Shown: positions 1-64,000 of the stretch, piece by piece | How the letters are laid out: each line of letters begins with the position of its first letter | Position numbering within the stretch: the first letter of the stretch is position 1 | Notes under the pieces: model-generated | Told to the model about the DNA's origin: nothing | Database searches by the model: none | Seen by the model: the letters and a program-made list of their open reading frames with translations, nothing else | Assembly (NCBI RefSeq): GCF_009708215.1 | Contig: NZ_CP046175.1 | Location: forward strand, 1,860,001-1,924,000 | Length of the DNA stretch: 64,000 bases | Origin: Occultella kanbiaonis | GTDB lineage: Bacteria; Actinomycetota; Actinomycetes; Actinomycetales; Beutenbergiaceae | Reading direction: 5' to 3' | Program-made: the position numbers and the translations under genes

Positions 1-66
1 GCACAGGCGTGGGGGCTCATCCTCTGGTGGCTGACCCCGATGCTGCGGCCCTTCGTGGTCTCGTGA
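1..66 (+). CDS. C-terminal end of a membrane protein (partial)
   Basis: The reading frame is open from the first base to a TGA at 64-66 and encodes 21 residues that are rich in Trp, Leu and Ile and end in LRPFVVS. The hydrophobic composition suggests the tail of a membrane protein. Too little is present to assign a family, and the start lies outside the window. Confidence 0.5.
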   Translation, partial: AQAWGLILWWLTPMLRPFVVS

Positions 67-136
67 GCACGTGGGATCCGGCCTCCGCGATCTGTGAGGT
101 CGTCGCTGCTCGCGCCGCCAGGGTGACATCGTGCGG

Positions 137-173
137 CTGATGGCGCCGTTACGCCGCAGGAGCGCACGTTCGT
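137..173 (-). repeat. 37-bp intergenic repeat, copy 1 (inverted)
   Basis: Read on the minus strand this 37-bp stretch matches copies at 16626-16662 and 17639-17675, sharing the core CTGCGGCGYAACGGC. It lies between the convergent ends of the gene at 1-66 and the oxidoreductase. It also sits in an imperfect hairpin at 131-167 with GTGCG/CGCAC outer arms that could act as a terminator. Confidence 0.5.
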
Positions 174-178
174 CACCA

Positions 179-1162
179 TCAGACCAGGACGACCTTGCCG
201 GTGGTGGCGCGGGACTCGAGGTCGCGGTGGGCACGGGCGGCCTCGGCGAACGGGACCTCGTGGATCAGCGGACGCCACGTGCCGGCGGCCGCGAGGGCCA
301 GGGCGCGTTGCTGGCGTTCGTGGATGTCCGTGATCGGCTTCGCGCCGGGTCCGACGATCGGCACCACCGTGTAGGGGGCGTCGGCCGGGACATCGGTCGC
401 GGCGCCGGAGGCCCAGCCGTAGCCGACCAGGCGGCCACCTGAGGCGAGTAGGGACGCCGCCGCAGTGCCCGATGCGCCGCCGACGCCGTCGAACGCGACG
501 GTCGCGCCGCCGTCGCCGAGCGCCGTGCGGGCCTCGTCGAGCCAGCCATCGGCGCGGTAGTCGAGGACGGTGAGGGCGGCCGTGTCCACGTCGCCGAGCG
601 CCCCGGCGAGTCGGTCCGCCTTCGCCCGCCCACCGACGAGTGCGACCACCCGGGCGTCGGCCCGCAGCGCGGCCTGCACGAACAGGTTGCCCAACCCACC
701 GGCCGCCGCGGTGATGACCACCCTGTCCTCGGGCCCGAGTCGAGCGGCGTCGAGCACGATCGTGGCCATCCGGCCGGTGCCGATCATGGCGACCGCCACG
801 GCCTCCGAGAGCCCGTCGGGGATCGGGTGCAGCACCTCGAGCGGTGCCACGACGAGCCTGGCGTAACCTCCGCCGTCGGGCACCGCGCCCAGGTGCGCGG
901 CGACCCGGCGACCGACCAAGGCCGGGTCCACCCCGGACCCGACGGCGGCGACGGAGCCGGCGACCTCGCGGCCCGGGATCGTCGGCAGAGCCGGCAGCGG
1001 CAGTGGGCCGGGCTCGCCGCGGCGCAGCGTCGTGTCGAGCAGGTGCACGCCGTGCGCGCGCCCGGCGATCAACACCTGGCCGACGCCCGGCTCGGGGTCG
1101 GGGACCTCGTCCAGGACGAGGTTCTCGGGTGGGCCGAAGGCGTGCAGGCGGATGGCGTCCAT
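179..1162 (-). CDS. NADPH:quinone oxidoreductase-like protein (MDR superfamily)
   Basis: Encodes 327 residues of the medium-chain dehydrogenase/reductase type: an N-terminal GroES-like domain (DAIRLHAFGPPENL...), then a nucleotide-binding Rossmann fold with the glycine-rich stretch AAAGGLGNL. The paired Cys/His/Glu zinc ligands of true alcohol dehydrogenases are not seen, so the zinc-free quinone oxidoreductase/crotonyl reductase branch fits best. The ATG at 1162 is chosen because AGGGAGACC lies just upstream; a longer frame to 1228 is open but has no support. It is convergent with the partial gene at 1-66. Substrate unknown. Confidence 0.85.
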   Translation of the reverse strand: MDAIRLHAFGPPENLVLDEVPDPEPGVGQVLIAGRAHGVHLLDTTLRRGEPGPLPLPALPTIPGREVAGSVAAVGSGVDPALVGRRVAAHLGAVPDGGGYARLVVAPLEVLHPIPDGLSEAVAVAMIGTGRMATIVLDAARLGPEDRVVITAAAGGLGNLFVQAALRADARVVALVGGRAKADRLAGALGDVDTAALTVLDYRADGWLDEARTALGDGGATVAFDGVGGASGTAAASLLASGGRLVGYGWASGAATDVPADAPYTVVPIVGPGAKPITDIHERQQRALALAAAGTWRPLIHEVPFAEAARAHRDLESRATTGKVVLV

Positions 1163-1244
1163 CGATGGTCTCCCTGTGGTCGGTGGGTCAGGACTCCAGC
1201 CAACGACATCAACAATGGTTGAGGTCAAGACCTGGGAGGTCGGC

Positions 1245-2228
1245 TCAGCCGCCGACCCGGACCACGTCCCCGAGCACGATGACGGCGGGGGAGGAGATCC
1301 CGGCGAGGGTCGCCTCGGCGACGGCGTCCCCGACGCTGCTCACGGTGCTCGCCTGGTCCGGGGTGTACCCGCGCTCGATCGCCGCGACCGGGGTCTCGCG
1401 GGCGAGGCCGGCCCGGAGCAGCCCGGCGAGCAGGTGCGGCAGGGTGCCGACGCCCATCAGGACCACGACGGTCCCACCGAGGGTCAGCGCTCGGGCCAGG
1501 TGGGCGTGCTCGTCGTCGGAGAGGGGGTGGTGGCCGGAGATCACGGTGAAGTGGTGCGAGAGGTCGCGGTAGGTCACCGGGATCCCAGCCGCCGCCGGCA
1601 CGGCGATCGACGCGCTGATCCCGGGGACCAGCCGCGCCGGGACCCCGGCGGCCCGCGCGGCCGCGAGCTCCTCGGCGCCGCGGCCGAACACGAACGGGTC
1701 CCCGCCCTTGAGCCGGACCACCCGCTGCCCGGCGGCGGCCCGGGCGATCATCAGCTCCTCGATCTCGGCCTGCCCCAGCGGGTGATGGCCCGGCCGTTTG
1801 CCGACGTCGATCAGCTCCGCGCCGGGAGCGAGATCGGCCAGGTGATCGGTGGGCGCGAGCCGGTCGAACAGGATCACATCCGCGGCAGCCAGGGCGTGCA
1901 CGGCGGCAATGGTGAGCAGGTCGTCGGCACCAGGACCGCCTCCGACGAGGGTCACCTGCCCGGCCGGGGGACCGGGCTCACGGCTGATCAGGTGCGTGCG
2001 GGCGACCCTGGCGAGCGCGTGCTCCCAGTCCGCCGAGACCTCGGCCGGGTCCAGCCCGACCACCACGAGAGCGACGCCGTCGAGCGCGGCGGGCGTGACG
2101 CCGTCGGGCATCGACGCGGTGCGCACGGAGGCGCCCGCAGCGGCGTAGCGGCGCTCGAGGCGCGCGGCCTGTTCGCCGGAGCCCAGCACGAGCACGGGCA
2201 GGCCGTCGACCTGGGTCTCGATCAGCAT
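1245..2228 (-). CDS. cobA: uroporphyrinogen-III C-methyltransferase
   Basis: Encodes 327 residues. From about residue 90 onward it is a full SUMT domain with the SAM-binding [12 protein letters not shown] start, GKRPGHH, and the [16 protein letters not shown] motif. It transfers two methyl groups from SAM to uroporphyrinogen III to give precorrin-2, the branch point to siroheme and cobalamin. The first 90 residues keep a Rossmann-like opening ([13 protein letters not shown]) that resembles a shrunken precorrin-2 dehydrogenase (CysG N-terminal) domain. It is divergent from fgd, and a CbiX/SirB-like chelatase follows fgd, so siroheme is the likely product. Confidence 0.9.
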
Positions 2229-2251
2229 CCGGCGGGCTCCCTCATCGCTTG

Positions 2252-2269
2252 GTGGACAACATTGTCGAC
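2252..2269. promoter_or_regulatory. palindromic operator candidate between cobA and fgd
   Basis: GTGGACAA-CA-TTGTCGAC is an 18-bp imperfect palindrome (one mismatched pair) lying directly upstream of the TACGTT -10 element at 2270-2275 that would serve fgd, and 24 bp upstream of the cobA start. The placement fits a repressor acting on one or both genes. The regulator is unknown. Confidence 0.35.
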
Positions 2270-2310
2270 TACGTTTGACCTACCGCACGCCCGCCACGGA
2301 GGAACGTCCC

Positions 2311-3333
2311 ATGCTGCCCCTGAAGCTCGGTTACAAGGCCTCGGCCGAACAGTTCGCCCCGCGGGAGCTGGTCGAGCTCGCGGTCGCCGCGGAGGCGCAC
2401 GGGATGGAGAGCGTCGCCGTCAGCGACCACTTCCAGCCGTGGCGCCACGACGGCGGGCACGCCCCGTTCTCGCTCGCGTGGATGGCGGCCGTCGGTGAGC
2501 GGACCTCCACCGTGCAGATCGGCACGTCCGTGCTCACCCCGACGTTCCGGTACAACCCCGCCGTGATCGCGCAGGCGTTCGCGACCATGGGGGTGCTCTA
2601 CCCGGGCCGGATCATGCTCGGCGTCGGCTCCGGTGAGGCGCTGAACGAGATCGCCACCGGCTTCCGCGGCGCCGGCGAGCAGGACTGGCCGGAGTTCAAG
2701 GAGCGGTTCGCCCGGCTGCGCGAGGCGGTCCGCCTGATGCGCGAGCTGTGGTCCTCCGACCGGGTCGACTTCGAGGGCGAATACTACTCCACGCATGGGG
2801 CGAGCATCTACGACCGGCCCGACGGCGGCATCCCCGTCTACATCGCGGCCGGCGGCCCGATGGTGGCCCGGTACGTGGGCCGCGCCGGGGACGGGTTCAT
2901 CTGCACCTCGGGCAAGGGCTGGGACCTGTACACCGAGAAGCTCATCCCGGCGGTCGCCGAGGGCGCGGCGAAGGCCGAGCGGGACCCGGAGACGATCGAC
3001 CGGATGATCGAGATCAAGATCTCCTACGACACCGACCCCGAGGCGGCGCTGGAGAACACCCGGTTCTGGTCGCCGCTGTCGCTGAGCGCGGAGCAGAAGC
3101 ACTCGATCCACGACCCCATCGAGATGGAGCGGGCTGCGGACGCCCTGCCGATCGAGACGATCGCCGGCCGGTGGATCGTGGCCTCCGACCCGGACGAGGC
3201 GGCCGAGAAGGTGCTCGAGTACCGCCGGGCCGGGTTCAACCACCTCGTCTTCCACGCGCCCGGCCACGACCAGCGCCGGTTCCTGGATCTGTTCGAGCGA
3301 GACCTCGCGCCGCGGCTGCGCGCGCACGGCTGA
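2311..3333 (+). CDS. fgd: F420-dependent glucose-6-phosphate dehydrogenase
   Basis: Encodes 340 residues. It follows the mycobacterial Fgd1 sequence closely over its whole length: [20 protein letters not shown] at the start, the SDHFQPWRH segment, the [14 protein letters not shown] strand, [11 protein letters not shown], and [11 protein letters not shown] near the end. It oxidises glucose-6-phosphate to 6-phosphogluconolactone and reduces F420 to F420H2, so it is the probable source of reduced F420 for the other F420 enzymes in the window. The ATG at 2311 has a good site, CGGAGGAA, at 2297-2304. A -10 element TACGTT at 2270-2275 gives a short leader. Confidence 0.95.
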
Positions 3334-3415
3334 CCGGCGCGGCGTGCGGAAGTCTTAACCGTCCCGAAACGGATCGGCACCCTCGGACGTAACAGCGCCC
3401 TCCTACCGTCGGGGC

Positions 3416-4186
3416 ATGACAGCGATCCTCGCCGGTGCCCCGCACACCCGCCACGGCCGAGCACCGCTCACCCCTGCCACCCGGACGATGCCGGCGCTGC
3501 TCGCGTGCTCGCACGGCACCTCCTCGCCGGCGGGCCAGCGGGCCGTCGCCGGGCTCGTGCAGGCGGTCGCGGAGCGTCGTCCGGACGTGCCCGTGGCCGG
3601 CTCGTTCGTGGACGTCCAGCAGCCCGACGTTCCGACGTCGCTGACCGGGCTTGGCCGCGGAGCCGTGCGGATCGTGCCGCTGCTGCTCTCGGCCGGCTAC
3701 CACGTGCACGTGGACCTCACCGAGGCCGCCGCCACGAACCCCGACACTCGCGTGATGCGCGCGCTCGGTCCGGATCCACGGCTCGTCCGCCAGCTCCAGC
3801 GCCGGCTCACCGAGGCCGGTCTGGCGCCGGGTGATGCGGTGGTGCTGGCGGCCGCCGGCTCCTCGGACGCGGGCGCCGTGGCCCACTGCGAACAGACCGG
3901 CGAGATGCTCGCCGCGGCGTTGCGCCGCGACGTCATCACCGGCTTCATCTCCGCGGCCGGGCCGCGCCTGGGGGACGCCGTGGCGACCGCGCGGGCCGGC
4001 CTGCGGTCCCGGGGCGACGGCGCAGGTCGCGTCGTCGTCTCGACGTACCTGCTCGCTCCGGGCTACTTCGCAGACCTCGCCGCGGGCTGCGGCGCCGACG
4101 TGGTCACCGCCCCGCTGCTCGTCGACGGCGAGCAGCCGCCGGCCGAGCTGGTGGACCTGGTGCTGGACCGGTACCTGGCCTGCTGA
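3416..4186 (+). CDS. sirohydrochlorin chelatase-like protein (CbiX/SirB family)
   Basis: Encodes 256 residues with two tandem CbiX-like halves. The first opens with ACSHGTSSPAGQ (His is the typical metal/tetrapyrrole ligand) followed by PLLLSAGYHVHVD; the second half carries STYLLAPGYFAD. Family members insert Fe or Co into sirohydrochlorin. With cobA nearby, ferrochelation to siroheme is the likely role. The ATG lies six bases behind a TACCGT -10 element (3404-3409) and has no ribosome site, so the transcript is probably leaderless. The first 25 residues look dispensable, and a later start at MPALLACSHG is possible. Confidence 0.85.
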   Translation: MTAILAGAPHTRHGRAPLTPATRTMPALLACSHGTSSPAGQRAVAGLVQAVAERRPDVPVAGSFVDVQQPDVPTSLTGLGRGAVRIVPLLLSAGYHVHVDLTEAAATNPDTRVMRALGPDPRLVRQLQRRLTEAGLAPGDAVVLAAAGSSDAGAVAHCEQTGEMLAAALRRDVITGFISAAGPRLGDAVATARAGLRSRGDGAGRVVVSTYLLAPGYFADLAAGCGADVVTAPLLVDGEQPPAELVDLVLDRYLAC

Positions 4187-4197
4187 GGGCCGCCGCG

Positions 4198-4629
4198 TCA
4201 GCGGATCTTCGCCCCGTACACCCGCTCGACCTTCATCGTCATCAGCACCCGGCGGTCGGAGACCATGACCGCGCGGTACTCCGCCCAGTCCGGGTGCTCC
4301 CCGGCCGCGCGCCGGTAGTAGTCCACGAGCGCCTCGACCTCGGCTCCGTTCTGGTCGGTGCCGGGTCCGGTCAGGGTCACCGGGCCCTCGGCGGTCGCCC
4401 ACTCCCAGCCGTCCGCACTGGTCACCTCGAGCGCGGCCCGGGGATCGCGGCGCAGGTTCACCGTCTTCGCACGGCCCTCGGTCATCGAGACGAGCAACTG
4501 CTCGGTGTCGCGGTCGTAGAACGGGGTCACCGGCGAGAGTTGGGGCAGGCCGTTCGCCTTGATCGTGGCGAGGACGCCGATCTTGGCGGCGGAGAGCACG
4601 GTGCGGGGATCGAACGTGGTGTCGGTCAT
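4198..4629 (-). CDS. PPOX-class F420-dependent oxidoreductase
   Basis: Encodes 143 residues of the split beta-barrel flavin/deazaflavin fold related to pyridoxamine-phosphate oxidase, in the size range of the Rv1155-like subgroup. Visible markers are the N-terminal LATIKANGLPQLSPVTPFYD strand pair, RAKTVNLRRDPRAALEV, and EYRAVMVSDRRVLMTMKVERVYG at the end. Many members of the subgroup bind F420, which fits fgd 2 kb away, but FMN binding cannot be excluded. It follows the RNA ligase-like gene on the same strand with a 28-base gap and converges on the chelatase gene. Confidence 0.8.
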   Translation of the reverse strand: MTDTTFDPRTVLSAAKIGVLATIKANGLPQLSPVTPFYDRDTEQLLVSMTEGRAKTVNLRRDPRAALEVTSADGWEWATAEGPVTLTGPGTDQNGAEVEALVDYYRRAAGEHPDWAEYRAVMVSDRRVLMTMKVERVYGAKIR

Positions 4630-4657
4630 GCTGCGTCGAACCCCGTCACGGGCACGG

Positions 4658-5194
4658 CTATTCCGGCCGGGCCGCTCCGAAGGTGAAACGGTCGCGCTCG
4701 AGCCACCGGACGCCGTCGAACTCGTGCAGGGCGAGCGCCGTGGCCGAGAACGTGACCGGCAGCGCGGCCGACACCTCGGCCGCCACCTCGGCGAGCACCT
4801 CCTCCGGCTGCTCGTGGGCGACCGTCAGGTGGGGGACCACCGTCTCGAACTCGCCGCCGTAGGGTTGTGCCTGCGGCCACCGGAGCGCGACCGCCTCGGT
4901 CAGCGCCCGGAACCGGTCCGCCGGTCGCGGATCCAGCCAGAGCGTGCGCGGGAACCGCGCCGTGCGGGCCAGCACCGCCTCGAACGGGGCGCTCGCGCGC
5001 GCGAGCGAGCGGACGCCGTCGAGGTCGTCGGCTCCGAGCTCATCGCGCGGCAGCCACGGGTAGAGCACCGTCACGTGGGCGGGCATCCCGAACTGCGCCG
5101 CGACGTCGAACCGGGAGCGCGGACCCGCGACCAGCGGTTCCGCCTCCGGAACCAGGACGGTCAGGCCCGTCGCGCCGAGGGGGAAGGGAGCCAC
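4658..5194 (-). CDS. 2'-5' RNA ligase family protein
   Basis: Encodes 178 residues with the two short His-x-Thr/Ser-type motifs of the 2H phosphoesterase superfamily: HVTVLYPW near residue 40 and HLTVAHEQ near residue 122. Such proteins act on 2',5'- or cyclic phosphodiester bonds; the physiological substrate is unknown. A GTG at 5194 is preferred because TATGCT (5201-5206, minus strand) lies exactly six bases away, the spacing repeated at other leaderless genes here. The in-frame ATG at 5197 is the alternative. It is divergent from the esterase gene at 5267. Confidence 0.75.
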   Translation of the reverse strand: MAPFPLGATGLTVLVPEAEPLVAGPRSRFDVAAQFGMPAHVTVLYPWLPRDELGADDLDGVRSLARASAPFEAVLARTARFPRTLWLDPRPADRFRALTEAVALRWPQAQPYGGEFETVVPHLTVAHEQPEEVLAEVAAEVSAALPVTFSATALALHEFDGVRWLERDRFTFGAARPE

Positions 5195-5266
5195 CATCGG
5201 AGCATACGGACACCCCGTCCGCCCGAGCGAGGGGAACCAGGGGCGGCGGGCGGATAGTCTCGCCCT

Positions 5267-6337
5267 GTGCGCGACGACTCCATCTCCGAGACCGTCGGGG
5301 ACGAGTTGTGCTTCCGCCTCGCCGACCCCGACGCCCGCTACCGGCGCGTCCGGGTGGACGCCGACCTCGGCACCACCGACGCACCCCGGGACCTGACCCG
5401 GACCGACGGCGTCTGGGAGCTGCGCATCCCGCGCCCCCCGCTCGGCCGGGTGGAGTACCAGTTCGAGGTCACCACCACACTCCTCGACCCGACCAACCCG
5501 CGCACCGCGCCGGGCGGCTTCGGCGACCGGTCCGTGCTCGAGCTGCCCGGCTACGCCGAGCCCGACTGGCTCGCCGCCGAACCCATCGCGAGCCGGCTCG
5601 CGGACGTTTCCTTCACCGACACCCCCGTCGGGGACATCGACGCCACGCTCTGGGTTCCGGAGCGGCTCGACCCCGACGAGCCCGCGCCGCTGCTGATCGC
5701 CCACGACGGGCCCGACTACAGCGCGATGGGGCACCTGACCGATTTCATCGGGGCCCAGATCGGCGCCGGACGCCTCGCGCCGCTGCGGGTGCTGCTGCTC
5801 GGTGCACCCGACCGGATGTCCTGGTACGCCGCCAGTGACGACTACGCCGACGCCCTCGTGCTGCACGTCCTGGACGCCGCGCGCGACCAGTGGCCCACGA
5901 CCGCCACCATCGCCGCCGGGGTCAGCCTCGGCGCTCTCGCCGCGCTGCACGCCCAGTGGCGCCACCCCGGCACGTTCGACGGCCTGTTCCTGCAGTCCGG
6001 TTCGTTCTTCACGCCCGGCACCGACGCGCAGGAGTCGTGGTTCAGCAGGTTCGGCGACATCACCTCGTTCGTGGCCGAGGTCGCGGGAGCGCCGACAGCA
6101 CAGTCGGCGAAGCCCGTACCCACCGTCACGCTCACCTGCGGCGCGACGGAGGAGAACGTCGTGAACAACCGGCTGATGGCCGCCCACCTGAGCCGGCTCG
6201 GCTGGGACGTGCGCTACGTCGAGACCGATGACCTGCACAACTTCGTCTCCTGGCGCGACGCCCTGGAACCGCACCTGGAACGGCTGCTGACCTCCGCCGT
6301 CGGGCACCCCGTGGCCGGAGGCCACGATGCGACGTGA
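5267..6337 (+). CDS. esterase (enterochelin esterase-like, alpha/beta hydrolase)
   Basis: Encodes 356 residues. An N-terminal beta-sandwich (residues about 10-85), like the carbohydrate-binding-like domain of Fes, precedes an alpha/beta hydrolase with the nucleophile elbow GVSLGALAAL and a likely catalytic His in DDLHNFVSW. No signal peptide is visible, so it is cytoplasmic. The GTG start is six bases behind TAGTCT (5255-5260), which suggests leaderless translation. It overlaps the next esterase by 11 bases and probably forms one operon with it. True siderophore substrates are not indicated by the neighbours; an ester or peptide conjugate made by the nearby ATP-grasp enzyme is an inference. 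Confidence 0.8.
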   Translation: MRDDSISETVGDELCFRLADPDARYRRVRVDADLGTTDAPRDLTRTDGVWELRIPRPPLGRVEYQFEVTTTLLDPTNPRTAPGGFGDRSVLELPGYAEPDWLAAEPIASRLADVSFTDTPVGDIDATLWVPERLDPDEPAPLLIAHDGPDYSAMGHLTDFIGAQIGAGRLAPLRVLLLGAPDRMSWYAASDDYADALVLHVLDAARDQWPTTATIAAGVSLGALAALHAQWRHPGTFDGLFLQSGSFFTPGTDAQESWFSRFGDITSFVAEVAGAPTAQSAKPVPTVTLTCGATEENVVNNRLMAAHLSRLGWDVRYVETDDLHNFVSWRDALEPHLERLLTSAVGHPVAGGHDAT

Positions 6338-7073
6338 CCAGCTCGAGCTGGACGCACCCGGCCTGGACCGGCCCGGCACACTGATCCGGTACGGGCACTG
6401 GGGCCGCCCGGTCGTGGTGTTCCCCACGGAGCTCGGACGGGCCTGGGAGTACGAGGAGAACGGCATGGTCGGCGCGCTCGCGTCGCTGATCGACGACGGC
6501 CGGATCAAGCTCTACTGCGTGGACTCCTTCGACCACATGACCTGGTCGGACACCTCGATCTCGCACGAGGAGCGGGCCCGACGCTACCGGGACTACGAGC
6601 GCTGGGTGACCGACACGGTCGTGCCGGTGATCCGCGACGACTCCCCGGGCGCGGGTGATCTGATCACCACCGGCGCGAGCCTCGGCGCCTACCACGCCCT
6701 GCACCTGATGCTCGCGCGGGCGGACCTGTTCACGGTGGCGATCTGCCAGTCCGGCAACTACGACCCGTCGTTCTGGCGCACCTGGGGCGAGCGCGGTGAC
6801 GACGCGTACTTCACGAACCCGATGGACTACCTGCGGGGTGCGGACGGTGACCACCTCGACTGGTTGCGCGCGCGGGTGTACCCCGTGCTGGTGGTGGGTC
6901 AGGGCGAGTTCGAGGTCGACCCGACCGGAGCGCTGCCCGCCACCCTCGCGATGGACCGGCTGCTCACGGGGAAGGGCATCGGCCACGAGCTGGACGTCTG
7001 GGGCCACGACGTGTCCCACCAGTGGCCATGGTGGCGCAAGCAGATCGCGCATCACCTGCCGCGGTTCTGCTGA
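6327..7073 (+). CDS. esterase family protein (alpha/beta hydrolase)
   Basis: Encodes 248 residues, a compact relative of the preceding esterase without the N-terminal sandwich domain. The nucleophile elbow is TTGASLGAYHAL, preceded by VVVFPTELGRAWEYE, and GHDVSHQWPWW supplies the probable catalytic His. It starts inside the last codons of the upstream gene, showing translational coupling. Genes of this type commonly sit beside ATP-grasp ligases like the one at 7756. No export signal is seen. Substrate unknown. Confidence 0.8.
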   Translation: MRRDQLELDAPGLDRPGTLIRYGHWGRPVVVFPTELGRAWEYEENGMVGALASLIDDGRIKLYCVDSFDHMTWSDTSISHEERARRYRDYERWVTDTVVPVIRDDSPGAGDLITTGASLGAYHALHLMLARADLFTVAICQSGNYDPSFWRTWGERGDDAYFTNPMDYLRGADGDHLDWLRARVYPVLVVGQGEFEVDPTGALPATLAMDRLLTGKGIGHELDVWGHDVSHQWPWWRKQIAHHLPRFC

Positions 7074-7082
7074 GCAGCCCAC

Positions 7083-7667
7083 TCAGTGGTCCAGATCGGC
7101 CCGGTAGCGCAGATCGGCCCGATCTGCGGGAGCGAATCCGGCCGCGAACTCGGCGTCGTTCGGCGCCCAGACCTCGGTCCAGAGCCGGTCATGGCGGCGC
7201 CCGAGCATCCGGTCGCGAGACATCCCGCGCCGAAGGGCATCCTTCGGGGCGGCCTCCACCCAGATCGTCAGCGAGAAGAGGTCCCGGAGGTCGGGATGGA
7301 AGATGCCGATCGCGTCGAGTACCAGGACGTTGCCGGCAGGCAGCGTGACTGGCTCGCCGAGTTGCCGACGGGACCAGTCGAACGGTCGGTACCGGATCGG
7401 GTGGTCGCCGCGCAGGTGCGGCCGGAGCACCTCCTCGCGCAGCCGATCCCGCTCGACGCCATCCCAGTCCGGTGATCGCCGGTGTGAGCGTGCAGGGTCC
7501 AGGAAGTCATCCCCACGCAAGCGGATCGCGCCGGGCAGTCGATCAACTAGGGCACGGGTGAGCGTGGACTTCCCCGCACCGGCATACCCGGAGATCCCGA
7601 TGGCGACGCGGCCGGGTAGTGCGGCGATCCGCGCCGCGAGCGAGTCCTCATCGGCATGGACGACCAC
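7083..7667 (-). CDS. uridine kinase-like P-loop kinase
   Basis: Encodes 194 residues with a clear Walker A motif, GISGYAGAGKST, at about residues 23-34, followed by RLRGDDFLDPARS and the hydrophobic strand NVLVLDAIGIF. The pattern matches the uridine kinase/phosphoribulokinase-like family of small kinases; the phosphate acceptor is not predictable. The GTG start lies six bases behind TAGGGT (7674-7679, minus strand), so the mRNA is probably leaderless. It is inserted antisense between two genes, esterase and ATP-grasp, that otherwise look functionally linked. Confidence 0.75.
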   Translation of the reverse strand: MVVHADEDSLAARIAALPGRVAIGISGYAGAGKSTLTRALVDRLPGAIRLRGDDFLDPARSHRRSPDWDGVERDRLREEVLRPHLRGDHPIRYRPFDWSRRQLGEPVTLPAGNVLVLDAIGIFHPDLRDLFSLTIWVEAAPKDALRRGMSRDRMLGRRHDRLWTEVWAPNDAEFAAGFAPADRADLRYRADLDH

Positions 7668-7755
7668 CTGGCGACCCTATCGCGGGGGCTGCGGCCGCGG
7701 CCGCGCCAACCGAGTAGGTTGCAGCCAGGCACGAACCCCACCTGCGGAGGACGCA

Positions 7756-9018
7756 ATGGCCGACATCTCCCGGCACCTGATCGGCCTGCTGCTCGGGCAG
7801 GAGGAGGACTGGCCGCGTGCGTTCGAGGCGATCGTCTCCCGGCTCGGGCCGATCACCGACGGGGGCGGCCGCACTCACGAGATCACCACGAAGCGCCTCA
7901 CCGTGGCACCGTTCGAGCTCACCGACCCGGTGGCCTCGGACCTCGTGATCGACCGGCTCGCGTACTGGTACTACGTGCCTCGGGAGTGGCTCAAGAAGGC
8001 CGCCCTGATGGACGGCACGTACCTGCTGAACTCGCCGTTCACGTTCCAGTCGATGGAGAAGCACAGCGCCTACTGCGCGATGCTGCGGCTCGGGCTGAAC
8101 ATCCCGCGCACCGTGCTGGTGCCGTACAAGAACCCGGTCGACAACGCCCGCTGGGCCTACACGTCGGCGAAGTACAACGAGCAGTTCGACCTCGAGGCGA
8201 TCGCCGCGGACCTGGGCTACCCGCTGTACATGAAGCCGTTCGACGGCGGCGGCTGGCGAGGAGTCTCCCGCATCAGCAACCCGGAGGACCTGCGCACCGC
8301 GTACGACTCCTCCGGGCAGATGCTCATGCACCTGCAGGCGACCGTGGACTACGAGCACTTCGCCCGGGCCCTGTCGATCGGGCCGGAGACGATGGTGATG
8401 GACTTCCGCCCGGACCAACCCATGCACAACCGGTACGCCGTCACGCACGACTTCCTGTCGCCGTCGGCGGGGGACCAGGCGGTGACCATCTCCCGGCTGG
8501 TGAACGCGTTCTTCCGGTGGGAGTTCAACTCCGCGGAGATGCTCGTGACCGGGGACGAGGTGTACCCGATCGACTACGCGAACGCGTGCCCGGACGTGGC
8601 CGTGACGTCGCTGCACTACTACTTCCCGTGGGCGATCACGGCGCTGGTGCGCTGGAGCACGTACGCCCTGGTGACCGGGCGCCGGGTGTCGGTGGACACC
8701 GACACCGCGGCCTACTACGCGATCGCCGACGACCCCGAGCTGGACTACGCGGGCAGGCTCGCCGCATACCGCCGGCTCGCCGACGACCACTTCGAGACCG
8801 ACCGCTACTGGGACTGGTGCGTGAAGCACCTGGCGGACCTGCCCGGCCGGGTCCTCGACTGGGTCACCTCACCCGACTTCGACCGCATGCTCGTCGACAC
8901 CGTGCGCGCCACGTACCCGCCGCACGAGCACGAGCAGTTCCTCGGGCACTTCCGGGGACTGATCGGGCTGTGGACCTCCGACGAGCAGGCCCGGCTGGCG
9001 GGCGGCGCGGCCGGCTGA
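7756..9018 (+). CDS. ATP-grasp family ligase
   Basis: Encodes 420 residues. The ATP-grasp signature is visible: a nucleotide-binding Lys and mobile glycine loop in YPLYMKPFDGGGWRGVS (about residues 155-171), the SMEKHSAYCAMLRLGLNIPRT lead-in, and the metal-binding region EVYPIDYANACPD. Enzymes of this fold join a carboxylate to an amine or thiol through an acyl phosphate. Together with the two esterases upstream it suggests making and breaking of an amino acid or peptide conjugate, but no product can be named. The ATG has the site GCGGAGG at 7744-7750; a TAGGTT -10 lies at 7715-7720. Confidence 0.75.
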   Translation: MADISRHLIGLLLGQEEDWPRAFEAIVSRLGPITDGGGRTHEITTKRLTVAPFELTDPVASDLVIDRLAYWYYVPREWLKKAALMDGTYLLNSPFTFQSMEKHSAYCAMLRLGLNIPRTVLVPYKNPVDNARWAYTSAKYNEQFDLEAIAADLGYPLYMKPFDGGGWRGVSRISNPEDLRTAYDSSGQMLMHLQATVDYEHFARALSIGPETMVMDFRPDQPMHNRYAVTHDFLSPSAGDQAVTISRLVNAFFRWEFNSAEMLVTGDEVYPIDYANACPDVAVTSLHYYFPWAITALVRWSTYALVTGRRVSVDTDTAAYYAIADDPELDYAGRLAAYRRLADDHFETDRYWDWCVKHLADLPGRVLDWVTSPDFDRMLVDTVRATYPPHEHEQFLGHFRGLIGLWTSDEQARLAGGAAG

Positions 9019-9062
9019 GCGCCGAGCCGGTCCGAGGACGACCCAAGCATCGCCGGGCCGCA

Positions 9063-9212
9063 CGGCAGGAGACTGAACGCGTCGACGTGGGCGGGTCGCA
9101 CCACGGTGAACTGACGTCGGTCGACGGTGGCGATCTCACTGACCCCGAGACGTTCCGCACGACCGAGGGCGTCGACGGTCCCCAGTGGCAGGTCCCGGTA
9201 GCGCGCGGCCGC
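9063..9212 (-). pseudogene. vapC-like PIN-domain toxin relic
   Basis: Read on the minus strand, about 50 codons give ARYRDLPLGTVDALGRAERL followed by GVSEIATVDRRQFTVVRP and ahvdafsllp. This is the C-terminal third of a VapC-type PIN nuclease, including the DLPLG-x-VDA acidic segment and the ATVDRRQF-x-VVRP motif. The N-terminal two thirds, with the first catalytic Asp, are missing, and the helix after VDA is short by a few residues. No antitoxin gene is adjacent. It lies in the 342-base space between the ATP-grasp gene and the large hydrolase and is probably a decayed toxin-antitoxin remnant. Confidence 0.6.
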
Positions 9213-9280
9213 TCCGCGAAAGCGCAAGCGCACCCCGAATCCCATCGATTTGGTGCGGCTCTAGACGTTCTTGCTCACGT

Positions 9281-9300
9281 GTGCGAAACTGCTTTCGCAC
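9281..9300. promoter_or_regulatory. perfect palindromic operator (LacI-like) upstream of the secreted hydrolase
   Basis: GTGCGAAA-CTGC-TTTCGCAC has perfect 8-bp arms and lies 61 bases before the hydrolase start. Palindromes of this GCGAAA/TTTCGC form are typical of LacI-family repressors that control polysaccharide-degrading enzymes. No LacI gene is in the window. Confidence 0.55.
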
Positions 9301-9360
9301 CGACCCCGACCAGCGATTCCGGTCACCCGACGCTCACCGATGAGATCGAGGCCAGGCAAC

Positions 9361-12300
9361 ATGATGCGATACCGATCGGCGGCACTCGCCGCCATCCTCG
9401 CCCTGGCGGCCAGCGCCGTCACCGCCCTCGGCGCCACCGCGGCGCCGCTCCCTGCCGAACCCGCACCGGCGGCGACCGGGCAGGTCGTCGTCGGCGACTT
9501 CGAACCGGGCTCGCCGGACTGGGACGTGTACACGACCGGGGCGGCCAGCGGCGCGATCACCCTCGCCACCGAGGCCCCGGCCAGCGGAGCCGGGCACGGC
9601 CGGATCGAGGCCTCGGTGCCGACCGGCACCTTCGAGCTCGCCCGCTGGCCAGGTCAGATCGAGGCCACGGCGCTCGAGCTGCAGGTGCGCACCGCGGACG
9701 TCGACCTCGTCACCCTGCGGCTGCAGGACTCGACCGGCCAGGCGCACCAGCAGCGCGTCGCCGTCGAACCGGATGCCGAGGGTTGGCAGACCCTGCGCCT
9801 CGAGGACTTCACCTCGGGCGACGGCTACCTGCACTTCGGTGGCGCCGACGACGGCGTCTGGCACGGCCCACTGCGAGCGTTCTCGGTCATTCTGGACACC
9901 TGGTCGTTCCGGGAGGGCAGCACCGCGGGCACGCTCGACATCGATGCCGTCGTCGCCGAGGTCGACGTCGTGACCGCGCCGCTGGCGCTGCAGACGCTCG
10001 CCCGCGGAAACGTCTTCCACACCGGCGATGACGTCGCCGTCGCCTTCACGGGCGACGACGTCGTCGAACTGTCCTGGACCGTCCGCGACGCGCACGGCAC
10101 CGTCGTCGACCAGGGCGCGGCGCCGGCCGCCGACCTGGAGGGAACGCTCCCCTTCGGCGTCACCGATCCCGGCTGGTACACGGCGGACGTCGTCGGGACC
10201 ACGGCGGACGGCACCCGGTACCTGGTCGGTACCGACCTCGCGGTGCTCGAGCCGCTGCCGGCGGACTTCGTGCGCGACCCCCGCTTCGGCGTCGCCACCC
10301 ACTACGGCCAGTCCTGGCCCCTGGAGACCGCCGCTCTGGTCGCCGATGCCGGATTCGGGCTCGCTCGGGACGAGGCCTACTGGGCCGGCCAGGAGACGAC
10401 GCCCGGTCAGATCGTCTGGCAGGACAAGGTCGTGGCCTACCAGGACGAGTTCGAGGACCTCGGCCTCGGCCACTTCCGCGTGCTCAGCTACGGGAACCCG
10501 CTGTACTTCCCGGACGAGGCACCGACGACGCCCGAGGGTCGGGAGGCGTTCGCACGCTATGCCGTCGCCACCGTGGCCGAGCTGGGCGTCGAGGGCAACT
10601 ACTTCGAGGTCTGGAACGAGTGGAACTGGCGCGACCTCGACGGGCCGGCGGCCGGCAGCGCGTCCCAGTACGTCGCGCTGCTGCAGGTGGTGCACGACGC
10701 GGTCAAGGCCGAGTACCCGGACGCGGTGCTGGTGGGCCCGGCGCTCGCACCGATGAACGACTGGCAGGACTGGTTCTCGGAGTTCGCCGACCTCGGTGGG
10801 CTCGAGTTGATCGATGCGGTGTCGACCCACCCCTACACGCACCCGAACGCCCCCGAGGGGTCGTCGCGGTTCCAGGGCCAGTACGGCGCGCTCCGCACGA
10901 TCATGGGTGAGCACGGCCACGCCGACATGCCGCTGCTGCTGTCCGAGGTCGGCTGGCCGACGGCCGAGACCGCCGTCGGCGTCGACGAGGCGACCCAGGC
11001 GCGCCTGATGGTCCGTGGTCAGCTCACCGCCTTCGCTGACGGCGCGCAGAACTTCACCATCTACGACTTCATGGACGACGGCACCGACGCCGGTGAGGTC
11101 GAGCACCGGTTCGGGATCGTGCGCAACACCGACGACCCCCGCGGTGCCTGGGTGCCCAAGCCCGCCTACGTGACCAGTGCCGTCATGAACCGGATGCTCG
11201 CGGGCCTGCCCTTCGAGAGCTCCGGTGACCTCGGGGACGATGCGTGGGATGTCGTGTTCTCGGACGGGAACCGCACGGTCCACGCGGCGTGGGCCACCGT
11301 CCCGACGACGGCAGCGTTCGCTGCGACGGGTCCTGTCACCGTCACCGACGCCTACGGCGGCGCCGTCGAACTCGCTCCGGACAGCGACGGGCTGGTGCAC
11401 GTGAGCCTCGACGAGGAGCCCATCTACGTCGAGGGTGCCGTCACCGCCGCCTCGGTCTCGGACGCCTACCGGTTCGACATCGAGCCCGAGGTCGCGGGAA
11501 CCCCTGCGACCGGCCACGTCGTCGTCGACCGGACCGGACGGGCGGGCATCGAACTCGAGCTCGAGCCGGTCGGAGGCGACTCGGCGAGCGCGAGCGTCGG
11601 TGCCGGCCAGAGCGCGACGGTCGACGTCGCCTACCTGCCGCAGAGTTCCGGCGCCGAGCGCACCTACTCGGTGCTCGCACGGGTCGACGGCGTCGCGGTC
11701 GCGCTGCTGCGCACCACGGGCTCGCCCACGCCGGCACTCTCGATCACCGGTGTGCACGGCGTCGACTCCGACGGTCAGGTCCTGCGGCTGCAGGTGACGA
11801 ACGCGACACCCACGGCGATCACGCTCGACGGCGTCGACGTGGCCGTCGGGGACGAGCGCACGCGGTTGGGTGACGGCGAGTCGGTGCCGGCGACGGGCAC
11901 CGTCGTGCTGAGCGTCCCGATCGCGCCGACCGAGCCGACCGACTGGACCGCGACGGTCCTGACCATCACCGGCACGCCCGCCACGGCGTCAGGCACGCTG
12001 ACGCCGCTCGGCGAGCCGGTGGCGGTGCCCGCGGTCGGGGTCGACGTCGACGGTGTCGCCGACCCGGCGGTGCTGGAACTGGCCGCGCAGGAGGTCGGGG
12101 TCGAGGAGGCTCCCGCGCTCCCCGGCTGGGAGGGCCCAGCGGACTCCTCGGCGTCGATCTGGCTGACCCATGACGACGAGAACCTCTACCTGACGCTTCG
12201 TGCCCAGGATGACGTCCACGCCCAGCCCAGCACCGGCGGCGACATCTGGCAGGGCGACAGCGTCCAGATCGGACTCGTCGCCGGAGCGCCCGGCGAGGAC

Positions 12301-12927
12301 CCGGTACCGCAGGAGATCGGAGTCGCCCTCACCGATGCCGGCGAGGTGGTCGTGCACAGGTGGGCGCCCGCCGACGTCGCCGGCACGCCCGCCGGTGTGA
12401 CCGCCGCCGTCGTCCGTGACGAGGGCGCCGCGACCACGACCTACGAGGTCGCGATCAGCTGGGCGGAGATCGGCATCGACCCGGCCGGGCGACTGCTGGC
12501 GAGCACGGTCGTCCTGAACGAGAACGACGGGTCCGGCCGGGAGGGCTGGCTGAGCTGGGGACTCGGGCTCGCCGAGACCAAGAACGTCTCGTTGTTCAAC
12601 GCTCTCGTCCTCGCGGTGACCGACGAACCGCTGCCACCGGTGACGCTGCGGATCTCCGTCCGACCGCAGTGCTGGGGAGCCGAAGCGGTCATCGCCGTCC
12701 ACGTCGTCAACACCTCGGAGGTCCCGCTCGACATCCGCATGACGACGGACTACGGCAGCCACAAGCTGACCGGTACCGCGCCCGGCGCGGCCGGCTACCA
12801 CGGCTTCACGAGCGGAGCCGGGGCGGTCGACGCCGGATCGGTGACCGTCGCCGCGTACGCCTGGAACGACGGTCAGCCCGTGTACGAACGCTTCACGGTG
12901 GCGTACGAGGCGGTGACCTGCGCCTGA
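9361..12927 (+). CDS. secreted multidomain glycoside hydrolase (clan GH-A) with C-terminal CBM9-like domain
   Basis: Encodes 1188 residues. A Sec signal peptide (MMRYRSAALAAILALAASA...) is followed by a beta-sandwich, probably carbohydrate-binding (about 40-210), then a (beta/alpha)8 domain (about 300-620) with the acid/base Glu420 in FEVWNEWNW and the nucleophile Glu529 in LLLSEVGWP, the pattern of clan GH-A enzymes such as GH39 or GH5. A beta-rich region follows, and residues about 900-1090 resemble CBM9 (SSASIWLTHDDENLYLTLRA). The hydrolase probably acts outside the cell on plant polysaccharide; exact linkage unknown. The 3' end overlaps the convergent GH3 gene by 55 bases. An upstream in-frame start at 9271 would spoil the signal peptide. 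Confidence 0.75.
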   Translation: MMRYRSAALAAILALAASAVTALGATAAPLPAEPAPAATGQVVVGDFEPGSPDWDVYTTGAASGAITLATEAPASGAGHGRIEASVPTGTFELARWPGQIEATALELQVRTADVDLVTLRLQDSTGQAHQQRVAVEPDAEGWQTLRLEDFTSGDGYLHFGGADDGVWHGPLRAFSVILDTWSFREGSTAGTLDIDAVVAEVDVVTAPLALQTLARGNVFHTGDDVAVAFTGDDVVELSWTVRDAHGTVVDQGAAPAADLEGTLPFGVTDPGWYTADVVGTTADGTRYLVGTDLAVLEPLPADFVRDPRFGVATHYGQSWPLETAALVADAGFGLARDEAYWAGQETTPGQIVWQDKVVAYQDEFEDLGLGHFRVLSYGNPLYFPDEAPTTPEGREAFARYAVATVAELGVEGNYFEVWNEWNWRDLDGPAAGSASQYVALLQVVHDAVKAEYPDAVLVGPALAPMNDWQDWFSEFADLGGLELIDAVSTHPYTHPNAPEGSSRFQGQYGALRTIMGEHGHADMPLLLSEVGWPTAETAVGVDEATQARLMVRGQLTAFADGAQNFTIYDFMDDGTDAGEVEHRFGIVRNTDDPRGAWVPKPAYVTSAVMNRMLAGLPFESSGDLGDDAWDVVFSDGNRTVHAAWATVPTTAAFAATGPVTVTDAYGGAVELAPDSDGLVHVSLDEEPIYVEGAVTAASVSDAYRFDIEPEVAGTPATGHVVVDRTGRAGIELELEPVGGDSASASVGAGQSATVDVAYLPQSSGAERTYSVLARVDGVAVALLRTTGSPTPALSITGVHGVDSDGQVLRLQVTNATPTAITLDGVDVAVGDERTRLGDGESVPATGTVVLSVPIAPTEPTDWTATVLTITGTPATASGTLTPLGEPVAVPAVGVDVDGVADPAVLELAAQEVGVEEAPALPGWEGPADSSASIWLTHDDENLYLTLRAQDDVHAQPSTGGDIWQGDSVQIGLVAGAPGEDPVPQEIGVALTDAGEVVVHRWAPADVAGTPAGVTAAVVRDEGAATTTYEVAISWAEIGIDPAGRLLASTVVLNENDGSGREGWLSWGLGLAETKNVSLFNALVLAVTDEPLPPVTLRISVRPQCWGAEAVIAVHVVNTSEVPLDIRMTTDYGSHKLTGTAPGAAGYHGFTSGAGAVDAGSVTVAAYAWNDGQPVYERFTVAYEAVTCA

Positions 12928-15230
12928 GGGCGGCTGCCGAACCGTTCGAGCAGGGCGTCGAGGTCGTCGACGGTGAAGGTGCCGCCCATCCCCATCAGCG
13001 GCACCTTCACCAGCGGCATCGCGGTCAGGAACGCGGCGGTCGCCGGCTCCGGACTGTCCGGGCCGAACATGGCCCCGAACTCGCCCATCGCCTCGAGCAG
13101 CGCAGGCCCGGCGGCGGGGTCGGCGACCCACTCGCCGATCGTCGAGTACGCGGTCAGGGGCACCGGGCGTACCGGGGCCTCGAGCGGAACGGTCGCGGTC
13201 AGCGGGAGGTCCCGCGAGGACGCACCGACCGAGATCTCGAGGGTCCCCGGCTCGACCGACCAGCCGCCGGTCACCGTGTCCCAGTGGCTGAGGTCGCGCC
13301 GGGTCAGGGCGAACTCCACCGTCCGGGACGCACCGGGCGCGAGCTCGAGCCGCGCGAAGGCCCGCAGTTCCCGCGGCGCCCGCGCGATCAGCGAGTCCGG
13401 CCGCCCGACGTACAGCTGCGGCACGGCGACGCCGGCCCGACCACCGGTGTTCGTGACGACTGCGGTGACCACGACCACGCCGTCGCCCGCGCCGGTGCGC
13501 TCCGTGACCGGGGTGGCCTCGACGGTGAGGTCGGAGTAGGCGAACGTGGTGTACGTCAGGCCGTGCCCGAACGGGTACGACACCGGCGCCGACGTCGCGT
13601 CAAGCCCCCGGTAGCCGATGAAGATGCCCTCGCCGTAGCGCACCACCCCGTGCTCACCCGGGAAGTTCAGCTGTGCGGGCACGTCCGTCAGCCGCTCCGG
13701 CATCGACTCCGCGAGGCGGCCCGACGGCGCGGCGTCGCCGAGGATGAGGTCGACGGCGGCGCTCCCGCCCGCCTGACCACCGAGCCAGAGCTCGAGGATC
13801 GCGTCGGCCCGCTCCTGCCAGTCGGCGACCGTCACGGCGGACCCGTTCGCCAGCAGCACGACCGTCCGCTCGGCCACGGCCGCCACCTCCGCCAGCAGCA
13901 GCGTGTGGCTGCTGGGCAGGTCCAGGTGCGCGCGGTCGTAGCCCTCGGACTCGTCGATCGCGGGCAGGCCGAGGAACAGCACCGCGGTCCTGCCGGTGGC
14001 CAGCTCGACCGCCTCGCGGCGCAGCTCGCTGTCGCTGCGCTCCTGCCCGACGGCGCCCGCGGCCTCCGCGAGCGGGTACCCCGGGGCGAAGGGCACGTCG
14101 AGGCCCCGCTCGCGCAGGGCGTCGAGCGTGCTGACCAGCCGGGTCGGGTTCACCTGCGAGGAGCCGGCGCCCTGGTAGCGCGGCGTGCGCGCCAGCTCAC
14201 CGATCACGACGGCGGTCGAGGCGAAGGTCTCGCGATCCAGCGGGAGCACGCCGCCCTCGTTCTTCAGCAGCACCGCAGCCCGGGTCGCGGCCTCATGGGC
14301 GAGCGCGTGGTTCGCCTCGAGGTCCGTGGTGCCCGGCTCGGCGAGCGCGGCCCGGGACCGCGCGATCAGGGCGAGCACCCGCGTGACGGCGCGGTCGAGG
14401 TCCGCCTCGTCGAGCGCGCCGGAGCGCACCGCCTCGACCACCCGGGCGTCGTTGATCCCGTCGGAGGCGGGCATCTCCAGGTCCAGGCCCGCGGCCACCC
14501 CGGCGACCCGGTCGTCCACGGCGCCCCAGTCGGAGACGACGAGCCCCTCGAAGCCCCACTCGGTGCGCAGCACGTCGGTGAGCAACCACGGGTCCTGTGA
14601 GGCGTAGGTGCCGTTGATCCTGTTGTAGGAGCACATCACGGTCCAGGGCTCGGCCCGGGTGACGACCTTCTCGAACGCGGGCAGGTAGATCTCCCGGAGG
14701 GTGCGCTCGTCGACCTCCGCCGAGACCCGCATCCGGTCGGTCTCCTGGTTGTTCGCGGCGAAGTGCTTGAGCGAGGTGCCCACACCCTTGGACTGGATGC
14801 CCTGCACCAGCGGCGTCGCGAGCTCGCCGGCGAGGTGGGGGTCCTCGGCGAAGTACTCGAAATTGCGCCCACAGAGCGGGCTGCGCTTCATGTTGATACC
14901 GGGACCGAGGAGCACGGCCACCCCGTTCGCGCGGGTCTCCTCGCCGAGCACCTCCCCGACCCGCCGGAGCAGGTCGGGGTCCCAGGAGGAGCCGAGCCCC
15001 GCGGCGGACGGGAAGCACGTGGCCGGCACCGACTCGTTCAGCCCGAGGTGATCCGTCGCCCCCGCCTGCTTACGCAGCCCGTGCGGACCGTCCGTGAGCA
15101 TCACCGCCGGAACGCCGAGCCGCTCGACGGCCTGGGTGTGCCAGAAGTCCGAGCCGGACAGCAGCGAGGCCTTCTCCTCGAGGGTGAGCTCGGCGAGGAG
15201 GCGGGGAATGTCGGAAGCGGTGACGCCCAT
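12873..15230 (-). CDS. GH3 beta-glucosidase/beta-xylosidase
   Basis: Encodes 785 residues with the full GH3 layout: a TIM-barrel domain (SLKHFAANNQETDR, nucleophile Asp234 in GLVVSDWGAV), the alpha/beta sandwich domain (TAVLFLGLPAIDESEGYDR) and a C-terminal fibronectin-III-like domain (GGRAGVAVPQLYVG). No signal peptide is present, so it probably acts inside the cell on imported oligosaccharides. GAAGGA lies upstream of the ATG. Its last 18 codons are antisense to the end of the secreted hydrolase gene, and it lies downstream of the GH29 gene on the same strand, probably in one transcript. Confidence 0.92.
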   Translation of the reverse strand: MGVTASDIPRLLAELTLEEKASLLSGSDFWHTQAVERLGVPAVMLTDGPHGLRKQAGATDHLGLNESVPATCFPSAAGLGSSWDPDLLRRVGEVLGEETRANGVAVLLGPGINMKRSPLCGRNFEYFAEDPHLAGELATPLVQGIQSKGVGTSLKHFAANNQETDRMRVSAEVDERTLREIYLPAFEKVVTRAEPWTVMCSYNRINGTYASQDPWLLTDVLRTEWGFEGLVVSDWGAVDDRVAGVAAGLDLEMPASDGINDARVVEAVRSGALDEADLDRAVTRVLALIARSRAALAEPGTTDLEANHALAHEAATRAAVLLKNEGGVLPLDRETFASTAVVIGELARTPRYQGAGSSQVNPTRLVSTLDALRERGLDVPFAPGYPLAEAAGAVGQERSDSELRREAVELATGRTAVLFLGLPAIDESEGYDRAHLDLPSSHTLLLAEVAAVAERTVVLLANGSAVTVADWQERADAILELWLGGQAGGSAAVDLILGDAAPSGRLAESMPERLTDVPAQLNFPGEHGVVRYGEGIFIGYRGLDATSAPVSYPFGHGLTYTTFAYSDLTVEATPVTERTGAGDGVVVVTAVVTNTGGRAGVAVPQLYVGRPDSLIARAPRELRAFARLELAPGASRTVEFALTRRDLSHWDTVTGGWSVEPGTLEISVGASSRDLPLTATVPLEAPVRPVPLTAYSTIGEWVADPAAGPALLEAMGEFGAMFGPDSPEPATAAFLTAMPLVKVPLMGMGGTFTVDDLDALLERFGSRPQAQVTASYATVKRSYTG

Positions 15231-15303
15231 GTCTGCGGATCCTTCGGATGGGAGGTGGCCGGCGGAAGCGAGGGAGCGGGTGCCGTCGGGCCCGGACTCA
15301 GCC

Positions 15304-16599
15304 CTACGCCGTCGGGCCCAGGAAGAGCTCCACGACGGGAACCGCCACGTCCGGGCGCCGCACCGGAAGGGTCAGGGTCAACGTGCCGGGCGCCGGCCCG
15401 TCCGGGGTGGTGTTCCACCCGGCCTGGTCCGGGTCGACCTCGGAGTAGGCGACCTCGGAGGCGTCGTGCAGGAACTGCGCGTAGGTCACCTTGCCGGCGA
15501 GCCCGGGCAGCTGCACGTGCCCGAACGGCCACGTGAACAGGTGCAGGTAGAGCCGGTCCCCGGCGCGGGTGTAGCGGGCATCCGGCGGGGGCGTGAGGTC
15601 GGTGGCCCCGGCCCCGCGGATCGAGCGGGCGTGCGGGTCCATCCAGGCGCCGATCCCGGCCAGCGACTCGATGGCGCGCGGGTCCAGGTCGCCGCGGCCG
15701 GTCGGCCCGACGTTCAGGAGCAGGTTGCCGTCCTTGGCGACGCCGTCGATGAGCATCCGGACGAGCAGGTCCGGCGACTTGTAGTCGTCGTTGTCCCGGT
15801 CGTACCCCCAGGACCCGTTCAGGGTCTGGCACGCCTCCCAGACCACCGGCACGCCGTCACGCTCCATCGGGCCGTCCGGCTGGTACTGCTCGGGGGTGAT
15901 GAGGTCCCCGGGGATGCCGAGGCGGTCGTTGACGATGATGCCGGGCTGCAGCTCGCGCACCATGGCGAGCAGGTTCTCTGAGTCCCAGTCCGCGGCGCCC
16001 TTGCCGGGCAGGTCCGCGTGGTGGTCGCGACCATCGGGGTAGGAGAAGTCGAAGAACAGGTAGTCGATCTGCCCGTATTCGGTGAGCAGTTCGCGGACCT
16101 GGCCGTGCAGGTACTCGCGGTAGCGCGCCATGTCCCGGCCGGCGTTCTGCTCGGCGATGTCCGCGTCGTCGCGGCGTGGGTGCAGGGCGTCGATGGTGAA
16201 GTCCGGGTGGTGCCAGTCGATCAGCGAGTGGTAGAACCCGACCCGCAGCCCTTCGGCCCGGACCGCCTCGACGAACTCGGCGACGGCGTCCCGACCGAAC
16301 GGCGTGTTCGTCGCCTTGTAGTCGGTGAGGGCGGAGTCCCACAGGCAGAAGCCCTCGTGGTGCTTCGTGGTGAGCACGACGTACTCCATGCCCGCCGCCT
16401 TCGCCGCCTGCGCCCAGGCGCGCGGGTCGTACCGGTCCGCCTCGAAGTGGGTCGCGTACCGCTCGTAGTCGGCAAGAGGGGTGAACTCTCGGCTCATCAC
16501 CCACTCGTGCCGGGCGGCCAGGGAGTACAGGCCCCAGTGGACGAACATGCCGAACCGGGCGTGGGTCAGCCACGCGTGCGCAGGATTCACGGGCGCCAT
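15304..16599 (-). CDS. alpha-L-fucosidase (GH29)
   Basis: Encodes 431 residues. Family GH29 features are FGMFVHWGLYSLAARHEW at the start, VVLTTKHHEGFCLWDS, GFYHSLIDWHHPDF and the nucleophile Asp184 in IDYLFFDFSYP. Such enzymes release terminal alpha-L-fucose with retention of configuration. There is no signal peptide, so a cytoplasmic role on imported oligosaccharide is likely. The GH3 gene follows after 73 bases, and the two may degrade a fucose-containing glycan such as decorated xyloglucan. That substrate is inferred. Confidence 0.9.
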   Translation of the reverse strand: MAPVNPAHAWLTHARFGMFVHWGLYSLAARHEWVMSREFTPLADYERYATHFEADRYDPRAWAQAAKAAGMEYVVLTTKHHEGFCLWDSALTDYKATNTPFGRDAVAEFVEAVRAEGLRVGFYHSLIDWHHPDFTIDALHPRRDDADIAEQNAGRDMARYREYLHGQVRELLTEYGQIDYLFFDFSYPDGRDHHADLPGKGAADWDSENLLAMVRELQPGIIVNDRLGIPGDLITPEQYQPDGPMERDGVPVVWEACQTLNGSWGYDRDNDDYKSPDLLVRMLIDGVAKDGNLLLNVGPTGRGDLDPRAIESLAGIGAWMDPHARSIRGAGATDLTPPPDARYTRAGDRLYLHLFTWPFGHVQLPGLAGKVTYAQFLHDASEVAYSEVDPDQAGWNTTPDGPAPGTLTLTLPVRRPDVAVPVVELFLGPTA

Positions 16600-16625
16600 T
16601 CAACCCGATCCTGCGTGCCCGCGCT

Positions 16626-16662
16626 ACGAGCTGGCGGTGCTACGGCGCAACGGCCCGATCAG
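16626..16662 (+). repeat. 37-bp intergenic repeat, copy 2
   Basis: Matches copy 3 at 29 of 37 positions and shares the core CTACGGCGCAACGGCC. It lies between the divergent starts of the fucosidase and the serine hydrolase. Confidence 0.5.
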
Positions 16663-16696
16663 GATGACCCGCTCGAGGTCCTGGGAGGATGGCGGC

Positions 16697-17629
16697 ATGG
16701 ACACCGAGGGGGTCGCCCGCCGGATGGACCACCTGATGGCCGCCGGGCACGTCCGGGCGCTCGCGGTCGGCATCGTCGCAGATGACGAGGGGCAGGTCAG
16801 CTGCCGAGGTGGTGTCGACGGCCGGGCCGTGACCGCGCGGACCTCGTTCTACGCCGCCTCGGTGACCAAGCAGGTCATCGGGCTGCTGCTCGCGCGGGCG
16901 GTCGTGGCCGGGGCCGCCGACATCGGCGATCCCGTGCGCCGCTGGCTACCGGAACTGCCCGACTGGGTCGAGCCGGTCCGGCTACGTCATCTCGTCCACC
17001 ACACGTCGGACCTCCCGGATGTCACCGACCCGACCCGCTCGGTCCCGACCGGCAACGCCGAGGTCATCGAACGCCTCCAGGCGTGGACGCCGGTACAGCC
17101 GCCCGAACCCGGTGTGCGCTACGCCTACAACAACACCGGCTACGTGCTCCTGGCCGAGGTGGTGGGCCGGATGTCGGGCCGGCCGGTCGACGAACTGGCG
17201 GCGGCCGAACTGTTCCGGCCGCTCGCGCTGCGGGAGACCAGGCTCGGCGGACCCGCCGTCCGGGTCCCCGGGGCGCCGGACCCACCGGGCACGATCGGAG
17301 ACGGCGGCCTGTGGACCTCGGTCACGGACCTGACCACCTGGCTGGATGCCTGCAACCGGGACCGCCTCGGGGAGCGTGCCCAGCGCATGGCCGAGACACC
17401 GGGCGGGCCCGACGCCGGGAGCGGATCCGGGTACGCCTGGGGTGTTCGCGTGAGCGCCCGACCGTACGGCGCCCTGGTCACCCATGGTGGCTCCTGGGGT
17501 GGCTGGCAGGCGAAGACGGTCCGGGTCCCGGCGCGCCGGATCGCCGTTGCCGTCCTCAGCGTGGGTGCCCCCGAACAGGCCATCAGTGACCTCGGCACCG
17601 ACCTCGCGCAAACCCTCGCAACCGGGTAG
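16697..17629 (+). CDS. serine hydrolase of the beta-lactamase family
   Basis: Encodes 310 residues of the class C beta-lactamase/D-alanyl-D-alanine carboxypeptidase-like fold. The SxxK motif is ASVTK (about residue 55), the Tyr motif is YAYNNTGY, and HGGSWGGW gives the third motif region. There is no signal peptide, so a cytoplasmic esterase or peptidase is more likely than cell-wall work. The ATG at 16697 is preferred because GGAGG lies eight bases upstream. The gene is bounded on both sides by copies of the 37-bp repeat. Confidence 0.82.
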   Translation: MDTEGVARRMDHLMAAGHVRALAVGIVADDEGQVSCRGGVDGRAVTARTSFYAASVTKQVIGLLLARAVVAGAADIGDPVRRWLPELPDWVEPVRLRHLVHHTSDLPDVTDPTRSVPTGNAEVIERLQAWTPVQPPEPGVRYAYNNTGYVLLAEVVGRMSGRPVDELAAAELFRPLALRETRLGGPAVRVPGAPDPPGTIGDGGLWTSVTDLTTWLDACNRDRLGERAQRMAETPGGPDAGSGSGYAWGVRVSARPYGALVTHGGSWGGWQAKTVRVPARRIAVAVLSVGAPEQAISDLGTDLAQTLATG

Positions 17630-17638
17630 TCGGCCACA

Positions 17639-17675
17639 CGAGCGCGCGGTCCTGCGGCGCAACGGCCGCCACAGG
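17639..17675 (+). repeat. 37-bp intergenic repeat, copy 3
   Basis: Third member of the 37-bp family, starting 10 bases after the stop codon of the serine hydrolase. Its core CTGCGGCGCAACGGCC forms the loop region of the terminator hairpin at 17647-17681. Confidence 0.5.
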
Positions 17676-17681
17676 ACCGCA
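17647..17681. terminator. hairpin between convergent genes
   Basis: GCGGTCCTG (17647-17655) and CAGGACCGC (17673-17681) are perfect 9-bp inverted arms located between the convergent serine hydrolase and valS genes. It could end transcription from both sides. No U-tract is visible. Confidence 0.5.
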
Positions 17682-17696
17682 CCCTCGCGAGCGGGA

Positions 17697-20378
17697 CTAC
17701 TGCTTCGGTTCGGCGGGCAGGAGCTCTCCGGCGACGGTGACGCCGGCCGTGCCATCGCCAGCCGCGAGGGTGAGGTCCCCGGCCACGCCACCCGCGGCGC
17801 GCAGGTCCGTCAGCACGGCCAGCACCCGGTCGTGGTTCGCCCGGTCCAGGGTCAGTTCGGCCGAGGCGAACTTCGTCCGCTGCGAGACCTTGGCCTCGGA
17901 CTTCACCTTGCGCAGCGCGGCCAGGGCGGTGCCGGCCACGGCGACCAGCTCGGGGTCGCCGTCGCCGGCGGCCTCGCGCAGCACCTCGGAGGTGGGCCAG
18001 GCGGCGCGGTGCACCGAGCCCTCCCGCCACCAGGACCAGACCTCCTCGGTGGCGTACGGCAGCACCGGGGCGAACAGGCGCAGGATCGTGTCCAGGGCGA
18101 GCGAGAGCGCGGCCCGGGCCGAGGCCACCGCGGCCGGGTCCAGGCCCTCACGACCGTAGGCGCGGTCCTTGACGAGCTCGAGGTAGTCGTCGCAGAACGT
18201 CCAGAAGAACGTCTCCGTCACCTCCAGCGCCTGGGTGTGGTCGTAGGCGTCCAGTGCCCCCGTGGCGGTGTCCACCACGTCGGCGAGGCCGCGCAGGATG
18301 GCCCGGTCGATCGGCTCGGTCACGGCGTCCGGATCGAGCCGGACGGGGGCGTCCCCGGCGAACGAGAGCGCGAACTTCGAGGCGTTCAGCACCTTGATCG
18401 CGAGCCGTCGCCCGATCTTGATCTGGGTCGGCCGCTGCGGGTCGAACGAGGCGTCCGTGCCGAGGCGGGCCGAGGCAGCCCAGTACCGGACCGCGTCCGA
18501 ACCGTGCTCCTCGAGCATCGCGAGCGGGGTCACCACGTTGCCCTTGGACTTGGACATCTTCTTGCGGTCCGGGTCCAGGATCCACCCGGAGATGGCGGCG
18601 TGCGCCCACGGCAGGGCGCCGTGCTCCAGGTGTGAGCGCACGATCGTGGAGAACAGCCAGGTGCGGATGATGTCCTGCCCCTGCGCGCGCAGGTCCATCG
18701 GGAACACCCGCGAGAACAGGTCCGAATCCACCAGCCACCCGCCGGCGATCTGCGGGGTCAGCGAGGACGTCGCCCAGGTGTCCATGATGTCCGGGTCGGC
18801 CACGAATCCGCCCGGGACGCCGCGCTGGTCCTCGGTGAACCCGTGCGGCACGTGCGAGGACGGGTCGATCGGCAGGCTGGTCTCGTCCGGGACGATCGGG
18901 TGGGCGTGGTCGATCTCGCCGTCCGCCGTCACCGGGTACCAGAGCGGGATCGCCACGCCGAAGAAGCGCTGACGGGAGATCAGCCAGTCGCCGTTCAGTC
19001 CGCCGACCCAGTTCGCGTACCGGACGGCCATGAACTCGGGATGGAAGTCGAGCTCGTCGCCGCGGGCGAGCAGCTCGGCGCGCAGGTCGCGGCCCGGGGT
19101 CTCACGGCCGCCGTTGCGGATGTACCACTGTCGGGACGTGACGATCTCGAGGGGCTTGTCACCCTTCTCGTAGAAGTTCGCCTTGCGCTGGGTGGCCACC
19201 GGCTCGCCGAGCAGGTCGCCGCTCTCACGCAAGGCGTCGACGACGGCGGTGCGGGCCGAGAACGTCGTCTTGCCGGCGATCTCGGCGTACGTCGTGCGCC
19301 CGGCGTCCGTGGTCAACCAGTCCGGGGTCTCCCGCAGCAGCCGCCCGTCCCGGGCGATCACCGAACGGGTGGGCAGCTGGAGCTCGCGCCACCAGGTGAC
19401 GTCGGTGAGGTCGCCGAACGTGCAGCACATCGCGATGCCGGCGCCCTTGTCGGGCTCCGCCAGCGGGTGTGCGAGCACCGGCAGCTCCACCCCGAACAGC
19501 GGGGACGAGACGGTCGTGCCGAACAGGTGGGCGTACCGCTCGTCGTCCGGGTGCGCGATCAGCGCCACACAGGCCGGGAGCAGCTCGGGGCGGGTGGTCT
19601 CGATGACCACACCCTCGCCGTCGGCCGTGTGGAAGGTGATCTTGTGGAAGTGGCCGGGATAGTCACGGGCCTCGAGTTCGGCCTGGGCGACCGCGGTCTG
19701 GAACGTGACGTCCCACAGCCCGGGTGCCTCGGCCTGGTAGGCCTCGCCGCGGGCCAGGTTGCGCAGGAACGCGGTCTGCGCCACCTGCTGGGCCCGGTCG
19801 CCGATGGTCTGGTAGTGCTGGGACCAGTCCACGCTGAGGCCGAGGTAGCGCCACAGGTGCTCGAACTGGCGCTCGTCCTCGGCCGTGAGCCGCTGGCACA
19901 GTTCCACGAAGTTGCGCCGGGAGATGGGCTGCTGGTCCGCGGCCTTCACGGACTTCCCGTCGCCGCCGTCGTGCGGGGGCGTGAAGTCCTCGACGTACGG
20001 CAGCGACGGGTCGCAGCGCACGCCGTAGTAGTTCTGCACCCGGCGCTCGGTGGGCAGGCCGTTGTCGTCCCAGCCCATCGGGTAGAACACCTCGCGCCCG
20101 CGCATCCGCTGGAACCGGGCCACCACGTCGGTGTGCGTGTAGGAGAACACGTGCCCGACGTGCAGCGAGCCGGACACCGTGGGCGGCGGGGTGTCGATGG
20201 AGTACACCTGCTCGCGGGTGGCGCTGCGGTCGAAGGCGTAGGTCCGTTCCTGCGCCCAGGTCGCGCCCCAGCGCTCCTCCAGACCCTCCAGGGAGGGCTT
20301 GTCCGGTACCTGCGCGACCGGGCGGATGGCCTCGGTCGGGGCGGGTGCGGGACGGGTGGAGGATGCGCTGGAAGTCAT
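17697..20378 (-). CDS. valS: valyl-tRNA synthetase
   Basis: Encodes 893 residues of a class I aminoacyl-tRNA synthetase. The HIGH motif appears as PPPTVSGSLHVGHVFSY (residues about 64-80) and the KMSKS motif as RKKMSKSKGNVV (about 604-615); the editing (CP1) domain lies between (WDVTFQTAVAQAELE). It charges tRNA-Val and hydrolyses mischarged Thr. The short C-terminal tail is typical of the actinobacterial/archaeal-like ValS group. The start follows GATGAT by eight bases with no evident ribosome site. The gene stands alone between two hairpins. Confidence 0.96.
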   Translation of the reverse strand: MTSSASSTRPAPAPTEAIRPVAQVPDKPSLEGLEERWGATWAQERTYAFDRSATREQVYSIDTPPPTVSGSLHVGHVFSYTHTDVVARFQRMRGREVFYPMGWDDNGLPTERRVQNYYGVRCDPSLPYVEDFTPPHDGGDGKSVKAADQQPISRRNFVELCQRLTAEDERQFEHLWRYLGLSVDWSQHYQTIGDRAQQVAQTAFLRNLARGEAYQAEAPGLWDVTFQTAVAQAELEARDYPGHFHKITFHTADGEGVVIETTRPELLPACVALIAHPDDERYAHLFGTTVSSPLFGVELPVLAHPLAEPDKGAGIAMCCTFGDLTDVTWWRELQLPTRSVIARDGRLLRETPDWLTTDAGRTTYAEIAGKTTFSARTAVVDALRESGDLLGEPVATQRKANFYEKGDKPLEIVTSRQWYIRNGGRETPGRDLRAELLARGDELDFHPEFMAVRYANWVGGLNGDWLISRQRFFGVAIPLWYPVTADGEIDHAHPIVPDETSLPIDPSSHVPHGFTEDQRGVPGGFVADPDIMDTWATSSLTPQIAGGWLVDSDLFSRVFPMDLRAQGQDIIRTWLFSTIVRSHLEHGALPWAHAAISGWILDPDRKKMSKSKGNVVTPLAMLEEHGSDAVRYWAASARLGTDASFDPQRPTQIKIGRRLAIKVLNASKFALSFAGDAPVRLDPDAVTEPIDRAILRGLADVVDTATGALDAYDHTQALEVTETFFWTFCDDYLELVKDRAYGREGLDPAAVASARAALSLALDTILRLFAPVLPYATEEVWSWWREGSVHRAAWPTSEVLREAAGDGDPELVAVAGTALAALRKVKSEAKVSQRTKFASAELTLDRANHDRVLAVLTDLRAAGGVAGDLTLAAGDGTAGVTVAGELLPAEPKQ

Positions 20379-20391
20379 GGTTCTAGATCAT

Positions 20392-20426
20392 CCCAGATCG
20401 CCGGGGTGTGGCCGAACCGATCTGGG
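20392..20426 (-). terminator. hairpin downstream of the VOC gene
   Basis: CCCAGATCG and CGATCTGGG form perfect 9-bp arms with a 17-base loop, starting nine bases beyond the VOC stop codon and 14 bases before the valS start. It probably separates the two same-strand genes. Confidence 0.5.
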
Positions 20427-20434
20427 TGGCGCCC

Positions 20435-20824
20435 TCACCCGGCCGGCGCCGCCGTCTCCCAGAGCCCCACCAGGTTGCCCTCGGAGTCGGTGAAGTAGGC
20501 GGTGAAGCCCATCTCACCGACCGGCTGCTTGCCGATCACGACGGCTCCACCCGCGGCGGTCACCTTCGCCAGCGTGGACTCGATGTCCGGGGTGTCGATC
20601 GTGATCACTGGCGCTTCGATCGGTGCCTCGCGCTGCATCATGCCGCCACCGATGTAGCCGGGCTCCGTTGGGCCCCGTTCGGGCGAGCTCGGCCCGGTGG
20701 TGACGACCGAGTAGTCGAAACCGGGCATCGCATCGATCTGCCAGCCGAAGATGTCGCGGTAGAAGCCGCGGGCCCGGTCGCCGTCGTCGAACGGGACCTC
20801 GAAGTGCACCACTCGACCGGTCAT
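20435..20824 (-). CDS. VOC family (glyoxalase-like) protein
   Basis: Encodes 129 residues with two beta-alpha-beta-beta-beta modules: VVHFEVPFDDGDRARGFYRDIFGW and APVITIDTPDIESTLAKVTAAG...GFTAYFTDSEGNLVGLWE. The family covers metal-dependent lyases, dioxygenases and resistance proteins; here the substrate is unknown. The start at 20824 is chosen because GGAGGTGAG lies six bases upstream, while the open frame runs five codons further. Confidence 0.8.
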   Translation of the reverse strand: MTGRVVHFEVPFDDGDRARGFYRDIFGWQIDAMPGFDYSVVTTGPSSPERGPTEPGYIGGGMMQREAPIEAPVITIDTPDIESTLAKVTAAGGAVVIGKQPVGEMGFTAYFTDSEGNLVGLWETAAPAG

Positions 20825-20884
20825 GGAACTCACCTCCACGTAGAGGCCGCGCCGCTCGCGGCCGCGAGTTCCAGGCTACGTCCG

Positions 20885-21703
20885 CTACTCCCGCACGGCA
20901 CCCTCGAGCATGCCCCGGATGAAGGACCGCTGCGCGAACAGGTACAGGATCACCACCGGCAGGGCCACCAGCACCGCGGCGGCGGCGAGCAGCGCGGTGG
21001 CCTGCACGTGCTGCCCCTTGAAGATCGCCAGCGCGAGCGGGGCCGTGCGGAACTCCCCGTTCGGGCTCATCACCAGCGGGATCAGGAACTCGTTCCAGGT
21101 CCACATGAACGCCAGCACGGTCAGCGTCATGACCGCGGGCCGGCCGATCGGCACGAGGATCGACCACAGCACGCGGCGCGGGCTCGCGCCGTCGAGGGTG
21201 GCCGCCTCGATCAGCGACGGCGGACTGGTCCGGAAGTACGCGCGCATCCAGTAGGTGCCGAACGCGATGGACTGGGCGATCTGCGGGAGCGCCACGGCCC
21301 ACAGCGTGTTCGTCAGGCCGAGGTCGCGCAGGTCGTAGAACAGCGGCACCACGATCGCCTCGGTCGGCACCATGATGCCCAGCAGGAACAGGTAGAACAG
21401 CGCCCGCGAGCCGGCGAACCTCATCGTGCCGAACGCGAACCCGGACAGGATGGACGCGACCACGGCCACCGACACCACGGTCACCGACACCAGCAGCGAC
21501 GTGCGCAGGTACCGCGAGAACTCGCCCTCGGTCCAGGCGTCGACGAAGTTCTCCGGGTGCAGCCCGAGGATCCCGGGTGCGGCTGCGGCGGACTGCGGCG
21601 AGAGCGCCGCGGCCAGCACGGTGACGATCGGGGCGAGCGCGAACGCCGCGAACACGATCAGGATCAGGTAGTTCAGGGCGCGTTCGGTGCCGGAGGTGAT
21701 CAT
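20885..21703 (-). CDS. carbohydrate ABC transporter permease (MalG type)
   Basis: Encodes 272 residues with six predicted membrane segments and the EAA loop EAATLDGASPRRVLWSILVP. It is the second membrane subunit of a sugar importer. The ATG overlaps the stop of the first permease gene in an ATGA junction (21700-21703), showing translational coupling. No ATPase gene is in the operon, so a shared MsiK-type ATPase encoded elsewhere is expected. Confidence 0.9.
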   Translation of the reverse strand: MITSGTERALNYLILIVFAAFALAPIVTVLAAALSPQSAAAAPGILGLHPENFVDAWTEGEFSRYLRTSLLVSVTVVSVAVVASILSGFAFGTMRFAGSRALFYLFLLGIMVPTEAIVVPLFYDLRDLGLTNTLWAVALPQIAQSIAFGTYWMRAYFRTSPPSLIEAATLDGASPRRVLWSILVPIGRPAVMTLTVLAFMWTWNEFLIPLVMSPNGEFRTAPLALAIFKGQHVQATALLAAAAVLVALPVVILYLFAQRSFIRGMLEGAVRE

Positions 21704-22569
21704 CCCTGGCGCCCCTCGGCGATCCGGTTCACGATCACGTTGAGCACGAAGATGATCGCGGTCAGGGCGACGGCGATCGCGGCCGCCGAGCCCACCGCGC
21801 CCTCCCGGAAGGCCCGCTGGAACACCTCGTAGGCGGGCACCGTGGTGGAGTTGCCCGGGCCGCCGCCGGTGGTCACGTAGACGAGGTCGAACGTCTTCAG
21901 CGCGGCCACGATCGTGAGGGTCAGCGCCACCGCGATCTCCCCGCGCACGCTCGGCAGCGTGATCGCGAAGAACTCCCGGATCGCCCCGGCACCGTCGAGG
22001 CGGGCCGCCTCGAACAGTTCCCGCGGCACCCGCCCCATCCCGGCCAGCAGCAGCACGGTCACGAGCCCGGTCTGCACCCAGGTGCCGACGATCCCCACCG
22101 CCGGCAGGGTCCACGTGTAGTCACCCAGCCAGGTCCGGGTCAGCGCATCCAGCCCGACGGCGCGCAGCGCGGTGTTGAGGCCGCCGTCGGGTGCGTAGAT
22201 CTGACGCCACGCGACCGCCACGACCACCATGGCCAGGACCTGCGGCAGGAACACCACCGTCCGGAACAGGCCGAGACCGCGCACCTGCGCCCGGTTCAGG
22301 ATCGCCGCGACCACCAGGCCGAGCACCAGCGGCAACACGCTGAAGAAGAGGATCAGCACGAGGGCGTGCCCGAACGCGGCCCGGAGCACCTCGTCGGTGA
22401 ACAGTTCCACGTAGTTGTCGAACCCGACGAACTCCGACGCCCCGAGCCCGTCCCATTCGAACAGCGAGAACTGCACGGACCGGATCAGCGGGTAGATCAG
22501 GAACCCGCCGAACAGCAGCAGGGCTGGGGCCAGGTACAGGTACGGCAGGTAGCGGCGCTGGTGCCTCAT
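21700..22569 (-). CDS. carbohydrate ABC transporter permease (MalF type)
   Basis: Encodes 289 residues, six membrane segments, with the N-terminal YLYLAPALLLFGGFLIYPL segment and the EAA loop EAARLDGAGAIREFFAITLP. It pairs with the MalG-type permease that overlaps its stop codon and with the binding protein gene 47 bases upstream. The sugar transported is not predictable from sequence; the GH4 enzyme nearby suggests an oligosaccharide or glucoside. Confidence 0.9.
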   Translation of the reverse strand: MRHQRRYLPYLYLAPALLLFGGFLIYPLIRSVQFSLFEWDGLGASEFVGFDNYVELFTDEVLRAAFGHALVLILFFSVLPLVLGLVVAAILNRAQVRGLGLFRTVVFLPQVLAMVVVAVAWRQIYAPDGGLNTALRAVGLDALTRTWLGDYTWTLPAVGIVGTWVQTGLVTVLLLAGMGRVPRELFEAARLDGAGAIREFFAITLPSVRGEIAVALTLTIVAALKTFDLVYVTTGGGPGNSTTVPAYEVFQRAFREGAVGSAAAIAVALTAIIFVLNVIVNRIAEGRQG

Positions 22570-22616
22570 CGTGCGCCCGTGGTCCGTGCCCGGCCCGTCG
22601 CGTCGTGCACCCTCGC

Positions 22617-23984
22617 TCAGCCTTCGGCGACGAACGCGCTGTAGTCGTCCTCCAGGACCTGCGTGAACTGTGCCGGATCCGTCTGGGCGGCGATCAGGTC
22701 CTGCAGTGCCGCGCCGATCGTGTCACCCATGGTCGGGGTCGCCCAGTCCAGGTACGGGAGCAGATGCCCGTTCTCGCTGACGTCCCCGAACGCCGCGAAG
22801 ATGTCCGCGTTCACCCCGGACTCCGGGGCGAGCTCGGCGGTCCGGTTCACCGGCATGTTGCCGGTCTCGGCGAGGACGGCCATAGCGTCGTCGCTGGTGA
22901 TGAAGTCGATGTACCCGGCCGCGGCGTCCGCGTTCGGGCTCTGCGCCGTGACGGCGAACGGGAGCCCCGTCGCACCGGTGGTGGCGCGCTGTCCGCCGGC
23001 CTCCGCGGGCGGCGGTGCCATGAAGCCGACGTCCTCGCCCATGGCCGCCTCGAGGTCCGCGGCGAGCCAGGAACCACCGATCAGGAACGTGCCGGTGCCC
23101 TCACCGAAGGAGGCCCAGGCGGCGTCGTAGTCGGTGCCGTTCGGACCCTCGTTGAAGTAGCCGGACTCCACCCAGCCCTGCAGCTCGGCGGCCGCGGCCT
23201 CATTCTCGGGGGTGAGCCAGGAGGCACCCGCGTTGCCCTGCCCGAGCGCGGCGATCTGGTCCGCGGGCACGTGCTGACCCTGGATCGGGCCGAACACGTG
23301 CACGGCCGGCCAGCCGTCCAGGTTGCCGAGCTGGATCGGCACCTGACCGGCGGCCTGCGCGCTCGCCAGCGCGGCGGTGAAGTCCGCCCAGGTGCCGCCC
23401 GTCAGCGCCGCCTCGTCGATGCCCGCGGCGCTCAGCGCGGCCCGGGAGTAGAAGATCCCGACGATCTCACCGACCTGCGGCAGCCCGTAGATGTTGCCCT
23501 CGCCGAACGTGACGCCGTCCGCGGAGTAGGTCGAGGCCGCCAGCACGGACTCCGAGTACCGGTCGGTCCAGCCGTACGCGTCCGCGTACGGGGTCAGGTC
23601 GAGCAGCAGGTCGGCGCCGACGAACGCGCCCATGGTGCCGCGGGAGTTGTTGGCCTGCACCACGTCCGGGGCGTCGTCCCCGGTGAGGGCGCCGCGCAGG
23701 GTCGTCTCGAGGTCGTCGAAGGACTGCGAGAGCCGGTCGATGGTGATGTTCGGGTAGGCGTCCATGAACGCCTCGTTCAACTGCGTCATCTGCTCGTCCT
23801 GGCCGCCGCGGGTCTCCTGGTCCCACACGGTCAGCGTGATGTCCCCGAGGGCGGCGAGATCCGTCGAGATCTCCCGGTCCTCGGACGACGGGGGATCCTC
23901 CGAGCCCGAGCCGGGAGCGCAGGCGGCGAGCAGCACGCCGGCGGCGAGCACCGCCGTCGAGATCTTCAAAGCATTGCGGTTCAT
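22617..23984 (-). CDS. sugar ABC transporter solute-binding lipoprotein
   Basis: Encodes 455 residues of the family 1 extracellular solute-binding proteins. A lipoprotein signal, MNRNALKISTAVLAAGVLLAACAPG, has the lipobox LLAAC; the mature part shows TLTVWDQETRGGQDEQM and the hinge region typical of maltose/oligosaccharide binders. It is anchored outside the cell and delivers sugar to the two downstream permeases. AAGGA precedes the ATG at 23984. It follows the kinase gene by 28 bases, so kinase, binding protein and permeases form one operon. Confidence 0.92.
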   Translation of the reverse strand: MNRNALKISTAVLAAGVLLAACAPGSGSEDPPSSEDREISTDLAALGDITLTVWDQETRGGQDEQMTQLNEAFMDAYPNITIDRLSQSFDDLETTLRGALTGDDAPDVVQANNSRGTMGAFVGADLLLDLTPYADAYGWTDRYSESVLAASTYSADGVTFGEGNIYGLPQVGEIVGIFYSRAALSAAGIDEAALTGGTWADFTAALASAQAAGQVPIQLGNLDGWPAVHVFGPIQGQHVPADQIAALGQGNAGASWLTPENEAAAAELQGWVESGYFNEGPNGTDYDAAWASFGEGTGTFLIGGSWLAADLEAAMGEDVGFMAPPPAEAGGQRATTGATGLPFAVTAQSPNADAAAGYIDFITSDDAMAVLAETGNMPVNRTAELAPESGVNADIFAAFGDVSENGHLLPYLDWATPTMGDTIGAALQDLIAAQTDPAQFTQVLEDDYSAFVAEG

Positions 23985-24012
23985 GATCGTCCTTGTGTTT
24001 CGGGGGGATGGG

Positions 24013-25212
24013 TCAGCGGGTCGACGGCGGCCCGTCGGGTCGTGGGGGCGGCGGCGGATAGCGCAGCGCAGGCTGGGCGACGGGCTCGTCGGTGGCGGCG
24101 TCCGCGTCCGAGAACCGGGCGATCGTGGCCTCGGCCCGGCGCACCCGGCGGGTGTCCACACCCTTCAGGCACTCCTCCATGAAGCCGTAGTGGGTCACGG
24201 TCTCACGGGCGTCGGCCCTTCCGTCGGCCGCGTGCTCCTTCGTCACGCGCCACCAGTCGGCGAGGTCGCCCCACCCGGGCGCGGCCAGCGAGCCGCCGAA
24301 CTGCTGCACGGCCAGCGCCGAGCAGAGCACGCCGAACCGGAGCCGCTTCTGCAGCTGCCAGCCGCGCAGGGTGCCCAGCACCAGGGCCGCCGCGAACACG
24401 TCGCCGGCACCGGTGGGGTCGATCGCACCGACGCGCAGCGACGGCGCCGCCGCCCGCTCCCCGGTGGAGGAGTCGATGGCGATGACGCCCTTGTGCCCGC
24501 GGGTGACCACCGCGAGCGGCACGTGCTCGGCGAGCGCCACCAGGGCGGCCTCGGGGGTCGTGGTGCGGGTGTAGCCCATCGCCTCGTCGGCGTTCGGGGT
24601 GAACGCGTGGCAGTCCGCGAGGTCGGTGAGGATCCGCCGGTCCCACTGCTGCTCCGGGTCCCAGCCGGCGTCGGCGAACACGAGGGCGCCGTCCCTGGCG
24701 GCCGCACGCCACCAGGACGCCTCCCGCACCTCCGGGTCGCCGAGGTCCGCGAGCACGGCGCGGGTGCGCGGCGGCGGTGAGAGCAGGTCGGTGATCGGCT
24801 CCGGCGCGGGATGCCCGTGCGTCACCATCGACCGGTCGTCGTCCAGCGCGAGCGAGACCGTGACCGGGGTGTGCCAGTCGTGGAAGCGCCGGGACCTGCT
24901 CAGGTCCACGTGCTCCTGGTCGCGCAGCACCGACCACATCCAGTCGCCGTAGAGGTCGTCGCCGAAGCCGGCCGCGAGGCCCGTGCGCAGGCCGAGGCGG
25001 GCGGTCGCCACGGCAAGGTTCGCGATGCCGCCGGGGGAGGAGCCCATGCCCTCGGTCCAGACCTCCGTGCCCGGTGCCGGCGGGACCGGGAACCCGGTGA
25101 AGACCAGGTCGAAGAAGACGGTCCCGGCGAGCAGCACATCGAGCGTGGGTGGGACGGGGGCGGCGGCGGGCGGCCTGGCGGGGTAGATCATGGTGAGTAG
25201 GGAGTCTGCCAT
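24013..25212 (-). CDS. PfkB-family carbohydrate kinase
   Basis: Encodes 399 residues of the ribokinase/PfkB superfamily: the N-terminal GMGSSPGGIANLAVATARLG glycine motif and the C-terminal DPTGAGDVFAAAL motif with the catalytic Asp. A tail of about 60 residues beyond the core ends in a proline-rich stretch. As the first gene of the sugar importer operon and divergent from GH4, it probably phosphorylates the imported sugar or its hydrolysis product. An internal ATG at 25191 would leave a more usual 40-base divergent promoter region. Confidence 0.88.
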   Translation of the reverse strand: MADSLLTMIYPARPPAAAPVPPTLDVLLAGTVFFDLVFTGFPVPPAPGTEVWTEGMGSSPGGIANLAVATARLGLRTGLAAGFGDDLYGDWMWSVLRDQEHVDLSRSRRFHDWHTPVTVSLALDDDRSMVTHGHPAPEPITDLLSPPPRTRAVLADLGDPEVREASWWRAAARDGALVFADAGWDPEQQWDRRILTDLADCHAFTPNADEAMGYTRTTTPEAALVALAEHVPLAVVTRGHKGVIAIDSSTGERAAAPSLRVGAIDPTGAGDVFAAALVLGTLRGWQLQKRLRFGVLCSALAVQQFGGSLAAPGWGDLADWWRVTKEHAADGRADARETVTHYGFMEECLKGVDTRRVRRAEATIARFSDADAATDEPVAQPALRYPPPPPRPDGPPSTR

Positions 25213-25231
25213 GGTGGGCTACGTTGCGGAC

Positions 25232-26578
25232 ATGAGAATTGCCATCCTCGGCGGCGGAGGGTTCCGGGTGCCGCTGGTCTGTTCTGCGCTGGCCCACGCC
25301 CACGACCGCGTGGGCACCACCGAGGTCGTGCTGCAGGACACCGACCCGGCCCGGCTGCGGACCATGGCGGCCGTCCTCGACGGCATGGCCGCCGACCTGC
25401 CGCACCCGCCCACGGTGACCGTCGCCGCCGACCTGGACTCCGCCGTCGCCGGCGTCGACGTCGTGTTCAGCGCGATCAGGGTGGGCGGCACGCACGGGCG
25501 CACCGTCGACGAACGGGTCGCCCTCGGCCTCGGCCTGCTCGGTCAGGAGACGATCGGCGCGGGAGGCCTTGCCTACGCGCTGCGCACCGTGCCCGTCATG
25601 GACCACGTCGCCGCCCGCATCGCGGCGCTCGCACCGCAGGCCTGGACCATCAACTTCACCAACCCCGCCGGCATCATCACCGAGGTGATGCGGACCCACC
25701 TCGGGGACCGGGTGGTCGGCATCTGCGACACCCCGATCGGGCTGGTCCGGCGAGTCGCTCGGACCCTCGGCGTGGACCTCGCCGACGCCGTCGTCGACTA
25801 CGTCGGGCTGAACCACCTCGGCTGGCTGCACTCGTTGACGGTCGACGGCGTCGATCGCCTTCCCGAGCTGCTCGCCGACGATGGGCTGCTCGGCTCGATC
25901 GAGGAGGCCCGCACCCTTGGGCCGGACTGGGTCCGGGCGCTGGGGGCCATCCCGAACGAGTACCTGTACTACTACTACTTCGCCCGGGAGGCGGCGGCCC
26001 GGATCTCCGGCGCCGAGCAGACCCGTGGTGAGTTCCTCGACGCCCAGCAGTCGGCGTTCTACGCGCGCGCGGGCACCGGCACCGAAGCCGTGGTGGCCCG
26101 TACCGCCTGGGACGAGACGCTGCACGAGCGGGAGGCCACCTACATGGCCGAGGCACGCGAGGGCGAGCGGGAGCAGGCCGATGTCGAGGGGGGCGGCTAC
26201 CACGAGGTGGCCGTCGACCTGATGGCGGCTCTGCTCGCGGGCGAGCGCGCGTCGATGATCCTGGACATCGCGAACAACGGCATCATCCCGACGCTGCCGG
26301 ACGACGCGGTCATCGAGGTGCCATGCCAGGTGGACTCCTCGGGAGTGGCGCCGTTGGTGCCGCCGTCGCCGTTGAGCCTGGACGAGCTGGGTCTGGTCAC
26401 CGCGGTCAAGGCCGCGGACCGGCTGCTCATCGAGGCCGCCCGGACCGGTTCGCGTGAGCTCGCCTGGCGTGCGTTCGCGGTGCACCCGTTGGTGGACTCG
26501 GTGGACCTGGCCCGGCGCCTCGTGGATGGCTACGTCGCCGCGAGTCCCGAGATCGCGGCGGTCCTGCACGCTTCGTGA
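25232..26578 (+). CDS. GH4 family glycosidase (6-phospho-beta-glucosidase-like)
   Basis: Encodes 448 residues. The N-terminal Rossmann fold MRIAILGGGGFRVPLV binds NAD; family GH4 uses NAD and a divalent metal in a redox-elimination mechanism. NFTNPAGI, GICDTP (Cys ligand) and GLNHLGW (His ligand) are the metal and substrate motifs. Most relatives act on 6-phospho-glucosides. The ATG follows TACGTT (25220-25225) by six bases, indicating a leaderless mRNA. It is divergent from the kinase/importer operon, so uptake, phosphorylation and cleavage are probably linked. Confidence 0.9.
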   Translation: MRIAILGGGGFRVPLVCSALAHAHDRVGTTEVVLQDTDPARLRTMAAVLDGMAADLPHPPTVTVAADLDSAVAGVDVVFSAIRVGGTHGRTVDERVALGLGLLGQETIGAGGLAYALRTVPVMDHVAARIAALAPQAWTINFTNPAGIITEVMRTHLGDRVVGICDTPIGLVRRVARTLGVDLADAVVDYVGLNHLGWLHSLTVDGVDRLPELLADDGLLGSIEEARTLGPDWVRALGAIPNEYLYYYYFAREAAARISGAEQTRGEFLDAQQSAFYARAGTGTEAVVARTAWDETLHEREATYMAEAREGEREQADVEGGGYHEVAVDLMAALLAGERASMILDIANNGIIPTLPDDAVIEVPCQVDSSGVAPLVPPSPLSLDELGLVTAVKAADRLLIEAARTGSRELAWRAFAVHPLVDSVDLARRLVDGYVAASPEIAAVLHAS

Positions 26579-26595
26579 GTCATCTCACACCACGG

Positions 26596-26621
26596 GTGCC
26601 ATTCGCGATCCGGCATGGCAC
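26596..26621 (+). terminator. hairpin after the GH4 gene
   Basis: GTGCCAT and ATGGCAC are 7-bp perfect arms with a 12-base loop, starting 17 bases after the GH4 stop codon. No U-tract follows. Confidence 0.4.
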
Positions 26622-26686
26622 ACTCGTTTGGCCGGGGGGCGGCGCCGCGGGGCGCAGGGGGAGGATCCGAGAACGAGGGGAAGTCT

Positions 26687-27622
26687 ATGGCGGGAGGGTT
26701 GCGGATGCGCCGCGCCATCGTCGGGCTGACCCTTGCGATCGTCGTGGCGCTCGCGGGCTGTGCCGCCGAACAGACCCTCCCACCGGAGGAACCGATCACG
26801 CCCGCAGCACCCCAGGAGACCGAACCCACGCCCGAGGACGGACAGGGCGGCAGACCGGGGGACCCGCCGTCGTCCACCGCGCCCGGCGGCAGCGACAACC
26901 CGGCGCCGGGACCGACGTCCACAGACCCGGACAGGTCCGACCCGAGCGACCCGGCCACACCGCGCACGCCGGACCCGACCACCTCCGACCCGGGCGCCGA
27001 GACGCCCACGTCGGGCCCGACCACGTCCGATCCGACGACGTCGCCCTCGCCGGAGCCGACCGACCCACCCACCGACCCGGGAGCCACCCCGGAGCCGGCA
27101 CCGCCCACGCTGCTGCGGCCGCCGCCGGGCTATGCCCGGGGCGATGGCGCCGTGACCGCGGACGGTTGGACCGAGGTCCTGGTCGGCCGGTGCACCTACC
27201 TGACCCGCGCGAGTGCGGGCGAGGACCCGGTGAACCCGCGTGAGGCAGGCAATGCCCGTGAACTGTCCGCGACGACCCTCACCGGGCACCTGGCCGCGGA
27301 CGGTGGCGCCGGAGCCACGGCTGCGACCGACCTCGCCCTCTACAACGGCGCCGCTGCCGACGCCGACCAGCAGGACCGGACCAACCTGCTCACGTCCGAC
27401 TGGACGAACGCCGAGGGGTCGGTCGTGCGCGGCGCCGCCCGTACCGAGGTGATGCTGGACCACTGGGGCACCGCCTACCTGGACACCATCGAACTGCGGT
27501 TCGTGTGCCCGGACGGCACCGTCGACGAGGACGGCTGGGCCGAGCTCTGGCCACAGGTGCGGGTCGCGAACCCGGCCCATGAGCGCCCGGGCGAGTGGTC
27601 GCCGGCGCCGGCGACCGACTAG
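26687..27622 (+). CDS. lipoprotein with long Pro/Thr/Ser-rich linker, function unknown
   Basis: Encodes 311 residues. A lipoprotein signal (RRAIVGLTLAIVVALAGC) is followed by about 100 residues made mostly of Pro, Thr, Ser, Asp and Gly, a spacer that would hold the C-terminal domain away from the membrane. The C-terminal 150 residues (from GYARGDGAVTADGWTEVLVG) have a compact beta-rich look with Cys residues at RCTYL and RFVCPDG that may pair. I do not recognise the domain. The ATG at 26687 has GAGGGGAAG just upstream. Confidence 0.7.
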   Translation: MAGGLRMRRAIVGLTLAIVVALAGCAAEQTLPPEEPITPAAPQETEPTPEDGQGGRPGDPPSSTAPGGSDNPAPGPTSTDPDRSDPSDPATPRTPDPTTSDPGAETPTSGPTTSDPTTSPSPEPTDPPTDPGATPEPAPPTLLRPPPGYARGDGAVTADGWTEVLVGRCTYLTRASAGEDPVNPREAGNARELSATTLTGHLAADGGAGATAATDLALYNGAAADADQQDRTNLLTSDWTNAEGSVVRGAARTEVMLDHWGTAYLDTIELRFVCPDGTVDEDGWAELWPQVRVANPAHERPGEWSPAPATD

Positions 27623-27647
27623 CTGTAGCCGGGCCGTCGGCACCGCC

Positions 27648-27673
27648 GGTGGCGGGCGTCGACGCCCGCCACC
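27648..27673. terminator. bidirectional terminator hairpin
   Basis: A perfect 26-base palindrome with 13-bp arms (GGTGGCGGGCGTC and its complement) lies between the convergent lipoprotein and rpmG genes and can serve both. Confidence 0.6.
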
Positions 27674-27688
27674 CGCGCGGCAGCGCGG

Positions 27689-27859
27689 TCAGCGCGCTTC
27701 GCGGAACTCCACGTGCCGGCGCACCCGTGGGTCGTACTTGCTCAGCACGATCCGGTCGGGATCGTTGCGGCGGCTCTTGGTGGACACGTACTCGTAGCCG
27801 GTACCTGCGGTGGACCGCAGGGTGATCTTCGGCCGCAGGGTCTTGCTGGTCGAGGCCAT
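27689..27859 (-). CDS. rpmG: 50S ribosomal protein L33, zinc-free (C-minus) type
   Basis: Encodes 56 residues: [20 protein letters not shown] followed by [20 protein letters not shown], matching bacterial L33. The CxxC pairs of the zinc-binding form are absent, so this is the C-minus paralogue. In many actinobacteria that form is induced under zinc shortage, replacing the zinc-containing one. A Zur-like box lies 80 bases upstream. AGAAGGAGAAGC precedes the ATG at 27859. Confidence 0.95.
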
Positions 27860-27938
27860 CGATGCTTCTCCTTCTGCGCAGGACTCCCGCGCGCGTGCAT
27901 CCGGCACTGCGCCGGACATTGCGTCAACCCGCGATAGG

Positions 27939-27953
27939 TGAGAATCATTCCCG
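27939..27953. promoter_or_regulatory. Zur-like box upstream of C-minus rpmG
   Basis: TGAGAATCATTCCCG fits the actinobacterial Zur pattern TGAnAATnATTnTCA, with a perfect left half and central ATCAT and two mismatches in the right half. It lies 80 bases upstream of rpmG, whose C-minus form is a classic Zur target. A TTGACG at about 27921-27926 (minus strand) could be the -35 element. Confidence 0.5.
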
Positions 27954-28032
27954 ACAGCGGCGAGGGTTCGTCGGACCTGCGCCTGCCGGCGGGACAACGG
28001 AAAGGGGGGCAACCGTGACCTAGGCTCGCCAC

Positions 28033-29031
28033 ATGACGTTGACCATCGGCTACGCGGCGATGCTCGAGCAGTTCCATCCGACGGACGTACTCGCCCACGC
28101 GGCCCACGCGGAAGCGCACGGGTTCTCCGGGGTGATGGCAGCCGACCACTACCAGCCGTGGGTGCCCGCGCAGGGTCAGGCGTCCTTCGTGTGGAACGTG
28201 CTGGCCGCGCTCGGGGAGCGCACCTCCGGCGACATCGGTCCGGGCGTGAGCACTCCGACGTTCCGGTGGCACCCGGCCATGGTGGCGCAGGCGAGCGCGA
28301 CCCTTGCGGCGATGTATCCGGGGCGGCACTGGCTCGGGATCGGCTCGGGTGAGGCGATCAACGAGCACATCGTCGGCGGGTACTGGCCGGAGGCGCCGGA
28401 GCGGATCAACCGGATGTTCGAGGCCGTGGACATCATCGGCCGGCTGTTCTCGAACTCCCTCGCCGGCCGGGACTACAAGCACAGCGGTGAGTACTTCAAG
28501 CTGGAGTCGACCAGGTTGTGGACGATGCCGGAGGTGGCCCCGGAGATCCTGATCGCGACCGCGGGACCGGTGACCGCACGCCGCGCGGGCAAGCACGCCG
28601 ACGGTCTGATCACCATCGGCGCCCCGGTGGACAAGGTGGCCACCCTGCTCGAGAGGTTCGCGGCCGGTGCGAAGGAGGCCGGCCGGGCACCGGACTCGAT
28701 GACGAAGGTGGTGCGGCTGCACCTGTCCTGGGCGCCGACCGACGAAGAGGCGCTGACGAACGCGATGACCCAGTGGCCGAACGGGGCGATGCGGTTCCCG
28801 AAGGCGGATATCCGGTCCCCGTTCGAGTTCGCCCAGGTGGCGAAGATGGTCCGCCCGGAGGACTTCGAGGGCAGACTCGTGATCTCCGCGGACCCGGACG
28901 TGCACCTGCGCGCGATCCAGGCCTACGCGGACCTAGGATTCGACCGTATCTATCTGCACAACGTCGGCCGTAACCAGACCGAATGGATCGAGACCTTCGG
29001 CCGCGACGTCCTCTCGAAGGTGGTCCACTGA
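28033..29031 (+). CDS. F420-dependent LLM-class oxidoreductase (Fgd-like family)
   Basis: Encodes 332 residues of the luciferase-like TIM-barrel fold, close to the F420-dependent G6PDH-like family: [46 protein letters not shown]. It differs from true Fgd in the substrate-binding segments, so a different substrate is likely. The ATG follows TAGGCT (28021-28026) by six bases, so translation is probably leaderless. cofE begins on the very next base after its stop codon, linking this enzyme to F420 metabolism. Confidence 0.88.
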
Positions 29032-29764
29032 ATGTTGCTCGTCCAAGCGCCCGACGGCGTGGGTGAGGTCACGTCCGGAACCGACCTCGCCGCGCTGCTC
29101 ACCCCGTTCCTGGCGACCCTGACCTGGCCGGACGGCTCGGTCGGGCCGGCCGAGGGGGACATCGTGGTGATCGCCTCCAAGATCGTGGCCAAGTCCGAGG
29201 GCCGGCTCGTGGCCGGCAAGGACCGCGAGGCCGCGATCACCGGAGACGGTGCGCGTGGTCGCCACCCGCGACTACCCGGACGGCTCCACGCTGCGGATCG
29301 TGGAGAACAAGCAGGGGCTGGTGATGGCCGCCGCCGGCGTGGACGCCTCCAACGTGCTGCCCGGCACCGTGCTGCTGCTCCCGGAGGACCCGGATGCCTC
29401 CGCCCGGCGGATCCGACGCGGTCTGAACGCCCGGCTCGGGCTGCGCCCCGGCGTGCTGATCACCGACACGGTCGGACGCCCGTGGCGCCGCGGCATCGCC
29501 GACATCTCCATCGGCGCGGCCGGCATCGACGTCCTGGAGGACCTGCGCGGCCAGCAGGACATGCAGGGCCGGGATCTGCGCGCCAGCGTGATCGCCGTCG
29601 CGGACGAGATCGCGGGCGCCGCCGACCTCGTGCGCGGCAAGGCGAAGGGCCGCCCGTTCGCCGTCGTCCGAGGGCTAGGACACCTGGTCACCCACGAGGA
29701 CGGCGACGGCGCGGCCGTCGCGATCCGCCCGCCCGAGGAGGACATGTTCCGCACCGGCAGCTGA
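29032..29764 (+). pseudogene. cofE: F420-0:gamma-glutamyl ligase, interrupted by a frameshift
   Basis: Two frames together spell a CofE of about 243 residues, the usual length. The first runs from the ATG at 29032 through [20 protein letters not shown] and GKDREAAIT; the second continues from about 29243 with [54 protein letters not shown] and ends EEDMFRTGS. One extra base (or two missing) at 29241-29243 breaks the frame. CofE adds glutamates to F420-0. Everything outside this point is conserved, so a sequencing error or very recent mutation is more likely than old decay. The second frame could start at the GTG at 29249 but would lack the N-terminal third. Confidence 0.85.
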
Positions 29765-29836
29765 CGGCCGCAGCAGTCGCGGGCTTCGCACCGATCCACG
29801 CGTCGGGCCTGCCGACCGCATTAGGATCAGCACCAT

Positions 29837-30376
29837 ATGAGTGCACGAGTCGATTCGGTCCACGTCAGCCCGACCCATAACTTCAGCAAGTCCTCGACGC
29901 CGGCGATCGAACTCGTCGAGGGCGTCGGCGTCCGGGGGGACGCCCATGCGGGTGCCACGGTGAAGCACCGGAGCCGGGTCGCTGCGAACCCCAGCCAGCC
30001 GAACCTGCGCCAGGTGCACCTGATCCACGCCGAACTCCTCGAGGAGCTCGGCGGGGCGGGCCACCGGGTCGCGCCCGGTGAGCTGGGCGAGAACATCACC
30101 ACCGCGGGTATCGAGCTGCTCGAACTGCCGGTCGGTACCCGGCTGCACATCGCCGACGCGGTCATCATCGTGACCGGCCTGCGCAATCCGTGCCAGCAGA
30201 TCAACGACTTCCAGCCCGGACTGCTCAAGAAGGTGCTCCGCAAGGACGACTCCGGGCAGGTGCACAAACTGGCAGGGGTCATGGGGGTCGTGGCGCGCGG
30301 CGGCACGGTCCGTCCCGGGGAAGCGATCGCCGTCGAACTGCCACCGGAGCCCCACTTCGCCCTCACGGGCGTCTAG
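29837..30376 (+). CDS. MOSC domain protein
   Basis: Encodes 179 residues covering a single MOSC domain, the beta-barrel also found at the C-terminus of molybdenum cofactor sulfurases. Typical segments are VRGDAHAGATVKHRSRV, LRQVHLIHAELLEEL, GENITTAGIELLELPVGTRL and the conserved Cys in TGLRNPCQQI. Single-domain members are thought to handle sulfur or molybdopterin-bound groups; the exact role is unknown. A TAGGAT element lies at 29822-29827. The gene stands between cofE and the ASCH-like gene on the same strand. Confidence 0.85.
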   Translation: MSARVDSVHVSPTHNFSKSSTPAIELVEGVGVRGDAHAGATVKHRSRVAANPSQPNLRQVHLIHAELLEELGGAGHRVAPGELGENITTAGIELLELPVGTRLHIADAVIIVTGLRNPCQQINDFQPGLLKKVLRKDDSGQVHKLAGVMGVVARGGTVRPGEAIAVELPPEPHFALTGV

Positions 30377-30429
30377 GACGCGGTGCCGGGGGCACGGCAT
30401 CGACGGCGTGGGCTGGGTAGGTTGAGGTC

Positions 30430-31023
30430 ATGCTGTTCGAGGTACGGTTCCGCGACGGGGTGCAGTCGGGCGCGGTGACGCTCACGTTCCGCCGGTGGAA
30501 ACGCCACCAGGTCCTCGCCGGGAACCGGTACCGGACCATCGTCGGACGCCTCGCCGTCGACGAGGTGTCCGTGGTGGATTCCGCGCAGATCACCGACGCC
30601 GAGGCAGTCCGGGCCGGCTATCCGAACGCGGCCACCCTGGTCGCGGATCTGCGTGGCACGCCGGACCTGCCCACCTATCGGGTCCGGTTCCACCTGGACG
30701 ACGGCCCGGACGAGCGTGCCGACCTGGCCGCCTCCGACCGGCTCGGACCCGATGACGTGGCCGCCATCGCCGCGCGGCTGGACCGACTGGACCGGGCCAG
30801 CAGCCACGGCCCTTGGACGGCGCAGACCCTGGACCTGATCCGCGACCACCCGGCCCGCCGGGCACCGGACCTGGCCGGAATGGTCGGCCGGGAGCGGGAC
30901 CCGTTCAAGCTGGATGTGCGCAAGCTCAAGAACCTCGGCCTCACCCTGAGCCTGCCGGTCGGGTACGAGCTCTCGCCCCGCGGGTGTGCCTATCTGGCCG
31001 CTCGAGCCGCGGAGTCCGGCTAG
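30430..31023 (+). CDS. ASCH/PUA-like domain protein of unknown function
   Basis: Encodes 197 residues. The N-terminal 100 residues (LFEVRFRDGVQSGAVTLTFR, RWKRHQVLAGNRYR, VDEVSVVDSAQITDAEA) have the layout of an ASCH/PUA-like fold, which usually binds nucleic acid. The C-terminal part (TLDLIRDHPARRAPDLAGMV, KLDVRKLKNLGLTLSLPVGY) looks like a winged helix. The ATG follows TAGGTT (30418-30423) by six bases. The stop codon shares the palindrome CTAG with the convergent phospholipase gene. Function unknown. Confidence 0.65.
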   Translation: MLFEVRFRDGVQSGAVTLTFRRWKRHQVLAGNRYRTIVGRLAVDEVSVVDSAQITDAEAVRAGYPNAATLVADLRGTPDLPTYRVRFHLDDGPDERADLAASDRLGPDDVAAIAARLDRLDRASSHGPWTAQTLDLIRDHPARRAPDLAGMVGRERDPFKLDVRKLKNLGLTLSLPVGYELSPRGCAYLAARAAESG

Positions 31024-32309
31024 AGCAGTGGACCGAACGGCCTGGTCAGGTACTCCAGCAGCCGCGTCACCCGGCTCCGCTCGCTCCACTCCTGCGGCGT
31101 CAGTTGGCGCGCGTTCGTCAGGTCCGTCTTGAACACGCGCTCCATCTGCGCCGCGAGCTCGTCGTCGTAGAACTCGAGGTTCACCTCGAAGTTCCCGGTC
31201 ATCGACATCCGGTCGATGTTGGTGGTGCCGATGGTGGACCAGCGGCCGTCGACGGTCATGGTCTTGGCGTGCACCATGGCGCCCTTGAACAGCCAGAGGG
31301 TGACACCCGCCTTGAGGAGGCGGGTGTAGTAGGACCGCGCGGCCCAGTCCGCCAGCACGTGGTTGGAGACCTCCGGGATGAGGACCCGGACGTCCACGCC
31401 GCGGCGAGCGGCCGCGATCAGGGTGGCAAGGATCTCCCGGTCCGGGATGAAGTACGCCTGCGTGATGTACACGTGGGACTCGGCCCGGTCGATCGCCTCC
31501 AGGTACAGGCCTCGCACGGGGAACAGCAGCCGGCTCGGCGCGTTCTGTGCCGCACGGATCCGAGGCTCCCAACCATGCGCACCGGTGTCCGGGAGTTCGG
31601 GGAAGTCCGCCTTGCGGTGGTCGTTCCAGAAGTCGACGAAGGCGTTCTCCAGCTCCCACACCGACGGGCCGTCGACGCGCACGTGGGTGTCGCGCCACTG
31701 GGTCCGGTACAAGGATCCGATGTTGTACCCGCCGACGTAGCCGACGTTGCCGTCCACGACGAGCACCTTGCGGTGATCGAGCCCGGTCTTGCGTACGTTC
31801 ATGGTGAGCATGCCGCCCCGGAACAGCGGGAAACGGAGCGCGTGCAAGGTGGGCAGATCGGGCATCCGGTAGAAACGGGGGTCGACCACCAGGTTCCCGA
31901 ACGTGTCCCAGATCAGGTAGACGTTCACCCCCCGGCGGGCGGCGGCGATCAATGCCTCCTTGAACTGGTGCCCGACCTCGTCGGCCTTCCAGATGTAGGT
32001 CTCGAACAGGATGGTGTGCTTGGCGTTGTTGATCGAGTCGAGCATCGCGTCGAAGACGTCCGCCCCGTAGGTGAACGTCGTCACCTCCGAGTCCGCCACC
32101 GGCATGGTGCGCGGGGCGGTCCGCGGGAACTCCCCGGTCAGTGGGGTGCGCCGCTTGCGCATGTGGTCCACGGTCATCACGGTCACGGCCGCACCGAGGT
32201 GCACCGTCACGGTGGCCGCGATCCACCAGCGCGCCGCTCTGATGAAGGTCTTCAGGCTCGGCCGGGGGATGTCCAGGCGCCAGCGTCGTCCATCCTCGCT
32301 CACAGGCAT
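31020..32309 (-). CDS. phospholipase D / cardiolipin synthase family protein
   Basis: Encodes 429 residues. One membrane segment near residue 28 (RWWIAATVTVHLGAAVTVM) precedes two phospholipase-D domains with complete HKD motifs: DHRKVLVVDGNVGYVGGYN and VHAKTMTVDGRWSTIGTTN. Such proteins join or cleave phosphatidyl groups at the membrane; cardiolipin synthase is the most common role, not proven here. The ATG is seven bases behind TAGGTT (32317-32322, minus strand), so a leaderless mRNA is likely and the longer frame to 32318 (TTG) is not needed. Confidence 0.85.
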   Translation of the reverse strand: MPVSEDGRRWRLDIPRPSLKTFIRAARWWIAATVTVHLGAAVTVMTVDHMRKRRTPLTGEFPRTAPRTMPVADSEVTTFTYGADVFDAMLDSINNAKHTILFETYIWKADEVGHQFKEALIAAARRGVNVYLIWDTFGNLVVDPRFYRMPDLPTLHALRFPLFRGGMLTMNVRKTGLDHRKVLVVDGNVGYVGGYNIGSLYRTQWRDTHVRVDGPSVWELENAFVDFWNDHRKADFPELPDTGAHGWEPRIRAAQNAPSRLLFPVRGLYLEAIDRAESHVYITQAYFIPDREILATLIAAARRGVDVRVLIPEVSNHVLADWAARSYYTRLLKAGVTLWLFKGAMVHAKTMTVDGRWSTIGTTNIDRMSMTGNFEVNLEFYDDELAAQMERVFKTDLTNARQLTPQEWSERSRVTRLLEYLTRPFGPLL

Positions 32310-32319
32310 GCGCCCCAAC

Positions 32320-33177
32320 CTACAGTCGGAAGGGCTCCGCCAGTAGCGCCCGGTCCGTATGAGCGGGGCCGGCGTCGTGCAACGGCGAGAACACCAGCGC
32401 GGACCCGTGCTCGCCGTCGACCCATTCGGCCCGCACGCCGTAGACGGCGGCGATCAGCTCCGGGGTGAGGACCTCCCGCGCCGGCCCGGCGGCAGCCACC
32501 ACGCCGGCGTCCAGGACGAGCACGTCGTCGCACACCGTGGCGGCGTGGGCGAGGTCGTGGATGGCCATCAGCACGCCGGTGCCGGCCGCCGCGACCTCCC
32601 GCACCAGTGCGAGCACCTGCAGCTGGGCGGCGACGTCGAGATGGTTCGTGGGCTCGTCCAGGAGCAGCACCCGGGGGGTCTGGGCCAGGGCACGGGCCAT
32701 CTGCACGCGCTGCTTCTCCCCGCCGGAAAGGGTCGCGAACTCCCGTTCCGCCAGGTCCAGCGCGCCGGTCCGCCGCAGTGAGGTCTCGACCAGTTCGAGG
32801 TCTGCGGCGCTGTCCCCGGAGAAGGCCGGGCGGTGCGGAGTCCGCCCGAGGAGCACCACGTCCCGGACGCGCAGGTCCACCTCGGCGTGCGCCTCCTGCT
32901 CCACGAAGGCCACCCGCCGGGCCCGCTCACGCCGGCTCACCTGTGCCACGTCCCGGCCCATCAGATGCACCTGGCCGCTCGAGGGCGGCAGGGCGCCGAC
33001 GATGAGCCGCAGCAGGGTCGACTTCCCGGATCCGTTCGGGCCGAGCACACCGGTCACCCGCCCGGACCGGACACTCACGTCGACACCGCCGAGGATCTGC
33101 GTCGCGTTGACCCGGTACCGCAGCTCGCTCGTCCACAGGTCCGCGACCGTCACGGCCGGCTCCGTCGCCCCGCTCAC
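32320..33177 (-). CDS. ABC transporter ATP-binding protein, proposed F420-0 importer
   Basis: Encodes 285 residues of the FecE/BtuD type: Walker A GPNGSGKST, signature LSGGEKQRVQMARAL, Walker B VLLLDEPTNHLD and the switch His in MAIHDLAHA. The GTG start at 33177 overlaps the permease stop in a GTGA junction, with GAGGAGGGCGGC as ribosome site. The three-gene set belongs to the siderophore/cobalamin class by fold. Its closeness to cofE and an F420 enzyme matches the families named as proposed F420-0 transporters in TIGRFAM. That substrate is a family-level prediction. Confidence 0.85.
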   Translation of the reverse strand: MSGATEPAVTVADLWTSELRYRVNATQILGGVDVSVRSGRVTGVLGPNGSGKSTLLRLIVGALPPSSGQVHLMGRDVAQVSRRERARRVAFVEQEAHAEVDLRVRDVVLLGRTPHRPAFSGDSAADLELVETSLRRTGALDLAEREFATLSGGEKQRVQMARALAQTPRVLLLDEPTNHLDVAAQLQVLALVREVAAAGTGVLMAIHDLAHAATVCDDVLVLDAGVVAAAGPAREVLTPELIAAVYGVRAEWVDGEHGSALVFSPLHDAGPAHTDRALLAEPFRL

Positions 33178-34337
33178 GCCGCCCTCCTCGAGCGCACCAG
33201 CAGCCAGGCGAACACCGGGGCGCCGATCGCCGCGGTGAGGATGCCCACCGGGACCTCCTGCGGTGCGAACACGGTCCGTGCCGCGGTGTCGGCCCAGATG
33301 AGGAACGTGGCGCCGCCGAACGCTGCGACCGGGAGCAGGCGCAGGTGCCGCCCACCGATCAGGAGCCGCACCACGTGTGGGAGCACGAGACCGACGAAGC
33401 CGATCGCGCCGCTGACGCTGACGAGCGCTCCGGTGAGCAAGGCCGTCAGCGTCAGCAGCACCCACCGGGTGCGCGTCACGTGAACACCGAGGGAAGCCGC
33501 CGCGGCGTCCCCGAACGCGAACGCGTCGAGCGTGCGCCCGAACCCGAGCACGATGAATCCGATCAGCACCGTCGCGATGCCCGCGATCGTGACCGAGGCC
33601 CACGTGCGGCCCGCGAGCGAACCCATCAGCCAGTTGATGATCTCCCGGTACGCGTCGCCGCGTGCGCTCGCGAAGATCGTGAAGGACACCAGCGCTGAGC
33701 AGGCCTGGGCCACCGCGATCCCGGCCAGGATGGTCCGGTTCGGCGTGAGGGCGCCTCCGATCCCGGCGAGGGCGAGGGTGGCGCCGAGCGCGAGCAGGGC
33801 CCCGCCGAAGGCGGCGACGGGCAGCGCCACGCCGAGACCGAGGAGCAGGACCGCGACCGCCCCGAGGGCCGCGCCCGAGGACACTCCGAGCAGGTACGGG
33901 TCCGCGAGCGGGTTGCGCGTGATCGCCTGCATGACCCCGCCGCACAGGGCCAGTCCGGCACCCACGAACGCGCCCGTCGCCAACCGTGGTGCACGCCCGG
34001 CCCACACGATCCCGTCCCGGATCTGGGTGAGCGGATTCGGGGGTACGTCGACGCCAAGTCCGAGCCCGTGCAGCCAGGACAGGACATGGTGCCACGCGGA
34101 CCCCGCGATCTCCGCGACGGTGATCTGAGCCGGACCGATCGTCAGTGACACCAGCAGCGACGCGACCAGGATCCCGACCGCCACGGGTAGCCAGAGCAGC
34201 ACCGACCTGGAGATCGGGGCGCCGGTGCGGCCGGGGCTGCTCGGTGCGGGCGTCCGATCGCCGCGAGCTCGGACGGGGGCAGGCCCGGGGTCCGCGGCGC
34301 CGAGCGCCGGGCCACCGCCGAGGTCGGTGCGGGTCAT
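33174..34337 (-). CDS. FecCD/BtuC-type permease, proposed F420-0 importer
   Basis: Encodes 387 residues with about ten membrane segments. A 45-residue Pro/Gly-rich cytoplasmic N-terminus precedes the usual BtuC-like core: RAPRLATGAFVGAGLALCGG, QAITRNPLADPYLLGVSSGA, GAIGFVGLVLPHVVRLLIGG. It forms the channel with the ATPase whose start overlaps its stop. The ATG overlaps the stop of the binding protein gene in an ATGA junction, so all three subunits are translationally coupled. Confidence 0.88.
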   Translation of the reverse strand: MTRTDLGGGPALGAADPGPAPVRARGDRTPAPSSPGRTGAPISRSVLLWLPVAVGILVASLLVSLTIGPAQITVAEIAGSAWHHVLSWLHGLGLGVDVPPNPLTQIRDGIVWAGRAPRLATGAFVGAGLALCGGVMQAITRNPLADPYLLGVSSGAALGAVAVLLLGLGVALPVAAFGGALLALGATLALAGIGGALTPNRTILAGIAVAQACSALVSFTIFASARGDAYREIINWLMGSLAGRTWASVTIAGIATVLIGFIVLGFGRTLDAFAFGDAAAASLGVHVTRTRWVLLTLTALLTGALVSVSGAIGFVGLVLPHVVRLLIGGRHLRLLPVAAFGGATFLIWADTAARTVFAPQEVPVGILTAAIGAPVFAWLLVRSRRAA

Positions 34338-35359
34338 GATCCGGAGCCCTCCTGCGCCAGCTGCTCCAGCTGCGCGGCGAGGTCTGACGCAGCCGGCACG
34401 CTGCGCACCCCGGCCTCGGTGGCCGGGAAGTCGACGATCAGGTACCGGCCCTCCTGCACGGCGGGAAGCAGCGCCGTCGTCGGGTTCGCCTCGAGCTGAC
34501 CGATCTTGTACTCGGCGGTGTTCCAGGCGGAGTCGACCAGGATGATGACATCCGGCTCGGCGTCCGCGATCGCCTCCCAGGACAGCGAGGACCAGGAGTC
34601 GTGGACGTCGGCGGCGATGTTCTCCACTCCGATCGCGTCCATCAGCATCTGCGGCGCGCCGATGCCGGCGCCGACGTACGGGGTGTCCGAGCCCGAGGAG
34701 TACCAGAGCGCGCTGAGCCCGGCTTCGGACGGCGTCACCTGCGCCAGCTCCGCCTGCTGGGCGGCCACCAGGTCAGCGGCCGCGTCCGGGGCGCCGAGCA
34801 GATCACCGGCCTCGATGATGTCGGCGAACACGCCCTCGAACGTGAGTGGGTCGGGCTGGTAGCCCTCCTCCAGGCACGCGGCCGGGTTCACGTAGGTGGC
34901 CACGCCGAGGTCGGCCAGCGCGGTCCGGTCCCCGGCGGTCTCGGCGCTCAGGTTCGACTCCCACCCGGCGTAGACGAGGTCCGGCTCGGTGCTCAGCACC
35001 ACCTCGGACGACGGCGCCTGCTCGGCGAGCACGGGCACGCCCGCCCCGGCGTCGGCCAGGTCGTCCGGAAGCGGGCCGTCGGCGAAGGCGGTGCCGACGA
35101 GCCGGTCGCCGAGGCCGAGCGCCAGCACCATCTCCGCGGCCGCCGACTTGATGGTCACGATCCGCTGCGGGGGAGCGTCGAGGGTCACCTCGGTGCCGCA
35201 GTTGTCCACCGTGATCGGGTACCCGGCCACGGCCGGCGCGGTGGTTCCCGAGGGGTCGTCGTCGGGTGCGCCGCCGGCGCCGGCCGAGCAGGCAGCCAGC
35301 GCGAGGACGAGCGGAACCGCCGCAACGAGGCGCACGGCGGAGGGTCGAGCAGAGGACAT
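34334..35359 (-). CDS. ABC transporter substrate-binding lipoprotein, proposed F420-0 binder
   Basis: Encodes 341 residues. The signal (RLVAAVPLVLALAAC) has a lipobox LAAC; the mature part is a class III (FecB/BtuF-type) binding protein: NCGTEVTLDAPPQRIVTIKS, VLSTEPDLVYAGWESNLSAE, NPAACLEEGYQPDPLTFEGV, VDSAWNTAEYKIGQLEANPT. These segments fit the family described as the proposed periplasmic F420-0-binding protein. A siderophore or corrinoid ligand is the alternative. The ATG at 35359 has GGAG upstream; the longer frame to 35434 lacks support. Confidence 0.82.
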   Translation of the reverse strand: MSSARPSAVRLVAAVPLVLALAACSAGAGGAPDDDPSGTTAPAVAGYPITVDNCGTEVTLDAPPQRIVTIKSAAAEMVLALGLGDRLVGTAFADGPLPDDLADAGAGVPVLAEQAPSSEVVLSTEPDLVYAGWESNLSAETAGDRTALADLGVATYVNPAACLEEGYQPDPLTFEGVFADIIEAGDLLGAPDAAADLVAAQQAELAQVTPSEAGLSALWYSSGSDTPYVGAGIGAPQMLMDAIGVENIAADVHDSWSSLSWEAIADAEPDVIILVDSAWNTAEYKIGQLEANPTTALLPAVQEGRYLIVDFPATEAGVRSVPAASDLAAQLEQLAQEGSGS

Positions 35360-35468
35360 GGGCAGGCTCCAGCGCAGAGTGGGCGTTCGGGATTGCGCAT
35401 TGGACCCGCCGGCCAGATCGGGCCGGGCTGGCACGGGGCACAGTCAGCCCCGGTGTCCGTCATCTCCC

Positions 35469-35474
35469 ACCCTA
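35469..35474 (-). promoter_or_regulatory. -10 element of the importer operon with structured leader
   Basis: TAGGGT (minus strand) is the best -10 element before the importer operon and implies a leader of about 100 bases. The leader contains CGGGGC-acagtca-GCCCCG, a hairpin at about 35430-35450. No B12 box or other known riboswitch motif was found in it. Confidence 0.4.
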
Positions 35475-35478
35475 CAAC

Positions 35479-35512
35479 GGGAGCCGACCGCGCCCCCGCG
35501 CGGCCGGCTCCC
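35479..35512 (-). terminator. strong terminator hairpin after the anti-sigma gene
   Basis: GGGAGCCG/CGGCTCCC outer arms and CCGCGC/GCGCGG inner arms make a 34-base, nearly perfect stem about 100 bases downstream of the anti-sigma stop codon and just upstream of the importer promoter. Confidence 0.6.
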
Positions 35513-35608
35513 TGTGGCGCCGGATGGCCCTCCCCACTCCGGTGCCCGGACCTGCTCGATCCCGTGTAGACCGGGCCGTCCAAGATCTGTTCGGTTCTGT
35601 GCTCCGGC

Positions 35609-36454
35609 TCAGTCGCTGTCCTCCGGGTCGGCCGTCTCGTCGGAGGTGCTCGGCACCGCGGCCACTTCCCGGGTGGTGCCGTCGCTCGTGGTCACGGTGA
35701 GATCGGTGCTCAGGTCCACGTCGCCCGGGAACCAGACGGCCCACCAGCCGTCGGCGAGGGAGGCATGCGCGAAGCTGCCCGAGTCCGTGTGCACGTCGAC
35801 GGCGGTGACGTCGGTCCCGGCCGTGCCGAACACGTAGGTGATCGCGTCCTCCTCCGAGGCCACGCTCCAGTCGACGCTGTCGTTGAGCACGACTACCGCA
35901 TCCGGTGCGGACGGAGCCACCACCGCGTCCGCGGGAAGAATCGCACCCTGAGCGGTGGTCCGGTCCGGCTCGATGAGGCAGACGCTGTAGGCACTCTCGC
36001 CCTGTGCGCCGACGCCGGAGGAGACGGCGAACGTGTAGTCCCCGCGCTCCTCGGCCAGGTGCAGGGTCAACGGGATCTCGGTCACGTCCACGCCGCCGTC
36101 GTCGGCCGGCTCCTGCAACAGTTCCACGTCGGGGCACTCGGCTGCGCGCTCGGCCGCGACCGGGGCCGTGAGCTCCGTCGGGGTCGGTGTCCAGGAGGCG
36201 TATGCCGGTGGCTGGTCCGGATTCGCAACCGTGTACACCGCGGCACCGAGGAGGATCGCTGCTGCTGCTCCGGCCACGACCCGCCGGGTGGTGCGGGGGA
36301 CCGGCCGCGGCGCGAGGTCCGGCATCTCCTCCGGCGCATCCGCGATCGCCAGCCGCACCCGCGCCAGCAGTGCCTCGCTGTCCACCGGATCCGGATTGGC
36401 CTGCGGGTCCAACTGTTGCACCGCCCGCAGCAGTGTCGAGTTGCGATCGGTCAT
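35609..36454 (-). CDS. putative anti-sigma factor, single-pass membrane protein
   Basis: Encodes 281 residues. A cytoplasmic N-terminus of about 58 residues (TLLRAVQQLDPQANPDPVDS, LARVRLAIADAPEEM) is followed by one membrane segment (RVVAGAAAAILLGAAVYTVA) and an extracytoplasmic beta-rich domain of about 200 residues. The ATG overlaps the sigma gene stop in ATGA. Position and topology argue for an anti-sigma factor that senses an envelope signal; no zinc-binding HxxxCxxC motif is present, so it is not of the ZAS type. Identity is inferred from context. Confidence 0.65.
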   Translation of the reverse strand: MTDRNSTLLRAVQQLDPQANPDPVDSEALLARVRLAIADAPEEMPDLAPRPVPRTTRRVVAGAAAAILLGAAVYTVANPDQPPAYASWTPTPTELTAPVAAERAAECPDVELLQEPADDGGVDVTEIPLTLHLAEERGDYTFAVSSGVGAQGESAYSVCLIEPDRTTAQGAILPADAVVAPSAPDAVVVLNDSVDWSVASEEDAITYVFGTAGTDVTAVDVHTDSGSFAHASLADGWWAVWFPGDVDLSTDLTVTTSDGTTREVAAVPSTSDETADPEDSD

Positions 36455-36993
36455 GACTGGCTCCCCTGTGCCTGGCGCCGCGGGCCCGACCCTGAGGATC
36501 CGGTCCCGGTGCGTTCCAATAGATGCAGGAGACGGCGGCGAGCCCTGAACAGTCGCACGGCGAACGCGCTCTTGGTGCACCCCAGCACCGTGGCGGCCTC
36601 GTTGTTGCTGAGGTCATCCCATGCGGTGAGCGCGATGACCTCCTGCTCGGAGTCGGTCAACAGATTCCAGGCCCGGACCAGGTCCGCACGGCTGGCGATC
36701 GACACCGAAAGGTCGTGCTGCGCCTCCGGCGGCTCCTGCTCGAGCCGGATCCGGAGTGCCTGTTGTCTGCTGTCCGCCCGCACATAGTTCCGGATCGAAT
36801 TCCGGGCGACGCCGAACAGCCACGGTCGCGCTTCCATCGGCACCTCCTCGATCCGTCGCCACGTGACCACGAACGTCTCGGCCAGAATGTCTTCCGCGAC
36901 GTTCGGCGAGGTGCGACGGCGGATGAAGGCCAACAGCTCCTGGTGGTGAGTCCAGTACAAGGACTCGAACCGTTCCTCCGGCGTGGCCTTCAT
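36451..36993 (-). CDS. ECF-type RNA polymerase sigma factor
   Basis: Encodes 180 residues with sigma region 2 (FESLYWTHHQELLAFIRRRT, DILAETFVVTWRRIEEV, RPWLFGVARNSIRNYVR) and region 4 (LTDSEQEVIALTAWDDLSNN, AATVLGCTKSAFAVRLFRAR). It would direct RNA polymerase to a small regulon. GGAGAGGGTGG precedes the ATG. It is co-translated with the putative anti-sigma factor and is divergent from a secreted protein gene that may be a target. Confidence 0.92.
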   Translation of the reverse strand: MKATPEERFESLYWTHHQELLAFIRRRTSPNVAEDILAETFVVTWRRIEEVPMEARPWLFGVARNSIRNYVRADSRQQALRIRLEQEPPEAQHDLSVSIASRADLVRAWNLLTDSEQEVIALTAWDDLSNNEAATVLGCTKSAFAVRLFRARRRLLHLLERTGTGSSGSGPRRQAQGSQS

Positions 36994-37052
36994 CCACCCT
37001 CTCCCCGTCCCCTACACCTTGATATGTCCGGCACCCCAGGGGTGATTACATA

Positions 37053-37068
37053 CGTGATGTGTGTCACG
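37053..37068. promoter_or_regulatory. CRP/GlxR-like binding site
   Basis: CGTGATGTGTGTCACG fits nGTGA-N6-TCACn, the core of CRP and GlxR sites. It lies 60 bases upstream of the sigma factor start and 63 bases upstream of the secreted protein start, so it could control either or both. Confidence 0.45.
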
Positions 37069-37130
37069 ATCGTGCGGGTAAGGCTTTAGTCGAACTGACC
37101 CCGGTCGAGCGACCGGCGAAGGGGGAGTAC

Positions 37131-37859
37131 GTGAGTACCTCACGAATGAAGGCGGCCGTGACCGCGGTCGCCGCTGCGGCAGCCCTGTTGGCCGGCGCGG
37201 TCATGGCGGCACCGGCCTCGGCCGACGTCCAGGTTCTGGAGCCGCAGGCCGGCGACCAGCCGGCCGCCGATGCGACCGACGCGCAGTGGTACGCGTGGGC
37301 GGAGGCGGAGCGGGAGGCAGCGCGCGCCACCGATTGGGCAGCGGATGCCGCCCAGCGCGGCTGCACGCTGCTCTCGGTAGAGATCACCGACACCACCATG
37401 CCAGACGTCGCCGCCCAGATCGGCGCACCGACCGACGTGTTGCTGCCTGTGGTCGACCGTCAGGAGAACTGCGCCGCCGCGACGAGCAGAACCTTCGGGG
37501 GTTCCGCCACCCAGGGGCTCGCCAGCGCCGAGGCGCACACCCAGCAATTCGGCACGGCCGCAGCCGACTGCACCACGACGAGCGGACCCGGTTCGATCTG
37601 CGTGAGCCGCAGCGGCAACTATGTGGTGAGCAGCTTCGCCTACTACGGCAGCGGCAGCATCTCCGGCTACATCAGCATCTACAAGAGCTGCGGGACCTCC
37701 CCGAAGCTCGTCAGCGGCAGTGTCGCGAGCTACAGCTATGGGACGCAGCGCAGCGTCAGCGTGTACTCGGCGGCTACCTCGAACTACAGCGCCCGATTCT
37801 GGCGGCACGTCGGGCTCGGTCACTACACGAACTGGGGCACCGCCTGCGGTTACCTGTGA
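37131..37859 (+). CDS. secreted cysteine-containing protein of unknown function
   Basis: Encodes 242 residues. A Sec signal peptide (KAAVTAVAAAAALLAGAVMA, cleavage after ASA) is followed by an Ala/Glu-rich helix-prone part with Cys at RGCTLL, QENCAAA and a C-terminal Ser/Tyr/Gly-rich part with Cys at ADCTTT, SICVSR, KSCGTS and TACGYL, which could form three disulfides. I do not recognise the family. The GTG at 37131 has AAGGGGGA upstream; an ATG at 37146 is the alternative. It faces the ECF sigma gene and may belong to its regulon. Confidence 0.65.
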   Translation: MSTSRMKAAVTAVAAAAALLAGAVMAAPASADVQVLEPQAGDQPAADATDAQWYAWAEAEREAARATDWAADAAQRGCTLLSVEITDTTMPDVAAQIGAPTDVLLPVVDRQENCAAATSRTFGGSATQGLASAEAHTQQFGTAAADCTTTSGPGSICVSRSGNYVVSSFAYYGSGSISGYISIYKSCGTSPKLVSGSVASYSYGTQRSVSVYSAATSNYSARFWRHVGLGHYTNWGTACGYL

Positions 37860-37965
37860 CCGCGGCCCTCGCCGGTGGGCGTCGAGTGACGTCCACCGGC
37901 CAGGGTGCGTCCCGTCCCGTGGACGGTGCTACCCCGGCGGCCGTGGCGACGGGCACGATGACGGC

Positions 37966-38751
37966 ATGAGCCAGCCACCGACCACCCGGCCCGACGCACC
38001 GACCGCACCGCGCGCCGTCGTCACCGGCGCCTCCACCGGCATCGGAGCCGCAACGGTGCGCGCGCTACGGGCGGCCGGCTACGCCGTCGTCGCCACCGCC
38101 CGACGTGAGGACCGCCTCGCCCAACTGGCCGCGGAGACCGGCGCCGAGTACGTCGTCGCCGATCTCACCAGGGATGCGGACGTGGCCGCGCTCGTGCACG
38201 CCGTCGCGGCGGGCGGCCGGCTCGACGCCCTCGTGAACAACGCCGGCGGCGCCCGCGGCGCCGACCGGGTCGAGTCCGCCTCCGTGTCGGACTGGGAGGA
38301 GATGTTCCGGATCAACGTCTCCTCGACCCTGCGCGTCACCCAGGCGCTGCTCCCACACCTTCGCGCCGACGGCGGCGGGGACATCCTGCTGCTCACGTCC
38401 ACGGCGGCGCACGGCACCTACCCCGGCGGCGCCGGGTACGTCGCCGCCAAGCACGCCGAGCGGGTCATCGGCAACACCCTGCGCCTCGAGCTGAACGGTG
38501 AGCCGATCCGGGTGATCGAGATCGCCCCCGGCATGGTGCGGACAGAGGAGTTCGCACTGAACCGGCTCGGCGACCCGGCGCGGGCCGCCGCGGTGTACGA
38601 CGGCGTCACGAACCCGCTGCTCGCCGAGGATGTCGCCGATGCCATCACCTGGACCCTGACGCGGCCGCGGCACGTGAACATCGACTCCCTCACCATCCGT
38701 CCGGTCGCCCAGGCCTCGAACACCCAGGTGGCCCGCGGCGTCGGACTCTGA
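37966..38751 (+). CDS. short-chain dehydrogenase/reductase
   Basis: Encodes 261 residues of the classical SDR family: cofactor motif TGASTGIGAAT, the structural NNAGG, the catalytic Ser in LTSTAAH and YVAAKHAERV with the Tyr-x-x-x-Lys pair. The Arg residues in ATARREDRL after strand 2 favour NADP. The closest general type is the YdfG/serine dehydrogenase-like group, but the substrate is unknown. The ATG lies six bases behind a weak CACGAT -10 element with no ribosome site. Confidence 0.88.
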   Translation: MSQPPTTRPDAPTAPRAVVTGASTGIGAATVRALRAAGYAVVATARREDRLAQLAAETGAEYVVADLTRDADVAALVHAVAAGGRLDALVNNAGGARGADRVESASVSDWEEMFRINVSSTLRVTQALLPHLRADGGGDILLLTSTAAHGTYPGGAGYVAAKHAERVIGNTLRLELNGEPIRVIEIAPGMVRTEEFALNRLGDPARAAAVYDGVTNPLLAEDVADAITWTLTRPRHVNIDSLTIRPVAQASNTQVARGVGL

Positions 38752-38768
38752 CCCACGTCCCCACGGTA

Positions 38769-38793
38769 GGCACGAATCGTTGAAGATCGTGCC
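38769..38793. terminator. hairpin after the SDR gene
   Basis: GGCACGA and TCGTGCC are perfect 7-bp arms with an 11-base loop, beginning 17 bases after the SDR stop codon and ending before the pyrimidine operon promoter. Confidence 0.45.
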
Positions 38794-38835
38794 AGAGTGC
38801 CCGCCGTTCGATTACGTTGGGACGGGCACGAGGAC

Positions 38836-38852
38836 GTGTCACCGTGTGACAC
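38836..38852. promoter_or_regulatory. perfect palindromic operator of the pyrimidine-type operon
   Basis: GTGTCAC-CGT-GTGACAC has perfect 7-bp arms. It lies 18 bases downstream of the TACGTT -10 element (38813-38818), just past the expected transcription start, so a bound repressor would block the operon beginning at 38955. The spacing is unlike CRP sites; the regulator is unknown. Confidence 0.5.
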
Positions 38853-38954
38853 CGAGTGAAACGTCGTCGTAACACGCACGCCTAAGAATGACCAACCACG
38901 AGCCGGGTGTGGGTCGATCGGGCACACATCCGTCTCCTAGACGGGAGCCACAGC

Positions 38955-39803
38955 ATGGCCGTTGTACGCGCTGCGATCACGCAGACGACCTGGACCGGGG
39001 ACAGGGAGTCGATGCTCGACAAGCACGAGCAGTTCGCCCGGGACGCGAAGGAGCAGGGGGCGCAGATCATCTGCTTCCAGGAGCTGTTCTACGGCCCGTA
39101 CTTCGGCATCACCGAGGACCCGAAATACTACGACTACGCCGAGCCCGCGGACGGGCCGATCGTGCAGCGCTTCGCCGCCCTCGCGAAGGAGCTCGGCCTG
39201 GTGATGGTCCTGCCCATCTACGAGGAGGAGCAGCCCGGCGTCTACTACAACACCGCGGTCGTGGTCGACGCCGACGGCGCCGTCCTCGGCTCCTACCGCA
39301 AGCACCACATCCCGAACCTGGACAAGTTCTGGGAGAAGTTCTACTTCCGTCCCGGCAACCTCGGCTATCCGGTGTTCAAGACCGCGGTGGGCCCCGTCGG
39401 GGTGTACATCTGCTACGACCGGCACTTCCCCGAGGGCTGGCGCGAGCTCGGCCTGAACGGCGCGCAGATCGTGTTCAACCCGAACGCCACCAAGCCCGGC
39501 CTGTCCAACCGGCTGTGGGAGATCGAGCAGCCCGCCGCGGCGGCCGCGAACGGCTACTTCGTGGCGGCGCCGAACCGGGTGGGCACCGAGGACAACGAGT
39601 ACGGGGACCTGGCCGTCACGTTCTACGGCTCCAGCCAGTTCGTGGACCCCCGTGGCAACCACATCGGCGACCTGGGCTCGTCCGAGCACGAGGAGATCGT
39701 GATCCGCGACCTCGACCTGGACCTGATCCGGCAGGTGCGCAACGAGTGGCAGTTCTACCGGGATCGCCGCCCGGACTCCTACACCGCGATCCCCAAGCCC
39801 TGA
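38955..39803 (+). CDS. nitrilase-family amidohydrolase (beta-ureidopropionase-like)
   Basis: Encodes 282 residues with the complete carbon-nitrogen hydrolase triad: Glu43 in CFQELFYGPYF, Lys116 in YRKHHIPNLDKFWEK and Cys153 in YICYDRHFPEGWR. It follows N-carbamoyl-beta-alanine/N-carbamoylputrescine amidohydrolases and, beside dihydropyrimidinase, most likely converts N-carbamoyl-beta-amino acids to beta-amino acid, CO2 and ammonia. The ATG at 38955 is preceded by ACGGGAGCC; the frame is open to 38907. First gene of the operon. Confidence 0.88.
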   Translation: MAVVRAAITQTTWTGDRESMLDKHEQFARDAKEQGAQIICFQELFYGPYFGITEDPKYYDYAEPADGPIVQRFAALAKELGLVMVLPIYEEEQPGVYYNTAVVVDADGAVLGSYRKHHIPNLDKFWEKFYFRPGNLGYPVFKTAVGPVGVYICYDRHFPEGWRELGLNGAQIVFNPNATKPGLSNRLWEIEQPAAAAANGYFVAAPNRVGTEDNEYGDLAVTFYGSSQFVDPRGNHIGDLGSSEHEEIVIRDLDLDLIRQVRNEWQFYRDRRPDSYTAIPKP

Positions 39804-39826
39804 CCCGGATCCGAGAGGAGCACACC

Positions 39827-41248
39827 ATGGCCACCACCCTGATCAGCGGAGGCACCGTCGTCTCCAGCACCGGGCGCCGCGAGTTCGACGTCCTCATCGA
39901 CGGCGAACGGATCGTCGCCCTCCTCGAGCCCGGTTCCACCGTGCTCGGCTCCGACCTGCGGTCCACCGTGGACACGGTGATCGACGCGTCCGGGAAGTAC
40001 GTCATCCCCGGCGGGATCGACGCGCACACCCACATGGAGATGCCGTTCGGCGGCACGTTCGCCTCCGACACGTTCGAGACCGGTACCCGCGCCGCGGCCT
40101 GGGGCGGCACCACCTCGATCGTCGACTTCGTGGTGCAGTACCCGGACCAGGGCGTCCTGGACCAGTACCACGCCTGGCATGAGAAGGCCGCCGGCAACTG
40201 CGCCATCGACTACGGCTTCCACCAGATCCTCTCCGACGTCCAGGACTCCTCCCTGAGCGCCATGGACGAACTCGTCAACGAGGGCGTCACCAGCTTCAAG
40301 CTGTTCATGGCCTACAAGGGGGTGTTCCTCTCCGACGACGGGCAGATCCTGCGGGCGTTCCAGAAGGGCGCCGGCAACGGCGCCATGATGATGATGCACG
40401 CCGAGAACGGCGCCATGATCGACGTGCTCGTGCAGCAGCTCATCGCCGAGGGCAAGACCGACCCGTACTTCCACGGGATCTCGCGCCCGTGGCAGGCGGA
40501 GGAGGAGGCCACCCACCGGGCGATCATGATCGCCGACCTCACCGGGGCGCCCCTGTACGTGGTGCACGTGTCCGCGAAGCAGGCCGTGGAGCAGATCACC
40601 GCAGCCCGGGACCGTGGCATGAACGTCTTCGGCGAGACCTGCCCGCAGTACCTGTACCTCTCCCTCGAGGAGCAGCTGGGTGCGCCCGGCTTCGAAGGTG
40701 CCAAGTGGGTCTGCTCCACGCCGCTGCGGTCCCGGGCCGAGGGCCACCAGGACCACATGTGGCGGAGCCTGCGCACGAACGACATCCAGATGGTCTCCAC
40801 CGACCACTGCCCGTTCTGCATGAAGGACCAGAAGGACATGGGCATCGGCGACTTCTCCAAGATCCCGAACGGCATCGGCTCCGTGGAGCACCGGATGGAC
40901 CTGCTCTACCAGGGCGTCGTCGAGGGCCGGCTCAGCCTGGAGCGGTGGGTCGAGATCACGTCCACCACCCCCGCGCGGATGTTCGGCATGTACGGGCGCA
41001 AGGGCGTCATCGAACCGGGCGCGGACGCGGACGTGGTGGTGTATGACCCGAACGGGCACACGTCCATCGGGCTCGGCAAGACCCACCACATGAACATGGA
41101 CTACTCCGCATGGGAGGGGTTCGAGATCGACGGGCACGTGGACACGGTGCTCTCCCGGGGCACCGTGGTGGTCGACGACGGCGAGTACCGCGGGCGCGCG
41201 GGGCACGGCCGGTACATCAAGCGCGGCCTGTCCCAGTACCTCGTCTGA
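39827..41248 (+). CDS. hydA: dihydropyrimidinase (hydantoinase)
   Basis: Encodes 473 residues of the cyclic amidohydrolase family. The binuclear metal site is complete: His67 and His69 in DAHTHMEMPF, the carboxylated Lys158 in TSFKLFMAYKG, His191 in MMHAENG, His247 in VVHVSAKQ and Asp326 in STDHCPF. It opens the ring of dihydrouracil or dihydrothymine (and hydantoins) to the N-carbamoyl acid used by the upstream enzyme. GAGAGGAG at 39813-39820 gives the start. 23 bases separate it from the amidohydrolase gene. Confidence 0.95.
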   Translation: MATTLISGGTVVSSTGRREFDVLIDGERIVALLEPGSTVLGSDLRSTVDTVIDASGKYVIPGGIDAHTHMEMPFGGTFASDTFETGTRAAAWGGTTSIVDFVVQYPDQGVLDQYHAWHEKAAGNCAIDYGFHQILSDVQDSSLSAMDELVNEGVTSFKLFMAYKGVFLSDDGQILRAFQKGAGNGAMMMMHAENGAMIDVLVQQLIAEGKTDPYFHGISRPWQAEEEATHRAIMIADLTGAPLYVVHVSAKQAVEQITAARDRGMNVFGETCPQYLYLSLEEQLGAPGFEGAKWVCSTPLRSRAEGHQDHMWRSLRTNDIQMVSTDHCPFCMKDQKDMGIGDFSKIPNGIGSVEHRMDLLYQGVVEGRLSLERWVEITSTTPARMFGMYGRKGVIEPGADADVVVYDPNGHTSIGLGKTHHMNMDYSAWEGFEIDGHVDTVLSRGTVVVDDGEYRGRAGHGRYIKRGLSQYLV

Positions 41249-41268
41249 CCCCTCGCGAAGGAGCGCAC

Positions 41269-42306
41269 ATGGATCTCGGCATCGTCCTGCAGACCAACCC
41301 GCCCGCCTCGCGCGTGGTCGAGCTGACCGTGGCCGCGGAGGAGGCCGGCTTCTCCCACGTGTGGACGTTCGACTCGCACGTGCTCTGGGAGGAACCGTTC
41401 GTCATCTACTCCGCGATGCTCGCTCGCACGCAGCGGGTGATCGTCGGCCCGATGGTGACGAACCCGGCGACCCGGGACTGGAGCGTCCTGGCGTCGATGT
41501 TCGCGACCCTGAACGAGATGTACGGCAACCGCACCATCTGCGGGATCGGGCGCGGGGACTCGGCCGTGCGGGTGCAGGGCGGCAGGCCGACCACCCTCGC
41601 CAGCCTGCGGGAGTCGGTCGGGGTGATCCGCGAGCTCGCGAACGGACGCGAGGCGACCGTGGGTGAGAAGACGGTACGGATCCCCTGGATCACCTCCTCC
41701 GAGCTCGAGGTGTGGGTGGCCGCGTACGGCCCGAAGGCGCTCGCCCTGGCCGGGGAGGTCGGGGACGGGTTCATCCTGCAGCTCGCCGACCCGGAGATCG
41801 CGTCGTGGATGATCACGGCGGTCCGAGCCGCCGCCGAGGCGGTGGGCCGGGATCCCGCGGACATCACGTTCTGCGTGGCTGCACCCGCGTACGTGGTGCC
41901 CGACGGCGGCGCCGAGGCTCGGGCGCACGCGCTGGAGCAGTGCCGGTGGTTCGGTGGGATGGTCGGCAACCACGTCGCCGACATCGTCGCTCGCTACGGC
42001 GCCGGCGACGGCAGCACCGACGGTGCCGGGGTGGTGCCGCAGGCACTCACGGACTACATCAAGGGCCGGGAGGGCTACGACTACGCCGAGCACGGCCGGG
42101 CCGGGAACACCCACACGCAGTTCGTGCCGGACGAGATCGTGGAGCGGTTCTGCATCATCGGCACCCCGGACGAGCACATCGCCAAACTTGAGGCGCTGGC
42201 CGATCTCGGGGTGGACCAGTTCAGCGCCTACCTCCAGCACGACGCCATCGACGCCACGCTGGCCGCCTACGGCCAGCACGTGATCGACGCCTTCGCCACG
42301 GCATGA
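41269..42306 (+). CDS. F420-dependent LLM-class oxidoreductase of the pyrimidine operon
   Basis: Encodes 345 residues, luciferase-like TIM barrel: LGIVLQTNPPASRVVELTVA, SHVWTFDSHVLWEEPFVIYS, MVTNPATRDWSVLASMFATL, GIGRGDSAVRVQGGRP. It fits a subgroup of predicted F420-dependent LLM proteins that is repeatedly found beside dihydropyrimidinases. No dihydropyrimidine dehydrogenase is encoded here, so it may perform the ring reduction (or an oxidative opening, as the LLM enzyme RutA does). That role is inferred. GAAGGAG lies upstream of the ATG at 41269. Confidence 0.85.
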   Translation: MDLGIVLQTNPPASRVVELTVAAEEAGFSHVWTFDSHVLWEEPFVIYSAMLARTQRVIVGPMVTNPATRDWSVLASMFATLNEMYGNRTICGIGRGDSAVRVQGGRPTTLASLRESVGVIRELANGREATVGEKTVRIPWITSSELEVWVAAYGPKALALAGEVGDGFILQLADPEIASWMITAVRAAAEAVGRDPADITFCVAAPAYVVPDGGAEARAHALEQCRWFGGMVGNHVADIVARYGAGDGSTDGAGVVPQALTDYIKGREGYDYAEHGRAGNTHTQFVPDEIVERFCIIGTPDEHIAKLEALADLGVDQFSAYLQHDAIDATLAAYGQHVIDAFATA

Positions 42307-42337
42307 GCGCACCGGTCGCGATCGGGCGGGGTCGCCG

Positions 42338-43291
42338 ATGAGCGAGCACACCACGGCGACCGCGATCGCCGAGCGCACCGCCGACCCGGCGGCGGCGCTG
42401 ACCACGCCCACCCGGGAGGGTTCCGGCCGGGCGCGGCGGCTGCTGATGGGTCTGCTCGGGGTCCTGGCCGTCGGCGCGGCGTGGGAGGCGTACAAGTTCC
42501 TCGGCCCCGACGACGGGGTCGTCGTCGCCGGGGTGCGGGTGCTGCCGCGGACCACGGACATCGCGATGCCGCACCTGTGGGACATTGCCATCCGGATGAC
42601 CGAACCGGTGACCCGGGCCGAGGGCGCGGACCTGCTCTGGGTGGCCACCGCCAAGGCCGCGGCCTTCAGCCTCGGGGTCGCCGCGCTGAGCTGGGTCATC
42701 GGGGTCACGGTCGGCCTGGCGCTGGCCCTGCTCATGCAGCGCCTGCGCACCGCCGAGTCCGCGGTCCTGCCCTGGGTGGTGCTGTCCCAGACGGTGCCGC
42801 TGATCGCGCTCGCACCACTGGTGCGGAACTGGGGCTCGAAGCTGTCCCTGGGCCCGATCTCCTGGGAGAACTGGATGTCGGTGGCGGTCATCGCCTCCTA
42901 CCTGGCGTTCTTCCCCGTGGCGGTCGGCGCCCTGCGCGGCCTGAAGTCCCCGGACGCGATCCACGCGGACCTGCTGCGCTCCTACGCCGCGTCCTGGTGG
43001 CAGACCCTGATCAAGCTGCGGCTGCCGGCGAGCGTGCCGTACCTGCTGCCGGCGCTGCGCCTGGCCGCCGCGAACGCCGTCATCGGCACCGTGGTGGCGG
43101 AGGTGTCCATCGGCCTGCGTGGCGGCATCGGCCGGATGATCCTCGAGTTCGCACAGTCGGCGGCCGGGGATCCACCGAAGTCCTGGGCACCGATCTTCGG
43201 CGCCATCTGCCTCGGCCTGCTCGCCGCCGGCGCGGTCGCGCTGCTCGGCCTGGCGCTGCGCCGCTACCGACGAGGAGAGGAACCAGCATGA
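42338..43291 (+). CDS. NitT/TauT-type ABC transporter permease 1
   Basis: Encodes 317 residues with about six membrane segments after a 34-residue cytoplasmic N-terminus. Family markers are VLSQTVPLIALAPLV and the EAA-like loop YAASWWQTLIKLRLPASVPY. It resembles SsuC/TauC/ThiX permeases. The ATPase gene overlaps its stop in ATGA (43288-43291). Within a pyrimidine-type catabolic operon the cargo is probably a pyrimidine, hydantoin or ureide. Confidence 0.88.
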   Translation: MSEHTTATAIAERTADPAAALTTPTREGSGRARRLLMGLLGVLAVGAAWEAYKFLGPDDGVVVAGVRVLPRTTDIAMPHLWDIAIRMTEPVTRAEGADLLWVATAKAAAFSLGVAALSWVIGVTVGLALALLMQRLRTAESAVLPWVVLSQTVPLIALAPLVRNWGSKLSLGPISWENWMSVAVIASYLAFFPVAVGALRGLKSPDAIHADLLRSYAASWWQTLIKLRLPASVPYLLPALRLAAANAVIGTVVAEVSIGLRGGIGRMILEFAQSAAGDPPKSWAPIFGAICLGLLAAGAVALLGLALRRYRRGEEPA

Positions 43292-44157
43292 GCACCACCG
43301 AGACGACGGCGCCGCCCGAGCGTGCCGGCGCGAGTGCCCCTGCGGTCACGGTCGCCGGCCTGGACAAGACGTTCACCACGAAGGAGGGCCGGACCCAGGC
43401 CCTCGAGGGCATCGACCTGGAGGTCGCGGCGGGGGAGTTCGTGTCCCTGATCGGGCCGTCCGGATGTGGCAAGAGCACGCTGCTGCGGATCATCGCCGAC
43501 CTCGAACGGCCGACCACCGGCGAGGTGAGGGTGTTCGGGACCTCCGCGCCGCAGGCCCGCCTCGACCAGGCCTACGGCATCGCGTTCCAACAGGCCGGGC
43601 TGCTCGGCTGGCGCACGGTGGCCGCGAACGTCGAACTGCCCCTCGAGCTGCACGGTGTGGGTAGGGCCGCGCGCCGGGACCGGTCCACGGAGCTGCTCGA
43701 CCTGGTCGGCCTGAGCGACTTCGCGGCCCGGTTCCCCGACCAGCTCTCCGGCGGCATGCAGCAGCGGGTGGCGATCGCCCGGGCCCTGGCGGAGCGACCC
43801 CGGCTGCTGCTCATGGACGAACCGTTCGGTGCCCTTGACGAGATGACCCGGGAGCGCATGCAGACCGAACTCGCCCGGATCAGCGCCGAGACCGGCGCCG
43901 CCGTCGTGTTCGTCACGCACTCCATCTCCGAGGCCGCTTTCCTCTCCGACCGGGTCGTCGTGATGTCGCCTCGGCCCGGCCGGATCACCACCACGGTGAC
44001 CACCGGTCTCGGGCCGGTCGGGGAGCGCACCGACGCGCTGCGCGAGGATCCGCGCTTCTTCGCGGCGGTCACCGCGATCCGCGAGGGTCTGCACGCGGGC
44101 AGCGCCGGCACGCTCGGCCCCGAAGGCCGGTCCGGCGGTACCGGGGCGGCGACATGA
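43288..44157 (+). CDS. NitT/TauT-type ABC transporter ATP-binding protein
   Basis: Encodes 289 residues: Walker A GPSGCGKST, Q-loop FQQAGLLGWRTV, signature LSGGMQQRVAIARAL, Walker B LLLMDEPFGALDE and FVTHSISEA. It energises the two permeases that flank it, and it overlaps both (ATGA junctions at each end). The C-terminal 30 residues are Gly-rich and may be disordered. Confidence 0.93.
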   Translation: MSTTETTAPPERAGASAPAVTVAGLDKTFTTKEGRTQALEGIDLEVAAGEFVSLIGPSGCGKSTLLRIIADLERPTTGEVRVFGTSAPQARLDQAYGIAFQQAGLLGWRTVAANVELPLELHGVGRAARRDRSTELLDLVGLSDFAARFPDQLSGGMQQRVAIARALAERPRLLLMDEPFGALDEMTRERMQTELARISAETGAAVVFVTHSISEAAFLSDRVVVMSPRPGRITTTVTTGLGPVGERTDALREDPRFFAAVTAIREGLHAGSAGTLGPEGRSGGTGAAT

Positions 44158-44912
44158 ACGTCGTCGCCCGCCGGGTACTGCCACCGGTGCTCCTCGGCGT
44201 CGCGGTGCTCGCGGCGTGGCAGATCCTGGTCACGGTGCTCGCGATCCCGCAGATCGTGCTGCCGAGCCCGGCGGCCATCCTCGCCGAGACCCTCGCCTAC
44301 GTTCCGGTGCTCTTCTCGGCGGCGCTGGTGACCGGCTGGAACGCGCTCGTCGGCCTCGTCGTGGGCAGCCTGCTCGGGATCGGGCTCGCGCTGGTGGCAG
44401 CGAGCATCCGGGTCTTCGACGAGCTGACGACCCCGCTGGTCGCCGCGCTCGCGGTGATCCCGATCGTGGCCCTCGCACCGGTGCTCTACACGATGTACGG
44501 CGCGGACGTGCAGTCCGCCCGGCAGGCCGTGGCCGGCATCAGCGTGTTCGTTCCGGTGTTCCTGAACACCCTGCGCGGCCTGCGCCAGACCCGGCCCGTG
44601 CACCGCGACCTGATGCGCGCCTACGCCGCCACCCGGTGGCAGGCGATGCGCACGGTGACGCTGCCCACGGCCCGTCCGTTCATCTTCACCGGCCTGCGGA
44701 TCGGGTCCTCGCTGTCCGTGATCGCCGCTCTCGTGGCCGAGTACTTCGGCGGACCCCGCGGTGGCCTCGGCACCTTCATCACGGCCTCCGTGGCCGGCAG
44801 CGACTACGCGCGCGCCTGGTCCTACGTGCTCGCCTCGATCGTGCTCGGCCTCCTGTTCTACCTGGCCGCGCTCGCAGTCGAGACCCTCGCCGTGCGGCAC
44901 CGCCCCGCCTGA
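44154..44912 (+). CDS. NitT/TauT-type ABC transporter permease 2
   Basis: Encodes 252 residues, about six membrane segments, with the coupling loop MRAYAATRWQAMRTVTLPTA and GLRIGSSLSVIAALVAEYFG. It is a diverged relative of the first permease, so the channel is a heterodimer, as in thiamine-precursor and some pyrimidine importers. It starts in an ATGA overlap with the ATPase gene. Confidence 0.9.
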   Translation: MNVVARRVLPPVLLGVAVLAAWQILVTVLAIPQIVLPSPAAILAETLAYVPVLFSAALVTGWNALVGLVVGSLLGIGLALVAASIRVFDELTTPLVAALAVIPIVALAPVLYTMYGADVQSARQAVAGISVFVPVFLNTLRGLRQTRPVHRDLMRAYAATRWQAMRTVTLPTARPFIFTGLRIGSSLSVIAALVAEYFGGPRGGLGTFITASVAGSDYARAWSYVLASIVLGLLFYLAALAVETLAVRHRPA

Positions 44913-44998
44913 GGCGACCACCGCCGTCGACCCCTACCAGGAGCCACCCCCGGAACGAAACCTCCGACGCACCGCACCACCAACCGGAAGGAACCACG

Positions 44999-46162
44999 AT
45001 GAGGCACTCCAGACGACTGGCCATCGGCGCCAGCGCGATCGCGGCGGCGCTGCTACTGGCCGCCTGCACCGTCGACGACGGCGGTGACGACGGCACCGGT
45101 TCCGGCGCGACCGGTGGGGGAGACGACGGTGAGCTGACCCAGGTCCGGCTGCAGCTGCAGTGGCTCACCCAGGGGCAGTTCGCGGGCTACTTCGCCGCCC
45201 AGGACCAGGGCTACTTCGCCGACGAGGGCCTCGAGGTCGAGATCGTCGAGAGCGGCGGTGACATCGTGCCCCAGGATGCCCTGGTCAACGGGGACGTCGA
45301 CTACGCGATCGCCTGGGTGCCGAAGGTGCTCGGGTCCATCGAGCAGGGCGCGAACATCACGAACGTCGCCCAGATCTTCGAGAGGTCCGGGACGCTGCAG
45401 GTGTCCATGGCCGACTCCGGGATCGAGACGATCGCAGACTTCGAGGGCCGCCGGATCGGGTCCTGGGGCTTCGGGAACGAGTGGGAGATCTTCGCCGCGC
45501 TCTCCCAGGAGGGGCTGACGGTCGACGACATCGAGCTCGTCACCCAGGGCTTCGACATGCTCGGTTTCCTCTCCGGGGACATCGAGGCCGCGCAGGCGAT
45601 GACCTACAACGAGTACGCGCAGGTGCTCGAGACGCTCAACCCGGACACCGGCGAGCTGTACCAGCCGGAGGACCTGAACGTCATCGACTACAACGAGGTC
45701 GGGTCGGCGATGCTGCAGGACGCCATCTGGGCGGACACCGAGCGGCTCGCGAACGAGGAGGGCTTCGCCGAGACCACCGTCGCATTCCTGCGCGCGGTGA
45801 TCCGCGGGTGGGTCTACGCCCGGGACAACCCGGCCGAGACCGCCACGATCGTCACCAGCGCAGGGTCCACCCTCGGTGAGAGCCACCAGCTCTGGATGAC
45901 GAACGAGACGAACCGCCTCATCTGGCCGTCCACGAACGGCATCGGGCTCGTCGACCAGGCCACCTGGGACAACACCGTGGACATGGCCCTGCAGACCCAG
46001 AACGAGACCGGGTCCACGCTGATCACCGCCGCGCCGCCGGAGAGCGCGCTGGACATGCAGTACATCGAGCAGGCGCTCGAGGACGTGGAGGCGGAGGGCC
46101 TGGACGTGATGGGCGCCGACTTCCAGCCGATCGAGGTGGAACTGGTCGAGGGCGGCAACTAG
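44999..46162 (+). CDS. ABC transporter substrate-binding lipoprotein (NMT1/THI5-like)
   Basis: Encodes 387 residues. Signal RRLAIGASAIAAALLLAAC with lipobox LLAAC; the mature protein begins after a Gly/Asp linker with VRLQLQWLTQGQFAGYFAAQ, DQGYFADEGLEVEIV, NGDVDYAIAWVPKVL and GRRIGSWGFGNEWE, the layout of the ThiY/NMT1 group that binds pyrimidine-like ligands. That relation supports pyrimidine or a related ring compound as cargo. GGAAGGAACC precedes the ATG at 44999. The 86-base gap before it shows no hairpin. Confidence 0.9.
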   Translation: MRHSRRLAIGASAIAAALLLAACTVDDGGDDGTGSGATGGGDDGELTQVRLQLQWLTQGQFAGYFAAQDQGYFADEGLEVEIVESGGDIVPQDALVNGDVDYAIAWVPKVLGSIEQGANITNVAQIFERSGTLQVSMADSGIETIADFEGRRIGSWGFGNEWEIFAALSQEGLTVDDIELVTQGFDMLGFLSGDIEAAQAMTYNEYAQVLETLNPDTGELYQPEDLNVIDYNEVGSAMLQDAIWADTERLANEEGFAETTVAFLRAVIRGWVYARDNPAETATIVTSAGSTLGESHQLWMTNETNRLIWPSTNGIGLVDQATWDNTVDMALQTQNETGSTLITAAPPESALDMQYIEQALEDVEAEGLDVMGADFQPIEVELVEGGN

Positions 46163-46199
46163 CGGCCAGTGGCCGGTCACGGGCCAACCTCTCCCACGC

Positions 46200-46236
46200 G
46201 GGCCGTACCCGGCGATAGCCTCGCCGGGTACGGCCC
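46200..46236 (+). terminator. strong hairpin with an embedded -10 element
   Basis: Perfect 16-bp arms (46200-46215 and 46221-46236) enclose a five-base loop. The hairpin lies between the binding protein and aminotransferase genes. The loop and first arm base spell TAGCCT (46216-46221), a plausible -10 element that would restart transcription about 30 bases before the aminotransferase. Confidence 0.6.
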
Positions 46237-46258
46237 ACTCCAGAACAGAAGGTCATCG

Positions 46259-47578
46259 ATGACTGAATCCGATCTCGGCGCCGAGGCACTGGCGCTGGAC
46301 AAGCAGGTCTTCCACTCCTGGTCCGCGCAGGCGCACCTGAACCCGATCGCGATCGCCCGCGGTCGGGGCTCGCGGCTCTGGGACCACGCCGGCCGGGAGT
46401 ACCTGGACTTCTCCTCCCAGATGGTCAACGTCAACATCGGGCACAGTCACCCGAAGGTGGTCGCCGCGATCGCCGAGCAGGCCGCCGAGCTGGCCACCAT
46501 CGCGCCGCCGACGGCGAACCTGGTGCGGGGCCGCGCCGTCGCCGAGATCCTGCGGCACGCGCCTGAGGGCATGACGAAGGTGTTCCTGACCAACGGTGGG
46601 GCGGACGCCGTCGAGAACGCGATCCGGATGGCGCGCCTGCACACGGGCCGGGACAAGGTGCTGTCCACCTACCGCAGCTACCACGGGAACACCGGCGCCG
46701 CCGTCGTCGCCACCGGGGACTGGCGCCGGCTCCCGAACGAGTACGCCCGCGGCCACGTGCACTTCTTCGGGCCGTTCCCCTACCGCTCGGAGTTCTGGTC
46801 GGACTCACCGGAGCAGGAGACCGAGCGCGCCCTGCACCATCTCGAGCGGGTCATCCTCAGTGAGGGTCCGACCTCGATCGCGGCGATCCTGCTCGAGACC
46901 GTGCCCGGCACCGCCGGCGTGATCGTGCCACCGCCCGGCTACCTCACCGGGGTCCGGGAACTGGCCACCCGGCACGGCATCATGCTCGTCCTGGACGAGG
47001 TCATGGCCGGGTTCGGCCGCACCGGTCATTGGCTCGCCCGCGACGGGGTCGACGGCGGCACGGTGGTCCCGGACCTGGTCACCTTCGCCAAGGGGGTCAA
47101 CTCCGGCTACGTGCCCGTCGGCGGGGTGATGATCTCCGAGCCGATCACCAAGACCTTCGACGACACGGTGTTCCCCGGTGGGCTGACGTACTCGGGGCAC
47201 CCGCTCGCCGCGGCGTCCATCCTGGCGGCCCTGCAGGCCATGGAGTCCGAGGGCATCGTGGCCAACGCGAACCGGATCGGGGCCGACGTGCTCGGTCCTG
47301 GCCTGCGCGCGCTCGCCGCGAAGCACCCGATCATCGGCGAGGTGCGGGGGATGGGGGTGTTCTGGGCGCTCGACCTGGTCACCGATCCGCAGGCACGCAC
47401 CCCGGTGCCGCCGGCAACGATCGGGGCGATCAAGGCCGCGTGCGCGGAGCGCGGCCTGCTCGTGTTCGCCGCCGAGAACCGGATCCACGTGGTGCCGCCG
47501 TGCATCGTGACGGATGACGAGGTGGCCCGGGCACTCGCGATCTACGACGAGGTCTTCGGCGCGCTCGGAGCCGCCTGA
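46259..47578 (+). CDS. class III aminotransferase (beta-alanine/omega-amino acid type)
   Basis: Encodes 439 residues of fold type I PLP enzymes: DHAGREYLDFSSQMVNVNIG, LTNGGADAVENAIRMARLHT, YRSYHGNTGAA, MLVLDEVMAGFGRTG and the PLP-binding Lys278 in TFAKGVNSGYVP. After dihydropyrimidinase and the amidohydrolase it would remove the amino group of beta-alanine or beta-aminoisobutyrate, completing reductive pyrimidine breakdown. AGAAGG lies upstream of the ATG at 46259. A hairpin separates it from the importer genes, so it may also have its own promoter. Confidence 0.88.
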   Translation: MTESDLGAEALALDKQVFHSWSAQAHLNPIAIARGRGSRLWDHAGREYLDFSSQMVNVNIGHSHPKVVAAIAEQAAELATIAPPTANLVRGRAVAEILRHAPEGMTKVFLTNGGADAVENAIRMARLHTGRDKVLSTYRSYHGNTGAAVVATGDWRRLPNEYARGHVHFFGPFPYRSEFWSDSPEQETERALHHLERVILSEGPTSIAAILLETVPGTAGVIVPPPGYLTGVRELATRHGIMLVLDEVMAGFGRTGHWLARDGVDGGTVVPDLVTFAKGVNSGYVPVGGVMISEPITKTFDDTVFPGGLTYSGHPLAAASILAALQAMESEGIVANANRIGADVLGPGLRALAAKHPIIGEVRGMGVFWALDLVTDPQARTPVPPATIGAIKAACAERGLLVFAAENRIHVVPPCIVTDDEVARALAIYDEVFGALGAA

Positions 47579-47654
47579 ACGATCCCGGGCGGTCCCGGAC
47601 GCCGGGTCGAGGGAGGTCAGGAACGCGGGGGAGTGCATCGTGAGGGAGGAACGA

Positions 47655-48365
47655 GTGCCGGAGCATCCCATCGAGGCCGGTCAGGAGATCACCGCGCCGG
47701 ATGCGGAGCCGAGGTCAGCCGCCCCATGGCCGTTCGCGGGCCTCACGGCACGCTCGGGCGACCTCGAACTGCGCTACCCCGATGACGAACTGTTGGCTGC
47801 GGTCGCGACCGTGGCTGCCACCGGCGTACATGCGGAGGACCTCCTCCCGTTCAACAGCCCGTGGACGCGTGGGACTCCGGTGCAGGTGGCGCGCAGTGTG
47901 TTCGCCTACGCGTGGGGCAAGCGCGCGGCGATGTCGCCCTCTGACTGGACCATCGAGCTGGCGGTCCTCGTCGACGGCGTCCCGGTCGGGCTCCAGGCGA
48001 TGACCGGCCGGGACTTCGCGGTGGTGCGCTCGGTCAGGAGCGGCTCCTGGATCGGCCGCGCCCACCAGGGGCGCGGCATCGGCACCCGGATGCGCGCGCT
48101 GATGCTGCACCTCGCGTTCGCCGGGCTCGGGGCCGAGGTCGCCACCACCGGCGCCTGGGCCGACAACGGCCCTTCCATCGGGGTCACCCGCAAGCTCGGC
48201 TATTCGCCGAACGGCCGGCAGGTGGAGTCCCGGGACGGCCGAGCCACCGAGAAGCTGCACTTCCGGCTCGCCCGCGCCGACTGGGAGGAGACCGTGGCTG
48301 CTCGGCTTCCGAACGTCACCCTCACCGGGACCGAGCAGGTGCGGGAGTTCCTCCTGATCCGCTGA
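47655..48365 (+). CDS. GNAT family N-acetyltransferase (paralogue A)
   Basis: Encodes 236 residues. The GNAT acetyl-CoA loop is GRAHQGRGIGTRMRALMLHL, followed by ATTGAWADNGPSIGVTRKLG. The N-terminal part (TARSGDLELRYPDDELLAAV) matches paralogue B at 49333 almost throughout. The acceptor substrate is unknown. The GTG at 47655 is chosen because GGGAGGAAC lies about five bases upstream; a GTG at 47640 is possible. Confidence 0.82.
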   Translation: MPEHPIEAGQEITAPDAEPRSAAPWPFAGLTARSGDLELRYPDDELLAAVATVAATGVHAEDLLPFNSPWTRGTPVQVARSVFAYAWGKRAAMSPSDWTIELAVLVDGVPVGLQAMTGRDFAVVRSVRSGSWIGRAHQGRGIGTRMRALMLHLAFAGLGAEVATTGAWADNGPSIGVTRKLGYSPNGRQVESRDGRATEKLHFRLARADWEETVAARLPNVTLTGTEQVREFLLIR

Positions 48366-48390
48366 CGCTCTCCTCGGCGCCCGGGTCGGC

Positions 48391-48921
48391 TCAGCCGCGG
48401 CCGGCGTCAAGTTGCGCCTTCGTGAGCACCCGTCGCACCTCGAGCCCGACGTCGGCCAGCGGGTTCACGCCGGCGGGCGAACGATCGATCGCGCAGACCA
48501 CCACGGTCACGACCGCGCCCCGTTCTCGCAGGGCCGTCGTCGCGGCACGGACCGCGCCACCGGTGGTGAGCACGTCCTCGATCAGCGTCACCCGGCGGCC
48601 GGCCACGTCCGGACCCTCGGCCAGCTTGCAGGTGCCGTACTCCTTGGCCTCCTTGCGGACGAAGAGCGCCGGGAGGCCGGTCTTCGCCGACACCATGGTC
48701 GCAATCGGCACGCCACCGAGCTCGAGGCCGCCGAGGAGCTCCGTGCCCTCGGGCAGCAGGTCGACCATCTGGCCGGCGACCCGGTCCAGCAGCCGCGGGT
48801 CGGACTCGAAGAGGTACTTGTCGAAGTACTCGGTCGACACCTGACCGGACCGGAGCGTGAACTCGCCGCTGAGGCGGCACACGGCATCGATGTCAGCGGC
48901 GAGGGTCTCATCAGTGGCCAT
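48391..48921 (-). CDS. pyrE: orotate phosphoribosyltransferase
   Basis: Encodes 176 residues. The PRPP-binding motif is VTLIEDVLTTGGAVRAA (about residues 115-131); FTLRSGQVSTEYFDKYLFES and LFVRKEAKEYGT are typical of PyrE. It makes orotidine 5'-phosphate in pyrimidine synthesis. The ATG at 48921 follows TAGCCT (48929-48934, minus strand) by seven bases, so the mRNA is probably leaderless. It is convergent with paralogue A of the GNAT pair. The only other pyrimidine genes here are catabolic. Confidence 0.93.
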   Translation of the reverse strand: MATDETLAADIDAVCRLSGEFTLRSGQVSTEYFDKYLFESDPRLLDRVAGQMVDLLPEGTELLGGLELGGVPIATMVSAKTGLPALFVRKEAKEYGTCKLAEGPDVAGRRVTLIEDVLTTGGAVRAATTALRERGAVVTVVVCAIDRSPAGVNPLADVGLEVRRVLTKAQLDAGRG

Positions 48922-49000
48922 GCGCCAGAGGCTACCGGGCGCACCCCCACACCCCGGACCCGACCGCTCGATGTCTGCCCGTCGTGCAACCGGGCGCGCC

Positions 49001-49070
49001 GTGAGGCAGACCCTCATGCCTGAGGAAGACGGGTGTTCAGTTCTGACTCGGGCGCGAGGGTCTGCCTCAC
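49001..49070. repeat. 70-bp palindromic element, copy A
   Basis: The ends GTGAGGCAGACCCTC and GAGGGTCTGCCTCAC are perfect 15-bp inverted arms; inner segments GCCTGAG and CTCGGGC extend the stem. Copy B is 61/70 identical. The 411-base space between pyrE and GNAT paralogue B (48922-49332) holds these two elements and no gene. Confidence 0.75.
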
Positions 49071-49183
49071 CGCGGCGGCCCACTCCGGGTGGCGGCGTTC
49101 TGGCTCGTGGACTGGCGGCCACCGGGGCCGGTGCCAGTCGTGAGGCGCTCACCGGCCCCCGCAGTCAGACAGACCCTGGCGCG

Positions 49184-49253
49184 GTGAGGCAGACCCTCGT
49201 GCCTGAGGAAGTCGGGTCTACCGGTCTGGCTCAGGCGCGAGGTTCTGCCTCAC
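49184..49253. repeat. 70-bp palindromic element, copy B
   Basis: Same length, same orientation and same ends as copy A, with one mismatch in the outer 15-bp arms and a better-paired inner stem (GCCTGAG/CTCAGGC). A shorter fragment, CAGACAGACCCTGGC, lies just before it at about 49166-49180 and may be a third, decayed end. Confidence 0.75.
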
Positions 49254-49332
49254 GTCAGGTGGCTGGCCGGTGCGGCTGGCCGGCGCGAATTCAGCGTGAT
49301 CGGGGCCAGGATGCGCCGTTAGGGTGGCGCCC

Positions 49333-50031
49333 ATGCCCGCACCGATCGAACCCGTGACCGCCGCTGAGCCGGACCTGAGCCCTGCCGCTCTCTGGCCCTT
49401 CACACGTCTCGCGGCCAGGTCGGGCGACCTCGAGCTGCGCTACCTCGACGACGACCTGCTTGCCGGGGTCGCCGCGGTGGCCGCTCGAGGAGTGCACGCC
49501 GAGGACTTCATGCCCTTCGACTTCCCGTGGACGCGAGGCACCCCGGTGGAGGTGGCTCGCAGCGTGCTCGCCTACGAGTGGGGCAAGCGGGCCGCCATGT
49601 CGCCGGACGCGTGGACCATCGAGCTCGCCGTCCTCGTCGACGGCGTCCCGGCGGGCATCCAGGCGATCGATGCGACGAACTTCGCCGTGACGCGCACGGT
49701 CGAGACCGGCTCCTGGTTGGGTCGCGCGTTCCAGGGCCGCGGTATCGGCACCCGGATGCGGGCTCTGATGCTGCACCTGGCGTTCGCCGGACTCGGCGCC
49801 GAGGTCGCCACCACCAGTGCCTGGGCGGACAACGGTCCCTCCAACGGGGTCACCCGCAAGCTCGGATACTCCCCGAACGGCGTGCGCCTGGAGTCCCGCG
49901 AGGGCAAACGGACCGAGAAGCTGCACTACCGGCTCGCCCGCGCCGCCTGGGGCGAGAACGAGGCCGCCTGGCTCTCGGACGTCACCCTCACCGGCACCGA
50001 GCAGGTGCGGGAGTTCCTGCGGATCTCCTGA
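49333..50031 (+). CDS. GNAT family N-acetyltransferase (paralogue B)
   Basis: Encodes 232 residues, very similar to paralogue A from AARSGDLELRYLDDDLLAGV to LTGTEQVREFLRIS. The acetyl-CoA loop is GRAFQGRGIGTRMRALMLHL. The ATG at 49333 follows TAGGGT (49320-49325) by seven bases, consistent with leaderless translation, unlike paralogue A which has a ribosome site. The two copies therefore seem to be controlled differently. Confidence 0.85.
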   Translation: MPAPIEPVTAAEPDLSPAALWPFTRLAARSGDLELRYLDDDLLAGVAAVAARGVHAEDFMPFDFPWTRGTPVEVARSVLAYEWGKRAAMSPDAWTIELAVLVDGVPAGIQAIDATNFAVTRTVETGSWLGRAFQGRGIGTRMRALMLHLAFAGLGAEVATTSAWADNGPSNGVTRKLGYSPNGVRLESREGKRTEKLHYRLARAAWGENEAAWLSDVTLTGTEQVREFLRIS

Positions 50032-50175
50032 GCGCACCGGTCCCGGCGGAACTGCCCGGACTCCCGGGACAGGATGCCCTGCCGGCCGGGACATCGGGCC
50101 GTCCAGCATGACGTTGAAGCGCCCGCACGCCCCGGTCACGGTGACCGACCCGCGTCGGGCCGGAGGAGAACGATC

Positions 50176-50889
50176 ATGTCCACACACGCCGTCGCACCCC
50201 GCACGGTTCCGCCGGGCGGTCCGGCATCGGAGCGACCGTCCCGCGGCTGGGCCCTCGCCGGTATCGGCGCCGGTCTCGCGGGGATCGTGAGCATCTACCT
50301 GTCCCTGTCCCTCAGCCCCGCCTACGACCCCGCGGCACCACCCACCCCGGAGTCGATCACCGAGCACCTGTCCACCCAGGTGCCCCAGCTGCTCGGCTTC
50401 CACGTCGCGACCATCGTGGCCGCACTGCTGCTGATCCCGTTCGCGGTCGGCCTGCACCGTCATCTGGCCCGCCGGTCCCCAGCCGGGTCACTGCTGCCGG
50501 GCGTCGCCGCGGTGGGACTCGTGGTGCTCTCCACGGTGCTGGTCCTCGGCTCCGGCCTGAATACCGAGTTCGTGTTCGGGCTGACCGAACCGGAGCTGCT
50601 GATCGCGACCGACGTGTCGTTCTACTCGCACTGGGTCGCGACGATCCCCTGGCTCTGGGTCACGGCCGGCGTCACCGGCCTCGCATTGGGTCTGGCGGCC
50701 GTCCGGCACGGCGCGTACCCGCGTGGGATCGGTGTGGTCAGCCTGGTGCTCGGCGCCCTGATCGTCCTGGTCGGCGTCTCGCCGCTGCAGTACATGGCGG
50801 GCTTCGTCGGACCGGTCTGGTTGTTGGTCGTCGCGGTTGCCGCGCTGCGCGCACAATCCCGGCCCGATACGGCCCCGCCGGGACGCTGA
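50176..50889 (+). CDS. DUF4386-like multi-pass membrane protein of unknown function
   Basis: Encodes 237 residues with about six membrane segments (GWALAGIGAGLAGIVSIYLS, LLGFHVATIVAALLLIPFAV, LLPGVAAVGLVVLSTVLVLG, LWVTAGVTGLALGLAAVRHG, IGVVSLVLGALIVLVGVSPL, GFVGPVWLLVVAVAALRA). The order resembles DUF4386-like integral membrane proteins, but the match is loose. GGAGGAGAACGATC precedes the ATG at 50176. The sensor kinase gene follows after 19 bases, with its own promoter inside this gap and the gene end. Confidence 0.6.
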   Translation: MSTHAVAPRTVPPGGPASERPSRGWALAGIGAGLAGIVSIYLSLSLSPAYDPAAPPTPESITEHLSTQVPQLLGFHVATIVAALLLIPFAVGLHRHLARRSPAGSLLPGVAAVGLVVLSTVLVLGSGLNTEFVFGLTEPELLIATDVSFYSHWVATIPWLWVTAGVTGLALGLAAVRHGAYPRGIGVVSLVLGALIVLVGVSPLQYMAGFVGPVWLLVVAVAALRAQSRPDTAPPGR

Positions 50890-50908
50890 CCCTCTCTACA
50901 GTTTGCTC

Positions 50909-52975
50909 ATGTCGGAGCCAACCGAGCCCGGGCGCGGCGGTCACGGACTGCCGCGCCTGGCCGTCGTCCTGGGCGGGGCGGCGTGGCTGCTCGCGCTCGC
51001 CGGGCTGCTGCTGTTCCTGTCATCCCGGCCGGTCGGAACCGTCGACGACCTGTTCCTGATCGTCGACGTCATGGTCGGCCTCGTGTACGGAGCGGTCGCC
51101 ACCGTGGTGCTGCTGCGCCGCAGCCACGTGGTCGGCTACCTCGCGGCACTCACCGCGCTCGGTGGTGGACTGTCCGCGCTCGGCGGCGGCTGGCGCATGT
51201 TCGCCGAGAGCCGTGGCCTGACGCCCGGCGCGCTCGCCGACACCTTCGGCTGGGCGTGGGTACCTGGGACCCTTGCGATGTTCCTGGTGGTGCCGTGGCT
51301 GGTCAGGGAACGCCCGCTCGGCCGCGCCTGGTGGGGACCGGCAACCGGCGGCCTGATCGCCGCGGCCGCCCTGGTGGCGAGCCTGGCTGGCAACTACGCG
51401 GTGCTCGCCGGAGTGCTCGTCGTCGCCGTGGTCTTCGGGTTGATCACCGCTGTCGCGGTCGAGGCCCGACGGCGTAGGTCGCCCGAGTCCGAGGCCGTCG
51501 GCCTTGGCTGGCTCGGACTGGGCACCCTGGTGCTGGCCCTGTCCTTCGTGCCGCTGCTGCTCCCGGTGGGAACGGTGCCGGACTGGCTCACGCCGGCGCT
51601 GCACCTGGCCAGCCAGGCGCTGTTCCCCGTGGCGATCCTCACGGTCGTGCTGCGCCAGCGGTTGTGGGGGATGGAACTCGCGGTGTCCCGGGCGCTCCTC
51701 GCCGGCGTCCTCACGGCGGCGCTCGTCGGCATCTACCTGCTGGCGGCGTTGCTCGCAGGGGTCCTGATCCCGGGGCAGGGCATCGCCCAGGCGGTCGCCG
51801 CCGCTGCCGTCGTGATCGCGGTCGGCCCCACCCGTCTGTGGTTCGCGGAACGGATCCGGCGGCTCGTGTACGGCGTCGCCCACGACCCCTGGCGCGTGGC
51901 CGGCTCGATGGGGACGCGGATCGGGCGAGGCGGCACGGACGACGGCCTGCTCACCTCTCTCGTGGAGAGCGTCGGGACCGCACTCCGGCTGGAGTCGGTC
52001 AGCGTCCGCGGGGCGGACCCGGCCGAGCCCTCCACCGGCGGCGGCCACGACCCGCAGGCCCCGGTGCTGGCCGCCTGGGGCCTGCCGACCGGCGACCCCG
52101 TCGCCGTTCCCCTGCTCTCCGGAGACCGGACGATCGGCACTCTGGAGGCCACGCCGCGCCCCGGGGAGACCCTCGACCCCACCACCGGCCGCGCACTCGA
52201 CGAACTCGCCGCCGTCGTCACGGCAGGGCTCGTGCTCATCCGCACGGCCGACGAACTCACACGGACCCGCCGCCGGCTGACCGACGCGCGGCTCCAGGAA
52301 CGCCGGGTGATCCGGCGCGAGCTCCACGACGGGCTCGGCCCCTGGCTGGCGGGTCTGCGCCTGGGCCTGCAGGGCGTGACCAACACGATCGGAACCGACC
52401 CGGAGGGGGCCACGAAGATGCTCCGGGCGCTGCAGGGCGAACTCGACCAGCGGATCGAGGACGTCCGCTCCATCGCCCGCACGCTGTTGCCGCCGGTGCT
52501 CGAGGAGCTCGGACTCGAGCCCGCGCTCGCGGAACTTGTGGCGCGGCACCGGCGCAGCGGCTTCGACGTGCACCTGCGCTTCGCCGTCGACTCCGACCTG
52601 CCCGGCCCAGTCGCCGCGGCCTGCTACGGGATCGCCGCCGAGGCGGTGCTGAACGCGGCCCGGCACAGCGGTACCGCCGAGTGCGACCTGGAGGTGTCCG
52701 AGCACGAGGCCCTGGTGCGCGTGTGCTGCCGGGACCACGGCGGCGGCTATCGCGAGGACGCACGCGTCGGCGTCGGCACCCTGTCAATGCGTGAGCGGGC
52801 CGAGGAGCTGGGTGGGACGGTCGAGGTCCGCGATCTCGCCCCGCACGGCATCGCCGTCGAGGCCAGGATCCCGGTGCGGCCGCCGGGCACGAACCGGCCC
52901 GTCTCGCAGGCCGGGGTGGGCGCCGGTGGCGCAGTGAGCGCGGCAGGCACCCTGCGAACCGCGGGCACCGCATGA
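50909..52975 (+). CDS. two-component sensor histidine kinase (HisKA_3 type)
   Basis: Encodes 688 residues. About ten membrane segments fill residues 15-315, then a GAF-like domain (about 350-440), a coiled linker, the dimerisation/phosphoacceptor helix with His473 in RRELHDGLGPWLAGLRLG and an HATPase domain (EAVLNAARHSGTAECDLEVS, CRDHGGGYRE, GVGTLSMRERAEELGGTVEV). The large membrane part suggests sensing within the membrane. The ATG follows TACAGT (50897-50902) by six bases. The response regulator gene overlaps by ATGA. Confidence 0.9.
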   Translation: MSEPTEPGRGGHGLPRLAVVLGGAAWLLALAGLLLFLSSRPVGTVDDLFLIVDVMVGLVYGAVATVVLLRRSHVVGYLAALTALGGGLSALGGGWRMFAESRGLTPGALADTFGWAWVPGTLAMFLVVPWLVRERPLGRAWWGPATGGLIAAAALVASLAGNYAVLAGVLVVAVVFGLITAVAVEARRRRSPESEAVGLGWLGLGTLVLALSFVPLLLPVGTVPDWLTPALHLASQALFPVAILTVVLRQRLWGMELAVSRALLAGVLTAALVGIYLLAALLAGVLIPGQGIAQAVAAAAVVIAVGPTRLWFAERIRRLVYGVAHDPWRVAGSMGTRIGRGGTDDGLLTSLVESVGTALRLESVSVRGADPAEPSTGGGHDPQAPVLAAWGLPTGDPVAVPLLSGDRTIGTLEATPRPGETLDPTTGRALDELAAVVTAGLVLIRTADELTRTRRRLTDARLQERRVIRRELHDGLGPWLAGLRLGLQGVTNTIGTDPEGATKMLRALQGELDQRIEDVRSIARTLLPPVLEELGLEPALAELVARHRRSGFDVHLRFAVDSDLPGPVAAACYGIAAEAVLNAARHSGTAECDLEVSEHEALVRVCCRDHGGGYREDARVGVGTLSMRERAEELGGTVEVRDLAPHGIAVEARIPVRPPGTNRPVSQAGVGAGGAVSAAGTLRTAGTA

Positions 52976-53646
52976 CCGGGCCGATCCGCGTCGCCATCGT
53001 CGACGACCACCCGGTCTTCCGGCTCGGCATGGCCGGACTGCTCGAGTCGCTGCCCGGCGTCCTCGTCGTCGGTCAGGCCGCCGACGCCGACCAGGCCCGG
53101 GTGACGATCACGGCCGACGTGGACGTGGTGCTGATGGATCTGCACCTCGGGGCCGACTCCGGCATCGAGCTGACCCGGGAGATCGTCCGCGAGCACCCCG
53201 GAATCGGGGTCCTGATGATCACCATGAGCGACGACGACGAGGCGGTCGTCGCGGCCGTGCGCTGCGGCGCCCGGGGCTACCTCCTCAAGACGGCCGGCCC
53301 GGACGAGGTGGAACGGGCGATCCGCGCCGTCGCGAACGGGGAGATGATCCTCGGCCCGCAGGTGGCGGCCCGGGCGATGTCCACGCTCGTCTCCGGACGC
53401 ACCGCCGTCCGGGTGCCGTTCCCGGAACTGTCCGCCCGCGAACGGGAGGTCCTCGACCTGGTCGCACGCGGCCATGACAACGCGGCCGTCGCCCGCCGGC
53501 TGGTGCTCAGTCCGAAGACCGTCCGCAATCACGTGACGGCGATCCTGACGAAGTTGTCGGTGTCGAGCAGGTCGACGCTGATCGTGCGGGCCCGCGAAGG
53601 CGGTCTCGGCGGGACGGATCCCGCGCGGGCGACGGATCAGGCCTGA
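52972..53646 (+). CDS. NarL/LuxR-family response regulator
   Basis: Encodes 224 residues. Receiver domain with the acidic pair DD (11-12), phosphoacceptor Asp56 in VVLMDLHLG, and Lys106 in YLLKTAGP; LuxR-type helix-turn-helix at the C-terminus (LSAREREVLDLVARGHDNAA, SPKTVRNHVTAILTKLSVSS). It is the partner of the overlapping sensor kinase. Its last 10 bases overlap the convergent SRPBCC gene. Targets are unknown. Confidence 0.93.
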   Translation: MTGPIRVAIVDDHPVFRLGMAGLLESLPGVLVVGQAADADQARVTITADVDVVLMDLHLGADSGIELTREIVREHPGIGVLMITMSDDDEAVVAAVRCGARGYLLKTAGPDEVERAIRAVANGEMILGPQVAARAMSTLVSGRTAVRVPFPELSAREREVLDLVARGHDNAAVARRLVLSPKTVRNHVTAILTKLSVSSRSTLIVRAREGGLGGTDPARATDQA

Positions 53647-54134
53647 GACGGGCCCGAGCAGCCGGAGCGCGTGTCCGCCCACGCCCGCAGCCGGCGGTGC
53701 CGATGCGCGAAGAGCGCGTCGATCAGCGCGTGCATGCCCCGCCCGGGCAGCGGGAACCGCGGGACCATCGTCACCTCGTCGGTGACCCGGGTGAACCCGT
53801 CGGCCAGGCCCACGAGCTCGCGTCGGTGCTCCCAGACCCGGGCCGTGAGCATCTCCGAGCGCTCATGGAACATGGTCGGGGCCGTCACCGCGACGAGGAA
53901 CAGGTCGTCGTACTCGACCGGGATCAGGCCGGCGAGTCGCAGGCCGGCCCTGCCCAGGGGTTCGCCGACCGGTACGGTCGCGATCGTCCCGGCCCGCCAG
54001 CGCGCCGGCATGGTCATGGTGAGGTACGGCGCGAGTTCGTCGTTGATACCGGCCGGCGCGGTGACCCGGTCCCAGACCTCGGCCAGCGGTGCGGCGACAC
54101 CGACACTGCGGGTCATGCGCACGGGTGGGCTCAC
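53637..54134 (-). CDS. SRPBCC-fold (polyketide cyclase/START-like) protein
   Basis: Encodes 165 residues: VGVAAPLAEVWDRVTAPAGI at the start, a beta-rich middle (TIATVPVGEPLGRAGLRLAG) and a long C-terminal helix (MHALIDALFAHRHRRLRAWA). Such ligand-binding folds lack a universal reaction; function unknown. The GTG at 54134 lies seven bases behind TACCAT (54142-54147, minus strand), supporting a leaderless start; an ATG six codons in is the alternative. Confidence 0.65.
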   Translation of the reverse strand: MSPPVRMTRSVGVAAPLAEVWDRVTAPAGINDELAPYLTMTMPARWRAGTIATVPVGEPLGRAGLRLAGLIPVEYDDLFLVAVTAPTMFHERSEMLTARVWEHRRELVGLADGFTRVTDEVTMVPRFPLPGRGMHALIDALFAHRHRRLRAWADTRSGCSGPSQA

Positions 54135-54236
54135 CCTGTCGATGGTAGGTGCGGGGGTGCCTTTCCCGGCCCACCGGGCGGTGCCGCCGGTAGACTCGGG
54201 CCCGGACGCCGTCGTCGAGGAGGGCTCGCCAGGGGA

Positions 54237-54270
54237 ACCGGTCGCAGGTGACTGGGACCCGGCGACCGGT
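54237..54270 (+). other. hairpin in the long leader of the acyl-CoA dehydrogenase gene
   Basis: ACCGGTCGC and GCGACCGGT are perfect 9-bp arms with a 16-base loop. They lie in the space between a TAGACT -10 element (54190-54195) and the start at 54357, giving a leader of about 155 bases. I could not match it to a known riboswitch. Confidence 0.4.
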
Positions 54271-54356
54271 CGATCGCCGTCGACGCCCCCCGGGACAGAC
54301 CCACAAGGTCACCACCCGGGCCACGATCCACAAGATCTGACGAGGGAGTCACGAGC

Positions 54357-55532
54357 ATGTCCTATGGGTTCACGCCGCAGCAGCAGGAACTGATCGAGCA
54401 GGTCCGCGAGTTCGCCGACACCGTGGTCCGGCCGGCGTCGTACGAGTACGACACCAAGCGCGAACTGCCGTACGGCATCATCAAGCAGATGGGGGACCTC
54501 GGCCTGTTCGGCCTGCCGTTCCCGGTCGAGTACGGCGGCGGTGGCGGTGACTACGTCTCCTTCTGCCTGGCCGTGGAACAGATCAGCCGGATGGACCAGA
54601 GCCTCGGGGTGACCCTGGAGGCGGGCATCGGGCTCGGCGCCATGCCGATCATGCGGTTCGGCACGGAGGAACAACGGCGCGAGTGGATCCCGAGGTTCGC
54701 GTCCGGTGAGGCGCTCGCTGCGTTCGGGCTCACCGAGGCCGCGGCCGGCTCCGATGCGGGCGGCACCTGTACGACGGCGGAGCTCATCGACGGCGAATGG
54801 GTCATCAACGGCTCCAAGCAGTTCATCACGAACTCCGGCACGGACATCACCCGCCTCATCACGATCACGGCGGTCACGGGTCGGACCACCCGGGCTGACG
54901 GCACGGTCAAGAAGGAACTCTCCGCGATCCTGGTGCCGGTCCCCGCCGAAGGGCTGACGGTCGGGCCCGCCTACGACAAGGTCGGCTGGCACACCTCCGA
55001 CACCCACCCGCTGACCCTGACGAACGTGCGCGTGCCGGAGGCGAACCTGCTCGGCGAGCGCGGGCGTGGGTATGCGAACTTCCTGGAGTCCCTCGACGAG
55101 GGCCGGATCGCGTTCGCGGCGCTGTGCACCGGTGCGGCCCAGGGCTGCCTCGAGGAGGCGATCCGCTACGCCCAGGAGCGTGAGGTGTTCGGGCGTGCCC
55201 TGGCCGACAACCAGCACACCGCGTTCATGATCGCGAGGATGCAGGCGCGGGTGCACTCCGCCCGGCTGACCTGGCTGAACGCTGCCCGGCAGATGGCGGC
55301 GGGGGAGCCGTTCAAGATGCAGGCGTCCATCGCGAAGCTCACCGGCAGCGAGGCGGCGATGGCGAACGCCCGGGACGCGTCCCAGATCTTCGGTGGCTAC
55401 GGTTACCTCAACGAGAACCTCGTGGCCCGGCACTACCGTGACTCGAAGGTGCTGGAGATCGGCGAGGGCACCACGGAGGTGCAACTGATGGTGATCGCCC
55501 GCGGACTGGGCCTGGCCGGCGCCGGGCTCTGA
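54357..55532 (+). CDS. acyl-CoA dehydrogenase
   Basis: Encodes 391 residues with the three ACAD domains: N-terminal helices (FTPQQQELIEQVREFADTVV), the middle beta domain (AFGLTEAAAGSDAGGTCTTA, GSKQFITNSGTDI) and the C-terminal helices with the catalytic Glu in LEIGEGTTEVQLMVIARGLG. It is an FAD enzyme that introduces the alpha-beta double bond into an acyl-CoA, passing electrons to ETF. Chain length is not predictable. CGAGGGAG precedes the ATG. A VOC gene follows on the same strand. Confidence 0.94.
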   Translation: MSYGFTPQQQELIEQVREFADTVVRPASYEYDTKRELPYGIIKQMGDLGLFGLPFPVEYGGGGGDYVSFCLAVEQISRMDQSLGVTLEAGIGLGAMPIMRFGTEEQRREWIPRFASGEALAAFGLTEAAAGSDAGGTCTTAELIDGEWVINGSKQFITNSGTDITRLITITAVTGRTTRADGTVKKELSAILVPVPAEGLTVGPAYDKVGWHTSDTHPLTLTNVRVPEANLLGERGRGYANFLESLDEGRIAFAALCTGAAQGCLEEAIRYAQEREVFGRALADNQHTAFMIARMQARVHSARLTWLNAARQMAAGEPFKMQASIAKLTGSEAAMANARDASQIFGGYGYLNENLVARHYRDSKVLEIGEGTTEVQLMVIARGLGLAGAGL

Positions 55533-55572
55533 GCCGGCGCGAGGGTCGCGGAGCGGGCGAGGAGAGGAATCC

Positions 55573-55950
55573 ATGACCGATCGACCGAGTCTGACGCTGA
55601 CCACGATCAACATCGGTTCGCCCGACCCGGCGGCGCTCGCGCACTTCTACGCGAGGCTGTTGGACTGGGAGGTGGCCCGGGTGGAGGAGACCGACGCCTA
55701 CCTGCGCAATCCCAACGGCGGGATCTCGGTCTCGTTCCAGCTCGAGGACGTCTTCACGCCGCCGGTGTGGCCCAACACCGCCGACCACCAGCAGATGATG
55801 ATGCACCTCGACATCATGGTCTCCGACCTGGAGACCTCGGTCGAGTTCGCGCTGGGGTGCGGCGCCACGCTCGCGCAGTACCAGCCGCAGGAGGACGTGC
55901 GCGTCTGCGTGGACCCGCACGGCCACCCGTTCTGCCTCTGGCTGGGCTGA
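55573..55950 (+). CDS. VOC family (glyoxalase-like) protein
   Basis: Encodes 125 residues with a two-module VOC fold: LTTINIGSPDPAALAHFYAR, LLDWEVARVEETDAYLRNPN, and the C-terminal RVCVDPHGHPFCLWLG. Many such small actinobacterial proteins lack a defined substrate. GGAGAGGAATCC gives the start. It lies 40 bases behind the acyl-CoA dehydrogenase gene, possibly in the same transcript, and converges on the MarR gene. Confidence 0.78.
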   Translation: MTDRPSLTLTTINIGSPDPAALAHFYARLLDWEVARVEETDAYLRNPNGGISVSFQLEDVFTPPVWPNTADHQQMMMHLDIMVSDLETSVEFALGCGATLAQYQPQEDVRVCVDPHGHPFCLWLG

Positions 55951-55975
55951 GCCCGGTCGGATCGGCGGTCCGGTG

Positions 55976-56452
55976 TCAGTCCGCGACGGCCGGACCTGAG
56001 CCCAACCTGCGCTCGAGTGCGGCCGCCAACTGGGCGTAGGCATCGGCGAGCGCCCGGAGCGCGTCCAGGTCCAATTCGCCGAGGATGTCCCGGCCGAGCC
56101 GTGACCTCATGTCCGCCGCCTCGGCGAACAGCCGCTCCCCGTCGTCGGCGAGGCCGACGAGCCGCACCCGCCGGTCGTCCGGGTCCTCGCGGCGGCTCAG
56201 CAGACCACGCTCGACGAGCCGCTCGATGGCGCCGGAGACGGTGGGCATCGAGACCCGCATGGCCTCGGCGAGCGCCGAGATCGTCTGCTCGCCCTGGAAG
56301 TGCACGATGGCGAGCAGCTTGAACTGCTGCATCGTCAGCGTGCTGTCCAGGAGCGGCTCGAGTTCGGCCGCGAGACTCGACCGCATCATCGCGTGCTGGG
56401 TCTCGAAGACCTGCTCGATCAGTCGGTCCCGCTCATCGTCGTGCTGACCCAC
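55976..56452 (-). CDS. MarR-family transcriptional regulator
   Basis: Encodes 158 residues with the winged helix FKLLAIVHFQGEQTISALAE, AMRVSMPTVSGAIERLVERG and the wing SRREDPDDRRVRLVGLADDG. It is divergent from the RND efflux gene, and the spacer holds three repeated half-sites, so it is almost surely the repressor of that pump and of itself. The GTG start lies five bases behind TAAGGT (56458-56463, minus strand). Ligand unknown. Confidence 0.92.
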   Translation of the reverse strand: MGQHDDERDRLIEQVFETQHAMMRSSLAAELEPLLDSTLTMQQFKLLAIVHFQGEQTISALAEAMRVSMPTVSGAIERLVERGLLSRREDPDDRRVRLVGLADDGERLFAEAADMRSRLGRDILGELDLDALRALADAYAQLAAALERRLGSGPAVAD

Positions 56453-56464
56453 GTGTAACCTTAC

Positions 56465-56490
56465 TTCGGTTGAACCGAACTGTTCGGTTC
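56465..56490. promoter_or_regulatory. MarR operator: three overlapping half-sites
   Basis: TTCGGTT-G-AACCGAA (56465-56479) and GAACCGAA-CTG-TTCGGTTC (56472-56490) are two perfect palindromes that share the middle half-site AACCGAA. The MarR-gene -10 element abuts one side, so binding would block both directions. Confidence 0.8.
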
Positions 56491-56524
56491 TCTTTCACCA
56501 TTGCGATCCTATCGGAGTCCGCTC

Positions 56525-59500
56525 GTGACGTTCCTCGCCCGCTTCAGCCTCGGCAACCGTGCCCTCGTGGCGCTGGCCACCATTCTCGCCGTAGCGGGTG
56601 GCCTGTGGTCGACCACCACGCTCAAGCAGGAACTCATGCCGTCACTCGAGCTACCCGTGGTGGGCGTGGTGACGGTCCTGCCCGGTGCGTCCCCGGAGAT
56701 CGTCGAGGAGCAGGTCACCACCTACGTGGAGCAGGCCACCGGCTCCGTGAGCGGGCTGGAGAGCACCTCGTCCACCTCGAGCGCGAACGTCTCCACGGTG
56801 CTGCTCACCCTCGAGTACGGCACCGATGCGACGACGGCGCAGCAGGAACTGCAGTCCGCACTCTCGCGGATCTCCTCGAGCCTGCCGGCCGAGGCGGACG
56901 CCCAGGTGTTCACCGGCAGCCTCGACGACCTGCCGGTGCTCCAGCTCGCGGTCACCGCCGACGCAGACCCGGACGCCACCGCGGCCGTGCTCGCCGAGTC
57001 GGTGGTCCCGCAGCTCGAGGGGGTCGACGGCGTCCGTGACGTCACGCTGACCGGTACCGCCGCGCAGGTGGTCACGATCGCCGTCGACCCGGCGGCGCTG
57101 GCCGCCGCGGGTGTCGGCGCGGACGCGATCAGCACCGCCCTGACGGCGAACGGCATCGTCGTCCCGGCAGGGTCTCTCACCGAGGGCGACACCACGCTGA
57201 GTGTTGAGGTCGGGCAGCGCCTGAGCACCGTCGAGGACATCGCCGCGTTGCCGCTGCTCACCGCTGCCGGGCCGGTCCGGCTGGACTCGGTGGCACAGGT
57301 GAGCCTCGACGACGCCGCGGCCACCTCCTTCGCGCGCACGAACGGGGAGCCGTCGTTCGGGATCGCGATCACCCGTGCCCCGAACGGGAACACCGTGGAG
57401 ATCTCCCACGCCGTCCAGGACCTGTTCGGTGACCTCGAGGCCGCCCTCGGCGAGGGCGCCGAGATCTCGATCGTGTTCGACCAGGCACCGTTCATCGAGC
57501 AGTCCGTGGAGGACCTGACCACCGAGGGCCTGCTCGGGCTGGCCTTCGCGATCATCATCATCCTGCTTTTCCTTCGGGCCTGGCGGCCCACCGGGGTGAC
57601 CGCGCTGTCCATCCCGCTCTCACTGCTGGTCGCCCTGATCGGGCTCAAGGTGGGCGGGTTCTCCCTGAACCTGTTCACCCTCGCCGCGCTCACCGTCTCC
57701 ATCGGGCGGGTCGTCGACGACGCCATCGTCGTCATCGAGAACATCCAGCGACACCTCTCCTACGGAGAGGACAAGCGCACCGCCATCCTGCGCGCCGTGC
57801 GTGAGGTTTCCGGCGCGATCACGGCGTCCACGATCGCCACCGCGGCCGTGTTCGTGCCGATGGGCCTCGTCAGCGGCCTCGTCGGTGAGCTGTTCCGGCC
57901 GTTCGCGTTCACCGTGGCGCTCGCGCTGCTCGCCTCCCTGCTGGTGGCGCTGACGATCGTGCCGGTCCTGGCCTGGTGGTTCCTTCCGGTACCCAAGGAC
58001 GTGGCCGACGCCGCCCGGGCCCGTGAGGCCGCGGAGGACAAGGAGCGTCGCGGCGCCCTGCAGCGGGGCTTCGTCAAGGCCCTCGGGGGAGTCCTGGCCA
58101 GGCCGGTGGTCACGGTCATCGGCGCGGTCGCGGTGCTCGCCGGCACCCTCGCGCTCGTGCCCCAGCTGGAGACCGAGTTCATCGGGGACACCGGACAGAA
58201 CACCGTCTCGGTGACCCAGGAGCTGCCCCCGGGCACCTCCCTGGCGGCGCAGGACTCAGCCGCCGCACAGGTCGAGGACGTGATCGCGGGCATCGACGGG
58301 GTGGAGACCTACCAGGTCTCCGTGGGCTCCGCCGAGGGCATCCTGGCGATCGCCGGTGGGGGCGGCACCACGTTCTCCATCACCCTGGACCTGGATGCGG
58401 ACACCGCAGCGGTGCAGGAGCAGCTGCGCGACGGCGTCACGGGACTCGAGAACGCCGGGACCGTCACGGTCACGGCCGGGCAGGCCGGCTTCTCCTCCGG
58501 CCTGGAGGTCATCGTCAGCGGACCCGACGGCGATGCCGTGGCGAGTGCCTCCGAGCAGGTGCTGGACGCCGTGGCCGGGGTGGACGGGACCACCGATGTC
58601 GCCTCGAACCTCGCCGCGGACCTGCCCACCGTGGAGGTGATCGTCGACCGCGACGCCGCCGCGGCGCTCGGCATCCCCGAGGCCCAGGTGGGCCAGACCG
58701 TGCGGGTCGCGCTCAGTGGCGCGACTCTCGGCACCCTCACCACCGACGCCGGCACCAGCGACATCGTGATGCGGGTCGGCGAGTCCCCGGCGAGCGTGGA
58801 GGCGCTGCGGGCGCTCCCGATCGCCGGCGCGGCCGGCGTGACCACCCTCGGCGAGATCGCGACCGTCGAGGAGGTGGAGCGGCCCGCCACGATCACCCGC
58901 CTCGACGGGCAGCGCAGCGCCACCATCACCGCGGCGACCACGAGCGCGGACCTGACCACCCAGAGCGCCGACCTGCAGGCGGCGCTCGACGGGCTGGAAC
59001 TGCCCGACGGCGTCACCGCGGAGATCGGCGGCGTCAGCGCCGATCAGGAGGAGGCGTTCGGCAACCTCGGCCTGGCCCTGCTGCTGTCCATCGCGATCGT
59101 CTACCTGGTCATGGTGGCGACCTTCAAGTCGCTGGTGCAGCCGCTGATCCTGCTCATCTCGATCCCGTTCGCGGCCACCGGCGCCATCGCCCTCCTGCTT
59201 ATCACCGGCACCCCGCTCGGGGTGGCCGGCCTGATCGGGGCGCTGATGCTCGTCGGCGTGGTGGTGACGAACGCGATCGTGCTGATCGACCTGATCAATC
59301 AGTACCGGCGGCAGGGTCGTCCGCTGCGTGAGGCGATCATCGAAGGCGCCCGGCACCGGCTGCGCCCGATCCTGATGACGGCCCTGGCCACGATCGGGGC
59401 ACTGACCCCGATGGCCATCGGGCTCACCGGCGGCAGCGCGTTCATCTCCCAGCCGTTGGCGCTCGTGGTGATCGGTGGCCTGATCACCTCCACGTTCCTG

Positions 59501-59692
59501 ACCCTGCTCCTGGTCCCGGTGCTGTACTCACTGGTGGAGGGGCGCAAGGAGCGCAGGGCGGCCGCCCGGGCCGGCACCGATCAGCGCGTCGGCGCCGGCG
59601 CGGACGCGGGACCGGACGGGTCCGGTTCCCGGGGCAAGCACGCGGCGAGCGACTCCTCCGACGCGGAGGCGGAGACCGCGCCCGTCGACTGA
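56525..59692 (+). CDS. RND-family efflux transporter (AcrB/SwrC type)
   Basis: Encodes 1055 residues with the twelve-segment RND layout: segment 1 near residue 15, a porter domain (about 35-325) with ALVALATILAVAGG and SVSGLESTSSTSSANVST, segments 2-6 (about 335-480; RPTGVTALSIPLSLLVALIG, IGRVVDDAIVVIENIQRHL with the conserved Asp pair), a second porter domain and segments 8-12 (LVGVVVTNAIVLIDLINQYR). It exports small molecules or lipids using the proton gradient. CGGAG precedes the GTG at 56525; a TTG at 56501 is less likely. The 3' end overlaps the MFS gene by 112 bases antisense. Confidence 0.92.
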   Translation: MTFLARFSLGNRALVALATILAVAGGLWSTTTLKQELMPSLELPVVGVVTVLPGASPEIVEEQVTTYVEQATGSVSGLESTSSTSSANVSTVLLTLEYGTDATTAQQELQSALSRISSSLPAEADAQVFTGSLDDLPVLQLAVTADADPDATAAVLAESVVPQLEGVDGVRDVTLTGTAAQVVTIAVDPAALAAAGVGADAISTALTANGIVVPAGSLTEGDTTLSVEVGQRLSTVEDIAALPLLTAAGPVRLDSVAQVSLDDAAATSFARTNGEPSFGIAITRAPNGNTVEISHAVQDLFGDLEAALGEGAEISIVFDQAPFIEQSVEDLTTEGLLGLAFAIIIILLFLRAWRPTGVTALSIPLSLLVALIGLKVGGFSLNLFTLAALTVSIGRVVDDAIVVIENIQRHLSYGEDKRTAILRAVREVSGAITASTIATAAVFVPMGLVSGLVGELFRPFAFTVALALLASLLVALTIVPVLAWWFLPVPKDVADAARAREAAEDKERRGALQRGFVKALGGVLARPVVTVIGAVAVLAGTLALVPQLETEFIGDTGQNTVSVTQELPPGTSLAAQDSAAAQVEDVIAGIDGVETYQVSVGSAEGILAIAGGGGTTFSITLDLDADTAAVQEQLRDGVTGLENAGTVTVTAGQAGFSSGLEVIVSGPDGDAVASASEQVLDAVAGVDGTTDVASNLAADLPTVEVIVDRDAAAALGIPEAQVGQTVRVALSGATLGTLTTDAGTSDIVMRVGESPASVEALRALPIAGAAGVTTLGEIATVEEVERPATITRLDGQRSATITAATTSADLTTQSADLQAALDGLELPDGVTAEIGGVSADQEEAFGNLGLALLLSIAIVYLVMVATFKSLVQPLILLISIPFAATGAIALLLITGTPLGVAGLIGALMLVGVVVTNAIVLIDLINQYRRQGRPLREAIIEGARHRLRPILMTALATIGALTPMAIGLTGGSAFISQPLALVVIGGLITSTFLTLLLVPVLYSLVEGRKERRAAARAGTDQRVGAGADAGPDGSGSRGKHAASDSSDAEAETAPVD

Positions 59693-61101
59693 TCGCCGTC
59701 GGCGCGCCGGGTCGAGTGGGGCCGGCGGCCGACCGTGATCACCACGGCACCGAGCAGCACGAAGGCGATCGGCACCCCGATCGCCGCACGGATCGCGTCC
59801 AGGCCCGCCTCCGGTCCCGTCGCCGCTCCGAGCGCCGCGACCTGAACGGCGGTGGCGGCGGAGATCCCCAGGGCCGCGCCGAACTGCAGGGAGGTGTTGA
59901 GCAGCCCTCCGGCGATCCCTTGGTCGGACCCGGCCACGCCGTCGGTCGCGGCGATCGCGAGCGGGCCGTAGACGAGGGCGAACATGAAGCCGATGCCCAC
60001 CATGGTCGGCACCATCGCGGCATAGGCCCAGTCCAGGTCGGCACGCAGGAACAACGTGTACGCGACCAAGCCCGCGAGGAGCCCGCCCGCTATCACCCGG
60101 CGCACCCCGAACCGCTGCACCAGCCGCGGCGCGAGCGTCGGCGCGAGCACCACGTCGAGCGCCATCAGAAGCATCGCGAGCCCCGTCTGCAGCGGGGTCC
60201 AGCCGCGCAGTTCCTGCAGGTACAGGGTGGTCAGGAACTGGAACCCGTAGAACGAGCCGGCGAACAGCAACGCGGTCACGTTCGCGGCGGCCAGCCCCGG
60301 CGCACGCAGCAGGCCCGGCCGGATCAGCGGGTCCGCCGCCCGGCGTTGGCCGAACGCGAAGACGACCAGCAGTGCGGTGGCCAGCAGGAGGGTGCCGACC
60401 GCGGGCACGCCCGTCTCGTGGACCCGCTCGAGCAGGGTCAGCCCGAAGGCGAACAGCACCATCGACACGGTCAGGGTGAGCGCCGCGGGCACGCCGAGCC
60501 GGCCGCGCCGTCCGTCGTGAGGCGGTTCGGTGAGCAGCGGGATCGCCAGGGCGAGCAACACAGCGGCGATCAGCACCGGGGCGAAGAAGACCCACCGCCA
60601 GCCGATCGAGGTGAGCAGACCGCCCGCCACGAGACCGAGCGAGAACCCGGCCGCACCGGCGGCGCCGTAGATGATCAGGGCCCGGTTGCGCGCCGGTCCC
60701 TCGGCGAACGACGTCGTGATGAGTGAGATCCCGGCCGGGGTGAGGAAGCCCGCCGCGATGCCGGTCACGAACCTGGCCAGGAGCAGCATCCAGCCCTCGG
60801 TGGCGAACCCGCCGAGACCGGAGAACAGCAGGAACACCACCAGCCAGGTCAGGAACATCCGGCGCCGCCCGAACACATCGGCGGCGCGCCCGCCGAGCAG
60901 CATGAATCCGCCGTAGCCAACCACGTAGGCGGTGACCACACCGCTCAACTCGGTGGTGGTCAGGCCCAGATCGGTACGGATCGCTGGTAGGGCCACGTTG
61001 AGCATCGCGACGTCGCTGCCCTCGAGGAAGATCGCCCCACACAGGACCACCAGCACCCCGAGGTCTCGCGCGCTCATCCTGCCGGCTGTCGGTTGTGCCA
61101 T
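59581..61101 (-). CDS. MFS drug-efflux transporter (DHA2-like)
   Basis: Encodes 506 residues with about 14 membrane segments. Motif A appears as LGGRAADVFGRRRMF, motif C-like region as GLVAGGLLTSIGWRWVFF. The C-terminal 40 residues are hydrophilic, low-complexity and antisense to the RND tail. It is divergent from the HxlR regulator and faces an HxlR-type palindrome, so it is probably an inducible drug or metabolite exporter. AAGGGAA lies upstream of the ATG at 61101. Confidence 0.9.
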   Translation of the reverse strand: MAQPTAGRMSARDLGVLVVLCGAIFLEGSDVAMLNVALPAIRTDLGLTTTELSGVVTAYVVGYGGFMLLGGRAADVFGRRRMFLTWLVVFLLFSGLGGFATEGWMLLLARFVTGIAAGFLTPAGISLITTSFAEGPARNRALIIYGAAGAAGFSLGLVAGGLLTSIGWRWVFFAPVLIAAVLLALAIPLLTEPPHDGRRGRLGVPAALTLTVSMVLFAFGLTLLERVHETGVPAVGTLLLATALLVVFAFGQRRAADPLIRPGLLRAPGLAAANVTALLFAGSFYGFQFLTTLYLQELRGWTPLQTGLAMLLMALDVVLAPTLAPRLVQRFGVRRVIAGGLLAGLVAYTLFLRADLDWAYAAMVPTMVGIGFMFALVYGPLAIAATDGVAGSDQGIAGGLLNTSLQFGAALGISAATAVQVAALGAATGPEAGLDAIRAAIGVPIAFVLLGAVVITVGRRPHSTRRADGDQSTGAVSASASEESLAACLPREPDPSGPASAPAPTR

Positions 61102-61159
61102 CGCCGTGTCGTTCCCTTCGCCCCGGGGAAGGCGTGAGCGGTTCCCCGATTGTTGGTCA

Positions 61160-61174
61160 GTTACTTCTTGTAAC
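61160..61174. promoter_or_regulatory. HxlR-type operator
   Basis: GTTAC-TTCTT-GTAAC has perfect 5-bp arms and lies in the 103-base divergent spacer between the MFS and HxlR genes. GTTAC/GTAAC half-sites with a T-rich centre are the common form for HxlR regulators. Confidence 0.65.
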
Positions 61175-61204
61175 CTCGCCAAGCGTGCGGCACAGTGAGT
61201 CACT

Positions 61205-61660
61205 ATGGAAGAAGGCACTTCTCAGTCCCTCGGTTCCCCCGCGGATACCGCGGGCCACCGCACCGACTACGACGTCTGGCAGTGGGACGCCCGCGAGGAC
61301 TGTGAGGTGCGCCAGATCCTTGACCGGGTCGCGGACAAGTGGTCGCTGCTCGCCATCGCGCTGCTCGACCGGCGCAGTCTGCGGTTCACCGAGCTGAAGC
61401 GTGAGATCGACGGCATCAGTCAGCGGATGCTGACCCGCACGCTGCGCCACCTCGAGCGGGACGGGCTGGTGGAGCGCACCGTCCACCCCGTCGTGCCGCC
61501 CAGGGTCGACTATGCCCTGACCCCGCTCGGGAGCACCCTGCACGCGACGATCAAGTCGCTCGTGGTGTGGACCGAGGCGCACCAGGAGGAGATCGCCCGG
61601 GCCCGCGCCGACTATGACCGGCGTGAGGCGGACCTGCACGAGGCCGCCGCGGGACGCTAG
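61205..61660 (+). CDS. HxlR-family transcriptional regulator
   Basis: Encodes 151 residues with the HxlR winged helix: CEVRQILDRVADKWSLLAIA, RSLRFTELKREIDGISQRML, TRTLRHLERDGLVERTVHPV, VDYALTPLGSTLH. Many family members sense quinones or aldehydes by the N-terminal Cys, which is present here (EDCEVRQ). It probably controls the divergent MFS exporter. Its stop shares the palindrome CTAG with the convergent gene. Confidence 0.92.
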   Translation: MEEGTSQSLGSPADTAGHRTDYDVWQWDAREDCEVRQILDRVADKWSLLAIALLDRRSLRFTELKREIDGISQRMLTRTLRHLERDGLVERTVHPVVPPRVDYALTPLGSTLHATIKSLVVWTEAHQEEIARARADYDRREADLHEAAAGR

Positions 61661-62121
61661 GCCGAGAGTCGACGAAGCCCCAGGGGCGGGCAGCGGATCT
61701 CGGCGCCGTCGAAACGACCCCTTGGCTCATCGAGATGCACGATGGCGTTGTGGGACGCCCAGCCGGTCACGGTCCCCGTAGCTCCCTTGAGGTACAACGG
61801 CCGGATGTGCTCCGTCAGGGCGACCCGGTCGCCGACCCGCAGCTGCGCAGCCGCCTGGTTGGACGCCTCCCGCACCCGGGCCTGATGGCGTTTGCTGATG
61901 GCGGCCTGCAGGGTGCCGAGGTGCACGTCGAGGGCGCCGGTCGTGATCAGCCCGACGATGACCTGGAGCTGGGCGAGCGCCGCGTCCGGCCCGTCGCTCC
62001 GGTTGCCGGCGGGCCGCTGACCGGGGGGTTCCGTCAGTTGGCCCGAGCGGGACCCTGACCGCGGCCGGCCAGCGCCCGCCGGGCGGGGTCGGTCGGTACC
62101 GCGACGCTTCCTCTTGCTCAT
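61657..62121 (-). CDS. small basic protein with KOW/SH3-like C-terminal part, function unknown
   Basis: Encodes 154 residues. The first 45 are Arg/Gly/Pro-rich and likely disordered; a helix (ALAQLQVIVGLITTGALDVH) follows, and the C-terminal part (VGDRVALTEHIRPLYLKGAT, GTVTGWASHNAIVHLDEPRG) has the look of a small SH3/KOW-like barrel. The basic tail suggests nucleic acid contact, which is inference. GGAG lies upstream of the ATG. Family not recognised. Confidence 0.55.
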   Translation of the reverse strand: MSKRKRRGTDRPRPAGAGRPRSGSRSGQLTEPPGQRPAGNRSDGPDAALAQLQVIVGLITTGALDVHLGTLQAAISKRHQARVREASNQAAAQLRVGDRVALTEHIRPLYLKGATGTVTGWASHNAIVHLDEPRGRFDGAEIRCPPLGLRRLSA

Positions 62122-62205
62122 CGCTCCAGGGTGCCGGACCGGCGCGCACGGCGCCGGGCGGGTGTGGATAACCCGACGGGCCGCCGACTTCCGGCGGCGT
62201 ACGGC

Positions 62206-62934
62206 TCAGGCCGCGTGCCGGCCCGGCCCCCGCGGGCGCCATGTGTGCACCATGTACCCGTAGCTGAGTCCGAGCCGGTGCCGGTGCGCGCGCAGCCACG
62301 GGTCGGCGACGTCGGCCGGGAACTCGAGCCGGAGCACCGTCTCGAGGTCGGCCCGGGTCTCGAAGCTCCAGCTGCTCAGCACCGCCTCGCTCGTGGCTCC
62401 GTGCTCGCGCCACCAGTCGAGGATGTAGCTCCCGGTGCCCTGCTTGGCCGCCCAGGGGCTGACCGCGAGCAGCTCGGCGAACTCGCCGTCGTCGTGGTCG
62501 TTGTCGATCACCACGAGCGTGCCGCCGGTGGCCAGGACCCGTTGGACCTCGTGCAGGCCGGGGGTGGCGTCGAAGTCCGGATCGGGGAAGAAGTAGGCGA
62601 AGCGTGCGTGCACCACGTCCACGGACGCATCGGGCAGCGGGATGTGCTCGGCGGAGCCGCGCAGTACCTGGGCACCGCCGGGCCGCGCCTGCGCGAGGGG
62701 CAGCAGGTCGGGATCGGGTTCGACCCCGATCACCTGGGCCGCGTCGGCGTAGCGGGGCAGCCAGAAGCCGCTGCCGCAGCCGAGGTCGAGGAGCCTGCGC
62801 CCGGCCCACGGCGCGACCGCCTCCAGGTGCGCCCAGAGCGTGCCGTCCGGGTCGATGGCCGCGTTCTCGATCTCGTAGACGGCCGGGTTCACGCCCTGGT
62901 TGCCCGCCTTCACGAAATCGCTCAACTCGGTCAT
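62206..62934 (-). CDS. SAM-dependent methyltransferase (class I)
   Basis: Encodes 242 residues with the SAM-binding motif LLDLGCGSGFWLPRY, acidic VIGVEPDPDLL, AEHIPLPDASVDVVHARFAY and VLATGGTLVVIDND. This is the UbiE/methyltransferase 11 type that usually acts on small molecules; the acceptor is unknown. GGTGAGG lies upstream of the ATG. It is divergent from the NYN-domain gene, and an 84-base gap separates it from the basic protein gene downstream. Confidence 0.85.
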   Translation of the reverse strand: MTELSDFVKAGNQGVNPAVYEIENAAIDPDGTLWAHLEAVAPWAGRRLLDLGCGSGFWLPRYADAAQVIGVEPDPDLLPLAQARPGGAQVLRGSAEHIPLPDASVDVVHARFAYFFPDPDFDATPGLHEVQRVLATGGTLVVIDNDHDDGEFAELLAVSPWAAKQGTGSYILDWWREHGATSEAVLSSWSFETRADLETVLRLEFPADVADPWLRAHRHRLGLSYGYMVHTWRPRGPGRHAA

Positions 62935-63019
62935 GGTGCCTCACCCTGCCACACGCCACGGAGCGCGCCGTCCGGCGCCGGGTCGGCGTACTCGGCCGGT
63001 CGCCCATAGGCTGACGGGT

Positions 63020-64000
63020 ATGGATTCCGAAGAGCGCCTCGCCGTATTCCTCGACTACGAGAACCTCGCGCTCGGGGCGCGTGAGCACCTGGGCGGGATG
63101 ACGTTCGACTTCGGACCGATCGCGGATGCGCTGGCGGTGCGCGGACGGGTGGTGGTGCGCCGCGCCTACGCGGACTGGTCCTACTTCGACGAGGACCGCC
63201 GATCGCTCACCAGGCACCAGGTGGAGCTGATCGAGATGCCCCAGCGAATGGGCGCCTCCCGCAAGAACGCCGCCGACATCAAGATGGTGGTGGACGCGAT
63301 CGAGATGGCGTTCGAGCGCGACTACATCTCCACGTTCGTCATGTGCACCGGGGACAGCGACTTCTCCCCGCTGGTGCACAAGCTCCGCGAACTGAACAAG
63401 CGCGTCATCGGTGTCGGCGTGGAGAAGTCGACGTCCCGGCTGCTGCCGCCCGCCTGCGACGAGTTCCTGTTCTACGACCGCCTCGAGGGTGTGGAGGTCC
63501 CGGAGCCCACACCGGTGAAGCGCGCCGAACCAGCCCCGGCCACCCGTCGGGAGACGCGGCTCAAGGCGGCCCCGGACCCGGCGCCGACCCCCGAGACCCC
63601 GGACGAGGACGAGGACGACGAGGTCGCCGACGACACGACCGCGCTGGACGTCCTCGTCGCACAGACGCTCGCGGGGCTGCAGTCCTCCACGAGCGCGTCG
63701 GTGACCGCCTCGGTGCTCAAGCGCACCCTGCTCCGCAAGGACCCGACGTTCAGCGAGTCCGACCACGGCTACCGGACCTTCGGCGAGGTGCTCCGCAACC
63801 TGGCCGAGCGGGGCATCGTCGAGCTGGGCACCGGCCCTGCCGCCGGCGACCCGGAGGTGTCGCTGCCCGAGCGCGACGAGCGGGACGACGCCTTCGCGCT
63901 GGTCGCCGCCGTGGTCTCCGAGTCCGACGGGCCGTCGGCCCTGTCCGGCCTCAAGAACCACCTGCGCAAGCGTCGCCCGGACTTCTCCGAGAAGGCGCTC
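63020..64000 (+). CDS. NYN domain protein with OST-HTH/LOTUS domains (partial, right edge)
   Basis: Open from the ATG to the end of the window (327 codons, no stop). The NYN (PIN-like) ribonuclease domain spans about 1-150, with the acidic residues in VFLDYENLALG, KNAADIKMVVDAIE and CTGDSDFSPLVHKL. After an acidic linker (PDEDEDDEVADD) comes one OST-HTH/LOTUS domain (DVLVAQTLAGLQSSTSASVT to GIVELG), and a second one begins at FALVAAVVSESDGPS. Such proteins are thought to bind and cut RNA; the target is unknown. The ATG follows TAGGCT (63007-63012) by seven bases, so the transcript is likely leaderless. Confidence 0.88.
   Translation, partial: MDSEERLAVFLDYENLALGAREHLGGMTFDFGPIADALAVRGRVVVRRAYADWSYFDEDRRSLTRHQVELIEMPQRMGASRKNAADIKMVVDAIEMAFERDYISTFVMCTGDSDFSPLVHKLRELNKRVIGVGVEKSTSRLLPPACDEFLFYDRLEGVEVPEPTPVKRAEPAPATRRETRLKAAPDPAPTPETPDEDEDDEVADDTTALDVLVAQTLAGLQSSTSASVTASVLKRTLLRKDPTFSESDHGYRTFGEVLRNLAERGIVELGTGPAAGDPEVSLPERDERDDAFALVAAVVSESDGPSALSGLKNHLRKRRPDFSEKAL

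Follow-up and report, generated by a model that had tools for sequence, protein, structure and literature searches.

In this study, we report the analysis of an ABC importer encoded near cofE in Occultella kanbiaonis, and propose that its probable cargo is FO, the deazaflavin core of the cofactor, which F420 producers release. The proposal is drawn from the presence of the importer, cofC and cofD in a genome where neither CofG nor CofH was detected, from the linkage between importer and cofD, and from the near-exclusion of importer and CofG across the order; FO need not be the sole cargo. The window analysed is a 64,000-nucleotide stretch of contig NZ_CP046175.1, and its relevant features, scored against NCBIfam profiles, are as follows.

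2311..3333, plus strand, Fgd (TIGR03554, 664.4 bits, cut-off 420)
4198..4629, minus strand, F420-dependent PPOX-class oxidoreductase (TIGR03618, 129 bits, cut-off 79.05)
28033..29031, plus strand, LLM-class oxidoreductase, probable F420 enzyme (TIGR03557, over cut-off)
29032..29764, plus strand, cofE (F420-0:glutamate ligase), frame-split near 29242 (two TIGR01916 pieces)
31020..32318, minus strand, cardiolipin-synthase-like phospholipase D protein (TIGR04265, 256.7 bits, below cut-off 290)
32320..33177, minus strand, importer ATPase (TIGR03873, 331.4 bits, best family, below cut-off 372.4)
33174..34337, minus strand, importer permease, BtuC/FecCD type (TIGR03869, 465.6 bits, cut-off 437.35)
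34337..35359, minus strand, substrate-binding lipoprotein (TIGR03868, 458.3 bits, cut-off 392.4; lipobox LAAC by eye)
41269..42306, plus strand, LLM-class F420-dependent oxidoreductase (TIGR03842, 562.1 bits, cut-off 295.45)

The preliminary description had placed a coupled FecCD-type importer in one locus with an F420 enzyme and cofE. The tight coupling of the three importer genes was confirmed, with overlaps of 1 nt (lipoprotein/permease) and 4 nt (permease/ATPase), but they lie on the minus strand (32320-35359), convergent with the LLM-cofE pair on the plus strand. The ATG start of the lipoprotein gene was chosen by eye and yields the lipobox. Membership in the proposed F420-0 transporter family was borne out by two of the three proteins, the binding protein and the permease; the ATPase fell below its cut-off. 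A better match of the binding protein to siderophore or corrinoid binders, raised beforehand as the observation that would speak against the family, was not seen: it scored 120.3 bits against the siderophore family EitA (cut-off 640) and 19.4 bits against BtuF (cut-off 234), in both cases far short of the cut-off. An unrelated cargo such as a siderophore, corrinoid or haem is thus very improbable, even though the binding protein shares its fold with binders of haem, siderophores and B12; the importer is also near-exclusive to genomes without CofG but with CofE.

A demand for the cofactor within the window was confirmed, the genes at 2311, 4629 and 41269 each exceeding the cut-off of their own family. 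The LLM gene at 28033 passed the F420 subfamily TIGR03557 (277.9 bits, cut-off 210.4); its top score was to TIGR03885, named FMN-dependent, below the cut-off (296.8 bits, cut-off 398.7). Described earlier as Fgd-like, it is not an Fgd (TIGR03554, 206.9 bits, cut-off 420), the true Fgd being the gene at 2311. By a count made by eye, 36 of the 48 importer loci have an LLM homologue beside cofE. The ATPase gene is followed directly by the phospholipase D gene, homologues of which adjoin the importer in G013, G175, G031, G047, G091, G105, G161 and G189; its product is a neighbour kept in part of the importer family and is unlikely to take part in uptake. Rfam gave no match within 27000-38000 of the window.

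Outside the window, cofC (TIGR03552, 132.6 bits, cut-off 105) and cofD (TIGR01819, 300.8 bits, cut-off 257.45) were found adjacent at C1:2605664-2607219, and residues 9-294 of CofD align with the solved LPPG:FO transferase 3c3d (213.5 bits). For the FO synthase, neither CofG (TIGR03550) nor CofH (TIGR03551) was matched at E 0.001 in this genome (G000); the same CofG search placed 49 of 198 genomes of the order over the cut-off and detected three archaeal controls. As the genome is one contig and 100% complete, an assembly gap is an unlikely reason for this absence. Occultella seems, on its gene content, unable to make the F420 core FO. The absence of an F420-0 synthesis set predicted in the preliminary description therefore holds for the FO synthase but not for cofC and cofD, and with these two genes present and the synthase undetected, FO is the more economical cargo. 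The further suggestion that the organism imports F420-0 and only adds glutamates was dropped for this genome, since it has the genes to turn FO into F420-0, and it is the addition of glutamate that is damaged. We take the names of TIGR03868, TIGR03869 and TIGR03873 to presume hosts lacking F420-0 synthesis except CofE, a trait that Occultella, with CofC and CofD over their cut-offs, does not have.

The cofE gene is present and its ATG at 29032 is indeed the next base after the LLM gene, but it is not a single open frame. The N-terminal part lies in ORF 29032-29880 (TIGR01916, 21.1 bits) and the C-terminal part at 29249-29764 in another frame (184.7 bits, cut-off 180.65, profile positions 90-244), and these pieces are the sole cofE matches in the whole genome (E 0.001). 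Both congeners, G013 and G175, carry cofE as a single open frame, by which a programmed frameshift was ruled out. The break is visible in comparison with both and is the only unbalanced coding frame change from the LLM gene to the binding-protein gene seen against both in the aligned parts (30377-31017 and 34200-34356 are unaligned with G013). It may be a sequencing error; as read, the cofE of the present strain looks broken.

In the route that we propose, the lipoprotein would bind FO outside the cell, and the permease and ATPase would carry it inside. There CofC and CofD, whose genes lie in another part of the genome, would add the phospholactate side and so form F420-0. An intact CofE would attach the glutamates for Fgd and other F420 enzymes. 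With cofE apparently broken, the route in the present strain may end at F420-0.

Among the 198 genomes of the order, own genome included, the importer occurs, over the cut-off, in 48. CofG exceeded the cut-off in one of these 48 and in 48 of the 150 others (p 4e-6), and among 84 CofD genomes the importer was present in 26 of 37 without CofG compared with 1 of 47 with it (p 5e-12), neither p value being corrected for kinship. CofG was also absent from all 28 further named importer genomes with cofD in the locus. CofE was found in 47 of the 48 importer genomes, and CofD in 27, the same 27 having CofC (including that of G088, at 97.1 bits under the cut-off of 105). In 14 of these 27, no more than 10 kb separates cofD from the binding-protein gene; in 12, cofD is the immediate same-strand neighbour of the importer. 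A 4-nt stop/start overlap joins it to the ATPase gene in three cases: G063, G084 and L162, a named locus.

Several observations weigh against FO as cargo. Some 0.7 Mb separates the own cofC and cofD from the importer (in G013 and G175 they are on other contigs than the importer), and an MFS transporter gene precedes them. This MFS gene shares the strand of cofD and ends up about 100 bp ahead of it, with homologues at the same place in both congeners, so that a genus-level division of labour can be imagined in which the MFS protein imports FO and the ABC importer F420-0 or longer forms. Such an arrangement is most doubtful: for the related cofD clade, tblastn (E 1e-8) against the five regions fetched (L088, L089, L090, L095 and L096) gave no homologue, and the family matches of the MFS protein are general or efflux-type and below NCBIfam cut-offs. 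In addition, 11 of the 37 CofD genomes without CofG also lack the importer. Around cofD, where genes were called crudely, the large membrane proteins were identified for ten of them (all but L204): eight regions have glycosyltransferases, one has a DUF2339 protein and one an ammonium transporter, and no shared transporter candidate was seen.

The importer could alternatively carry F420-0 or a short F420, with FO diffusing in and CofC/CofD forming a parallel route of salvage beside it. PMC11917521 describes FO as membrane-permeable, and FO might then not need an importer. Moreover, 21 of the 48 importer genomes have no CofC, CofD or CofG over the cut-off, 20 of them with CofE, and there the known enzymes could not convert FO to F420; the 11 CofD genomes with neither CofG nor importer, and the nesting of the own binding protein among those of CofE-only genomes (support 86/74), point the same way. 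We nevertheless regard this alternative as unlikely, as it is cofD, not cofE alone, that adjoins the importer in the 12 genomes above, the own cofE looks broken, and the own binding protein lacks R67, basic 237 and V241. According to PMC11917521, which cites a 2002 study, supernatants of Streptomyces flocculus, Mycobacterium smegmatis and Rhodococcus opacus contain micromolar FO, which supports FO uptake. The best reading is that the importer takes up FO in Occultella and in relatives bearing cofC and cofD, and that genomes of the CofE-only class depend on F420-0 or on some later form. No literature on import or uptake of FO or F420-0, or on the transporter, was found among the matches listed; in the main text of the FEMS review PMC8498797, as far as it was available, one putative exporter is mentioned and neither 'salvage' nor 'uptake' occurs.

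The binding domain was modelled with AlphaFold2 (pLDDT 94.5), and the closest solved structure is 4mlz, a periplasmic binding protein of Jonesia denitrificans whose title gives no function. The two are alike (50% identity, TM-score 0.97) but differ in residues: 4mlz has S230, K237, K239 and R67, as is the pattern where CofC/D are missing, whereas the own protein has S230, Y237, I239 and Q67 (binding-domain numbering). A basic residue 237 is found in 19 of the 21 genomes without CofC/D (the CofE-only class) and in 2 of the 27 with them. The own protein thus lacks R67, basic 237 and V241, all commoner without CofC/D, and does so within a clade where genomes of that class abound, which favours FO; it does carry S230, likewise commoner there, which does not.

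After removal of 8 near-copies of the sample from 80 loci, 72 named genomes served as a hold-out. Among them, S230 together with basic 237 occurred in 9 of 15 without CofD and in 4 of 57 with it, CofD being assigned by genome search in 28 and by a cofD match inside the fetched locus in 29. The exceptions were L134, L144, L155, L166, L181 and L185 (no CofD, no pattern; some are MAGs or fragmented drafts) and L123, L152, L169 and L192 (pattern despite CofD). On a tree of 120, ten independent pairs gave the expected over the opposite direction as 3.3 to 0.6 for basic 237 (sign-test median 0.375), 3.8 to 0.4 for S230 (0.125), 4.5 to 0 for V241 (0.125) and 2.0 to 0 for R67 (0.5). The difference between classes therefore runs in the expected direction and is not significant after tree correction, which also counts against FO; K/R239 failed as a class marker (8/36 vs 8/84).

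A general deazaflavin importer, accepting FO and F420-0 alike with the host enzymes deciding their use, is possible, if on balance doubtful; it overlaps with FO uptake, and the likelihoods given here do not sum to one. Members of this one family are found both in hosts that have CofC/D and in hosts that lack them, and their presence changed at least seven times on the best tree of 48 (three forced by well-supported branches) and 16 times on the tree of 120, and many binding-protein residues are invariant in both classes. Against it, residue differences track class in two samples, with the caveat on tree correction just given.

Taking FO uptake further, we tentatively suggest, at slightly under even confidence, that FO is a shared vitamin and its import the main role of the 'F420-0 transporter' family, that many actinomycetes of the order are FO auxotrophs using this importer (FO synthase lost, cofC-cofD kept or regained), that shifts of hosts between FO and F420-0 were accompanied by a change of charge in the binding protein, and that the present strain may stop at tail-less F420-0. 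If true, the database function would move one pathway step up for about half of the family members in the order, FO would rank with corrinoids among the cofactor precursors that are exchanged, it could be predicted which actinomycetes depend on F420 producers, cofD beside the importer would be accounted for, and a ligand class would be suggested for 4mlz. As FO fluoresces, a simple test is possible.

Compared with the putative F420-0 ABC transporter of NCBIfam, the Occultella system is alike in its binding protein and permease and in its position near cofE and an LLM enzyme; it differs in the ATPase, which scores below the cut-off of what is still its best family, and in CofC and CofD, present in Occultella and 26 other genomes of the 48. 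Vitamin auxotrophs for corrinoids, queuosine precursors or pantothenate precursors have lost an early step, kept the late enzymes and use a dedicated importer. Occultella would resemble them in all three respects and would differ in the compound, the deazaflavin FO; it probably has a vitamin-like dependence on the FO of its neighbours, one step earlier in the pathway than the database name of the importer implies.

The LLM oxidoreductase gene, cofE and importer named in the preliminary description were all confirmed in the window (C1:1860001-1924000 of the single-contig, 5.65 Mb genome G000; Occultella belongs to the family Ruaniaceae):

28033-29031, plus strand: LLM oxidoreductase gene
29032-29764, plus strand: cofE, F420-0:glutamate ligase gene
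32320-35359, minus strand: importer of the NCBIfam putative F420-0 ABC transporter type (binding lipoprotein, permease, ATPase)

The importer, on the opposite strand, is convergent with the LLM-cofE pair; the two are separated by a gene for a MOSC-domain protein, an unnamed ORF and a gene resembling cardiolipin synthase. The top score of the LLM enzyme was with TIGR03885, named FMN-dependent; yet 36 of the 48 importer loci have a homologue adjacent to cofE, and this family's name may merit re-examination. Inspection by eye also revealed, in succession at 38888-44157, a dihydropyrimidinase-like gene, the gene at 41269 for an LLM enzyme of TIGR03842 and then a permease/ATPase importer, a possible catabolic operon containing an F420 enzyme.

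FO, the deazaflavin core of F420, is made by CofG/CofH and converted to F420-0 by CofC and CofD, after which CofE adds glutamates. A whole-genome profile search identified one binding protein and one CofD (300.5 bits, C1:2606305-2607201) over the curated NCBIfam cut-offs, one CofC (133.5 bits, C1:2605664-2606239), CofE as just two pieces, and no match to CofG or CofH at E 0.001. Thus all steps after FO are encoded, the last in damaged form, and FO cannot be made by known enzymes. The preliminary description had proposed this search on the premise that F420-0 is not synthesised; the absence of CofG/CofH agrees with it, and the presence of CofC and CofD, one each, does not. The cofD-cofC pair follows an MFS gene 0.7 Mb from the importer. 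This MFS-cofD-cofC group (locus L038, 8665-11632; G000:C1:2605664-2608631) was present in all three same-genus genomes fetched.

The cofE gene is split between two frames, of which the C-terminal part by itself exceeds the TIGR01916 cut-off (184.7 versus 180.65 bits) and the N-terminal part scores 21 bits. The break, near 29242, is visible against both congeners (G013, whose binding domain is identical to that of Occultella glacieicola, L114, and G175), in which cofE is a single open frame. In the aligned parts from the LLM gene to the binding protein, other indels within genes are multiples of three or sum to three nearby, and one further indel, relative to G013, lies upstream of the binding protein's likely start. 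The strain may produce tail-less F420-0, or the cofE sequence may contain an error; the glutamate addition proposed earlier is doubtful in this strain.

In the order sample of 198 genomes, G000 among them, 48 carried the importer, 84 CofD and 49 CofG over cut-off. CofG accompanied the importer in one of the 48 (G197), CofD in 27 and CofE in 47, the exception (G194) being 69% complete. CofC exceeded its cut-off in 26 and reached 97.1 bits in G088, a set of 27 identical to that with CofD. We term importer genomes with CofC, CofD and CofE class A (n=27, including G197), and those with neither CofC nor CofD class B (n=21, 20 with CofE). CofH was over cut-off in none, the only strong match being in G197 (289 bits; the rest at most 29). 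Alone among the importer genomes of the order sample, G197 (L004, L052, L094) combines a CofG above its cut-off with a match to CofH; it also has CofC, CofD and CofE. In another 28 named genomes whose importer locus includes cofD, the search found no CofG. Eleven CofD genomes in the order sample (L194-L204) have neither CofG nor importer, which speaks against the importer as sole route to FO. The phylum sample (396 genomes; over cut-off, CofD in 202 and CofG in 190) yielded three importers (own, G021, G054), all in this order, CofD-positive and without CofG. Binding proteins at 207-266 bits, under the cut-off, occur elsewhere in that sample (L097-L113), with tandem pairs in G235 and G513.

By coordinates, cofD and the binding-protein gene are no more than 10 kb apart in 14/27 class A genomes. 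In 12/27 cofD is a same-strand neighbour of the importer, downstream of the ATPase in ten (G063, G139, G158, G130, G060, G084, G145, G173, G028, G125) and upstream of the binding-protein gene in two (G153, G021); G097, where cofD faces the ATPase and the contig stops within the permease, was left out. The ATPase and cofD reading frames share 4 nt in G063, G084 and L162 (Leifsonia sp. Root4); starts were set crudely at the first start codon of each frame, so spacings are given for these loci alone.

Extra positive charge is commoner in class B binding proteins: a basic residue 237 (19/21 versus 2/27 in class A) and R67 (13/21 versus 0/27); V241 is likewise a class B residue (14/21 versus 0/27). 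F420-0 bears an anionic phospholactate that FO lacks, so the direction of the charge difference fits. The association was kept in 72 held-out named genomes (S230 together with basic 237 in 9/15 without CofD versus 4/57 with it, exceptions on both sides), and was a trend only after tree correction (120 proteins). The Occultella protein has Y237, Q67 and Q241, but S230; in the predicted structure residue 230 would directly follow a strand and 237 lie in the next helix.

The tree of the 48 binding proteins requires seven changes of class, three of these forced by well-supported branches, and the genus (class A) lies inside a group of 12 class B and three class A members (support 86/74). In a CofD tree (n=45, with 25 of 27 class A genomes represented alongside 20 others), the genus and five f9 genomes, one being Isoptericola sp. 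BMS4, form a separate long-branch clade (100/100), apart from the remaining 37. This divergence suggests transfer of the MFS-cofD-cofC group, and the trees fit loss of cofC-cofD in the lineage followed by regain from elsewhere. With no FO synthase, regained cofC-cofD would pay only if FO enters the cell.

PMC11917521 gives, citing another study, 2.6, 1.24 and 1.75 micromolar FO in supernatants of three actinobacterial F420 producers. It also describes FO as membrane-permeable, a property that makes an importer less necessary. A high-affinity importer could still count at low external FO concentrations. Our literature search found no experiment on this transporter family. The salvage idea is retained, with the entry point moved from F420-0: the cofactor probably enters one step earlier. 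The importer genuinely belongs to a known family of transporters, but the genome context here and in 26 other importer genomes of the 48 points to FO, rather than F420-0, as the putative cargo.
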